Positions 1 to 64,000 of a stretch of DNA of 64,000 nt are shown here, piece after piece. A program made the position numbers and the translations under genes. The stretch is from contig NC_036445.1 in assembly GCF_002775205.1 (NCBI RefSeq), forward strand, positions 3,492,802 through 3,556,801, written 5' to 3'. How positions within the stretch are numbered: the stretch's first letter is position 1; the number at the start of each line of letters is the position of its first letter. The notes under the pieces are model-generated. The model was not told the origin of the DNA. It ran no database searches and worked only from the letters and a program-made list of their open reading frames with translations. The stretch is from Xiphophorus maculatus. Lineage: Eukaryota > Chordata > Actinopteri > Cyprinodontiformes > Poeciliidae.

Positions 1-146
1 CTCTTTTTATTACATTTTTATGTTTCATGTCTTGTTGGCTTAATGTATTTGGAGCTTTGCAAAATGAGAACAGCAACACATTTCCTTATTTTTTTTGGTT
101 TCTTGCTTACATCTTAGGGGGGATTTCAGTTTGTAAACGCATCACA

Positions 147-365
147 GAGATCTCAAACTGCATTCCTCGTGGAACAGTGTCCTGCACCTTTTAGAGGTTT
201 CTATGCCTTCTATGCCCTGGTTCCAATATTAGCTCATTAGCAGAATTCTGTAGAGCTTGGTTTCATGCTGGTGAGGCAGTTTAGCCATTTAATTTAAGCA
301 TGCAAGACAGGGGACACATGTAAAAGTTGGAGGACTCTGGCCCTTGAGGAATGCAGTTTGAGACC
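147..365. repeat. Degenerate terminal-inverted-repeat element (hAT MITE-like)
   Basis: The left end reads gatctcaaactgcattcctc and the reverse complement of the right end reads tctcaaactgcattcctcaa. Both continue into a cctgcaccttttag / cctccaacttttac block, giving imperfect inverted termini about 45 bases long around roughly 130 bases of unique DNA. The ends resemble those of the elements at 826 and 15508. There is no coding capacity, so it is a decayed non-autonomous element in the bcl3 intron upstream of the first visible exon. Confidence 0.5.
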
Positions 366-538
366 ATTGACATAAGAATTAAAGTCTATGCTGCATGTTT
401 TGGATCATTCTAAAGTAGTAACACTATCCTTGTCACAAATTTTCCACTACTGCCAGAAACTTGGTTGAGTAGGCTGAATACTCAGAAATGCTGCACTTGT
501 TTACTGAGTGAAAATGTTTGCGTTTGTGTCCTCTGCAG

Positions 539-3500
539 AGCCCTCCATATAGCTGTGGTTCAAGGAGAATTGCCCATCGTCCACAAACTCATCCACCTGT
601 TGGTGTTGGCTCGAAGAGGCCTTGATATCTACAACAATCTTCGTCAGGTGAAACAATACATTTATATTAATGGCATTTTTAATATCATGATGGCTTATCT
701 CCAGCAGTCACGGGTAATGAATAGGGTACACTCTGTACTGTGTTTCACAGGGCAACACAGAGTCTTAAGACAAACAATATTGCACGTACATACTCTCTCC
801 TGAGGGCAGGTTAGATCGATCAGTTAACCCAGGGGTGGGCAATCCTGGTCCTCAAGGGCCGGTGTCCTGCAACTTTTAGATGTCTCCCTGATCCAACACA
901 CTTGAATCCAACAGCTGAATCACCTCTTAAGTGCAGTAAAGTTCTCCAGAGTCCTGCTAATGACCTCATTATTTGACTCAGGTGTGTTGAAGTAGAGATA
1001 CATCTAAAAGTTGCAGGAGACCGGCCCTCGAGGCCTGGAGTTGCCCACCCTGGAGTTAACCTAACACTTTGTGCTAGGAAACCAGAGTACCCAGAGAGTA
1101 CCCACAGATGCATAGCGGGAACATGCAAACTCAATGCAGAATGCCCAAGAGTGAGATTTGAACCTGGAAACATTTTGCTGCAGGACAGCAGTGCTAACCA
1201 CAGCTTTACTCTGCAGCTCATGAAGTTTATTCTTTTAAAAAACATCACAACAGTTAATAGCAGTGTTTGATATACTGAAATCAATATTCTGAAATAAAGA
1301 TATTGATGTCTCATATATTTGATAAGGCTTAAGGATAATGATTTGAATTCATAAACTACAGCAAATTTGCATTGACTTGATATGCACTTCACACTGAATT
1401 TTATAGCAAAAGAAATGAGATCTGATTTGGATTTACTTCACAAAGACCTGAGACTTTTTCTCAAAGACTTGAGGGTCAACATGAACTTGCTCCACAAAGA
1501 CTTAACTTGGAATGGCCTCTTAAAGACTTGAAAATTGATTTGGACATGCCCACCATAGACTTATAGCTCAACTTAGACTTACTCCTCAAAGAAGACTTTA
1601 CTTGGATTTGGGGGAATTTACTTTTTTAACATCTCTTGTGTGCATACTAGATTTCTAATTTATAAATCTGATCAGTAATGATAATTGTAGTGCACTGATC
1701 AGTGCATTATCTGATCAGTAATGATAATTGTATTGCACAAAAAGCTTAACAAATAAAGTGGCTAAAAATTGCTCCAATGATTAAAATGTTTATTGAGTCA
1801 CACCTTCCCAAATAAGATCATATATAAAACATATCTATCAGCTAGTAACTGCAGCATAATGGAGAATAAAAGAGGAAGCACCTTGGTTTCCTCCTTTGCT
1901 TATGCTGTGTTATCAAATTCTCTTCCAGGCATAGTGTCTGAGGTTTATGCGGTAAATTTTACCCTTCCTGGATATTTCACCTGTAGTTGCCATAAACCAG
2001 AGTAACGAGCTTTCTGGGAAGGGCTCTGTGTCTTTTCCAAGTTCTACTATTATTTTTTTTTGGCCATAGTTGTTTTGCAATCACTTTGCCCTCAATAATA
2101 GATTTTTCTAGTGATTGTAAGTAGGCTGCCCTATTATTGTTAAAGTCAGAAGATAATGCTAATCTTCCTATAGGCTTTATAGAAATTAATTCTATAAAGG
2201 CTATAAATATTTTTTTTGTTCATGCTGTGGAAGGGAATTTTGGACTTTGTGCTCATGCAAATCAACAAATGGTGTACATTGAAAACACTTTCACTGAAAC
2301 ATTGAGACTCCTAAAGAGAGCTTACCGGAATGTTCTCAAAGAATTACCTTTAAGTGTTTCCCAATCCAGGCTTTTCCCAACCACTTCTTTTAAGACAATA
2401 CTTCCACATTCTATCTCCCCTTGTTGTCTTAACCTCATTGCCTTCCTTATCTGGTCTCTGCCAGCTGTGTCTTTTTCATCCCTCAACAGAGAAAAAGCAC
2501 CTGAGCTGTGCAAGAGCTGTCGTTCTCAGGGCTGGGGTTTCACACCACACAGGACGCTGCAGGCATGCTTACCAGAAATAATGCCGGTGCTATCATCAGT
2601 TGTTCTTTTTCCTTATCGCTGAGGCTTGACAGTATAGGTTTTGTGATATCCTGTGTCTGCCCTGTGTATGAAATGCTTGCACGCAACACATTCTCGCACA
2701 CACTCCTCGCAGAGGCATAAACACACAAAGACACATACACACTTCGTGTTATATGCAATTATAACCAAAGGGGAGATTCACAGGCGCAGGTCCCATCACA
2801 GTCATTTGCCTACCAGATTATGTGGTTTTGACAGAATACCAGGCAGAAAGAACGCACTTATCTAAATGAGGCCAGGGAACTTTTTACTTTTCAAAACAAC
2901 AAAAGAAAAAAAAGATAGTTGACAAAGTTGGACACAGTTTCCAGCATTAAGCAACTTCCCAAAGACCGAAATTAATATGCATTCTCTTTTTCCAATATTG
3001 ATGACAAATCCTGGGTTTCTGTGGTTTTGCGTCTGGAACTTTTTGACAGAGTGTTACTATCGGTACCGTTGTTGAACAATTGTGCAAATGTCTGTGTATG
3101 ATTTGCCTTCCACATGATTGGTTTGGAGCCAGCTGTTTGATACTCCCACGTCGGTCATGCCAACCAAAACACACAGCTTTGTTTTTTTTTCTCTTTCTGC
3201 AAGGTCTTGACAGCTGATTATGTTGTGCATGGTACTAACATTGATAGGACTTAATGAGTTATTTCCTTTGCAGTGCCAACTCTAACACATGCATCTATAT
3301 GCACGTGCTGTTGTCATTAATGTGTAGCTAGCTTATGGCGTATTGGAGGCATGCTTACTTTTTGCTTAAGAGTGTGTCTGTATGTCTCTGCGTATGTGTG
3401 TGCGTGCACGCACACAAACGAAACAACTGTGTGTTTGTGTGTTTTTAGTATCCTTGTTCCGAGAAGTCACATGACCCCTCCCCTCCCCTCCCTGCCTGCA

Positions 3501-6500
3501 GTGCTCAGGGCTGTTTCTCAACATACCTTGCACTGAGGTTCAGAGGGTAGTTTACAGGGACTTTCCCTTCCTGCGCGTGCTTCTCTGTCTGTCAGCCTCA
3601 CTCTCTCACTATTGTTTTTTTTATTTATTTATTTTTTATCATATCTGTTACTGCGTATATATTTTTAAGATCTCAGTTTCTAACCAGAACTGATAAACTG
3701 TCTGATGCTATCAGCATAACTGTCAACGATACTGACGTAAGAGCGTGTGATTATGTGTGCAACATGACTGACTTTGCCCTTCAGTATGCACTGCAGAAGG
3801 CCTTTATCTCTTTCTGCTGCATTCCATGTTTGTGTCTGGTTGGCACTGCCTGTGGCCTCGGGCTGTTTTTCATCTCCATAAAGCTCTTTTCTCTTCGTCT
3901 TTTCCCGTCATGCATGTCGATTGGCTAATTTTGCAGGAATGTTTGTATATCAGAACACACTAAAAGGGAAAGAGAAGGGATTTTCCCTCTTATCCTGTCT
4001 TTCCCCTAGACTATCCTCCACCGCTTCCTCTTTTCCTCATTCTTGTGCCTCCCCACCCTAGCTCTCCCTTTCCACCTCAAGTCTTATCAAATGCAGGAGT
4101 TTTGCTTAGTCACTGAAGTCCTTTTACAGGAAACTATGGCCTGAATCTCTGTGGTTTGTTTTAAAAGTCCATAAAAGGCTTCGAATTGCAGAATTATTTG
4201 CTCTCTGAATCATTCAGGACAGATAATTTTGTGAGCAGTTTATGGCACAGTCATAAGTCACAAAGTGGGGAAGGCAGAAAAGAGTGTAAAACGTAATGCA
4301 AGGAAAGATATTTTTTGGATAAAGAGATTATTTATGAAAGCTAGTATAGGATACTTCCTCCTAAATACATATTTGGTATTAAATTTTTAGGGAAAAACAC
4401 AGACAAACATCTCCAGTAATTTATTGCTTTGTGGACATTACAGTAAGGTAGGGCTGTTGTAAACTAATACTTTAGTAATTGAGTAATCTATCGATTATTC
4501 TTACGATTAATTGAGTAATCGGATTAAAAAAAATAATTTTAAAAAATATTGTTAATTTGGCATAACACCGGTGTTACTATTGGACATCAATATCAGTCCA
4601 ATTATTCATTTTTGAGCATCCTTAACAGTTACTTTTTTGTAGTTTAGAAAACTAACCTGCAACAATAATAGCTCACTTTCTAAGTTAACCTGAAGTAAAG
4701 TTATACAGAGATCTGAAATTATATTCAATTTAATAATAAAGAGGCAAGCTCACAAACACGCTTATAAAAAAATGTCTATGATCCAGCTTTTAGTTTATGT
4801 ATTCATTTTCAGTGAGTTTAATAGATGAATTCTCACCTTGCCCCATACCTGTCAAGCTTTATGTTTGAGAATACGAGAAATGTCGCCTGGAGTTGGAGGA
4901 TTTGGGTAGTGAATGAAAGTAAGATGGGGGTGGATGGGAGGAAATAGAGCAGGGGACTGGCGAACGTAAGTTCGGAGGGGGAAAGACGAAGGAACAAACC
5001 TAATGTACGACCGGTAGACCAGTGGACGAAAGTAAGAACGAGGGGGAGCAATACGGGATATTTACGGCACCTTCATTCGTCACACTCACAAACTCATCTA
5101 CCAGCCATGTACCGCCATGATGATTTCCGCCACCCATATGTTGAGACTGGGATGATATGAAATTTATTGTGCGGTTCGTCCGTAAAGCTACACTTAAACT
5201 GTAAGCATCAACTACTCTGTCACCCGCCGTGTTGAGTCTATCCGCTCACCTGTATAAATACTCCTGCAGTGCTCTTCCAGCTGTTCGCTTTGAACCAGCA
5301 GTTCCCAGAGGAGAAAGGCTGCTGTACTCCAGGCATCGCGCCAGTCATTTTAAGGGTGCTTATTGGTCCCCCAAAAACAATGAAAACCCGAGCATTATCA
5401 TCAATTAAATGAAATCCCCACGTCCAAACTTGAAAATTGGACTTTATGCCGCTAAGACTACATTCGTCAACAACTCAGAGGCGGAAGTGGGAGCTCCGCG
5501 AAAGAACGCAAATGTTCTGGCTGGAATACAGTGTGCTAAATAATAAAACATAATTTAACGAAGCTTCGAGGCAGGTAAATTTTCCTCGAGGAATTTTAAT
5601 AATCGAGGTACTCAAATCATTTGAGAAATTGTTTCAGTCCTACACTAAGGCAACTTAATATTGTGGTGATGACTTGGCTATTTGCAATCTCTAAAAATTG
5701 TGTGAACCTCATTTATGTATTCGAACGATCAAACACTACACTGGCTTGCTAACTACAAGCCTTCATTTTCCACTTAGAGCTCACAGAAACATGGCATTTA
5801 GGTAAGAATATTTCATAACACCAATAAAAAGAAAAACATTAACAGGAATGTGGGCTTAATGTACATTAATACCCGGTTAAAGGTTGCCATTTTCAAAAGA
5901 CACTTTTAGGCAACATGTAAACGCATAATGTATTGAATATGATTGCATTCTGCCTTAGGTAATAAGGTATTTCTATGGCTATGGGTTGAATAAACATTCA
6001 AGCCATAGTGTATTCACTGGAGAAGATTCACTGACCTTGGCATGCTGCATGCTTGAATTTGAAAGTGAAACTGATGGCTTGATCTACTTTCTGATTATAT
6101 CAACTAAAATTTATCTGACCACTTGGAGACACTCGTAGATTATTGAAACTTTATTGCCAGAGGATTGATGTGTTAGCATGGTAAAAAAAAGGAAAAGTTT
6201 ATTTCTTAACAGTAGCTGTTATTTTTCTTCTGCAAAAAATATGCTCATGAAGTTATTTTCTTTGTGTTGGATGCATCGCATACAGTTCGCAAAGTTATAA
6301 TAATTGTAGTATTATTCTTGGAAGAACTGTCTTTACACAATGCGGTGTAAGAATGAACTCCAAATGCTGCAAGCTACAGTAAAACCTTTACGGAAATGGT
6401 CTCACATCTTTGCTCATCTGTCAATATGAGTCAGACTTCAGAGAAGCAAGAGTTGAAGAGAGGAACATTGCAATGACACAAAGGAGGAATTCCACAAATT

Positions 6501-9500
6501 GGCTCTTCCATAGCTCAAGAATTTTTTAAATAGTCTTTACTGGAACACACAGTCAGTGCGGGTGAACACACACACCCTAGTAATACAACAAAAGTGAAAC
6601 TTGGAACAACAGTTTGTTCCCGATTGGTTCATTTTTGTGAAACTTTGAGTAGCAGCTAAAAATCCCACAATAAAAGACTTCCCTTTATGACACATTTGGA
6701 ACTGATTACTGCCTAATTTAAAACCGCAGGTGGTCTCTGACCTTCTGGTCTGGTCATCATGAGATGATTCATGATGACCTCTATGCACATCCTAGATTGT
6801 TTTTCAAGATTTCATTCAGCTGATTCTGAAAACACACTTGGTCAAGTGAAACTCATGAAGTCATGAACAGGTTCCTCCTCACAAGTTATTATCATATCGC
6901 ACTAATTGGCTTTACAATTGATTCAGGCTATGCTGATGTATATATCATCAATAGAAGTTTTGTCATTTGGAAATGACTAAGGCCTATCACTAAACCATTC
7001 AGCTGAGTTGGGTTTTTTTTCCATTCCGTTATCTATTTTTAAAATGGGTGTGTTAGCCAAGTGTATTTGTCTATATTCAGGAATAGGCAGCTGCAGCTCA
7101 TGGTCTCTTAATAGCAGTGACTGGACTTCGGTGTCGCAAAAATAAACCTAAATGTAGTTTTAGTTCCATAATAATTCAGGCTTTAAAGAGACTGCAAATA
7201 TTAGACCATAGTTATTTTATTAGTCTATAATTATACATTGTATTACTAGATTGAAACTAACTATGCCCATCTGCTTGCTGAATACACAACAAGACGGGGA
7301 TTCCCCTTCCTGTAGTTCAGAAGGCTTTTTATCTCTCATCAATTGCTACCACTAACCAACTTTGTTACTGCTGTTTTCTCAGTGTGTTCGCTTATTAAAG
7401 ATCTGTATATTGACACGTTATCATTATATGCTATGGTATAATGCATTGTGGTATTCAGCTGCAATAGAAGGACTCTATTGGTGATGCCTTAGGCAGGGAT
7501 TACGGTTAGTAATGCCATTGCCATACTGTATATTAATTGACTGAATCCTCTCTGGGGATTGTTGACTATGACTCTATTTGTTTTAATGAGGATATTATTG
7601 AAAAGCCCAGAACATAATTAAGGACATAAATCAAATATTCCATTAATACTTTTTATTTATTGTCTTTGGATTTTGCATATATATTATACATATTGGATAC
7701 AGAAAAAAACATGGAATGTTTATTAACTGCCAATTTATGTTTTCTTTTTTTCTTTAACTGGAACTTAGTTTTATAGCTGTCACTTACAGTAACAGACATT
7801 AAGTATATAAACCATTTTGCTCCAAAAGCTTGTTGTAAAGCAATATGTTGCTAATTGTAACAGTTCAATAAAATAGTATTTGCAGTAAAAAGAAAAAAAT
7901 GGAAGAAGAGATCATCTATTGGCTTCTGGGTAAAACAGTTCTGTAAGGCTCTTGGCCAAAAATCTAATAATAAATAATGTTGTTTATGCATTGTCGTTCT
8001 TTTTCTGTGCAAGGTCTTTGCATAATACTTACTACATAAGTAGCTTGATTTTATTCTGCTGATGAGATTAGTAGTGATCAAATGCCTTTTTGTGCAATTG
8101 CGATACAGTTTTTTGTGTGGCATGAAAAAAATTATTTTTTTAATATGGATTTTAAATGTCACAATTGATATTTTACTTGGGCACTAATCCAAGACAGACA
8201 ATTTTTTTTGGTAGAATTTGTTTCTGACAACCTCAGAGTAATTAGTCGTTATATCTTTGTTTTTGTGAGCCATAGCATTTGTATTTATAACAGCAAATGA
8301 AGGAAAGAAAGAAAAGTATTACTTTGAAGTCAGAATAAAATATCATGAAATTGGCAAACATTTCTCTTGTGCGCAACAGAATTAAAAAGTGTTGATATTT
8401 TGTGGGAAAGCAAAATACCTTTTAAATCCATGCTCTTAAGTACACTGGTTTATCTAAACTAAATGTTTTTCTCCTTTAGACTCCTCTTCATCTGGCAGTG
8501 ATAACCAAGCAAGCAAACATGGTGGATGTTTTGTTGAGAGCGGGGGCCGACCCTGCTGTCTTGGACCGTCATGGCCAAACAGCACTCCATCTCTGCTGTG
8601 AATATCAGCTGCTCGAATGCCTATCTGTACTGCTGTCTTTCTCCTCATCTTCACCCTGCCTGGAGATCAGAAACTTTGAAGGTGAGTTGTGATGTGTACT
8701 CTTCTGCTTTAAGCAAAGCCATATGCATCACCACCTCTCTTAACAACATTTCCTAACTGGATGCTGTGACATGTGGTGTCTACTTCATGTAGTTTCTAAA
8801 ACAACAAATATTATTCTTTGTGAATATTGATATTTGTTGCCAGTTTCACTTACAGGTGTTTCTTTAACATTGTGTTCAATAAGAACAGTGATTTTCCAGG
8901 TATGCAATTTATCTGTTAAAAATATGCATTAAATACAGGCTAAAATTAATAAAATATCAAACAAATATCAAATATCAATGGGATTTGTTCTGTCTGTCAA
9001 GTCTTCACTTTTCCAGCTGTTTGTTATTAATGTAATTAGTTGCGACACATTCCATTTAGAGATTTCCTGATCAGGATTTTTTGAACTTGATATGCATCAG
9101 AGTCATCTAGGAATAGGTGTTTACCAATACCAGGTACCAGTTTATAATGTAAATAAAACAAATGCTGTTTGTATGCTTGACAGCTGAGCAGCTTTAAAGT
9201 GCAATAACTAGATTTAATAAGTATAAGTGGTGAGAACATAAGTATTACTTCACATAGGTGTAACCATTTTCCATTTAACATATGATGTTGTGCAGTGTTT
9301 GTTTAGTGTGACAGTCACAGACTTTTATATTTTTACTATAACCTATATAACTACAGTCAGCAATAAAATTGTGTCTTGCGTTCTGGTGATGATATCTCTT
9401 AGCTGAACACTAGGCTAACATTAACATGTGTCCTGTTTGTTTTAAAGTCACATGATGATGATAGAATAACTTTTATTGAAGGTTGAAATTATTTGGGGAA

Positions 9501-12500
9501 AACCCAGATCAGTAAAGTCAACAAAATAACAGGCCTACCTGTAATATAGTTTTTATATGCTGTGCACCCAAAACATTTGCTTTTATAATGCCTGTTGCAC
9601 AGCTCTTTGGGATTTTGGTGGAGGTTAAAGCAAACAACAAAACGTTTGAGAGTTGAGTTTAGTTTGGCAATCCTATTCCAATCGTTTAAAAATATATTTA
9701 AAATATTGATGATGATGGTGAAGATGATGATGAACAGGATCTAAGATAACTGTTTCCATTAAGGGATTTTGTGAGCTCTTGTGTGCTTGTTTGTAAAATT
9801 GTACATAACTTTTTCAGTCCTTCTTTTTTTCTGTTCCCACATTTTATAAATTAGTTGCTGACATGAAAACCTTTTTGTAGCATCAGTAGTTTAAATATCT
9901 GAAATGCTTAGTTTCTACTTTTGAATTAAATGTTAATGTTTGTATTGTAGTGTTGTTGGGGTTTTTTTAAGTCTGGCTCTATTTCCATGGCTGCTTGGTG
10001 CTCTCACCTGCTCTGAGTATACCTGAAAAAACACAAACCACCCCCTCAATTGTGCATTACAGTTTGTGGGGGGCTGTAGAAAAGGTCAATTTATTTTCAG
10101 GTGGGGGTTGAGAACTTTAAGTTATGTAGGTGGGATGAGAACGTTTCCTTGCTCTGCAGTCTGTTCTGTCTGTCAAGTCTAAAAATTTGCACGGCACAGA
10201 AGACATTGCTTGCATGACAGTTACTACAAGTCTAGGTAAATGGTATCATTTTGACTGTGTACACACATCGTTACAATAGCACCATAACTGGCCACTTGCA
10301 TTCTTTAAAGCAGTACTTGTGACTTAAATTCATGTTGTGTTTTTTATACTATTGTGAATTATACATTTTTAAAGATGGAAAAATGAGCCAAATGTTTCAG
10401 TCTGAATTTTTACTTGTTTCTGTCCTCAGGTCTGAGTCCTCTTCATTTGGCTGTGCTGCAAGGCCATAAAAAATTGGCAAAAATGCTGCTGGATGCAGGA
10501 GCAGACATCAACGTGATGGTCAGTCCCAGATCCACAAACTCTGTACTGTGGATTAAACAGCATGTAAAAGCCACCTTGTCAAGTATCTTTGTTCTTTGAC
10601 TATCATGTTGATGGTCGTTTTTTATTCTTCTTCTTATCAGGACATTAAGAGTGGTCAGAGTCCTCTCATGCATGCCGTGGAAAGCAATAATGCAGATATG
10701 GTCCACTTCCTCATTGAGGTAATTATGCTTTGTGGTGACTGAAAGAAGGGGGGAAAGGTTGGTGACACAGCTACAGTGTCTGAAGAAAGTACCAAGCCCC
10801 TTGACTCTTTTCAGATCTAGTGTTGTTATAACCACAAACTTCAATGTGTTTTTATTGAAATTTTATGTGATGGAACAAAATTTTTAAGGGAAATGTAAAT
10901 GATTCAGGGTTTTAAAATAAAACTCATTTGCGTTCAGCCCCTTGAATCAGTACTTTGTTCCACCAGATTTCATTCAAAATTACAACTGAGTGATTTAGAA
11001 GCAAAGAGTTTTACCCATTCTTGTTTGCAAAATAATCCAAGCATGGTGAGATTGGTTTGAGAACGTTAGTCGAAAGTTTTCTTTTCAAGTCTTGTTACAG
11101 ATTGATGGGGCCTTTCTAACGCATAGATATGCTGCATTCTGAACATTTCCCTAACAGCCGTGGCTGAATGTTCAGGATTGTTTTTCCACTGGAAGGTGAA
11201 CCTCCACTCCAATCATAGCCTAGCAAGTTTTTTGTCATGTATTTACCTCTACCACTCTTCTCATCTGACTCTCTCTTCCCTGTTACTGCTGAAAAAAAAA
11301 ATCCACATAGCATGATTCTACCACTGCCTTATTTCATGATTGAGATGGTGTGTTTAGGTTTGCAATGCCAGTTTTCTGACATGCATGGCATTGTGCATGA
11401 AAGTCGGAAAGAAAAATTAGACTTGTATGACTAAACCTTCTTAATGTTTGCACTGTCTCTTATCTGGCTTGTGGTAAACTCAAACGTCGAGGACTTAGTT
11501 TCAGCAATGATATTCTCCTTGCCTCTCTTCCATGGAAGGCAGGTTTGTGGAGTACTAATCTAGTTGCCTGTCAACAGTTCTTTCACCTGAGCTGTGGATT
11601 CCTGCAGCTCTTCCAGAGCAAAATAACATTATTATTTTTGCTTTGATATGTTTATATTTTGGATACATTTTGACATCAACTTTTTGTTGTTTTAAACTCT
11701 TCCACAACTGTATCTCTTTCTGGTTTGCTCCTGAGTCTTTATGATGTGGTTGATGTTCTCTGAGGCATTCACGTTACTACTGTATTTTTACTGAAATCAA
11801 ATTACCCACAAGCGGACTCTGTTAGAAGTGAACTAATTATTAGAAAGGTCAATTGCACTGCATTTTATTTAGGAATATCAGATTAAAGGGGTATGGATGC
11901 AAATACAGTCCTCTAACCAACTTGCCATATTTATTTGTAGCAACAAAAATAATTAACTAGGAATTGTTTTCTTTTTCTTTTTTCAAAAATAATGTGCTAT
12001 GTAGTTTGTCAGCTAAAATCAGAATAATACACATTTAAGTTTGTGGTTGTTATGTAGCTAAATTTAGAAAAGGTTAAATGGATATAAATACTTTTTTCAA
12101 GCTTTTCTTTTCTTAAGTGTCTTTTTTTTTTTTACCTTATAGGGTTTTTGCTTATTTCCTTCTAGCTTATAGATACATATTTCTAAGAAATGGGGGGGAA
12201 ATGTTGTGGGGCTGCCTTCATTCTCTGCGTTTACCTGCTGAACTGTGCATATGAGGAGTTTTCTTTCCTGTTTTGATCACATTTCTTTTGAAACTACTCT
12301 CTCTCCTTTATCTTGTTATGATCAAACCATCCTGTAGCAGGGTTTTTTTTATGTTGAGCATCATCTAGTTTGGTTGTCTTTATGAATCAGTCTGCTGTTT
12401 CTCTCTCACAGAATGGCTGTGACGTCAACAGCCAGTCGTACAGCGGGAACACAGCCCTGCACATCGCCTGTGGCCGAGGTCAGGTGGATACCGTCCGGCT

Positions 12501-13273
12501 GCTGCTGAAGAGTGGAGCAGACAGTAGTCTGAAGAACTACCACAATGATACGCCAGTGATGGTGGCCAAGAATAAAAAAGTAAGAAAATAACTGCCTTTT
12601 TTTAAACTCTGTTTTAAGATGGTTCATTGCTGCTTTTAGGAAAATCTCATTTCATGAAAGCAGGAAAACCCCCAAGGGATCTCCAGTTGTGTGTTTGTTG
12701 ACATTTTAATGTCTCACTATAATTTCAAGATGGAAAATCCCGCCTATTCACTAAAGTTACATCAGAACAAACACAAACAATTGCAAAACCAAGTTGACTC
12801 AGCTCAGGTTAAACAGTGGAGATAGGTTAAAGCCAAAAATGGAAGAATGCATGCATTTCTCCCTCTAGAGGCCAAACCTAAATAGTGCAATGTTTTCTCC
12901 AGTTGTATTAAACGGTTTTTCTAAGTACTTATACCAGTGTGTTGCACAAAGACTATAATAAGTTTTTAAATCTTCTGCAGATAACAGATGTGTTACGAGG
13001 AAGAGGATCCAAGCAGATCAAAGTTCAAGAGCAGCCTTGTGTGTCAGTCTCACCGCGTCAGAGTTGCTATATGGAGAATGGTGAGAACATTTAACAAAGA
13101 CAGTTGTGCGCAGTCAATAAAAATTCCTCAGTTCCTCATTTATTCCTTTTTCAATGTTTTTAGGATCCCCTTCTTCAAACCACAGTCGTGGATCTAGTAC
13201 ACCTCCTACAACGCCACACAGCTTCCTTCCTAGTGCTTCCCATCCCCTAAAGACTTCGTCTGCACTATTCTAG
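539..13273 (+). CDS. bcl3: B-cell lymphoma 3 (BCL3), ankyrin-repeat nuclear IkB protein, 5'-partial
   Basis: Coding exons read at 539-647, 8480-8681, 10430-10518, 10641-10718, 12412-12579, 12981-13080 and 13164-13273. All have AG/GT borders and compatible phases; stop TAG is at 13271-13273. The first visible exon starts with the last base of a split codon, so exon(s) lie left of the window. The product is a ladder of ankyrin repeats: [90 protein letters not shown] and [20 protein letters not shown], then [19 protein letters not shown]. The wording [15 protein letters not shown] and SSLKN.HNDTP is typical of BCL3. The family binds p50/p52 NF-kB homodimers in the nucleus and modulates transcription. 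The Ser/Pro/Thr-rich tail after the repeats is short (about 70 residues). NFKBIA or NFKBID are less likely because of the specific matches. Confidence 0.93.
826..1058. repeat. Non-autonomous hAT-like inverted-repeat element
   Basis: The left end is caggggtgggcaatcctggt, followed by cctcaagggccggtgtcctg. The right end reversed is cagggtgggcaactccaggc, followed by ctcgagggccggtctcctgc. The inverted ends match over about 55 bases, through caacttttagatgt, and have the CAGNGGTG-type start common in hAT elements. No transposase is present. The minus-strand ORF crossing it is a by-product of the repeat. Confidence 0.7.
1059..1206 (-). repeat. tRNA-derived SINE-like fragment
   Basis: Read on the minus strand, this begins gtggttagcactgctgtcct and continues gcagcaaaatgtttccaggttcaaatctca, which resembles a pol III A/B-box arrangement (ggttcaaatc as B box). 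It is followed by a common fish SINE body (gtttgcatgttc, ctctgggtactctggtttcc). It abuts the inverted-repeat element on its left. A related fragment lies at 57568. The class is assigned from pattern only. Confidence 0.5.
1420..1615. repeat. Degenerate short-period repeat in bcl3 intron
   Basis: Variants of the block cacaaagactt / tcaaagacttga / taaagacttgaa recur at irregular 30-50 base intervals (around 1438, 1461, 1493, 1525, 1585), interspersed with ttggactt-like words. It looks like an old, decayed minisatellite. Confidence 0.4.
1668..1737. repeat. 27-bp direct duplication flanking a perfect 16-bp palindrome
   Basis: ctgatcagtaatgataattg occurs at 1668 and again at 1711. Between the copies, 1691-1706 is the perfect palindrome tgcactgatcagtgca. 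Confidence 0.75.
4447..5647. mobile_element. hAT-like non-autonomous DNA transposon, about 1.2 kb
   Basis: The left end tagggctgttgtaaactaat runs into a block of cgatta/taatcg words (taatctatcgattattctta, attgagtaatcggatt). The right end read in reverse is taggactgaaacaatttctc followed by a gtacctcgattattaaaatt block. Similar '...gggctgcaactaa...cgattaatcg' elements are frequent in fish genomes. Flanking bases cagtaagg (4441-4448) and cactaagg (5652-5659) suggest a near-identical 8-bp target duplication, which fits hAT. I see no transposase motifs inside. It lies in the large bcl3 intron 648-8479. Confidence 0.6.
10770..12110 (-). mobile_element. Decayed Tc1-like transposon filling a bcl3 intron
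   Basis: Inverted ends: the left end has aagtaccaagccccttgact followed by gttataaccacaaacttcaatgtgtttttatt. The right end, reversed, gives aagtatttatatccatttaa followed by cataacaaccacaaacttaaatgtgt. Read on the minus strand, the interior resembles a Tc1-family transposase that is now frameshifted and stop-ridden, including [13 protein letters not shown] (compare the family's MLWG.FS..GTG.L) and a helix-turn-helix region remnant near 11440-11560. It occupies nearly all of the intron between exons 10641-10718 and 12412-12579. Confidence 0.75.
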
Positions 13274-15169
13274 CTTTGTGCAATATTTCCAGTGGATCTC
13301 GCAACTACCTCCACACAGCTAATCGTCAAACTCAGGGCATTCAGCAAAGGATTTGCCTCATATGAGGGAAAGCCAGAAAATATCAGCATTAGACTCAACA
13401 CTGGACCACATCTCAAATGTGGCCTTCTTTGAGCTTTTATTGCCTTGCCAGATGAGGCATCTCAAATCATACAGCTGCTGTTTTGGACATTTATCTTGTG
13501 AATATAAAAATAAAACTTCTGGGTAATGCTGACATAAAAAAATGAGGCGTTTCCTCTTTTCCAAGTCGGCATGAACAGAAGTGGGAAACTGCATGTAAAC
13601 AAGCTTGAATGTAAAAGATTTTTTTTTTGGAGTTACTTGCACATATTTGTAAATTACATGAAATAATTGTTAATGAAATCAGAATTCCTGCCTTTTTATT
13701 TTTGTTACACATCAGAGCATAAACTGAATATTATAGGAAATGAAAGAGGCTTTAAAGGACTTACAGTGATACAAAGTTTATTTGAAGATTCCAGTATTCC
13801 TTTTGTGAATGTTCCTTTCATTACAGACTGTAAGGAAACAAATCCCTCCATATTTAAGCAAGCGAGATTGGAAATGGTATCTTGTTTCAGTGTTTGTGTT
13901 TGTATGCCTGTATCTATTTTCCTATCTTGTCAAAAGTTATTGACTGTTTTTTTTATAAAGTTTGTTCAACAGTTTCACTTGTGTTGTAACTCTGTTGCAT
14001 TTATGAAATTAAGTGCCAGTGAAGAAACAAGCCATTGGCCATACAAAACTAAAAGGATATTATAAACTTGGTTGATTTTTTTTATTTTTTAAAAAATTTT
14101 TTCAATAGTTTAATCTCCAAGTTTAAACCATTGACATATACTGTACATGCATGTAGAAGTGACAGTGCATTATGGGACTACAATTTTACACCTACATGAT
14201 CTGGACTTTATGTAGATTAAATGCTACAACCATTCAACACAATAAAATACAACTACACATGAAAAGCAAAATCGATTTGTAGAGGAATAAAAACTTTATG
14301 TTGTCCATGTTTCTATCAACTAGGTTCAACATGGCTATTGAAATCTGACAAAAATGGGTGCTGCAGTTACCAGAAACTTGATATTATACTAAATCATTTT
14401 GTACTTTAATATTTTTAAGGTCACTGAATAACTATTTTACACAAAAACTATTTTTCTTTGCATTTAACTCCTTTATTATTTGCTAAGAACTGTACATGGT
14501 GTTTATCTTTGAGGGGAACAAATACACAGGACATTCTAAATGGATTGCATCCTCTTTCCCCAAGAAGATTACCTTCAGTTTTAGAAGATTTAAAGGGCTG
14601 GCCTCTCTAAACTCTCAGCAATAGTCAGGTTAGATTTGAACAAAGCTGATAAACACAGACTACCAGCTGTCTTCACAGCATGTTTGCAAAAGGATTAACT
14701 CATTCAGAAACTCTTCTTCTGTCTTAATTTTTGCTATCTCTTTTAAGGTCAGTGGCTAGACCAGGTTCTAGCAGTGCAATTAAACAAAACTACAGTAAAA
14801 TATTTTCCCATCCCCATTAGATTCATGTATTTTCATGCATCTTATCCTGGTCATATTTTTTTTCCCTTTTGTATGATAAAATACTTATGGTTGTGCCCAT
14901 TTGGTACATTTAACAGTCTTTCATATTCTGTTTTCATTAGGTGAAAATAATTATTTTGTACATTGTCATTGACAAAACACATTGTCATAAACAACAGTTT
15001 TTTCTTTGTCTGTGAACAGCCGTGTTCCTTACAGCTGTAAATAACAAGCCCAAGACTGAATACGTGTCAAAATATGCTTGTATCACATGCTGTTAGGCAA
15101 AGAAACAAGCAGTAGCAAACATAACACAGCAGTCAGATGAAAGAAAGATGTACAAAATAGTTAGTAGCT

Positions 15170-15200
15170 ATATAAGGATGAATATAGTTCATCCTTATAT
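15170..15200. repeat. 13-bp perfect inverted repeat, 5-base loop
   Basis: Arms atataaggatgaa (15170-15182) and ttcatccttatat (15188-15200) are perfect complements around tatag. No T-tract or gene end is adjacent. Confidence 0.7.
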
Positions 15201-15221
15201 GAGGAGGTAGAAATTTGTCCT

Positions 15222-15420
15222 GAAACCAGTGGATTGCCAGTTCAAAGGTCTGGTTCTCAGTTGTTCTGTCCTTAGACACTTCACACCCCTTGCTTACTGA
15301 TGGTGGTCAGATGGTGGCACCAATTGTGGCAACTTTGTAGTGTAAAGTCATTCGGAGTCCTCAGGCTTGAGGGTTATACAGATGCAGATCATTAATGATA
15401 GAAGGTTAGGTAAAGGTTGA
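15222..15420 (+). repeat. SINE-like fragment (fish tRNA-derived type)
   Basis: ggattgccagttcaaaggtc resembles a pol III B-box region. It is followed by tgtccttagacacttcacac, tggtggtcagatggtggcac and a tagtgtaaagtcattcggag tail. The same word order (tgtccttg.tcaaga.ac, ggtggtcag.gg, gtgtagcgtcatctga) appears in the elements at 36673 and 39430. Confidence 0.5.
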
Positions 15421-15507
15421 GTCACCCTTTCAGAGGCAGTTTCTGATCAACCTCACTTTGCATAGGAGGGCATTGACATGTTGGAAAATGGAGTTCAGTC
15501 TAAAGCA

Positions 15508-15735
15508 GAGGTGTCAAGCTCCAGGCCTGGAGGGCTGGTGTACTGCAGTTTTTAGATGTGCCACAGATACAAATCACTGGAATGAAATGGCTTAATTACC
15601 TCCTCCTTGTGTAGATCAGTTCTCCAGAGCCCTGCTAATGACGTAATTATTCTATTCAGGTGTGGTGCAGCAGAGGCACATCTAAAAGTTTCAAGGCACC
15701 GACCCTCCAGGACTGGAGTTTGACACCTGTGGATG
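15508..15735. repeat. Non-autonomous inverted-repeat element related to that at 826
   Basis: The left end is agaggtgtcaagctccaggc followed by ctggagggctggtgtactgcag. The right end, reversed, is acaggtgtcaaactccagtc followed by ctggagggtcggtgccttga. The interior shares ttctccagagccctgctaatga with ttctccagagtcctgctaat of the element at 826, so the two belong to one family or sister families. Confidence 0.6.
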
Positions 15736-16480
15736 GTTGGGTAGAAGATTGGCACCAGAATCTTATCTTGATTGTTCACTGTTGAGGTGACCCTAAATGC
15801 CCTATTTTTTTTTCCAGTGAAGGACTTGCTGCTTCATACCATCAAACTCCCTCCACCAGACGTAGTGCAGTGAGGATTTGGCAAGTTTTTATGGCACAAT
15901 CCACATACTCACCTCTGCAACAAGCTTTTGATAGGGTGTAAGATTTCTATTTAAAAATATATTTACATTTTTGTGCTAAATTTAGATAACCAGTATGCAC
16001 AAGTGCAAGTGATTTCTTCAATACACCAGATTTACTCTCTATTTTGTTTAAAAACCAATCTGCCATGAGGTTGTTGAATTGTATTTTATTTAAGCTGGAC
16101 CCACAATCCCTTGCTCTCTCTCGGTCTAATCCATGATTTGTCTCACTTTGAAATTGTATTTTAAAAGAATGCTTACTCTATTTAACTCTTCTTACATTTA
16201 TCTGTTTCAAATATCTTTCTCACATTTTGCTAATATCAGTCTCAAATGTCTGGAATAAAACTTGGGCACCAGATGCAGAAATTTAAAATTTAGCTCTAGC
16301 AGCTTTGCAATTCCGTAAATGTGCTAAGGAACTTAAACTAGGCGTACCCTTGGAATGTCATTCAGTGCGACTCTGAAATAATCCAACGTTCAACGAATGA
16401 ACCTGACCATACGTCAGCAGCACTGAGCCCTCCCAGTCTATTTCTCTTAGCTAATCGCGATTTAAATAAAAATATCCACC

Positions 16481-16596
16481 AGCCAATCTAAAAGTCAGAA
16501 GCGGAAAATGGGTGGGCGCTTGTGAAGTACGGTTCACGGACGTTGTCGCGAACTTTACCGGTTTGCAACTACCCCCCCTGGACCCTGTTCGTCTTT
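16481..16596 (+). promoter_or_regulatory. Probable tomm40 promoter and non-coding first exon
   Basis: A compact GC-richer patch ahead of tomm40 contains CCAAT (16483-16487), a GC-box-like GGGTGGGCGC (16510-16519) and several CpG (gttcacggacgttgtcgcgaa). It ends in a good donor, gtctttgtgagtag, with the exon edge at 16596. The ATG exon starts after ctctcttgcag at 17921 with 19 bases of leader, so a spliced 5' UTR is expected. There is no TATA box, as usual for a housekeeping gene. The transcription start is not determined. Confidence 0.45.
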
Positions 16597-17921
16597 GTGA
16601 GTAGCAGCATTATAATACTACATATGGGTTATAATTTGAGTGTGGCAGATGGTGTCTCTTTGCCAGCGCTGGTATTTTAACCAGCTATGCTGGCCATTTG
16701 TAAACGAAGACATCTCGTGGTTGCCTCCACATGGCTACCTAGCCAACTAGCTAACACCAACCATGTTACCTTACATTAGCCTGGGGAGATTAAATACAGT
16801 TTTCTGATGGTTTCCTCCATCTGTGTGTTAATCTTCATGTTTGCTCGCTTTTAAAAATGCCTCATGCTGCAATGTGATATCTGTTCTTTTTACGCATCCG
16901 TATTTTATATGTAGAATTTGACCAGAGTGGGCCTTTGCTACAATTAGCCTGCCTTACTATTACAGCCAGTACAGTACAACAGGGCAGTGCTGCAGGCAGT
17001 GTAACATGGGAATTTAATGGAAGTATAATTGTTGTTTAGCATTTGTTTTTGGAAGTGTTAGCAACATTTTTCTGAGTTTCATATCTGAATAGTATATCTA
17101 AAGACGCATTAGCAGAACTCTCATAGGACATTAAGATCATGTGTGTAAGACATCCACCTTATTTTAAAGCTTGAAATCCAGGGTAGCTTATCCCTCATTT
17201 TCGAAATGAAAATTTTGAGACACAAAACTTTTTTCATTATTAACAGGATCATTTAAAACAAATTGTCTTTGAACAACCTATTTAAATAAAATAAGTAGCT
17301 TTATTGCCAGCTTTTAAAACGAGGTTAGCTAAACCTGGTTTATCTAACTTGTTTTAAAATGTCTTGTCATGCTTCTTATTGTAGTAGAATATGATTATCT
17401 TATATTTAAAGCAGTGACAAAGAATAATTTGCCTTGAAACAAAAAGTTTACATTTTGCTTACATTATTTAATTGAATAATTATCCCTCAATTGAAAGAAA
17501 AAAATATTTCCAAGTTATTGATTAAATTTGTTATTTCTTTTACCAATAGGCACACTGAAGCAATGTCTCTCAGACTATTTAGTTAATAGTGGAAATAGAA
17601 GAAAAAGAAACAAAAAAACAACAACTTCAAAGCACCCTGTAGCAAGCTCCAAATTTGACTCTAAAGGGAATGAAAAAAATGGACAACAAATGTTCATGGC
17701 ATTTTAATTCTATTAGTGGGAGTTTTTGAAACTGCAACCTACTGTTGCAAAAACTAAACAGCAACTACAGATCCATAGCTCATCAACACTGCTTATTAAC
17801 ACTTGTGTATATTCATAGATATTTAAATCTGTCAGTTATGTTTTCTGTGCTTAAATACCTCTGATACAAGTAACACGTATCTAGAAAAATAGTGTTTATT
17901 CCCTGCCTGTCTCTCTTGCAG
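16597..17921 (+). other. Presumed first intron of tomm40
   Basis: An AT-rich stretch between the putative non-coding exon and the ATG exon. I see no gene, RNA gene or mobile element in it. Confidence 0.4.
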
Positions 17922-17940
17922 TTTGTTACAGTCTTAGACC

Positions 17941-20365
17941 ATGGGCAGTGTGTTGGCTGCTGCCTCACCCACTCCGGCCCCAGCTCCAGCTGGTGGTCAA
18001 GGGGTCCCGGGTTTGGTCTCCGTACCCCCCGGCTTCACCATGCCCCCAGTGTCTTCCGTCACTCCAGGGTCCGAATCTGACCAGCAGAAAGCTGATGCAG
18101 ATTCACCACTCCAGAACCCTGGCACATATGAGGAGTGTCACAGGAAATGTAAAGGTAACAAGATCTAATGTCTGGACACGCACATTTAGTGGTTTAATAT
18201 AAGTGTAGTAATTTTGGTCTAATTTTATTTAAACTGGAAAAATATTTGTTTAAATAACCATTTCTGGTTATTGTTGTTTTAGAGATCTTCCCCATGCAGA
18301 TGGAAGGGGTGAGGCTAGTAGTAAACAAGGGCTTAAGTAACCACTTCCAAGTCAGCCACACTATTACTCTCAGCACCCTGGGCGATTCTGGATATAGATT
18401 TGGTTCTACATATGTTGGAAGTAAACAGACCGGACCAGCGGAGGTAATTAATTTTGGATTACATAATTCTGTTTGATACGCTGTAGTTTATTTAATTAAA
18501 AAAAAACATCTGTACATTTTTTGCTCTTAGTCTTTTCCGGTCATAGTTGGTGACTTGGACAACACTGGCAGTCTGAATGCGCAGGTCATCCACCAGCTCA
18601 CAAATGCTGTACGCTCCAAAATAGCAATGCAGGTGTGTAAGACATTGAGATTTGCTTTTATTTTATACATAAATTCTCACCCTGTCAATTAGATTCATAA
18701 GTTGTGTTGTTTTTGTTTGCTGTTGTAGACTCAGCAACATAAGTTTGTCAACTGGCAGTGTGACTTTGAGTATCGCGGTCAAGATTTCACCTCTGCGGTG
18801 ACACTTGGAAACCCGGATGTACTTGTTGGATCTGGTATGTATTTGTTAGGATCAGGAAGGAAGACCATCAGAACGCAATGTGTATGATTACAAACATTTT
18901 GAAACTAATGCATTTGCTAATGTGTCAATACTGATGATGAATAAAAGTAGCTCAGAATAGGGAAATCACAATAAGATAACAGTTAACAAAGAACATGCAA
19001 TTGTTTAGTTTTTATCAAATTTTTAGAAAAAATGCACGAATACGCTCTTCACAGCACCCGGAAACTAAAAAAATGAATGAACTGAAAAAGATCAGGTATT
19101 CCCATTGAAAAAAATATGTACATGTACTATACATTTAACTCATTCTACTATGATTTTATCGCAGGCATTATGGTGGCCCACTATCTCCAGTCAATTACAC
19201 CAGCACTGGTTCTAGGTGGAGAACTGGTTTATCACAGGAGACCAGGGGAGGAAGGGACTGTAACATCTCTCTTAGGGAGGTATACAGGTAATATTATTTT
19301 TACTTTTTAATCTCTGCATAGCAGACCTGATATGTGTCTATAAGTGTAAACATATCTGTTAAACAACATTTTTGTTTTAATTTTTTTCTCAGGTGACAAC
19401 TTTGTTGCAACTTTAACTTTGGGCGGTGCTGGAGCTCATGCTACATACTATCACAAAGCCAACGACCAGGTACTGAATATTAGTAACACTTTCTGATCAT
19501 ATATTTGTGTGTACAGCTCTTTTGCTTTATTTGTATTTACATGTGTACATTTAGCAAAAATATGAAGATTATTTTCTATAATAATTAAAATATTACACAA
19601 CAGGCTTCTGACACCAACAACTTCATCTAAAGTCTGTCTCAAGTCAGTTTTTAGGCTTTAGCAGCTTGCATCAGGTCAAAAACAAAATCAACTAAGATCT
19701 GACTTGGTGTGAAAAGAAAAATCTGATTTTAGTTTTGAACCATATTGTCCAGCCCTATGTTTACCACCAGATGGAGCTAAAGTGCTAGTGGCACCCAGTA
19801 GCAAGTGGGACACGCATTACAGATTCAGAACCTTGAATTGATATTTTAAAAAGTGCTAGAATCTGTTTTTGCACCAAACAGGCCTTTGACTCTTGAATTT
19901 CATTCTAAAGCAGCATTGAGAAAAGAAAAGATAATTTCCTTCAGATTCTCTGTGCATCATCTCTTGGTTGTAGTAGTAACATGACTGTAATATATCTTTT
20001 TACTTCACTGTGACACAGTTGCAGGTAGGAGTTGAATTTGAAGCCAGCACAAGGATGCAAGACACCACGACATCCTTTGGTTACCAGCTGGACGTTCCCA
20101 AAGCTAATTTGCTTTTTAAAGGTAAATATAAAGGTTTGCAATTCTCACCTCCTGTGACATTAATTGTAAAAGAAAGAAACAAGAAACATGTTTTCTATGT
20201 GTGCCTTCCTTTTTTGACTCTGTAGGAACAGTTGACAGTAATTGGGTGGTTGGGGCAACCCTGGAAAAGAAACTAGTACCTCTTCCTCTTACCTTGGCTT
20301 TGGGGGCCTTCCTCAACCACCGCAAAAACAAGTTCCAGTGTGGCTTTGGGGTCACCATTGGCTAA
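17941..20365 (+). CDS. tomm40: TOM40, channel-forming subunit of the mitochondrial outer-membrane translocase
   Basis: Coding exons: 17941-18154, 18283-18443, 18531-18632, 18729-18834, 19165-19287, 19393-19469, 20019-20121 and 20226-20365. They sum to 1026 bases (341 residues plus stop), in frame, all with AG/GT borders. The protein starts [20 protein letters not shown], the Ala/Pro-rich N-terminus of vertebrate TOM40. [20 protein letters not shown] follows at about residues 60-80, then the porin_3 beta-barrel: [85 protein letters not shown]. It ends GFGVTIG. TOM40 is the pore through which most mitochondrial precursors cross the outer membrane. Length fits the family (about 340-360). The candidate poly(A) signal AATAAA is at 20709-20714. 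No ORF damage is seen. Confidence 0.97.
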
Positions 20366-23300
20366 CGGTGCACAGGCTGCCTGGAACCAGCTTACAGACC
20401 ACGGCTTGGACTGGCACAGAGACACCCAGGAACCTGAACTATGTTTTAGGAATTGGATTCAAAGACTCTTTTACAACTGATTTCTGGGGCAGATGGGAAG
20501 GGAAAAAAATGAGAACTACCAAGGAGCCAGGACTGGCCAAGCCATGCCTACATACTGTAGCACAAATGTCTTTCCTGTGTGATGTATTGGATATTCTGAG
20601 AGGCTAGAATGGCATCTATCAGAGAGCTTCAGGTGATGCATGAGAACATGTGACGTGAAAATTTAAGTAAGTGGTACAGTAAGACATAATATATCATGTA
20701 TGGATTAAAATAAATGTCATTTCCTTTTGTACAACTTGATCAGATTTTTCATTAAAAAAGCTGGATCTGGGGTGTTTCTAAGAACTGAGAAACAGCAAAT
20801 GACACTGAATTGAGCTGCAAAACAGTTTACCGTTTTAAAAGTTGATCAGATCTTTTTCTGTATCTACAAGAAAAAAATAGATTTTGCATGTATGATGCTG
20901 GTATTATCTGAATGAAAGGGCCCTCAATTTATAGTCATAAAATCATTAAATTCAAAAAGCAATGCTCATAATATGGAAATCACATATTTCTGATTAATTT
21001 TGATGATTATGTATTACAGATTATACAAATGTAACATTCAATTATTATTGCAATATTTGCAGCTTTTGCCCTAATTACAGTATTTCAGTGTAGCAATATG
21101 TGAAGTGCTGATTCCATCCGAATCGCCACCAAAACTCTTGAATGAGTTTTGGTTGACGATCCTCTTGTCAACCATTTTCAGTTTTTGGGTTTCTTTATCC
21201 TACCACATTTTGGAGGCTGCCTGCATGTGCTGGACACCAATCGAGTCTGAGGTTTTATTCATGATTTTGCAGGTTTCATTTTAGCTGTGCCATTGGTCTT
21301 ATCTAGTTTTCTGATTTCTGAACAACTGCTTTGGGATTTCATAATGATCACAATTAAAAGAAATGAAATCTGCATAGTAAAATATAGTTCAAGCAATTGG
21401 AATTTAATTTGTAATTCTTTTAATCACATGTAATTTCAATATGCTTCACATTAAAGTAAATTTGATTTATTGGTGCACAAACAGAAGGTACAAATAGGAA
21501 CAGACAGAATTGCATATGTCAAATCAGTGAATTAGAATTTTTAGTAAAACAAATACCAAATAGATAATTATTTCATTTTCAAAATGCCTTGATTTAACCG
21601 GGAACATGTACATTCATGTACCCAACCTATGGGTATATGAATGCAGCAGGACTGTGTAAATCAGATTTAAAAAGTCATGTATTATACGACAGTGTATTTT
21701 TTATTTAAAAGAATATTTTAACCATTTTTTAAAATTACATACTGCAGCTTTAAGACCAAAATCACCATTACTGAATATTTCTATTAGTTTTTCTTGAATA
21801 GGTAAAGGAAGACACAATAAGACAAGAAGCCATTTCACCAACATAAATAAGAATCCTGCTTGTGATTCAAGACAACTGAAGCTTTCAGATAACTAAAAGC
21901 AACACATGTATGGAATCATTTTAGCTAAATGACTGTAGCTTTACACATAAAGAGGTGATATTTAGATGGGAGATACTGATCAAAGCTCCAAAGACTTCAG
22001 GCTTAGTAGGAGAGTGAGGATAGAAGAAGCCATCACTGCAGGAGAGAAGCTAAAGATGCTGCAACACAAGGACAATAAAGTAATTATATGAAACATTTTA
22101 CTGAAGCGACTATTGTTAAAGATCCTCTATATGATGAAAAAGGAAACATAGTACACAGTGGGAGACAATATTAATGCCTACTTCTCTAACCTTGCATCTG
22201 TTGTTGGATCTCAGATTCAGCAAATCATGAGCAGCATGACTGCTGCACTCTTTGCACATTGGGCTTCAATGTGATTTTGAGGGACAATGAAATCTGATGT
22301 GTTATATATTGAAAATCTTTTCTTTCTGTTTATTCAAAAAGAATAAACAATGATCAATGATATTAAATTAAGAAATTAACGAAGCTGGAATTTTCTGCAT
22401 AATTGCCATATCAGACTTATATTTATATCATATAAGTCTGATATAATTATCAGACTTATATGATATATTACAGACAAGGAGGTGGAAAAATTGAAGAGGA
22501 AGACCTTTGCATGGATGAGATGTAAGGAAAATGCTGCAAGGCTTGGTGAAACCTATGTCTCTATCTGAAGCCAATGGATAGATTTTATTGTACCTGAAAT
22601 TGCAGGTGAGGAGACAAAAGTCTAAGCCAAGCAAAAATTATATATGAAAACGAGAGTGTGTGTTTGCTCTGTCTTCTCCAAACCCGTGTCATTTGCAGTA
22701 GACAGCTATTCACACAAAGGCAGATTCTGCTCCAGGTTTCTTTCTGTTAAAGAGCAGTTCTGCTTTCATGCATGATCAGTCAGAGCTACTGCTGAAAAAT
22801 TAAAGACTTGATGCAATCAGATGGGTTTCCATAGTTTTTTGTACTAACTGGAATAATAAGCTAAAATGACTTGGCTACTTTAAAACAAGAATTGAAAATA
22901 TGCCAAAAGTGGTGTCTTGAGAAAATGGAGCTTTTGTTGAAAATTTCCTTGCTGACAAAATCAGTAGGAAATTAGTGACCTTCTAAAAAAAATTTAAATC
23001 CCCTGTTGTAATTTGAATGTGTGTAGTTATGTCTACATTTTATTTTTGTTTGTAAAGTGATGTGATGACGTTCATTGGTGCTCTGCAAATAAAATTAATT
23101 AAATTGAATTTATATTACACCCCTAAATATTTATGAAACCTCATCATACCATCCTCACTCATGATTTGATAAAGGCTTTTATTTGCACATATTCCTATTT
23201 CTTACTTGCTGAAGAAAATCTATAGAGTTAGGTTCCTTTCACTATGATAGCTATCACTATCATTGTTGAACAAGGATATTTTTGTAGTTGCTAGACTGTA

Positions 23301-23968
23301 TGACAGAACAATTTTCTATTCTGGATAAAGTTTATCTCTGTCTGTCTTATGAATCAGTTAAATCAAATGTTATCCACAGTAGTGGAGGCAGTGAAAAAGC
23401 AGCAGGGCTTGAAGCCTGCGGTCAATAAAAGCTAATATTGCTACACAGCTGTGAAAAAAGGCTACACAATACAGTGATGTTTAACACAAGGAACATTGAG
23501 TAAAATACATTTTGTGGTAGTTTATGACACCTGTACCTGCAAAAAAGGCCCCACAATTTGTTTTTTCATCTGCTTTATTAAGCCACCAAGCCCAGAGATC
23601 CATAGTAAAGCATGTTAGTGTGTTGGTAAATACAGCATTGGAAATTCAAACCCAAAACAAATCTAAAATTGGTGGATCCTTCAAATTTGATAAAAAGAAG
23701 GCCAACAGTAATTTTTTGTTTTGTTTTACCAATACTTTAACAATATCAAGAAATACATATAAAACAAAATATGTTCCCACCACCGAACATTTATATAATG
23801 TAAGTTTTTCATCCCATACAATTACTCTTAATAAAAAAATGCTTATAGTGCAGCATTTTCTTTTAATCATAGTTTAAAAAAATATCCATAGAGATTCAGA
23901 AGCATTATTGTTAATGTTTGTGCAAAGGCAAAATATTTGAAGGGAAGATCTACGGCTCTGTAGCCTCA
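20366..23968. other. tomm40 3' UTR and tomm40-meprin intergenic region
   Basis: Convergent gene ends: tomm40 from the left, the meprin-like gene from the right. No exon is recognised. A TTTATT at 23574-23579 (AATAAA on the minus strand) could serve the minus-strand meprin, about 390 bases past its stop. An inverted repeat lies at 22409-22466. The sequence gcaaataaaattaattaaattgaa (23088-23111) resembles the A-rich tail of a fish retroposon. Confidence 0.5.
22409..22466. repeat. Palindromic cluster, 18-bp perfect inverted repeat
   Basis: atatcatataagtctgat (22425-22442) is perfectly complementary to atcagacttatatgatat (22449-22466) across a 6-base spacer. A third copy of the arm, atcagacttatat, begins near 22410, so two alternative hairpins are possible. 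Confidence 0.75.
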
Positions 23969-26900
23969 TCAAGCCAACATAAAAATTATTGGCAGCAGGA
24001 GGGTGAGCATCAGAGAAGCAACCAAACCAGGAGAAAACCCAGGAACACTAGAATAAAAAGAAAATAGATGATTAAAACATTTTAAAATATTTTACATTTC
24101 ATATTTTGTCTGTCTATTAGATTATCTGCATTACAGCACTAGTTGGATGTCAAGTATTTATTTTAGTATTTATTTTCTGGGATAGTTGTGGTTATCTTAC
24201 TTGTGTAAGATTTGTACTTTGTTAAGGTGAAACTATATTTGACGCTAAATCTCACCCTTTTAAGAAACATGGGCCATTCTCCCAATTTGTAGCACGAGCT
24301 GTGATGTTCATTGGTTGCACTTGAGGACACGGTAGAGAGTTTCCATTAACCAGAGGAGTGACATCTACCAAAAGATAAAAAAATAGTAACAGTAAAAGAA
24401 AAGGTACATTCAGTTTAATCACCTTGACAAGGTTTTTATTTTTAAACAATCCTGACTTTTCACACCCACTCAGCCCATCGGTCCTATCCCAAGATTTCTG
24501 GAGATCATATCCATCTCATCAGTGTAGAAGAAGGTGTTTGACATATAACTGTTTAGTCCACACAATGGATGAGTCAGCATTGTTTCAGTTACCGATCTCT
24601 AAGAAAATTCTTTAAGAGAACTCAACATTATGAGTTCTTCCTACAAGGACTCATAATGTTGTTTATTTATTCCAAAGGAAGCTATATTTATTTAAATACA
24701 GTCACATTAAACAACAGTTTACTGAAGAAGCCTAATTTTATTTGAGCATTTTCTAATTTTCTGCAATGGTTTAAACATCTTCAATTTTCATTCAGTCTTG
24801 TTTTTGTTTGTCACATAAATAAAACCTCAAACACCCAGATGTTCTTAATAACTATAGCAGTGTTGTGTTTGCCCAAGTAATGCTGCTTTTTGCATCTACC
24901 CTTTTTATTAAATGAATATGTGGCTTTTATGGGTCTTTAGTATGAAAGCAATATCATACATGCATTTAATTTACTCTGAGCAAAACATGCCTACTTACCT
25001 TCAAAGCTGAACATGAAGATGGCACTACCTCCCTTCAGAAACTCCCTGGTTTGCAGTTCTTCCAAAAATGTGAAATAGCGGTACCCAAATAAAACTCCAC
25101 CATAGACTGACTCACCATTTTCATAAAAAACTATGCTTCCATTTTCACGAGGGTTGGCCCATGCACCGATACCTGTTTATATAAATCATTTTTAGCACAG
25201 GACAAAGAAGATATTGTTATCACTTTATTATTAGAGATTTTCCTTACAGTAATTTCCAAGTTTTATAGTGCACCTACCATTAGAGAGCTTGTGACTTTCG
25301 TGTGTAACTTCACTCCATTGCTTTGACATTTGCATTTTCATGTTAGGGGTTTGGTCTAGCATTTGGAAGGTCACTTGTTTTTGTAGACAAGGCCATTTCA
25401 GCTGGTCATCATTGTCACCAGACAAGATTTCCACGTACATTCCGATGAATGCGTGGTAGAGTCCAACAACTATCCGGTAAGCGTAGCCCTCTTTGGAGTA
25501 CTGCCGCGGACTGTATATTGCAGTTCCAAACCTACTTGTGTTTAAAAGTCTCTCTAAGTCGTCAATCTGCAGGGTCACATGTGGACACTCGGTCTCAGAG
25601 AGATTGATGTCATCAATGGAGAAGCCGCCTGTAGAGCTTCCTGCTCCTTTCCGAACCTCAAACACCACCTGAAAGGTTTTGGTGGCATTGAGAGAAACAT
25701 GATGGAGCTTCCAGTGAGATGTTGGTGGACCTGGGAACAATGTTTTTAGGTCACCATGATATACTATTTAAGTACCTTGGTTGGTGCACATGTAGAAATG
25801 CATATTGTCAAAACAAAATAGAATATAAAGGCCTTTATTATTGTGAAAATATAAGATACTTAGAGAAATTGCTAAAAGCATCCGCAAGATTTCATCGGCG
25901 ATTTTACCAGTGATCTGTCCCATGAGGCGGGGAGTTCCTGTGGTGTCATGCTCATCCTGAAACTCTCTGATCCAGATATTAAGTTCATCAGACTCATTTC
26001 CACTGTGGAAATAGTAAAACTGCAGACATTGGACTTTACATTCCCGTTTAGTGCTCATGATTTTGGTCCCAAGCCAAGCTGAATCTCCCACTTGATCTGA
26101 TGATGTGCTAGCATGGATGAAATATCCTGTTTCCTGACCTAGAATTATAAGGTTAAAAACAATTTGGTAATATCTTTCTTTCATCAATCTATATACATAT
26201 TCAGCTGAAACCAGATATTTATAAACATTGTCTAATCAGACACATTTTTTTCTCAATGAATCATAGTGAGTCAGATCTTTCCTATTTGAACATTCTTTAC
26301 TTCTAAATGTCAGGTTAAAATTTGTCCTGAAGTTAACCTGCAAATGTTTGCTGATGACACCATTGTTTACACATCGGACAAAAACAGTATTGAAGTCAGT
26401 GAAAAGCTTCAGAACAGCCTACAGAGATTATCATCATAGCTAAATGATTCTTGCTTAACTCTCAATACAAAGAAAAGAAAATGTATTTGCTTTTCAATCA
26501 AGAAAACGTCATTACAGTCCTTGAATATTCAGATCAATGGGAACCCTATTGAGCAAGTATCACAAGAAAAAATATTTAGGAATAATTCTGGATGCTCAGT
26601 TAAATGTTAGGAGCCTTGTTTTTCCTATGGAGCTACTGTCTGGTCTCAGACTACTCAAACTATACTCAAACCATTAGCAAGTCTCTATAATTGGGCTTTG
26701 AAGGTTTAATATCAAAAGCCAATCAGATTCCATCATTGTCACATTTTGGCTAAATTTGGCATTTTGGAGTTTTCTGATTTTATAAATTGTAATCTTTTAA
26801 AATTGATTTTTAAGTGTTTAAATGGATATGCACCTATACCATTAAGCAATTGCATACAGAGACTGCAGTTCAATAGCAGATCTACTAGAGCAGCTTCAGA

Positions 26901-29900
26901 TGGAAATTGTAAGGTCCCCTTTCGAAGAACCACTTTTGCTCAAAGTGCTCTGTCCGTGAGAGGATCTGCAGTTTGGAACTCACTTCCAGTTGATTTAAAG
27001 TCTGTAACCAGTTTTAGTACGTTCAAGAAACAAACAAAACTCTGGTTATGTCAAAAACAGAACTGTACCCATTTTTAACGTTTGTTTGTAGATGTCACCA
27101 ACATTATGCTGATTTTACATGATCATCATTTTTACTTTTAGATGTATTTTTTAAAAAGCCCATCTAGGGACAAGTGCTGCGAACTAGCTGTTGCTATTGC
27201 ACTATGACGCAAACATGAGACTGCTGTTTTGTTCAGTTTGTCTATGTCGATGTGTGTCTGTCAATATCAAATAAACTCAAATAAAAAATAAATAAATAAT
27301 TAGATACGTTTGTCTAAAATGTTAAAGTTAGTATGCAATGTCTAATTCGCAAATTTAAAATCACATATGTAGTGATGTCTAATTTTGCTTTATTTTATCA
27401 AGTCATCTTTCTCTCTCATTGTTCCTGAATTCAGCAAACAGAAATAATTTTGGTATTCCCAACAGACCTAAACATTAAAAGCAATATCTGATTAGATGTG
27501 TGGCAGTGAGAGAAAAAGAGACTATGTATTTTTTTATGACATGTAAATAGAAATATGATTATAACTATATATCATTTCACATATTCAAATATAAATCAGA
27601 TATACATGAACATGCAATTACATTTACTTTTGAGTAAATTTGAACTTTATTCTGTGTCTGATAATTATGCTATGTACAAACTATTTCATGTTTTATAATG
27701 TAAAATGTAATGAATATGCTTACCATTTTCTCCGTTTCCAGCAGGCAGAGTGGTGTGGTCAGTGCTTGGACCGCTATTAACTTGTGTAACCACTTCCCAC
27801 CCACTGCCACTCTGTGCACAGCTGTTCATTTGGCTCATTTGGCACATCATCCCATTAGAAAAGTCACAGAAAAACATAAAGGCAACTGTGGAATCTGTTA
27901 ATAAAATATTTTGAATATTTAAATCTTTGTGTTGACCAAAGTTTCATTTTTTCATTATTCATTATTCAAGTTAGCTAAAAGGATAGATACATACTACACC
28001 TTATCTAGATCAAATAATACTTTGGGTTAAACCTATCAGCAACTTCTTCCTTGAGTTCAGTGAGGATCAGGGGTGCAATGAAAAAATCTAATTGTCTTTA
28101 TGGCACAGTTTTTTTTTTAAATCTTTATTTTATATATAGATACATATACGTATGTATAAAGCTTTAAAGTGCCTTTTTGTTTTCAATTGTAACAGCCAAA
28201 AGTTTGAAATGCCACAGCCTCCCTATCTCTTTGGGACATTTTTGCACTCATTCACAAAAATTGTGCGCACTTATGAATGAATACACACTTTAGCACATAA
28301 AGTGTAAGTCTTTAGGTTTTATGTGTCTATATAAGATAATCTACAATTCACTTTCCATTGTTTTCTTCATTTTCCACGCTGTGGACATGTTCTATTGTTG
28401 TGCTTACCAGAAAAGCACATGTTCAAGGATTATTTACCTCTGATTTACTTAATTACATCAAAGATTTATTTCCATATGTAAATGGAAGTCTGTAATTGGA
28501 GGATTCTGGCGTTCAATTACGTTAGCTTAATTCTACATTGACTGTGTTTAAATTCATGAGCTTGCAAAATTTCATGCATCTGCATGTTTTTCCATTTCAC
28601 AATTTTCTCTATTTAGAGCTAAATCATGTTTTAATAGAAAATCCATAAAACTCTTTGTACTGTACAACAGTATACAGTACTGCTGTGACATTGCAGTGCA
28701 TGTTTCAATATTGCCAAAAAATGCTAAATTATTAATGTTGTGTCTTTGCTTAGTATTTACTTGATCAAACAATGCAATATCATCTTATAACTGAATTCAA
28801 TAGTATGTATTTTCCCAAAAACTTAACTAATTTAGTTGTTCCAATTCAAAACAATTTACTTAAAATGCAATGAAAATTAGCTTCATGAAAGTCCTGATAA
28901 TTCCTGTAATACATTAGATATTTTACCTCTATCACAAGTTTGACATTATGTTGTATATATATGCACAAAGACAAGTTTGACAATAAAATCAATTTCTTTT
29001 AGTAATTTGAATAATCAGTATTGTAGGACTTACTGCATTTGTAGAGAAGTTTCAACTTTTGAGCATCTCGAGGACTCATATCCAGTCTTTGACCAATAAC
29101 ATTTTGGAATTTGGGGTCTTTGGTAATAATTGTAGAACCATTGCCATTGCTTAATGCATATTTGCCAGAGTGCATCACTGACAGGTAGTCATATGACACA
29201 TTATGGGTGTCACTCAGATCACTGCCAAGCTTCTTCAAAAACACTTCTTGTCCTAAGAACACAAAAATACTCAAATACTGAACACAAGATTTTTTTTTAT
29301 GGAAATAGACTTAAAAATAAATGTTGTTAATGACTGACTATTCATAATTAGATATTATATATTAGGAATGCAAAATACTCATGTATTTTGCATTTCTAAT
29401 CCTGCTACAAATCTACAAAGTGGTTGAAAGATTTACTACACACTTTTTGTACAAAGTAGACAATCAAACTTCCTCAAATTTGCTTAAGCTACATGTAGCA
29501 CTGAGGAGATATCATACAGAATAAGCTATGTTGACCTGACTTATTATTTTTATGTAATTATACTTCCAATCCAGCAATTACAAAATGCTTTATACCCTTA
29601 TTTCATCAAACACCTTGTTGCAGCAAAATGGAACAAGTACACTGTAATAAAATGACTAAACCTGCTATGACGTTGTCAAAGTTTATCTGCACATAGTCAT
29701 CCCTGTCATGCCTGATTTCTTCATGGTAGAAGCCAAGAGCATGAAGAATCACATGTTCAACAATAGCAATGTGATCACAGCCTGCATCAATAGAGAGCTC
29801 CTGTCCGTCTTTGAATATTCGGCCAACATATGACCAGCACCTAGAACAGAAACATTACAGACTATTGTCAGAAACGGCAGCGTGAGTGCACATATTATCG

Positions 29901-31812
29901 TTTTACTCTATACTGGTCATAGCTAATAAGTGAATATACACTATTTATTATTTCTCTGTCTATTTTTCATGTTTTTTTAATCATTGTGAATGTATTATTC
30001 CTGACACAAGACTACACACAAATGTCAGTATTTTCACATTTGAAAATAAAAGTTCTGATAAGTAGCATTTATTGAACTTTGCATAAATATGCAAGACATA
30101 CATACCCAGCTAGGTTTTGGAACGAAAGGTAATACTCCTCAGTATCCCTTGGTTTAAATTCAATGCATGACTTCACCCTGAACTGGTCAAAAGCTCTCAA
30201 GATGACTCCTTTAGCATTCAGGTCTTTTGTCAATAAAAAAATAGCAGTGGAGAAGGAACAACAACAAAGACAGTTACACTCTTTAAAAAGTAAAACAAAA
30301 CATTTCACTTTAGTCTGCATTATTTTCCTAAAGGTGTGATTACTACTTTTTCATGAATGTTCTGCTTTCAATAAATGTAATCCTTTCTTTCCTTACCAAC
30401 TAACCAACACGCAACCAAAGAGATGTAATATACATATGTATATTTTAAAGTCAGCCAATGAAATTACCGAGGCTTTTGTCCAACACGTAGGGAACTGGGG
30501 ATTTCCACAAACCGGATCCTCCTAAAATAGTACTTCTTGCATTCTCTGGCACCTGAAATAATAATCATACGAGAAGAATTCATGTGACAATTTTTGTAAA
30601 ACAATGTTTAAAAAAATAAATAAATTCAAAGTTTGCCTGCAAAAATAAGAATCTTACCTCATGTATGTCATCAACTAACAAGTCTAAGATAAAACATATA
30701 AGTTAATGATTATTTTAAAGTAAAAAAATAGTAACTAAAAGGTAATAAATATCCATTGTACAATTTGATGTAAAAATAGTTTTTCTTTTAAAAGAAAATC
30801 AGTTTTACCATCTGTGGTGTTCTTGTTCTCAATGTCTGCAAAAAACACAAAATGACTCCTTTGGAGATCATAGTATGTAAAGACCAAACAGTAGAATTTA
30901 TAAAATAATATGAAAAACAAAACCAAGTACAACTTACCAACCATATCTGCTTCTTTCTACAAAAAAACCATGCATATAAGAATTAAAAAAAAAAAAAAAT
31001 CATATATAAAATCTTATAAGAAACAGATAAAATATGTTTCCTTTTTTTTTGGAAAAGTAGCTGTATTTTTCTAAATTAGACTATAAGTCATAGCAAATGA
31101 CAAGCAGTTCAATATATTTTTTAAAAGTTCAAATTTTTTGCCTTAACCAGTTTGCTGTTGTGTTGTGAGTCATTCCTGGATTTTTTTTAAAAGTAAAAAC
31201 GGGCCTTTTTTCTTCTTTAAATCAACAATTGTTTACAATGAATAAAATGCACATAGAGAAAGTTAAATTTTTATTACATGTTGTCTTAAGGAATGACTGA
31301 GAAAAATTCAGACAAGCTTAGAGTTGGTGAAAATGTAAAGTCAAAATAAATTTTTTTAGATGCAAAAAGGCTGCTTATAGGAAGCTTAAGGATGCAGACA
31401 AACATCCTGAATATGTGATACAATGTCATGAAAAACAGTATCTTGTAAAAAATAAATATACAACTGAATCATCTTATTTGAGGTTTGACACACAATCCAC
31501 TAATTTAACTGGATGTTGGATGTTTTGGTTGACTGTTATGGAAGATTCAACATTACATTTGTGTTTTTAAGATTTGCAGATAATATGTCTAAAATATGTT
31601 AAAAGAAAATCCATGACTTTCAGTTTATAACTCCTACTACTTTTTTGTTCTACGTCTTTCTTTTTAAACTTAAAGTAGATTACATTCAGTCGGTAACATA
31701 TGGTAGCTCACATAAAAGCATAGATACTTACGACGCTCATGGCAAGGGTGGATGAAACCACCAAGCAGACAAGAAAAAAGCTGTCTTGCATCTTCTTAGC
31801 TAGTCTTAGCAT
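23969..31812 (-). CDS. Meprin-like astacin metallopeptidase, copy A; catalytic residues lost (probable pseudoprotease)
   Basis: Fourteen exons (plus coordinates, 5' to 3' of the gene): 31732-31812, 30938-30956, 30809-30835, 30658-30683, 30468-30552, 30106-30223, 29662-29840, 29034-29252, 27724-27894, 25908-26138, 25278-25730, 24999-25172, 24256-24364, 23969-24047. They sum to 1971 bases, 656 residues. Order: signal peptide (MQDSFFLVCLVVSSTLA core); short acidic propeptide; astacin domain (about 85-255: [28 protein letters not shown]); MAM domain (about 260-435: [20 protein letters not shown]); MATH domain (about 445-590); hydrophobic tail (SLMLTLLLPIIFMLA). Zinc ligands H148, H152 and H158 remain, but the HExxH Glu is Val149 ([11 protein letters not shown]) and the Met-turn reads SVMHS instead of SVMHY. 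Meprins are secreted or surface proteases; this copy should bind zinc poorly or not cleave (inference). No frame break. Subunit orthology (alpha or beta) is undecided. Confidence 0.9.
24048..24255 (-). other. Last intron of meprin copy A
   Basis: It separates the MATH-distal exon from the exon encoding the hydrophobic C-terminal tail. The donor is ggg|tgaga-type read as AAAGG|gtgaga, the acceptor attctag. If this intron were retained, translation would stop at once with TGA after LKG. That would give a secreted, unanchored form, which is a possibility and not shown. Confidence 0.5.
24623..24661. repeat. 13-bp perfect hairpin in meprin copy A intron
   Basis: caacattatgagt (24623-24635) pairs with actcataatgttg (24649-24661) over a 13-base loop. 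The left arm also lies within a second overlapping palindrome, gaactca...tgagttc. Confidence 0.7.
26320..27300 (+). mobile_element. LINE retrotransposon 3' remnant (CR1/L2/Rex-like), antisense in a meprin intron
   Basis: A plus-strand sequence with a reverse-transcriptase signature: LQMFADDTIVYTSDKN (FADD at 26347-26358) followed by a degenerate YLGIILDAQL-like stretch. Then comes an open C-terminal segment (26746-27078) with NLLKLIFKCLNGYAPIPL and SVRGSAVWNSLPVDLKS, the typical end of fish LINE ORF2 proteins. It ends in an A/T-rich tail (aaataaactcaaataaaaaa). In-frame stops and frameshifts interrupt the region before 26746, so it is inactive. The 5' part is missing. Confidence 0.8.
29361..29400. 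repeat. 18-bp hairpin with one mismatch, MITE-like
   Basis: attaggaatgcaaaatac (29361-29378) pairs with gtattttgcatttctaat (29383-29400) with one mismatch, around a 4-base loop tcat. It lies between exons 7 and 8 of meprin copy A. A precursor microRNA would need a longer stem, so a small inverted-repeat relic is more likely. Confidence 0.65.
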
Positions 31813-31930
31813 TGCAGACTGGTTAAAGAAATGCAGGCATGAAGACGTTGGGTAAACTCAAAAGCTCATCAACAAAATAATATCAAATCAAACCAAAAAC
31901 AGACATAAGGGCTGTACTGAGACTCAGACA

Positions 31931-31940
31931 TTTATATACA
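31931..31940 (-). promoter_or_regulatory. TATA-box candidate for meprin copy A
   Basis: On the minus strand the sequence reads ttgtatataaatg, a good TATATAAA match about 120 bases upstream of the ATG. The sister gene has a TATA at an almost equivalent distance. Confidence 0.5.
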
Positions 31941-32479
31941 AGGTAAGAAGATGGCTAAAGAGGAAGCACTGGCAGTGAATCGAATCACATCTGCTTGATA
32001 TGAAATTCATTTTTTTTTTGTGAATAGGGGGAACCAATACAAAAGGGGAAACTTAATCTTGGGATATGGTAGAATTAAAATATCACATGTTCTGTAACAC
32101 AACCTAGTCAGTAGAATAAATAAAGGGCAAATACCAAACCAAAAACATAACAAAACTGAAAGATCAAGACCGTATATAACGCTCAGGTATATCTTTTGCA
32201 AACTAAGAACAGAAATCTGAGACCACAATTTGCACAACCTCAGCAAAGCTGAACAATCAAAGACTGGAAATGTTTTTTGATCAAATGAGTCTTCAGTCAA
32301 AATAATCTGCATCAAGAATCTGAATTTGGCATAAAAATGAAAGGTTGGCAAGGTGGTGGTAACTTTTTAACTTAGTTAATGAGTACAAATAAAACATTGC
32401 CACCACATACTTTAGTATTACTGTTCATTCCTTTTTGACCAAAGTTTATCCCTCTTTCATTTGATACTTCCAGTAAATA

Positions 32480-32765
32480 ATGTGAGGACGTGGGTTTTCT
32501 GTATATGTATTTTGGTCTATTTGGTCCCGGTGTCTTTGTGTCTCGTTCCCCTGATTAAGCCTCAGTGTATTTAACCTCACCTGTGTCTCCTGCTCCTCAC
32601 TGGATCCTTGTCATTGTTTGCCTCCTTGAGTTTGTATTTGTGTCTCGTTCACCTGTGGTTCCTGGCATTGTGTACAACTTTAAACTGCATTAAACTATTT
32701 CTCCACCTTATCCTGGGTCTCGCAGCCTAAATCTTCATCATCAACACACTCACTTCATGACAGAA
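32480..32765. repeat. Probable interspersed repeat, class uncertain
   Basis: Its composition differs from the AT-rich surroundings: tgtctttgtgtctcgttccc, ctgattaagcctcagtgtat, ttaacctcacctgtgtctcc, cctgctcctcactggatcct. Such word strings recur in fish repeat consensus sequences, but I cannot define ends or class from this copy alone. Confidence 0.35.
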
Positions 32766-33743
32766 AATGCACTATTTCACAAAGCTCAAATCTTTGAAAA
32801 CTGGTTTCTTGAATGTGACAATGAGTTTGTTTGCCAATCCCCTAATTTCAATGTAAAGGAGTAATGCCTTCTCTAAAGTTGTAGCATAAAGACTTTATGG
32901 CCTAAATGTTGTAAACCTAGTTATAGCAAGGTTTGCCTAGGAAAATGGGAGATAAGCAACAAATATACGCACATATATAAAACTGGTTGGTACTGAGGAC
33001 AAAGACATTTTTTACACTCAAAGCAAATGCCCAAATAAAGAAGTATTTATCAAATGTAAAAAAAATAATTCCACTTTATTGTTACATTTTTCTATAATTA
33101 TTTGTCATGTATTCTAACTTCCCTAGGATGTCTGTTTACTGAATTACATATCCTCTTTTGAATGATTTTAACCTTTAATTACTTCTCTAAATGTTTCCAG
33201 AAACAGAACTAACAGAACCTTGACATTAAAATAAATATACACGTATTGGATATAGATGTTTACGATTTTGTGAATTTGTAATAAATGTGTCAACAAATAC
33301 CACACATTTAGTTGAACCTTTTTTTTATTCAAATGTAGCACCAAGAACGATTGTAAAATATGCTACAGACGGACAATTTAATGCAATTATGACATCTAAA
33401 TATTGTAAATTCATCATAATTAGCCTGTAATAACAAAATCAATGCACCAAAAGAAACTCTAGCTTCAAATAAGTATTGTCTAAACAATGTTCCAAAATAA
33501 AATCTAAATGCTTCAAAGAAAAATCCATCACAAAATGTTGATATTGCTGACAAATGAATTTCAGGATTACACTTTGAAAACAAACAAAACTGTTTTAAAT
33601 TGTGACCCACATCTACTCAAAAATAATTGTTCATGATGCTTGCCTCTTTTACTCATTTTAAAAAAACAACATAAAGTACTTGGAAAAAACAGAGGGATTT
33701 TACTGATGGTGTCGATGTAAAATAGGAAACGTGAATGTGTGCA

Positions 33744-36700
33744 TCACGGCACCAGAAGCATCGCAGCCAGAATGAAGATGAGGAATGGGTAGGGCGCCAC
33801 AGCAGCAGAGAATCCATGTGTGCTAGAAAAGTAAATAAATTATATATTGTAGATTTTAAGTACTTTTCAATAGTCTTGGAAAAAAGACATATCTATGTAC
33901 CACACCATTTACAGGAAAATTATGCAATAATGCCAACAATACGATTATAAATTATTGAGGTGAAAACGGGAACTTCCCATTGACACAAAGCAGTTTACTA
34001 AACAGGGTTACTTAAATATAAGTTAATATGCTATGCAATGTATTACTGTGATGTTTTGTTGCAAATAGTTTATCACTAATTTGCAACCGTCACTCACTGT
34101 GAGCATTGGCCTTCATCCAGGTTCAGGGGAGGATTTGTAATGTCCACTGGTCTTAATTGAGGACATGGAAGAACTGATGCAGTATTTAGTGGAGTGAGAT
34201 CTAAGGAAGGACAGTCATTACAGAAAGAAAATGCAGTTTCAGTTAGTTGAAAATTTTCACCTTTACAGAACCTTTTCAACAAATCACCAGTTTCAATGCA
34301 CTGGTATCTTGATGTCATTGTTGATGTTATCTTTTTTTATAGTAACTGGTATTTATCAATCAATAATGCCGTAATAAAGCTCTCAATATGCCTTGTATAC
34401 CAAGTGTTATGACTGGGTTTCCAAAATAAATAATACAATACTATAAGCATTATAAGTTGGTATTCTTATAATAATAAAAATACTGTAATGGTTTAAGAAT
34501 GAATTTGACTTCAAGTGTAAAAGTGTACATCATATGCTACTTCCCTCCCATCCCCACCAATTTATTGGAAAATTGAGTGTTTTATTCAGACTTCCCCCCC
34601 CTTTTTTTTATACAAATAGCTTTTCTGTTTTTTTGACATGGTAACAAGAAACAGAAGTGTATTCCACAGTAGACAACAATCCTAATGAAGATAAAATGTG
34701 ATCACAATGTCATGGCCAGTATTCATTTTATTCAGACCTCTACTTAAAATTAAAGCAATTTTTTTTCAACAAGTCCATTGTGTCCCTTTGATCCTTTAAT
34801 GATCAGTTGTTTTTTTCAAACTGGAACCTTTTTGTTTTTACTGAAAGCAGGAACCCTGAAGCATAACCTAGTGAAGTCAAGATACCTGAAGCTTCAAGAG
34901 ATGTACAATCATAGCAATGACACCACAGTGCTATGAAATTCAGTGTTCTTTCACATTTATTTTTAACAAAGAAAAACTTAACTTGCCTTCAAAGTTAAAC
35001 ATGAAAATAGCACTTCCTCCCTTTATGACCTCTCTGGATTGCAGATCCTCCAAAGTTGCAAAATCCGGGTATCCATAAAGAACTCCACCATAGACTAACT
35101 CGTCATTCTCATAAAAAAGACCAGTTCCAGTCTCACGAGGATTATCCCAGACAATAGTACCTGTATATATGAAGAAATGTATGATGAACATGGGATATGG
35201 ATTGTGCGATTTTACTTGGAATATGTTATTTTGCCATGATTTTCCTATTTTTTCATAAACATACCGCTAGAGCTCGTGTGAGTCTGGAGAGAAACAAAGC
35301 TCTGTTGTTTTGACATTTGCAGTTGCATGTTGGGGGTTTGATCCAGCAATGTGAAAGTCATTTCTCGTTGCAAGCAAGGCCACTTCAGCTGGCTATCATA
35401 TTTACCAGACAAGAGCTGCACAAACATTCCAACATATATCCTGTAATTCTGTACAACTGCTGCAACTCGATAAGCATAGCCTTCTTTGGAGTACCGTCGT
35501 GGGCTGTATATTGTGGTTCTTGAGGAACTTGTGCTTATTATTTTCTCAATTTCATCAATCTGAAGGGCCACGTGTGGACACTCAGTCTCAGAGAGGTTGA
35601 TGTCATCAATTGAGAAGCCGCCTGTAGAGTTTCCCGCCCCTTTCCGAACCTCAAACACCACCTGGAAATCTTTGGTGGCATTGAGAGAAACATGATGGAG
35701 CTTCCAGTGACATGTTGGTGGAACTACAGGGGGACATTTTGAAAGTTTGTTGAATTATTTAAGCAGAACTGCATGAACAGGTGAAAATGCATGTTGTCAT
35801 AACAAATGTAAACACTGAAAATTTTTGAAGTTAGTTTTTGTTAGTGTTCATACGCTACCACTGATTTTTTCCATGAGGCGAAGAGTTCCTTTGGAGTCCT
35901 GTTTATCAAACTCTCTAATCCAGATGTTCAGTTCATCAGCTTTATTTCCAGAATGATAATAGTAAAACTGCAGACACTGGATGTTACATCTCCTACTAGG
36001 ATGCATGATCTTGGTCTCGAGCCGAGCCGACTGTCCCTCCTGACCTGATGCTGTGCTGACATGCATGAAAAATCCTAATTCTTCACCTAAAATGATACAA
36101 AAGAAGATACTAAATCTCATCCAACTGAAGTTGACGTATACTGTATTGTGACTGAAGACATTTCAATTCTTCTGGGGTGAATAATATGTTCATCTTACAG
36201 CTTGAGGAAATTACAGCTTTGCAGTGGAACAAAGGGAACCAAAATAAAACACCTTTAATTGTTCAGAGTCAAAGATTTGTTGACACGATTGAGACATAAA
36301 AGTGTCCGTCACAATTCTGCTTGACCAAAAAAATAAATGAAATTATTAGTATAATCAGTTTGTGGGGTAAATTCTCCTGTGTCATCATTTCCACGAAGAT
36401 GTATCATGTGTATGAATAGTTTTCATTTATTTTCTTAGAGTTAATTAGAAATAATATGTAGGACTTACATGTGTCAGAAAAGAACATAAATCTGTTGGAT
36501 TATTTACAAAATAATTTAAACTTTCAGGTTTAAAATATAGATATTTTTTAATAATAATGATGGTTATTCTGAAATAATTATTTAAATCTTTGTTTAGGGA
36601 AATGAGAAAAACAATGAAAAATACATTATATCACATATGCTTAATTGTATTCAGCAATTTGTAACAAGAATATGGTATTTATGTTTGTGGTGCAATCGGT

Positions 36701-39700
36701 GGGTTGCCAGTTTGATCCTCACTCTGCCTGTCTCTATTGTTGTGTTCTTGGGAAAGAACCTCACCTGCTGGTGGGGATCAAGGAGCCTGGTGGCAGCAAT
36801 GACTGACAGCCTTGCCTCTGTCAGAGTGTCAGACCACTGGAGCTACAATTCAGTAGCTTCCCACCATCAGCGTGTGAATGTGGACATGACTGGGTGAATG
36901 ACTGAAGCTTTTTTGGGTCCTCTAGACTTGAAAAAGACCTATGCTAGTACATGCCACTTGTCATTTACCATTTAGATTTGAAAGCTTACCTTGATCTCCA
37001 TTTCCATTTGCTAGACTGGTGTGGTCGGAGCTTGGACCCCCATTAGCTTTTGTAACCAATTCCCAGCCATTCCCACTGTTTAAGTAATGATTCATTTGGC
37101 ATAAATCCTTATTAGAAAAGCCACAGTAAAACTTGAAGGTCACAGCTGAATCTGAGAAAGTAGAAATATGAATAAGAGATTTTTAATTGGCAACAGAATT
37201 GATTAATAAACGAGGACAGTTTGGTCAATATTGTCCTGTAAACATTACTGTATTATTATTCAGATAAAATATCAACAGCTTTTATGACATACAAACTATT
37301 TAAACTTTAGAAATTAAAAGAATAGAGAGATGATAAATCAACTTCAGTTGTTCAATTCTACTTTAGACTTTCATCTTCAATGAAATCACTTTAATTTGTC
37401 TAAAACAAAAATTGCTTGTTGACGTTAAAAAAACAAATTCTTCCACAAATGTCTATTGCAAGCTAAACTATGCAAAAAATAAAAATATATCTTCTAAGTA
37501 ACCAAATTGGGTTTGAACTTTGAAAAGTACAATTAAACCAGTTAAATTGAGATCTGTAGACAATGAGCCAGTTTGATTTCAATAATTTTAAAATGTTATC
37601 CCTACAAATGACCAACAATCTTTAAGCACTTACTGCATCTGTAGAGAAGATTCAGCTCTTGAACATCACTGGAACTCATTTCCACTCTTTGACCAATCAT
37701 ATCTTGAAATGTTTGATTTATGGTAATAATTGTAGGGCCATTGCCATTGCTGAATGCATTTTTGTGGTAGTGCATCACTGACAGGTAGTCATATGGTCTT
37801 CCATGGGTGGTACTGTCTTGATTGCCAACCTTTCTAAAACTATGCTCCTTACCTGCATGACAATGAGAAAAACTCATCATTAGTACAAAATTGTTTTTAG
37901 AAAAGAAAATAAAGATAAATGCTTTAAATTTTAACTAGCTTGTTAATGAGTATACATTAGACATATTCAACAATTTGTAGAAAAAAAAATATGCATTTAA
38001 TTACTGAACATATCAAAGCAGTTAAAAATAAATAAAAATGCCAAACCTGCTATGATGTTGCTGTATTCAATCTGCACATGATTGTCTCTGTCATATCTTG
38101 ATTGTTCATGGTAGAAGCCAAGAGCATGAAGGATCTCATGTTCAACAATTGCAACAAAATCACAGTTCTGTCCAATGGAAAGGTCCTGTCCATTGGAAAA
38201 TATTCTACCAACATATGACCAACACCTACAAAGGAAAAGTGATTATCAATGATTGTTGCATTAAAATTTCTGGTAACACTTTTAATATGAAGTTACTCTA
38301 GAAGTTGTCTTGAAAGTCTAATGCCAAGTTTGCATTATTTTGCAAATAATGATGCTTTACTGCAAAGTTGGCACTTTTAATGGACTTTTAAGGCAACTTT
38401 TAGAGTAACTCTGCATTTAAAGTGTCATTATTTAATAAATGACACTTCATGGCAACAGTCATAGACATTCATAAAGACTCCTTCATGTTCATGACAGGTT
38501 TTATGTCATGTTTATGACAGTGTCACGTCAGTCTCATGCACACCCTGTCAAATACAGTTTTACAAAATTTCCTCCCTTCAAATTACCTATTTGTCAAAAT
38601 ATATTCAGTACAGATCATATCTTCACATAAAACTTTTCACAAAGTAAAAGAGTATGTGAGATGGTCTTTGTTGCATTGTACAATTAATACATATATGGAC
38701 AAACTCTGCAACACAACAGTGTTGTTTACTTTATTTTTGAGTTTGTCTTTCTACTTCATCTTATCTTCAACCATAGATAAAATGATTATCTATAGATAAA
38801 ATGATTATCTATGGCTGAAGTTCAACCATAGAAGATTGACCTTCCCACTGCCAAGTTAGCACAAATCTAATACAATGCAGGGGCCCTTTATGACAAATGA
38901 AAAAAATCCCTGATATAAAACCAGAATTTTAAAGTCCAAATTAAACTCTGCTCATCTTTAACGGCAGAGATATGGTTTTATAATATATGATGCTATACAT
39001 TTATGATATACCAGGAAGGAAGGACTGTAATAAAAATTAATCATCATGTAATAATAAAGATAAACTCTAGCTAATGACGTTTGCAACCTCCCAAAACTGA
39101 TAGTGTAGTTGGCATCATTACATTTCAAAAGAAGCATAATAAAATGCTGTTTATCTTTTGAAACATATCATACTGGTTTCAACGTAACTGATTTGAACCA
39201 GCATGGTATAATGTTTACCAGTGCAGCTTTCAGTCTGAGCTTACTGAAGGTTCATAAATTAAAACTGATCAATTATATTCTTAGAGCAACATTTTTGTAT
39301 GTTAGATTTCAGATTATATATAGTGACAAATTCATGTCTACATTGACATTGATAACTGTCATTTCTGCTACTTTATAATACACTTTCTGTTATCTATCCC
39401 TAATAAATGGTACGTTTCCTGGGACAAAGGTGGTGACGGTGGGAGAAGTTTAACTGGTTAAAACCCTCACTTTGTCTAACTGAGTTGTGTCCTTGTTCAA
39501 GACACCACCCACCTTGTCTGCTGGTGGTGGTCAGAGGGCCCGGTAGCACAGATGTATAGCAGCTTCACCTCTTACCCCAGTACAGTTGTGGCTACAATGA
39601 CTTACGACCATCAACTTGTGAATGTGTGCATGAATGAATGAATGACTAAATGTAGTGTAGCGTCATCTGAACTTGATAAAGTGCTATAACAACAGGCCAT

Positions 39701-41050
39701 TTACCAATCCATTTGGGTAGATTTTATATATTTATTTTTATTAAGCATAAATGTTATTGGAACGGGAAGTAGGATAAATAGCTAAGTACAATTTTCAAAT
39801 TACTAGTGACATGTTGTCAGGAAGTAGCACAAATACAATTTACTGAAATTAAGCTTGAGTCATGCGGTTATAAATAATTTAGTTTCCTGGTTGAAGTTTC
39901 ATTTTTCAATTTAGGATAGGTTGCATTGGGAATGTATTTATTTGAAACTAAAAAAAGGTAGGAAGCAAAAAGGAAATGGTATACATACCCATCTAATTTT
40001 TGAATGTTAAGGTAATACACCTCTGAATCTCTGGGTTTGAAGTCAATGCATGACTTCACCCTGAACTGGTCGAACGCTCTCAGGATGACTCCTCTAGCTT
40101 TCAAGTCTTCCATTTTACATGAAAATAAAGGAAAAGATCATTTTATTTCAGATAATACATTATGTAATGATTCTAAGAATAACTTTCTAAAGCCATTAAT
40201 TTGAATATTCTGCAATTAGTTTGTTTTCCCTTTGCAATAACTGTGAGGCAACAACGTTTTATTGATACTGATCAGTAAAGTCTAAAATTATTTCATGATC
40301 CCTTAATTGCCTATACAATTCTACACCTACAATAAGACAATCCTAAGAATTTGAATACACTAATAGTCACAAATATTCTGGTAGGAGTGAAACAATATAT
40401 TTACCAAGGCCTTTGTCCAAAACATAGGGGACTGGAGAAGTCCACAGTTTGTCCCCAGGAAGAATGCTACTCTTTTGAGCATTTGAAGGCTGAGTTATCA
40501 GTGCATAAGACAAAAACATTTAAAACCCCAGAATGCATTCAATTACACCTCACTGGACTGCCTGCAAAAATACTGAGCTTACCTCCCGGATATCATCAAG
40601 TGTTAAATCTGAGAGAAACCATAGAAGTTAATTACTATACAAAGATGATTTAAAATGTATTGTTAGTAATAGGGTGACTTGAAAATCTCACCAGAGTTAA
40701 TTTACCAGAACAAAAACAGTTTACCTTCTGTGATGTTATTTTTGCCAACATCTAAAAAAAAGATTTTCTGTTTTGAGTTGCCAATAATTGAAGACATCAC
40801 TTGAAATAATTGAGTTTTGTTATTTAACATGAAAAAAAAATGCATGGGAGAACTTACACACTATTTCTACATCCACCTGAATTCAAACATAAAAAATAAT
40901 AATAAATAAATAAAAACAAAAAAATATAAAAAATAGATGCTACATTCTATAGGACAGCACCACAATAAACAAGATACTTACCTCTGGGATGGAGTGTGCT
41001 GATGAAACAGCCAAGATTACCATAAGAAGGATGTAGCTTTTTATCCTCAT
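33744..41050 (-). CDS. Meprin-like astacin metallopeptidase, copy B; catalytic site intact
   Basis: Fourteen exons: 40982-41050, 40858-40876, 40725-40751, 40583-40608, 40405-40489, 39989-40106, 38047-38225, 37634-37852, 36990-37151, 35859-36086, 35265-35723, 34987-35160, 34098-34200, 33744-33822. They sum to 1947 bases, 648 residues. Signal peptide [20 protein letters not shown]; short propeptide; astacin domain with [15 protein letters not shown] (H144, E145, H148, H154) and Met-turn SVMHY, so peptidase activity is expected. MAM ([20 protein letters not shown]) and MATH domains follow; the end is hydrophobic ([14 protein letters not shown]) with no cytoplasmic tail. Neither copy has the EGF module of mammalian meprins, nor a recognisable FxGD propeptide switch. 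The MATH-distal exon at 34987 uses a GC donor (GAAG|gcaagt), where copy A has gtaagt. It is the head-to-tail sister of copy A: exons 2-8, 12 and 14 are equal in length. Confidence 0.93.
36673..36965 (+). repeat. tRNA-derived SINE-like element in meprin copy B intron
   Basis: Starts gtggtgcaatcggtgggttg with a B-box-like cagtttgatcctc. It continues ttgtgttcttgggaaagaac, tgctggtggggatcaagg and cgtgtgaatgtggacatgac, and ends near gacttgaaaaagacctatgc...catttacca. This is the word order of common fish SINEs (tgtccttgggcaagacac; gtgtgaatgtgtg; aaagcgctatata; ccattta). It creates the 36637-36897 ORF, which is not a gene. Confidence 0.65.
38265..38560. repeat. Interspersed inverted-repeat element in meprin copy B intron
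   Basis: aagttactctagaagttgtctt (about 38291-38312) is an imperfect inverted copy of aaggcaacttttagagtaact (about 38390-38410). After it come palindromic modules (aaagtgtcattatttaataaatgacactt) and gtcatg-rich words (cttcatgttcatgacaggtt, tatgtcatgtttatgacagt). It is a non-coding, probably DNA-transposon-derived repeat; the family is not identified. Confidence 0.5.
38765..38835. repeat. Nested palindrome with internal duplication
   Basis: cttcaaccatagat at the left is complementary, with one mismatch, to atctatggctgaag at the right. Inside, atagataaaatgattatcta occurs twice in tandem. A further ttcaaccataga copy follows on the right. Confidence 0.6.
39430..39715 (+). repeat. tRNA-derived SINE-like element in meprin copy B intron
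   Basis: ttaactggttaaaaccctca (B-box-like), then gtgtccttgttcaagacacc, tgctggtggtggtcagaggg, aacttgtgaatgtgtgcatg and a gaatgaatgaatgac run. It ends cttgataaagtgctataaca and ccatttacc. It has the same module order as the copy at 36673, only partly diverged. Confidence 0.7.
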
Positions 41051-41179
41051 GATATGTCTGTATAGAACCTAAATATTGAAACGTTTTAATCAAGGTATTC
41101 CTCAAAGCCAGACAGTCCAGTCAGCTGGGTTACTGTGCCTCTCTCTTATTTGTGTGGACCTTTAATAGCTTCAGCTGCC

Positions 41180-41188
41180 TTATATAAA
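41180..41188 (-). promoter_or_regulatory. TATA-box candidate for meprin copy B
   Basis: The minus strand reads ctgttttatataaggcag about 130 bases upstream of the ATG at 41050. A TATA at nearly the same distance in copy A supports a shared, inherited core promoter. Confidence 0.5.
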
Positions 41189-42075
41189 ACAGCTTAATTT
41201 CCGACATACAAACTTAATGATTGATAGAGAAGCCCAAAGGATTTCCTGGATAATGTTTTATGGATCATATTTGTATAGACAAAAAAAAAAAAAAAAATCA
41301 CCACATACTTTCATTTACATTTTGTTCAGCCAACAGAACTAATTTTAATAAATAAAAATACAATTTTGAGGAAAAAAAAAACTCCCAAAAAACTGCAAAT
41401 TTATTTTCTATTTAGATTTTGAAGTTTGTACCCAGATTAGTTAAGAACTTATTGTTTTATGGTGATTCCTTATAAAATGGCAATCTTAATATATGCAGAA
41501 TTTAGCATTGGAGATACTGGTTTGCTGTAAGTTAAAGATCATGGCATACTGCATCTACTAACGCAAATCAGAAAATACACCAGTAGGTGTGTCACTGCAC
41601 TGTTTTTTTTTCTTTTTGTGAAATACCTTGAGATGGCATATGTTGTGAATTGACATAATACAAGCTGAGTTGAATACTAAAACTTTAGAAGCTGCAAATG
41701 ATTTCACTTTGGAGGCAAAGAATTAAGACTTAAATTAAATTGAGAATGAATATTTTTGCATTTCGTCACCTTCCTCAAACTGGCCTCAGTCATTTTCTCC
41801 GAAAAGTGATTTTGGAAAAAAAACAAACAAACAAACAAAAAAAACTATTAGGGAGGTGACGATTTATAAAAGTGTCGCAACTAATACTGTTTTACGATAA
41901 TGTGAGAAGAAAGTCAACGCTTCAGTTCTCCAGCAGATGGAGCCCTTGGGCAATATATGATAAATTATTACAACAGCAATTTTGACTGTAAAAGACAAGC
42001 GGAAGCAGACCGATCTCTGCTTTCGTAATTACTCCGTCGTTCACATTGATTCCCTTCCTTCTGTTTTTGTTGCAG
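41189..42075. other. Bidirectional spacer between meprin copy B and cysteine-rich gene 1
   Basis: The two genes are divergently transcribed from this roughly 0.9-kb stretch. It contains A-rich tracts (41281-41298, 41821-41844). A good acceptor, tttttgttgcag, ends at 42075, so the cysteine-rich gene probably has an upstream non-coding exon in this region. No coding exon is recognised. Confidence 0.4.
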
Positions 42076-42101
42076 TCATAATCAACGTATTTGCTGCTAA
42101 A

Positions 42102-45100
42102 ATGGCTCTCACATATGAGGAACCACAACCAGAAAGTAAGTTTGTTAATATTTATTTTTGATGATATTGATATTTGTACTTTTTGATGGAGGCATTTCAT
42201 TCATTCCAGACTTGAACAGGTACTAGATGTTTTTTGATGTATCCGATTATGAAACACACATTAATTTATGTGTTATACATAATTATTCTTCTTAGGTTAG
42301 TCTCACAGTATTATACTAAAAAGGGACAGTAAGTTAGAAACTTCTTCTGCTCTGCAGTGTCCAGGCTGCATAGGCCTGAACACCGCAGGCTGCATAGGCG
42401 GCGGTTGACTTTTATTTCACACATTATTACGTCAAAATCCCTCTGTTTTAAGTTCACATAGAAGATGTGCGTTTTTGTAAAGTATTTTCCTAGTTTCGTA
42501 CGATTCAAAACCTTCTAAGAAATGCTTTTTACTGCGTCATTTATCCGCCCCGGCCTAGTTTCAAAAACTATGTGGTCTATACATATTAAAATTTAAAATT
42601 CATATTAAAATATTAAAATTTTACTGCTCTATAGAATACCCATAAATTGTATTTTTCTACCGTTACATATAAAGCGATTGCTGTAGGCTACTACGTTGCC
42701 AAAACGTGATTCAAAATCCTAGAATAAGAGAGAAGGTTTGAATTGGTTTTATATGGATCAAAGTAATGAAAAATAAATATCTTTTAGATAATACTACATA
42801 TGTTTTTCATTCTACAGTATTAGAGTGCATTCTTAAATTTTCTCAAAGGTTTCACTTCCTTTGTGTGAGCAATTACTGTGAACGGCAAATTAACATCTCA
42901 AATGTCATCTGAAGGCAAGTGTCTGAAATATATATTCAAATCACACAAACCACAGAGAGTTGCATTTTTAATAACAGTCCAAATGTATCCTATTTACAAT
43001 ACAATTACAACATATTCAGTTAAAATAGCTTAATCTTTGTCAGGAGGCACAGATAAATGCAGAGTCATTAACTTTGTAGCAGTCAAGAGCAAACATGTGG
43101 CAACGGGACATTTTCTTTTGAGCAGGAAGAAACCTTTAGCAGAACCAGTTCAGTAAATTTAAGCCATCTGCTTTAATTTGGAGATAAGAGTCACTATTTA
43201 AGCAGCACCTTACATCCACTGACCATCAGTTACTAATTTGTACTCAACATATGGTGCAAATGAACAGATATTGTTAATGTTTTCTCTTAGTGTCATATTT
43301 TTACAAGATTTTCTTCTACACTTTTTATATTATACACTTTCCGAATATTAAGTTGATGCGTTTGAATGTTGTTGCTTTGTGATCTAACCCTAACCATATT
43401 ATGTTTTAATCTTAAAGGTGGGAAAGACATACACACCCAGGAAAGTGGGTATGTTTATCCATTGTCTTCCCTTTTACTTTCATTTTGATAAATGCCAACA
43501 TTTTTAAATTTAAGCTAATATTTTCTGTAAACACATTTGTTTGTCTGTTACAGTGATGCAGGTTTCTCAGCTGACATAAAGCACGTCTTCAGTGACAATT
43601 ACCAAGACAACATTCCTGGATGTGGGCTGACAAATGCAAATAAAAAGAGTTCTGTGAGACCCATGTTTATTGAAGCAGAGATCTCTGAGCTGACAAAGAA
43701 GGAAATGCCAGTGGTGTTTGAGCCTAAGTACCTTGTGTCTACCGGGAAAGAGTTGGGTGAAGCGAGAAACAGGAAGCAGTCAAGCCCTGACCTGGAAGAG
43801 CAACCATTTCAAGGAAAGATGGACAGAGGACTGAAAGAAGTGTTTCCTCCATGCCGCCCGAGACAGAAAGCTCGCAAAAACATTCAAAAGAGTCATCCGA
43901 GGGTTCCAGGAAGAAGAAATACTAACCGCCACAGCACAAATTTAAAGTGGAAAACCTTGATTGGTGGTATGAAGTTATAAATCTTTTTATATTTCCTATG
44001 CTCAAAGTTAAAGAAATAATATGCATGAGAAATAAACACACATTGTATTTCTTGTCTGTTTTTACAGTGTGTTGTTCCATGATGACAATGCAGTTAGTTG
44101 TCTGTGACGCATCAGCTGGTATGTTCTTAAAAACTTTTCAATATAGTGCTTCATTTAACTCCTCTTCAAACCACCAGAAACATTTCACTTACAAAGCAAT
44201 AATTATTAGAGCACTGATATATTCGTCTATTTTAAGTGTAAAATTGATCGTCATTGAATAATGCAGGTTCACTACTTTCAATAAAATATGTTAAGGTTAA
44301 TGAGCCAATCATTAACTAAAGTTGGAAAGCTAAAACTAATTATGACTTAATTCAAACCTTCAGGATTTGACAGAAAAATTCAAAGATTCTATCATTCACT
44401 CTTACCTTTAGAAAAACTAAAGTATTATCTTATGAAGACAGGAAGAAGCCATCTGTGTGGATAGGCATGTATTCCAACTAGAGCGGGAATGTCAGTGCCC
44501 AACGGTGAAAAATACAACAATAATTTCCTCTACTTCACTATTATAAAAGCATCAAGAAGTTTATTTGTAGCCAACAATAATGAAGCATCTAATAAAGGTA
44601 GTCGGTATACTGCATGCAAACTGATGTAATATCAAGCCTTTCATATTTTAATCTGTTTTGATAATTGTTGATTGAAATCTGCATTTTATAATACAAGTAG
44701 TGTTTTAAGAATAGTCCTTTCTATCATTTGTGGCTGTCATAGATTAACTGATCTCTCATTCCTAACAAGACTTTGCAGCTTTACTCTCCAAACTAAATAG
44801 CAAAATAACATAACACCACAAACTATGAGACATTTCCAGTAGCAAAACATTTTTTTGCATAGCTTATATTCTCGTTTTTGTATAAAAAAACACATATGTA
44901 CTCCAAAGAAATGTTTATGTATTTGTGTATTTAAATGTGTTTTACCAGATCTGAAGAAAGTAGAAAAATTACAAGATTTTGTTTTAAACTTGTTACTCTT
45001 AGAACTAGTACAGGCCATGATAATCATCATAAGATTTGTCTTATTTTAACATCTTTTTAACATGATGTTGCTAACATAAAACCAAGAGTTTGAGTAAAAG

Positions 45101-47056
45101 GGTGTGTTATTTTTTTTTATCTGTTAAGTCACTGTTTATTTTCTCACGTTGGACCCACAGGCATTTGCTTCACCTGCATGGATAAGGCCAGATGTCCAAA
45201 CCTGATAACAATATATGTGAAAAATGATCGTCTGGTCTATGACAGACCCACTGAAGCAGAAATCCCAACGTGTTCTGGAGCCCCTCCCATCACACAGAAC
45301 TGTTTTGTGTGCCGGTCTCTGTCAGACGTGAACATCTACTGTCCCAACAACATCACAACATTTGAGGCTGAGGATTGCAATGGCTCAAGAATCACAAACA
45401 TCATTAAAGGGTGTAAGTATTTCATAAAGCACTTATGTATTATGAAGTACTACACAAGTGCATGAAAAAGAACTCAGCTGCAGTTCCTTCCAGAATATTT
45501 TAAACTCCTTGAACATTTTATATGTTGACATATTTTCATCACAAACTTAAGCGACGGACTAGAGCTGCCCAGTACATCAAACTGAATTCATTATCACAAT
45601 ATCAGTACACGTAGTATTACAATCACAAAGGGCCACTTGGATGCAATATTTGGTAGAATCTCATATTTCAATTGTTTTGCTTTCTCATCCTGTATAATTT
45701 CTAAGGTACTTTGCCAGTTGAATTAACTCTGACTTCAATTAAATTCAGTTAAATTATATTAATTCAATCCCCTTCGTAATAATAAATAAAACAAATGTCT
45801 AAAAAATTAGGCTTAAAATAAATCAATGCTATTATTGCATAAGTACGGTAATATAAGGAGTCTGAAATTTTTATCTAATCTTCTTTGCAACATAGCTCAA
45901 GGTTACGGAAGAGGATTAGGGCCACCGAAAAAAAAAAAAAAGAATTCTGAGATTAAAGTCTCAGTCTAGTTAATCTCAAAATTCTGACTTTAATCTCAGA
46001 ATTCTGACTTTAAAGTCAGAATTATTTTTTTCATTTTTTTGGTGGCCCTAATCCTCTTTCGTACAAGGTCAATCAGCTTAGATGAGGAGTGTCTTTGTAT
46101 AAATCTTACTTGAGATTGTTAACTGGTTTTAGGTCTACACTTTTTTCACTTATTTCACTTTTTTCTGTATAGTTTTTAACTCATGTTTTAGACATTTATT
46201 CAAATAATATTGAAATGCAGATGTGTTTAGAATGTTCAAACCTTGGGGACTCGTGTCGATCCAGAAAGCTTTGAAATTTCATCACCGTTTTGCCATTTTA
46301 AAGTAAACTGAAAAATATATGTGATATACCAGTACTTATAAATTCTAAAGTCAAAACAAAAGTTATACCTTGGGACTTATATCAAATGTTCATATTTCTT
46401 CTGTCAGGAGAAGATTTTAAAAAAAATCTCCTTTCCTCTCTTGTCAACTCTTTTGCCCATTCATCTCAATTTTATGTTTTATTTTTTGCCTTCAGGTGAA
46501 GAGCAGCAGACGTCTTACCTGGCACCTACTGGACCAGCTAACGAAGCGAGTATGTATATGGTTTGGATCACAACACTATTGGCCTTTGCAGGTCATTGAA
46601 ATTAACTGTGATAATTGTCATAAAAGCACAGTTTTCTGGTGCTCTTTCTTTTATTGCAATGTGGCAGAAAATAAAGGGTGACAATTCTAGTTGGCTGTAG
46701 GTTTGGAGTCAAACCACATATAGCTGGACAGAGAACTGATATCAGTACATATGGGTCTTTCTCTACCACTGAGCCCTGAGACAGATAGCAGGGCTGTCTT
46801 GATCTGTTGAGAAGGTAGTCAAGCAAAAAACAATTCAAAATGCCTTTGAAAATCTATTTAACATCTAGTTTTCATTCTAATACTATTTACTATTTTTGCT
46901 TCATTTGTAGGTCGCACTCATTTACTTACTGGACTCATGGGTAGTGTTGGTATGTATTATGGATCTTGTTGGTGGGATAAATTAACAAGCCTTTTGTTTT
47001 TTGTTTGACTCAACTTGTGTTGTCATTTTACAGTTGCTGTTGTGATGCTGCTCTGA
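42102..47056 (+). CDS. Unrecognised cysteine-rich surface protein 1, apparently with a long basic N-terminal extension
   Basis: Model: 42102-42135, 43418-43448, 43554-43966, 44068-44118, 45161-45412, 46496-46549, 46911-46949, 47034-47056. Total 897 bases (298 residues), every junction AG/GT and in phase. The last five exons match the neighbouring gene 2. They encode a weakly hydrophobic stretch (GVCCSMMTMQLVV), a nine-cysteine domain (CFTCMDKARCPN ... NCFVCRSLSDVNIYCPNN ... FEAEDCNG ... IIKGCEEQQT) and a short hydrophobic end (LMGSVVAVVMLL) like a GPI signal. The first three exons give about 160 charged, basic residues (KDIHTQESG, RPRQKARKNIQK, RVPGRRNTNRH) absent from gene 2. If exon 43554 is not spliced at 43966, it reads to TAA at 43978-43980, so a separate small gene is the alternative. 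AATAAA lies at 47284-47289. I do not recognise the family; no function is proposed. Confidence 0.65.
45903..46064. mobile_element. MITE with 24-bp terminal inverted repeats
   Basis: Left ttacggaagaggattagggc(cacc) and right ggtggccctaatcctctttc(gtac) are complementary at all but about one or two of 24 positions. The interior is a poly(A) run plus repeated gaattctgagattaaagtct / actttaatctcagaattctg words, which fold back on themselves. There is no coding capacity. It lies in the intron between exons 45161-45412 and 46496-46549 of cysteine-rich gene 1. Confidence 0.8.
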
Positions 47057-48330
47057 ATCACGGTGATCTACATCATGAGTGTGCCTGGTTGTGAAGACTG
47101 AACCTGCTATTATTTCATCACAATTTGTGCTTAAATGCAACTTTTATTTTCAGGTCTGGAAGAATGAAGATGGTTGGTTAAATTTTCCATAGAGTTGGAT
47201 TTTTAAATAATTCTTCTTAACATTTCTGTTAATTTTCTGATATTTTTTGTTTATACGTTTTGTTTTTTTAGTTGTATATGTATAATAAACTCAAAAATCA
47301 AATAATCCCAAAAATAAAGTAAGTTACTTATGATATTTTTAATCTCTAACTATTTACAGTAACACCTTTTTATATTTGTTAACATTATAGGAAATGTGAT
47401 GAAAGCACTAAAGAAAATCCAGGTAGAAACTGCTCCCATAGTCACTATTACTCCCTTGATTCTGTTTTTGTTGCTTGCTATTTTCCACTTGTGTATTTGC
47501 TTTAAGTCTTTTTCTTTGTAGTTAACCACACTTATTACTACTGCGACTTGCTGATCAATCAATTGCCAAGTCAATACAAAATCCTTAAGGCTAATTAATT
47601 TTTAAATGCATGCTAGTCTTAATGACATATTACTGTTTGCAATTAATAAACAATAAAAATACTTCCAACATGATACGGTTTTGGTTATTTAAAGCTATTG
47701 TGGTTTTAGTAGGTCAAAATTATATTTATAGTGCCCATTTTGTTGAGTCATTGATTAAGCAGAATGATCACTAATGAGAACAAGATACTGTGTGGGCAGA
47801 TATCACTGTTCAAAAATCTGGTTGTTTGAAGCATCAGTGAAGCATAAAGTGTATTAAAGTGTCACAAAAAATCTATTAAACCAGTCTCTGAACTCTGACA
47901 ATGCTTTTTTTTCCCCAGTTAATTTTCCCCAAAGCATATTTTACATTACAGCAATATTAACAGTAGCTCAGAAATACTTTGATAGAAAGTGATTAGACCG
48001 ATAAGAAGACGCTCAAAGAACTGCAAGTTTGCATTTACAATGAGGCCAAAACTTTTATGAGTTACAAGAGTGTTGTGTAAATAATTTTAAGAGTTGATGT
48101 GAAATTGAGTTTCTCTTGCTCTCTCTTCCTCATTCTCTCTTTCTCCTTCTCTCTCTCTCTCTCTCTCTCCATTTTTTGCTCTGAGGAACAACTATTAAAC
48201 CTACAAGGTTGTAATAAGTTAATTGAGTTAACTTGCAAAACCTATTTATTCTTGAGATGTAATCATTTTCTACTGGACTAAACACATCAATGCATTCTTC
48301 CTCTCATCACCTTCTCTTACCCAAAAATAA
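47057..48330. other. Spacer between the two cysteine-rich genes
   Basis: Holds the 3' UTR of gene 1 (AATAAA at 47284-47289) and a pyrimidine-rich CT microsatellite at about 48112-48170. No further gene is seen. Confidence 0.5.
48112..48170 (+). repeat. CT microsatellite / polypyrimidine tract
   Basis: ttgctctctcttcctcattc is followed by an uninterrupted (CT)n run ending near ctctctccattttttg. It lies about 250 bases upstream of the start codon of cysteine-rich gene 2. Confidence 0.85.
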
Positions 48331-48345
48331 AAAGCCTCCACGTGG
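48327..48345 (+). promoter_or_regulatory. Possible core promoter of cysteine-rich gene 2 (A/T box plus E-box)
   Basis: aataaaaag (48327-48335), a weak TATA-like box, is followed at once by the perfect palindrome CCACGTGG (E-box CACGTG, 48339-48344), about 80 bases before the ATG at 48421. Assignment is by position only. Confidence 0.3.
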
Positions 48346-48420
48346 TGAGGCTAAATGTTAAACATAACTTCCTGTATTAGTCAAAAACGTACCAGATAGC
48401 TTTGGCAACAACAACTGATC

Positions 48421-51400
48421 ATGATTCGTGCGATCACCAAGCCACTGGCAAAATGTAAGTTATTTTTTCAGTTTCTAATTAGTTTAGCTTGAACAAGTCA
48501 CTGAGAAACCTTGTATTTTTGCTGAATTTTATTTTTCTTTCACTCATCGTAAGCCTCAAAAACAATTCCTGGGAAGCTTAGGTGGTTAACCAAAACCCCC
48601 AGCCTTAAATAACATTATGAATGCAACATCCCTTTTGTTCTGGTCTGAATGAGATTAACACATTTAGTATCAACGCTTTTAACAGTTTTCATTCAAAGCT
48701 TTTAACAGTTTTCATTCAAAGCTTTTAACAGTTTTCATTCAAAACTTTTAACAGTTTTCATTCTCGGCTGGCATTCCAAGACTGTTCAGGTATTCCACAA
48801 TTTTTGACTATCAATATTTAATCATAATAATGATGTGTTAATGTCAAATGCTAGAGTCTTTCAAAATTATTTGCTAAATAAATATAGGATAATGGTGTAT
48901 CAAATAGAATGTGTGTTTAGAATTATTTACACATGTTTTAAATGTTAGTCTTGATATCTACACAATCAAAAGACAGGAAATGTTTGCTACATTCGTATTT
49001 ATTGAATTTATGAAACAGATCCATCTAAATGTTAAGTAAACATTCTAAGGTGACACCTGAAACAGTGATGCCAGTGGTCAACACTTTGTATCTGCTTTTG
49101 ATAAAATCCAGTAATCACATTAAAGAAACTAAACATATATCTTTTTGATTTTCCATGTTCTTTTCAGGTAATAAAACACACAAGAAACTTTATCCTCTGA
49201 GATATAAACCTGTTCTACTGAACATGTCCACCACATGTAATAAAACGTTATGACAGCAGAAGCAGCCATTACAGAAACTCTATAAGTTGCATCAGGCTTT
49301 CTGAAATGGAGGGCAGAAAAAGTGCAGTAGAAGATCTGAAAAGACAAAATCACAATAATTTATTTTGTAGAAAGCGAAAGTTCAGATTAACAATTATAAA
49401 TCCCTGCCAGTTAGGGATATGATATTTAATCTAGGTTCACTGCTTATATAAATGAAAACCATTATTTGTGTAAGTTATTCTTTGTTATCCAGTTCAATGC
49501 AGTTTTATTGTTTGTGTCACTATAAAAACCCTATAATTGTGTTTGACTGAATTTTATTTTGGAGTGTACCATATTGCTGTCAGGACTGTTATTATGATAT
49601 TAATGTCTTTGGAATTTCTTAAAAAGATATAAAAGGATGTTTATAGACAGAAAGTAACATGATAGACATAACAAAGTCTATTTTGTTACAATTCTTAAGT
49701 AATTTGGCTACTTTGTCGAATTACTTCTCAAGTTTCTTCAGCAATTTAATATATACATTATAAATTAATTATCATAAGTAGAAATGCACTTTTATTTCTC
49801 TTACAGTGTTTCTTTGCTGTCTGGTAGCAGTGAAACTAGCTACTATCTGTCATGGATCTGCTGGTATGTTTGTAAACACTTATAATCCCTTATTTTTATT
49901 TAATTGTTTAAAATGATTGGCCATAAATTGTAATTACCCTTGTTGAATCAGTAATGTATTTTTTTAAACAGGTTTATTATTATCTTTTAACTTTTACTCA
50001 GTGAACTTGAAGCACACTATGTGTTTATATATCGTCATTTTATCCACGTTTCTCTAGATTGGACGACACATGACTGCTTTACCTGCAGGGACAAGATCAG
50101 ATGCCCAAACATAGTGAGGATTTTTGGACCTCACGACTCTCTTCTCTTTGAAAAAGAACCTAAAGAAAACATTCCAAATTGTTCTGGAGTTCGTCCAGTA
50201 GGAAAGAACTGCTCAGTGTGCCATTCCAACTCCAGCATCAAAATCTACTGTCCAAACAACATCCAGAAATTTGAGGCAGAGATGAATGGGCTGAAAATTA
50301 CCAACATATCTAAAGGGTGTAAGTAAGGCATTGCAAAACATTAATCTTTGATGATGTTAAGTGACTGTTGTTTCACCACTGAAATAACATTGTTTAATAG
50401 CAAATCTGTTTTCTACTGTAAATTGAATATACACTGCTCAAAAAAATAAAGGGAACATTTAAACAGATATTTAACACCTAAAGTGTTCCCTTTATTTTTT
50501 TGAGCAGTATATATATATATATACATACAGTATATGTGCATTTTTATATATATAAAACATTTTTAATTTTTTTTATTAATTTGTAGGTGAAGAACAGCAA
50601 ACCACTAACCGTACATTCCATGGACCGACTACTGGTGCAAGTACGCATACACACACAGCAGAGTCAAAAAAACTATGCTCACTATGGCCTTTATTTTTAA
50701 TCAATCAGGACATGACCACCTATGTGATGGCATATTTAACTGCCCTTTGATGCTAAAACACCCATAGGTTATTGATGCATGGACTCCACTAGGCTTTTGA
50801 AAGTTGTCTAAAAGCTTAGTCAGGTGCATATGATTCCACTCTTTACAGTGTTAAAGTTACACTGATGTCCATACTAACTTTTCAGAGTTGATTTTACTTT
50901 GACTGGAGTTAAATTGAGTTACAGAGTAAACTTGATTAACAGATACATAACACTAGCAGCATTACTTTTCAAGTGTTATTCTAATTAATATCCAATAGTG
51001 TAACATGGCAAGCTACTGGTTTGTAACTACAGCAGTCTGACAGAAGCAAATCTGCAGCTTTGGCCATTGGCCTTTCTGACCAACATTAGCAGGCAAGGTG
51101 AGAAAAGTGTCTTGTCCATGGATACTGTTTTAAAAACTATTTTAACTCTTTTTACACCAGCACTGTAAACCTTAAGGGAGCATTTTATACTCCCTGTTCT
51201 TGAATTGACTCTTGAAGTTCTGACCCAGCCACTTAGTCATCACAATTTGGCTCCTATCAAATTTGCTTACCTATGAGAATAAAAATGCTTACTTATTGAC
51301 TAAAAGAGCAATATTATTCACTTCCCCTGTCAGTAGTCACTATATTATGAATGACTAGCGACACAGCAGATAATTAGTCACTAGATGTTGGGCAGATTGT

Positions 51401-52334
51401 TATAAAGGGTCAGACATGCTCTGGAAGATACTCAAGTATATTGTGACATTTAAATAATGCTAAGGTTGATGCTAGTGCAAAGGACCCAAAGTTTGCTAGG
51501 AAAATATCCCCCTCACCATTATGCCACCATTAGCCTGAACAAAATATGAATCTCTGAATTAATGTTGGTTTAAACCAAATTCTGGTCAGACCATCTGGAT
51601 GACGCAGGTGAGATTTGTTATTTGAGCTGGGCATTCCAAGATAACTACTGACATCAACAAGGCATTTCTGTCCACACATTTGCTGCTCATTGAACATTTT
51701 CTCATCTTTGGTCAGTTTTGTATAAGCCACAGTGTGTGAAAATCCCAGAAGATCTTTAATACTAAAACCATTTAGGGACATTTAAATCCCCTTTTCCTCC
51801 TCATCCAGATTCTCAGTTTGAACTTCAACAAGTTCAAGTTAAAGCAGCACGTCATCTTCATCTTTTCTAGATGTGTAAGCACATTGTTGCTGCCACGCAG
51901 CTGGCTTACTTACCATATCTGATGAAAATACAATTTAATGTGTATATCTAATAAAGTGCTCAGTGACTGCATGCTTTAACTTTATCTGGTATCAGTCTGC
52001 AGTAATTATAGTTTACAGAGTGCTACAAGTAAGCATCTTATTTGCCTGATTGAAAAACTAGTACTTTTATAAAGAAGATTCACTTTTAAATTGAACATAC
52101 ATATTTTAAATATATAACAAAATTAATGCTAATACCGCTTGATTTCTGTATCCCAATAAAGGCCAGATTTCTGCACACACTGGATTCATCTTTGTTGGTA
52201 TGTATTACTGTGTATGCATTACATCTACAATGCTATAAAATGTACTTTCTGAAAATACTTTACTGCCGTTGACTCGGTGTGTGACAAAAATATGTTTCTA
52301 TATTACAGGTCTTCTTTTCATCTTGCTTGGATGA
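48421..52334 (+). CDS. Unrecognised small cysteine-rich GPI-type surface protein 2
   Basis: Exons 48421-48454, 49807-49863, 50058-50318, 50587-50640, 52162-52197, 52309-52334. Total 468 bases (155 residues), all AG/GT, every intron in phase 1. A hydrophobic leader (KLFLCCLVAVKLATICHGSA) makes a convincing signal peptide. The mature domain has eight cysteines: CFTCRDKIRCPN ... NIPNCSG ... NCSVCHSNSSIKIYCPNN ... ISKGC. CEEQQT and a Thr/Gly-rich linker follow, then a short hydrophobic end (GFIFVGLLFILLG) with no basic tail, as in GPI-anchored proteins. Several N-glycosylation sequons (NCS twice, NSS, NIS) fit a surface location. It is a tandem paralog of the gene at 42102-47056: the Cys domain aligns throughout, the next exon is 54 bases in both, and the first coding exon is 34 bases in both. 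It resembles Ly6/uPAR only in size and anchoring and lacks the CCxxxxCN end. Function unknown. Confidence 0.8.
48675..48763 (+). repeat. 23-bp minisatellite, about 3.9 copies
   Basis: gcttttaacagttttcattc(aaa) is repeated at 48675, 48698 and 48721 without change; the fourth unit (48744-48763) differs by one base. It lies in intron 1 of cysteine-rich gene 2. Near-identical units imply recent expansion. Confidence 0.9.
50432..50509. mobile_element. Short Tc1/mariner-type MITE, 78 bp, perfect 25-bp inverted repeats
   Basis: actgctcaaaaaaataaagg(gaaca) at 50433-50457 is perfectly repeated in inverse orientation at 50484-50508, flanked by TA-rich DNA consistent with TA target duplication. The core is only 26 bases. 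The termini match a very widespread fish element type. It lies in the intron between exons 50058-50318 and 50587-50640. Confidence 0.85.
50510..50555. repeat. AT microsatellite adjoining the MITE
   Basis: A tatatatatatac / atatatataaa run begins directly at the right end of the inverted-repeat element. Confidence 0.7.
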
Positions 52335-54487
52335 TCATATTCAGTGTAAGTATAATTCATCACACAACTTTCAAAACATTTCACTGAAAAACTTAACCAT
52401 CCTAAATTAAGTTTATGCAGTGACATCTGATGTTTTCCTGTTTTCAGAATTTTTTTTTATCAATGCCAAGAAATGAATTATGAGTTTTGAAAAAAAACAA
52501 CAACAACACTTATACAGTAAGTGTGCTGATGCTGTAGAGACATACAGACTCAGAAATGTGTTACTGACCACTAGAGGGATGTAGTAATCCATCCGCCAGA
52601 AAAGGAGAGCCAAAACATGTTTCATCTAATTTTAGGGCTGATTCAAGCCACACTTATTGTAATGAATGACATGCTTAACTAAATTTGACAGTGAGGAGAA
52701 AAGACTGGCCATTTAAATACAAAATATTTCAACCATCAAAATGGATTCTCTATTCAGTCACAATCCTGTCAACTTTGCTTGACAGCAGCTTCTTAACATT
52801 TGCAGTATTTTTTTTTATCATTTGTTATCTGTCATTTCCACAGATGCTCGTCAACAGGGGGAGAAAAGAAAGATGTCAACACATTTAAAAAATGTTTAAT
52901 TGATTATGATTTCAACAAATAGTAACTGTAGGTCTATTTACTGTTCTGTTTTTACTTCCACGTTTAAATTAATCCTAAACAAATTAAATTTGACTTCATT
53001 TTAGAAATAAATAACCAGTTAAGTTTTTATTTTATTGCTTATGCATACCTCTGCAGCAACATGTTTCTTCTGACTGAAAATAACATTATTGCTCGGGAGC
53101 AAAGCAAGAATCAACTTGAATCTGATAGAGACATACATGTGGAAGGAGCTAAAGATTATGGTAATGGAAAACTCAAAGATTTGTAACTCAGAAAAATAAA
53201 TACTCAAAATACCAGTGTAAACTGTTTTTTCTTTTCAGAATTAATACTATTTTTTTAAACATTGTTTTATTATTTCTTTATCTATAGCAAAAGTGTTTTA
53301 GCTACATCTATAAAACAATACATATTAAGTATCTTAATTGATTAAAAATTATATAAAGTCATGCTTTCAGACTCAGCTGCAGTGGTGACAGTCAGGAGGA
53401 GAGGACCTTTCTTTTAACTGGAAAAAATACATAGCAAACATCATGATTGAAATGAAGCCAAAACATGAAAACTACTGAGCATAAAATAATCACAGAAGTG
53501 TTAATAAAACAGTAACACAGACTCAGAGATCTCTAAACATAAATAGTACCAAAACTACACATATAACATGAAAGAACAATTGGAGAAAAGTTATTAATTG
53601 GTTTTAAAAACATTTAGAGGAAATTCTATAATAGGTGCTTGTATCAAGGTTAAGGGCAAAAGTTGCAATTAACTTCCAAAAGACAAAGTTATATTAGGCT
53701 CTGGTTGATGGCATAAGGTGGATATAGCCACAACAGATCTAAGAGATTATTTGTCAAGTCAAAAACCAGCTAAAAATTTAAATACCTTTCATGTAGTTTA
53801 GTTGATTAGGTCATAACCAGTCATGAATCTGAAACTCAATTGTAAAACTGTAATTTCTAGAGTTTGATCCATATTTGATCACATGAGTATCCAGATCAGA
53901 GATCCAAGGTAAATGTGCTGCTGCTGTACACAGTAAAGTTAAGGGGACAGTCACATCGGCATCATCATCTTCATCATCCATCCAAGCTGCAGGTAGGAGT
54001 GCCATGTGCTTTTGAATGCAAATGCTTACATACTATACTGATATTATCACCAGGTTATTCAAGCCCTGTACAGATGTTTCAGAAGAAACTACAGATTGCT
54101 CTCAAACAAAAAATATACAGTATATACCTAATGTGACGGATAAATATTTAAGATGAGCAACTTCACTTGACTAACAGTAAAGTAAATCAGAGGCCATAGT
54201 ATATAATTTATTTCTCACTGGGATACCACTGCCTGAATTAACTTCCAAGAGATTGTAGAAAGGACAGGAGCAAGGGTTAAAACTAAGAAGCGACATTCAG
54301 TCAAAATTGCTGTGATGCAAAGTCACAGGCGATATGTATTCAATTGGCTTTTTGCTTTAGACAGCAGTTATAGTTTTTATATGGATGTAAAAAGCTTGTA
54401 ATTCTCATCCTTAAACTTATGACTAACATTAAGATGAAACCCGTTCTTTCTCTCTCTGTCTCTCTGTAAATACATATCTTAATTGCT

Positions 54488-54562
<75 letters not shown>

Positions 54563-55648
54563 ATTTTAGTAATTTATTTCAAAACATGACTCATGATATA
54601 TCAACTATTTATAGGTGATATATTTCAAGTATTTCTGTTTACTTTAATGATTGACTTATTGCTATACACAGCTAAAATTAAACCTGTCAGAAAATGACAC
54701 TTGTTTTCAGAATTTTTTTTTATTGATTTTATGCAATATTCACATTTTCACATTTTATATATGACCATGTGCAAAACATAATTGAGTTTCGGTTTTTGAT
54801 CTAAATTACGGAAACGCAGTAAGAGTTTCAGTGGTTTTTCAATCTATGAAAGCACCTATATTTACTCATTACAGGTGAGTAATGTAATGAGTAAATACAT
54901 TACTCATTATGTACTATTCTTCAAGGGTCCTTTCGAGACACCCTGCATAATGCCCTATCTCATCTTGGTAGGGGGGAACTCTTAGCGAACCTTCCTTTTC
55001 TACTGCTACATTTACAGAATGTCAGCCACAACGAAAACTGTTTTCAGATGTTTGGCTATAAGGCACAACTTTAAGGACTTCATTACATGATACACCATAT
55101 TTGATGTACACTTATTCTGAATATTGTAGAGAAGCGAGGTTTCACTCAGCGATATGAAAGATAACCCTGTTATCATACAGGCCGAAACCACCGAGTGAAA
55201 CATTGACAAACCTCAACTTTGATGGCAGTGCCTGGACCGTACCAACTAGTTCCGGGTAGGAGAAACTTGCGAAACTAGATTTTTCTGGCTATATTTTTTT
55301 TACTGTGGTGAAATTATGAAGTGAAATGACACAGTTCAAACGACTTTAAAGCTCCCAATCCAGATTTTGGTGATGAGTATACACACATCAGAAAGAAAGA
55401 CAGGGGGAAAAAATGGATACCCCCCCTGTGTTTCGCAACATGTCTGAGCATTTACCTGTTGACTGTTTGTGTAATGTGAAGCATTCAGGTGCTTCCTCTT
55501 CGCCAACAGGGCGTTCAAAATGGAGTGGGCGCTGCCTGGCTGAGATTAAAATACGTGTTTCTGCAGTATTATTTGCTTTTTTTTTTAAATTACTTTGAAT
55601 TTGTATTTAGAGTATTTTAACTAAGTCATCGAGGGACGAGAATTAAAT
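52335..55648. other. Spacer between cysteine-rich gene 2 and lsr
   Basis: AT-rich, with a long TA microsatellite (54491-54559) and a repeated tactcatta/taatgagta palindromic patch around 54865-54910. The last 250 bases before lsr are richer in G+C and CpG (gttcaaaatggagtgggcgc) and should contain the lsr promoter and 5' UTR. No coding exon is recognised. Confidence 0.45.
54491..54559. repeat. (TA)n microsatellite
   Basis: About 34 uninterrupted TA units. Confidence 0.97.
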
Positions 55649-58600
55649 ATGTTTTGGACCGTCTTCGTCGCCGTTTTAATGGCGACAGGTGAGTTGGCCT
55701 GTTGTTCGTTCAGACAGGGTGGGCCCTTCCGTGTAATCCGTTGTGTTTTTCTGCGCCTCTGTACAAAATAACTGTCTGTTGGCCTACAGAGTAACAAATA
55801 GTTTTCTGGGTTGTTACGGTTATTTGTTGCAGATTGTAAAATTGTGTATTTAATCCACAAAGTTACTCAAAGAGTTCGATTTTAATACTAAAGCCTTTGG
55901 TTCCCTTTTCGTTTCTCTGTTGCTCTGCGACGGAACATTGTAATTCTATTTCCAAAGAGAATGCGTCAGATTTTGTGGGTAATTGTTGAAGAAAATATCG
56001 TCTAATTTGTGATTTTGACTCTGAAACTTTGCCATGTTAAGCCTGATAAAAATGTAACATTTCCACATACAATATATTAAAGTTAAATTTTGTAAGCTTT
56101 TCCGAGTAGAGTCAGCTATTGCTTGCATTTATTTAGAAGCCGGATTGAATCCTCATTTTAATCTTCTTTGAAGCGATGTTCCTCTCAGGCCTGTGAAAGC
56201 GGGGTTAACACACTGGAGTAGATATTTAAATTGCCCCAACTCATTTATGTGGACAAAGGTGCATATACTAAACATCAGAATGGCAAAAGCTTTTATTTTG
56301 ACTACTCAGCTTCAGAATAGGTCAAGAGAATGGGCATCAGTGGGACATGACTAATGTGGGTCTGCCTGAAAGAATGGCGCATGGCTGTGACTCAACTTGC
56401 CCACTCTATGAGTGATACTATGAAGAAACGTTGTTTACGCGCCACACCTTGACTATTGCATACTGCAGTGATTTCCATGGTCAAGTTTGCAAAAGCAATG
56501 TCAAATTTTGACAGTAGTAGATCTTTTTATTAACTTATAATATTTTCTAAACCTTTCCAGAGTCTACTTTGGCTATTCAGGTTACCTGTCTTAACAAGAG
56601 GTACGTTGTCATGCTCTTCCAACCTGTCACACTCAATTGTGACTACACAACGAGTGCCACTGACCATCCTATTGTCACATGGAAGTACAAATCCTTCTGC
56701 CAGGACCCCATCAAAGTGGCACTTGGCTCCAGCAGTGCGAATACCGCCATCTCTCAGACCAACATTAACCCCAGCAACAACTGTCCTGACGAAGACAGAA
56801 CAATCCGCACTGTGGCAGTTAAGCAGGGCGATTCCGTCTCACTGGGCAATGAATACGCAGCTCGCAAGATCAACATTATAAACAGTAAGTTAATAAACAC
56901 TACTGGATACATCTTTACTAAGGGTTGAATGCAATATGATAAAAAATTTGTATTTTGACAGATGAACTGGTTTTAGAAAGAGAAAACGATCAAGAAAAAT
57001 ATGTTTCCTAAAATTTGGAGCTTCTGTATTAAACATTGATGTCAACAAATCACACTCAAGTTACACACTCAAATCATTTAAATATTTTCTGTTTCAGTTT
57101 TTTTTATTGTTATACAGCAGATTTGCTCTGTCATAGCTTTGTATAATTTAATATCAGACATTTTATGTAGCTCTGCCTTTCAAAGTGATGGGTTCAAAAA
57201 TATGAATACAAGTCTTTCTAAAAAATGCTAACATGATTTCTGTGAATTTTTTCTAAATAAAGTGCAAAAATTATAATTTCAGAGCAAGTAAAACAATTTT
57301 GTGAGGTAGAGTTGAGAAACTACAGTACAAAAATAAAAATTTAAAAGGGCATCTGAAGCTGAAGTACTCATCACATTATTCTTATTAAGCTAACTATTTT
57401 TTTTAAACAGCTATTGGCTACCTGAAGAAATAGCCCTACTTATTGATTGGATATATCTGTTGTACTTGTGTTAAGGGAAGTTTTGAATTTTTGTATAAAT
57501 CATTGGTGCTGGGTTGTTGCTCTCAGCACGCTGATGCCCATCGGACGAACCCTTGTGTATTTTTAAAGTGGTTAGCACCGTTACTTTGCAGCAAGAAGCT
57601 CTTTGGTTGAAATCCCAGCGTGGTCCATGTTTTATTGTGGACATTGTGCCATGTTGTCTTCATACTGCAGGAAAAGGAAAGTCATACAGTACTAATAAAA
57701 TCTTGATAAGTCACTGACCAAGGGATGGTTTTACTACAGAAGGAATACAAACTCATTTATTTCCAGACTTTTTATTCCTTTATAAATGCTTCAAATTATT
57801 GTGGACGGTGCCTGTTTCATTATGAATTATTTTTTTGTACAGCCTGTCAGAGCAAACTTCACAGCAATATGGCACAAGTCACTGCAGGATCAAAACGTGC
57901 AATTTGGGTAGATTAGCTTTATACTTAAAGTTTTTTTATTTATCTTTTCCCTGAAAATGAACTGACATCACTTGACAAGATAAAGAAAATCTAATTAAAT
58001 CATAATGTGAATTTGGTCATTTTGGATGTTCCCTAGCTTCAAATGTGAAAGTACTGTCATAAAGATGAAATTGAATTATAATATTGGTAAATAATTTAAA
58101 TAAATTCTCCCTCACAGAGGCAGACCTTCAAATCTCTGAGACTCATTGGGGGGAAAGTGGTGTTTACTACTGCACCGTGGTATCGTCCAAGGATATTTCA
58201 GGGACTAATGAAGGATTCACTGAATTACTTGTGCTTGGTGAGTTTTGCTATTTAAATTGCTTCATTTTATGTCTACATTTTCTTGATTATTATTTTTTCT
58301 TTCTCTCCATCTCTTTTCTCATTTCTGCTCCCATTCACTAAAACTATTACACATTCAGAAATATAACAGTAAAAAAAAAAAATTACCAAAAGCAGTGTGA
58401 GCAACACTTAGTGTGCAAGTTACTCAACTATTTTGGGATTTTGTGGTCAAGAAGATATTTTCCACAAACCTGATGAAGCAGCAGAGTTAGATACCACCCT
58501 AAAGTAATTGCAGCTTTATCTGTCTTTCACAGAGAGAAAGACTAATACTACTGACCTCCTGCCTGGCATTGACTTACTGGTTATGGAAGGTAGTACAATA

Positions 58601-61600
58601 CCCTTGTGTGAGAGGAGTAGGGGATATTGGGTGCATTAGGTTTCATTCTATAGATGGGATGACTCTGCCCTCTGACTGCTTTACCGAGGGACTTTTGAGT
58701 TTGTGTGCTCTCCTTAAATAAAATGAACAATTCTCAACTCTAAACAGTTTTAATATAAAATTGTGAGAACAATTACCAAGTACTCTGTCACGTTTTGAGA
58801 GACGGTGCACTTCTAAAAGTCCTGATGTAGACAAATACACATCACTGAGGAGTTCCTCTCATCTTCTTTTTTATATATCTTTATATTTTCTGAATTGCAT
58901 TGTTTTATTTCTTTTCAGTTGCAATATGAATTTACTCGCTGAACAACAAAAACAACTGTGCATATTTCTTAATTTATGTGCAGTTTTTTTTTTTTTCCCA
59001 TCCTCAGTGTCTCCTCTATCTGTGTTATGGGCTGCCTGAACAGACATGCAGAGTAATCTGGATTTACCAGTTAGACATGTCCTTAAACATGTTCACATTA
59101 ACATGTCAGGGCTCATATGTTTTTTAATTTTTTGTTTTTTTAAGCACAAAATTGGCTTTTCACAACACAGACTTTCTTCTTTGCTGTTCTGCATAGATAA
59201 TTAATACAAAGTTTTTGGAAATAAAAATTTCTTCTTTTTTTAAACTTTTTTATCTGATTCATTTTCTCCTTCTTTGTTTGTAGTACACATTTGTATCTAC
59301 AAACAAATGTGTTTGGCTACCTATAAATACCTTTTGGGTTCATGGGTAGTGTAGTGTGCTTTTTTTCTGGAGTAGAGACAGACTGTAAAACCTTCAACAT
59401 TATGATATCATATGTGTCTCTCTTTGATGCACACAGACTGGCTACTGGTTCTTCTGGTAGTTTTGGGCTTCTTTTTGCTCCTTATTCTCATCGGGATCTG
59501 CTGGTGCCAGTGTTGCCCTCACACCTGCTGCTGCCTCATCAGCTGCCCCTGCTGCCCAGAACGCTGCTGCTGTCCGCGAGCATGTAAGTACCAAGTAGAA
59601 AAAGAATGAAGATTTCATCTAGTTAATATGTGGTTCTAGTGAGACCTAAATAATAAATTATCAGACATGTTTTTAGTTGATTATTTTATTGGCTTTTTGC
59701 TAATTCTTGATCTCTTAAGCATAGTTGCAGTCCCTGCAAGTGGAAATTAGCAATTTTTGCTATGACCTGGTGCCATGCATCTCTCCTTTTGAAAAGTTAA
59801 TGAGATGTTGAACACTGTTTCTGTAAATAAACAGTATTTGTTTGTACCTTTTGGTTAAAGGGAATGTGTATATGTGTTTTTAAAGCAATACAAGTTAACA
59901 TTCAAGAGGCTTTTAGGTAACACTTATGTCATTTGATAATAATTGCACACCCTGAGTCTGATTGTATAGTAAAACTTCCACGACTAAACACAATTTGGCA
60001 AATTATATTTTTAATTTATTTAGAAGTTCATCAGATGTGCACTTATAAGTTTTCTTGTCAAATATTCTTTTCTGGTTTTCTTTTAGGTATTAGCAACGTC
60101 CAATTTTGAATGATTTAGATATTTTTGTCACCAGAATCTATTCTGCCAAAGGGAGAATGTATTGCAAATGTTTGGCTTCTTAATTTTCTTAATTAAAAGT
60201 CCTCCAAACTATATGCTGATAATCTATTTAAAGGTCATAAATGGTGGAAGTTCTTAGTACTGCTGCATTCTTTTTTTGTTTGCTTCCCTTCTGGTTGGAT
60301 TTTATGCTTTCTGTCCTTGAACAATCTTCAACTATGAAATTACTTTGTTTCCAAATGTTATCTGCTCTCTTTCATTATGTTACAGTGTATGAGGCAGGGA
60401 AAGCAGCAAAGAAAGGTGTGCTCAGTCAGTATCCTCCCACCATGTATTCTGCCATGTATGCTCAGCCTGTGTACGGCGGCTCACAAGGTAACCAGTCCAT
60501 CATGCCCCTGCTGCCCATTCACAACGGAGTTGGACAACCTCAAAGCAATTACGGCCACGATTATGATGGTGCCAGCTCAGGTAACTTTACAACAAATAGT
60601 GTGACTTAGTGGATGTTTTAAATATCATAATGACATGAACCCAAGCAAATTTTAAGTAAGTTTTTCATCTTTTTTTTTGCAGTGGGTCAGGGGTCTCATG
60701 TGCCTTTGCTGCAGGACAGTGGAGGAGATCACAGTGAGTTAAGGGAAAATAGCATTTGGTGTGTCATGGTGTTTTTGTGGGGTGGAGGTTGTTTTTGCCC
60801 AGCTCTCTGAATTGTTTGGGTTATTTTGTAAGAGGAGTTTCCTTATTACAGCATTATGGAAATTCCATCTTGATGTTTCCAGTGGCTTTGCTTAGTTGTG
60901 AAACGACTAAAGTTGGATTTAAGAATGGAAACTGGGTAGAATTTCCTCCACCAAATTCCAAAATAATGTGTTTAGATAACTATAAATTATTTAAAAAAAT
61001 AATTCTCAAGAAAAGCCATTTGATTTACATAAAAACATGTTTTCTTACTTGAATAATTTCTGCCCCCTGGTGTCACACTTTAGTTTAACATACTAAAGTG
61101 TGTATTCCCAACAGTTCTTCAAGGTATTTAGCAACAAAAACCAGCAAATCATGTAGGGCAAAGAAAATGAATTATAAAAACAACTGGCAAACATCAATGG
61201 AGGAGCCAGATGCATTCACAAAGATTACATTTCATTTTGTGATTTTTTTATATTTTTTATGTTTTGCAGCCTGTTACATAATTTTTGATTTAATGTTACA
61301 GCATAGCTAATTTCCTTATCTATATATTTCTATTCTTGCTGATCTTTTTCTGTATAGCACCTGTTTACATAACACTATTGGCGATTGGTTTACATTTTTA
61401 AAATTGTAAATCAAACATTTCAGCACTGATCAGAAATGACAAAGTGAGGAAAAACTGCTTAAGAAACAGTGCCACATTATGCTGGAAACCCTCACATCCA
61501 GGCCTGTATAAGAATGCGTTTTTGACACAAAGTATGTGTCCTTACTGTATTACTTATTGTACTGGTATACATAAATTAGAATGGAAAAAGTGGAAAAAGC

Positions 61601-63166
61601 CATAATTATTTATGTGCAGTATGATGGACTTTTTTCTGAAAGACTAATCTGAATCAATATTATATTTTTTTCAGGATTAAGAGAAGTTTCAAAAGTAGCT
61701 CTAGTTCTTTAGTGATAAATATACTCTTTTTTTTTTTCTCCACAGCTCGCAGTGGTTATCGCATTCAGGTGGACCCAGATGGAAATGCAACCCGGGCCAT
61801 TTACTACATGGAGAAGGAGCTGGCCTCATTAGACCCCTCCAGACCTGCAAACTACAGCCGTTGTGAGTGACTTCCTGTGGTTTTGTCATACTGGTGTACC
61901 ACAACTTACTCTTGCTACATATAAATCAGGTTTCTGTCAAAGAGTCACTTAATCATTGCCGGTGGGTTCAACATATTTCTGAAGTAGTTTATTGCAATTG
62001 TTCAGTGTCAGAAAGAGTTATGACCCAAAATATTCATGTTTACTATTTATTATTTTCCCATGATATGAGAGCATTAAAAAGCTGTATCTATGAGAACATT
62101 TTACCTGTCCGTCAAATGAAATGTAGTTTTTGCCACCAATTCTTAAAAATAATCTTCTAAATAAACTTTGACATTCAATGAACTGCCATGGCTTACTGTA
62201 TATTAAGAAGCTTTTTAAACTATTAAATATATAGTCTCGTATATAATCTTGTGAATTTAAAGTACACATCAAGTTTTAAAAAGAAATACAATAAATAAAG
62301 TAATTTAAATGTAAGTAATGTGAAAGAAACTAAATACATTAGATTTTTTTTTTTACCTGACTGTAGATCTGTTTGAGCTGGCATTGCTCTCACAGAATAA
62401 TTAGGTCACAAATTCTCATTATGTGCAGGCTGCTGTGGTTTTACACTCTCCACCCTCTCTGTTTTATGTTTTCTGAGAAATCAAGTTACAGTTACATGTG
62501 CTGATTTTACCTTCTGGTTTCAGATTAATTTTTAGCAACTTCATGATTTTTTTTTCTTACACTGAAAATCCTGAGTTGTTTGTAGTTTTGCTCAAAACTA
62601 AAGTACAATAGTCATAACATTTGAACCCTTTTTGTTGTTGTTGTTGTTTAAAGTGGATCAAGTTACTATGGAAATTCTTTATCATTAAAATATAACATCA
62701 TGACGTATTTTTCTCAAACACATGAAAGTTTATGTGGAAATTATTGCCTTTGTAAATTTAAGGAAAGCTTCAGATGTAATCTACAATTCCTGTACAATAC
62801 TTTCTGTTTGGTACTTTACTTTTACCTAAACTTCACATCAATATTTCTCTGTATTTTATTATCATTATTACTTTTTCTAGTGGAAAACATGAGCACAGTC
62901 AGCTCCCTGCATGACAGCGTGGAACCTCGAGGACGCGGTGGTCGCCCACCGATGCCCACACTTTACGACCGAGACGAAGCCATGAGCACCATCAGCAGCG
63001 TTTCCCAGCAAGGGCAACGTCGTGATGACTACCCACGCCATGGTGGAGGTCACATGAGTAATCAAGCACGTGCTCGCTCTATGGATAACCTTGATGACAT
63101 TGGACGGCGATACAGAAATGATCACCCACCTCACAGGGGCCCCGATGCGCCCAGAGGCAGGAGAGG
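55649..63166 (+). CDS. lsr: Lipolysis-stimulated lipoprotein receptor (angulin-1), 3'-partial
   Basis: Exons 55649-55688, 56561-56884, 58118-58237, 58533-58589, 59437-59583, 60386-60580, 60683-60733, 61746-61862, 62881-63166; further exon(s) lie beyond the window. All AG/GT, phase 1 up to the last; 445 codons visible. Signal peptide [14 protein letters not shown]. An Ig V-type domain (about 15-165) has [16 protein letters not shown] and the ESGVYYCTV end. The stalk [19 protein letters not shown] is highly typical of LSR. One membrane span follows (about 182-203, [20 protein letters not shown]), then a Cys-rich juxtamembrane cluster ([20 protein letters not shown]) that should be palmitoylated. 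The cytoplasmic part has [48 protein letters not shown] and an Arg/Ser-rich segment with [11 protein letters not shown]. Known role: tricellular-junction organiser that recruits tricellulin, and hepatic lipoprotein receptor. ILDR1/ILDR2 are relatives, but the stalk favours LSR. Confidence 0.94.
56885..58117 (+). other. lsr intron 2
   Basis: A 1.2-kb AT-rich intron splitting the Ig-domain coding region. Its only notable content is a SINE-like fragment from about 57568. Confidence 0.6.
57568..57680 (+). repeat. tRNA-derived SINE-like fragment in lsr intron
   Basis: gtggttagcaccgttacttt is followed by gcagcaagaagctctttggttgaaatccca, with ggttgaaatcc as B-box-like word. It matches the element on the minus strand at 1059-1206, including the gtggttagca start. 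Confidence 0.5.
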
Positions 63167-64000
63167 GTAAGTCTTACCTTTCAGCACAAATCCAGTATTT
63201 CACTATTCTGTCTCCCAATAATGCAACCGCACAACATTAAAAACAACTTTTTTGAATTTTTTTTTACAGTCACCATAAATAAATAACTGCAGTTTAACCT
63301 TTATTACTACATTCTTGTGTTTTAAGTGTTTTAACAGCACTTGAGCTGTTACATGAGTTGTAATTTTCCAGTAGCTTCTTCCACTCCCTCTCAGTTAATA
63401 TCTCTGTTTTCAGGTTAACTGAACAATCTATGTTTGGTAAAGTTATTTCAGATATATTTTCTGAGTGAGATGCCATTTTTAGGGCAACAGTTGAATAGCC
63501 ACAATGTAAGAGTTTTCCTTTTATTTACTAACTGTTTTGTGGTGTCAGACATTAGACTCACAACATGACACTGAAGAGCACTGATTCTACATTTCCTGGT
63601 GCACTAGCTTTGACTGAAAACAAGAAACCCCGTGTTTTACTTCAGCAATGCCTCATCAGTCAGATTTAAGTCAACGCATATAAAGATTCTTGTTGCTTTC
63701 AAATATGTCTCAAAAATCTTAGAAGTAACCAGTCTTCACTTCTCAAGTTTACCAACTGTTTTTAGAAAAAACATTTGCTCTCAGATATGCCAAGTTTTTG
63801 CTTAAAATCTACAGTTTTAAAATAAATTTCTGTTTGTCAACATTTGGTCAAACCATAGCTTTTTATACAACAAATGACTTCAATGAATTTCAAATACACT
63901 TTTGCCACATATCAACAGATCAAATATATACATACAGCCCACCAACAGGAACATGAAGGGGACAAGTTCTAGCCCCTGGAATAGTTTCAGATCACTTTTC
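63167..64000 (+). other. lsr intron, continuing to the window edge
   Basis: Starts with donor gtaagt after the Arg-rich exon. AT-rich; no further exon is recognised before the window ends. Confidence 0.6.

Follow-up and report, generated by a model that had tools for sequence, protein, structure and literature searches.

Pseudopeptidases have been described among the ADAMs (M12) and the M14 carboxypeptidases. According to a 2024 review of inactive metallopeptidases (PMC11266112), the catalytic Glu and/or the zinc ligands have disappeared from the pseudopeptidase ADAMs (ADAM2, 7, 11, 22, 23 and others), but the Met-turn is typically retained; binding is the mode of action of ADAM22 and ADAM23, and in the sperm proteins ADAM1, 2 and 3 the domain is discarded. 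The word meprin does not occur in the main text of that review. Decoy or accessory functions are expected for inactive ADAMs (PMC3650047), and the CLCA zincins (CLCA_N, PF08134), a zincin family different from the astacins, are presented in the same source as including both intact and substituted HExxH active sites.

Among the astacins, the closest described counterparts of the locus analyzed here include the meprin-F proteins, defined as MEP1B duplicates of bony fishes (Marin 2015, PMC4545420). As reported there, Poecilia formosa carries at least four meprin-F genes in tandem, and Poecilia meprin-F1 and F2 have Ser in place of the Met-turn Tyr while keeping the Glu, a substitution that is not found in every meprin-F. 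In the published description of the astacin mechanism, the Glu serves as general base/acid, and the Tyr, itself a zinc ligand, swings away to stabilize the reaction intermediate (PMC9848320). For human meprin beta, the laboratory mutant E153A, from which this Glu has been removed, is reported to leave latrophilin-3 uncleaved (PMC11976865) and still to interact with galectin-3 (PMC10065446). A natural meprin without the catalytic Glu is named in none of the titles and abstract openings of the literature matches listed, and the wider literature could hold one.

Within a 64-kb stretch of DNA (the window), there are two adjacent meprin genes on the same strand, denoted here copies A and B, which form a tandem with the same domain plan. 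Copy A resembles the meprin-F proteins in being tandem, apparently MEP1B-like and equipped with MAM and MATH domains (EGF is often missing in fish meprins; PMC4545420), and it shares with Poecilia F1 and F2 a Ser (codon TCT) at the Met-turn Tyr. Unlike the selected meprin sequences aligned in that work, all of which contain HEXXHXXGXXH, copy A also lacks the Glu. The same Glu is removed in E153A, which, in contrast to copy A, is a mutant and not a natural sequence. With human meprin beta (PDB 4gwm), copy A shares the zinc-binding His residues, the latency Asp, the activation site and the Astacin, MAM and MATH domains, and differs from it in lacking an EGF match, a cytoplasmic tail, the intersubunit Cys and Y211. 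The ADAMs belong to another metzincin family, and many of them, as described in the review, have also lost the zinc ligands that copy A keeps (PMC11266112).

Gene structure and active site of copy A

Gene models were built for both copies one exon at a time (Table 1). Copy A consists of 14 exons (31791-23969, minus strand), all open and free of internal stops, with GT-AG boundaries at 13 of 13 introns. Copy B (41050-33744, minus strand) also has 14 exons, in the same phases, with 12 GT-AG introns and one GC-AG intron; the GC donor (gcaagt) is located at exon 12 (34986-34981, minus strand), where copy A has GT. From exon 2 onward, the exon lengths of the two copies differ by whole codons only. 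Exon 1 of copy A, whose homology to exon 1 of copy B is weak, was placed from its location, its frame, its signal-like character and the identical donor context. Self-comparison of the 64-kb window (E-values up to 1e-8) yielded no meprin copies beyond this pair.

Table 1. Positions of the features of copies A and B in the window
Feature	Position	Strand	Remarks
Copy A, exon 1, signal peptide	31732..31791	-	a further ATG in frame at 31812; donor GTAAGTAT, the same as in copy B
Copy A, exons 2-5: prodomain with Asp52, activation Arg61, mature N-terminus	30468..30956	-	exon 2, 30956-30938; exon 3, 30835-30809; exon 4, 30683-30658; exon 5, 30552-30468
Copy A, exon 6, N-terminal region of the astacin domain	30106..30223	-	
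Copy A, exon 7, zinc-binding helix	29662..29840	-	pairwise dN/dS with copy B, 0.23
Copy A, zinc motif, three zinc His kept	29723..29755	-	direct read and motif search
Copy A, GTG codon (Val) at the general-base Glu (human meprin beta E153)	29750..29752	-	direct read
Copy A, exon 8, Met-turn, with Ser in place of the Tyr of human meprin beta (Y211)	29034..29252	-	
Copy A, exons 9-11: MAM and start of MATH	25278..27894	-	27894-27724, 26138-25908, 25730-25278
Copy A, exon 12, remaining part of MATH	24999..25172	-	
Copy A, exons 13-14, without EGF match, hydrophobic end	23969..24364	-	24364-24256, 24047-23969
Copy B, catalytically complete sister	33744..41050	-	exon 1, 41050-40982; exon 8, 37852-37634 (SVMHY); last exon, 33822-33744

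The initial annotation had reported that copy A lost the catalytic Glu (HExxH to HVxxH), and direct reading of the minus strand bears this out: the codons at 29755-29723 are CAT GTG ATT CTT CAT GCT CTT GGC TTC TAC CAT, with GTG (Val) at the general-base position, a single-base difference from the GAG of copy B, in which the zinc-binding motif with the Glu intact lies at 38140-38108 (minus strand). The span originally given for this change, 29748-29755, comprises the His and Val codons together with two bases of the following codon. A degenerate search for the motif (at most two mismatches) recovered exactly two sites, those of copies A and B, compared with 0 in 100 shuffles; the motif pattern also occurs in 100 stretches of viral and 57 stretches of bacterial and archaeal contigs, among which no relative was confirmed. 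The GTG codon is not part of a homopolymer, and the window contains no N.

The Glu is not the only catalytic residue that is gone. The Met-turn in exon 8 reads YDYLSVMHS in copy A (29252-29034) and YDYLSVMHY in copy B, compared with YDYTSVMHY and YDYESLMHY in human meprins beta and alpha, respectively, and the replacement of Tyr by Ser in copy A is a two-base difference (TCT vs TAC). In human meprin beta numbering, the two losses are E153V and Y211S. Copy A accordingly lacks both the HEXXHXXGXXH motif with the general-base Glu and the SxMHY Met-turn with the zinc-ligand Tyr that characterize active astacins (SVMHS in its place), whereas copy B has both (SVMHY). The initial view of a 14-exon gene that is otherwise intact holds for the frame and the splice sites but not for the active site, and the damage was understated: two catalytic residues are lost in copy A, the second being the Met-turn Tyr.

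Much of the surrounding site is retained. In human meprin beta numbering, the three zinc-binding His (H152, H156 and H162) are kept, as are E163, the Met-turn M209, R238, the latency Asp of the prodomain (D52), the activation-site Arg (R61) and the cysteines 103, 124, 144 and 255 of the catalytic domain. The motif neighbors Q164 and S165 are altered in copy A alone, position 164 being Glu in copy A and Gln in copy B and both human meprins.

At a distance of about 18 kb from copy B, the remainder of the window contains an LSR (lipolysis stimulated receptor) domain (PF05624, E 1.8e-22; 59406-59606, plus strand), accompanied by a V-set match below its cut-off (58075-58338). Taken together, the LSR domain and the meprins suggest that the window is vertebrate, and the likeness to meprin-F would point to a bony fish. 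The neighbors of MEP1B given by Marin are TRAPPC8, RNF125 and RNF138 (PMC4545420). Two similar cysteine-rich open frames (45094-45462 and 49991-50323, plus strand; 67% DNA identity over 254 bases) have no Pfam match at 0.01, and the best PDB match of the frame at 49991-50323 does not reach significance (E 0.33); these frames are possibly a tandemly duplicated gene that matches no Pfam family. The Pfam scan of other open frames covered 20 of 139 (at least 62 residues, outside the meprin genes). A dispersed repeat connects 820-1042 with 15495-15720 (75% identity) and 156-350 with the inverse of 849-1042 (70%), and no RNA family in the window reaches its gathering score.

Evolutionary constraint on copy A

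The two copies have diverged from human meprin beta to nearly the same extent. Across 548 positions free of gaps (prodomain through MATH, with exon 1 and the tail left out), 41 changes are specific to copy A and 42 to copy B, with 198 positions kept by both copies and 267 changed in both; the lone changes are distributed 8:8 (A:B) in MAM and 13:11 in MATH. At the 244 positions where human alpha and beta agree, 21 changes are unique to copy A and 16 to copy B, and in the catalytic domain the corresponding numbers are 13 and 7 (p 0.26). At the motifs, 4 lone changes fall to copy A and 0 to copy B, an excess that does not reach significance (p 0.12). Clustering of the A-specific changes at the active site (residues 141-222; 11 of 21 vs 4 of 16, p 0.18) is suggestive only and was not accepted.

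When the two copies are compared by the Nei-Gojobori method over 623 codons, without exon 1, dN is 0.260, dS is 0.707 and omega is 0.37 (bootstrap range, 0.29-0.47), a value from one genome that averages over history and cannot isolate selection after the losses. If copy A had been neutral since the duplication, a pairwise omega of about 0.5 or more would be expected. By domain, omega is 0.58 (0.00-1.70) in the prodomain, 0.33 (0.21-0.49) in the catalytic domain, 0.41 (0.25-0.65) in MAM, 0.24 (0.13-0.39) in MATH and 0.74 (0.39-1.35) in the tail; the intervals for MAM and the tail include 0.5. The zinc-helix exon has an omega of 0.23 and the Met-turn exon one of 0.71, the highest among the six exons that exceed 50 codons and a point against full constraint; omega reaches 0.88 at codons 161-220, which may mean drift in a section of the dead domain. 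Values between 0.67 and 1.19 are seen in the short exons 2, 3, 13 and 14. Gene conversion was considered for the low dS of the Met-turn exon (0.42 vs 0.71 overall) and was rejected because the difference is not significant (p 0.07).

The intactness of the frame sets a bound on any neutral period. With nonsense, splice and frameshift targets and assumed indel rates of 0-0.1 per substitution, the 5% bound corresponds to d of about 0.011-0.025, that is, about 3-7% of a branch of about 0.35. The chance of two catalytic hits within the neutral time so bounded is about 0.001-0.004, and that of the second hit alone 0.03-0.065, under the assumed rates; the bound on the neutral share from relative rates is looser, up to 0.18-0.48. 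The suggestion of the initial annotation that copy A is a maintained pseudoprotease is supported by the intact frame and splice sites, the equal rates of the two copies, the pairwise dN/dS of about 0.37 and the two-site catalytic loss, and appears to be the best reading of the gene. Judged from one genome and pairwise data, copy A combines the loss of catalytic residues with maintenance of the gene, the combination by which pseudopeptidases are recognized.

Domain architecture and membrane attachment

Copy A matches, in order, the Pfam domains Astacin (PF01400, 1.1e-55), MAM (4.6e-32) and MATH_2 (1.8e-11), and the order Astacin, MAM, MATH is also found in copy B (PF01400, E 3.7e-64). The Astacin score of copy A (188.7 bits) is below that of copy B (216.3 bits), and an EGF domain was matched in neither copy (Pfam, E up to 0.001). 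The best PDB match of copy A is human meprin beta (E 1.8e-143), followed by alpha, with bit scores of 482 and 339, respectively, in a comparison with human references only.

At both C-termini (24047-23969 and 33822-33744, minus strand), the final 20 residues are hydrophobic, with no charged residue and no cytoplasmic tail, and the mean hydropathy over the last 16 residues of copy A is 2.43. These C-termini resemble a GPI signal and would be consistent with membrane or GPI attachment. Copy A has the domain set of a meprin, Astacin, MAM, MATH and a C-terminal membrane segment, the latter as predicted from hydropathy. Counted from exon 2, copy A has 10 N-glycosylation sequons and copy B has 5.

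Neither copy (27894-25278 and 37151-35265, minus strand) has the MAM cysteine through which meprin subunits are linked, C305 in human meprin beta. The abstract of Marin 2015 (PMC4545420) does not include this cysteine in the definition of meprins. In the alpha mutant C308A, as reported, the covalent dimer is lost, with a monomer seen on SDS-PAGE, and non-covalent association remains. Copies A and B share an extra Cys, inside an insertion of two residues that precedes human beta C340, and each has a MAM cysteine of its own, at 278 in copy A and at 383 in copy B.

Possible functions of copy A

Based on the above considerations, copy A probably encodes a membrane-tethered secreted meprin that is unable to cut and acts as a non-cutting surface binder or decoy, a reading to which we assign a probability of roughly 0.6. 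The substitutions E153V and Y211S would remove the general base and the Tyr that serves as zinc ligand and steadies the intermediate, so that the astacin domain of copy A would no longer cut. The kept His, Met, cysteines, latency Asp and activation site suggest that the fold and zinc binding are retained and that the prodomain can be removed. At the cell surface, copy A might occupy substrates or ligands that the active sister, copy B, would cleave or, alternatively, might hold such ligands at the membrane. The behavior of E153A, which is inactive yet interacts with galectin-3, indicates that a meprin without the Glu can bind without cutting and lends support to a non-cutting binder or decoy.

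The initial annotation also raised the possibility of a regulatory partner, on the grounds that meprins oligomerise. Copy A would then be a subunit that alters the activity, placement or substrate choice of its partner, be it active copy B or another meprin. This reading draws on the position of copy A beside a same-strand tandem sister with an identical domain plan, on the published observation that meprins alpha and beta form heterodimers, and on the even distribution of changes in MAM and MATH. It is weakened by the absence of the intersubunit Cys from both copies, given that its counterpart is needed for the covalent dimer in alpha, and by the difference between the extra MAM cysteines of the two copies; non-covalent pairing of the kind that persists in C308A could still occur, and on balance we regard a regulatory subunit as rather unlikely. 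It is also unlikely, to a slightly greater degree, that copy A is a recently dead gene in which catalysis was lost and constraint ended before the frame could break. The omega of the Met-turn exon, a slight surplus of changes around the active site that falls short of significance and the Astacin score below that of copy B are what such a gene might display, but frame, stop and splice damage are all absent, two catalytic hits in the short neutral time allowed under the assumed rates are improbable, and the Tyr loss would be old if the Ser is common to Poecilia F1 and F2.

The remaining explanations concern the Glu position itself. A sequencing error or a rare allele, such that the meprin-F of the species has the Met-turn Ser with the Glu intact, would agree with the one-base difference and with the conservation of the motif in all the selected meprins that Marin aligned; we consider it quite improbable, as the codon lies outside any homopolymer in a window free of Ns, Q164 and S165 are also changed in copy A alone, and the Tyr loss is a two-base difference from copy B. 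Weak or different catalysis, with another base acting at the intact zinc site, could be imagined from the three zinc His and Arg238 that are kept and from the Glu at position 164, which is Gln in copy B and the human meprins. It is very improbable, given that E153A is used, according to the reports on human meprin beta, as a catalytically inactive control and that the zinc-ligand Tyr of copy A is gone as well.

To return to the surface binder or decoy, a more specific version places copy A in a lineage. The Met-turn Tyr loss is already published for related fish proteins, and the Glu loss in copy A goes one step further; copy A looks like the Poecilia meprin-F1/F2 lineage after a second loss. 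Provided that copy A is orthologous to these proteins, loss of the Tyr preceded that of the Glu. The full version, in which copy A represents a maintained fish branch of pseudo-meprins that lost the Tyr and then the Glu stepwise, kept the zinc site, the latency Asp and the activation site, and serves as a GPI-tethered binder or decoy opposing or steering its active tandem sister, is tentative and should be taken as a possibility somewhat short of even odds. If so, copy A would suggest that the Ser of Poecilia meprin-F1 and F2 is a first step away from proteolysis. Copy A probably makes a binding protein unable to cut, and a tandem pair in which one member looks active and the other dead but conserved would make the roles of decoy, partner and receptor testable in one locus.
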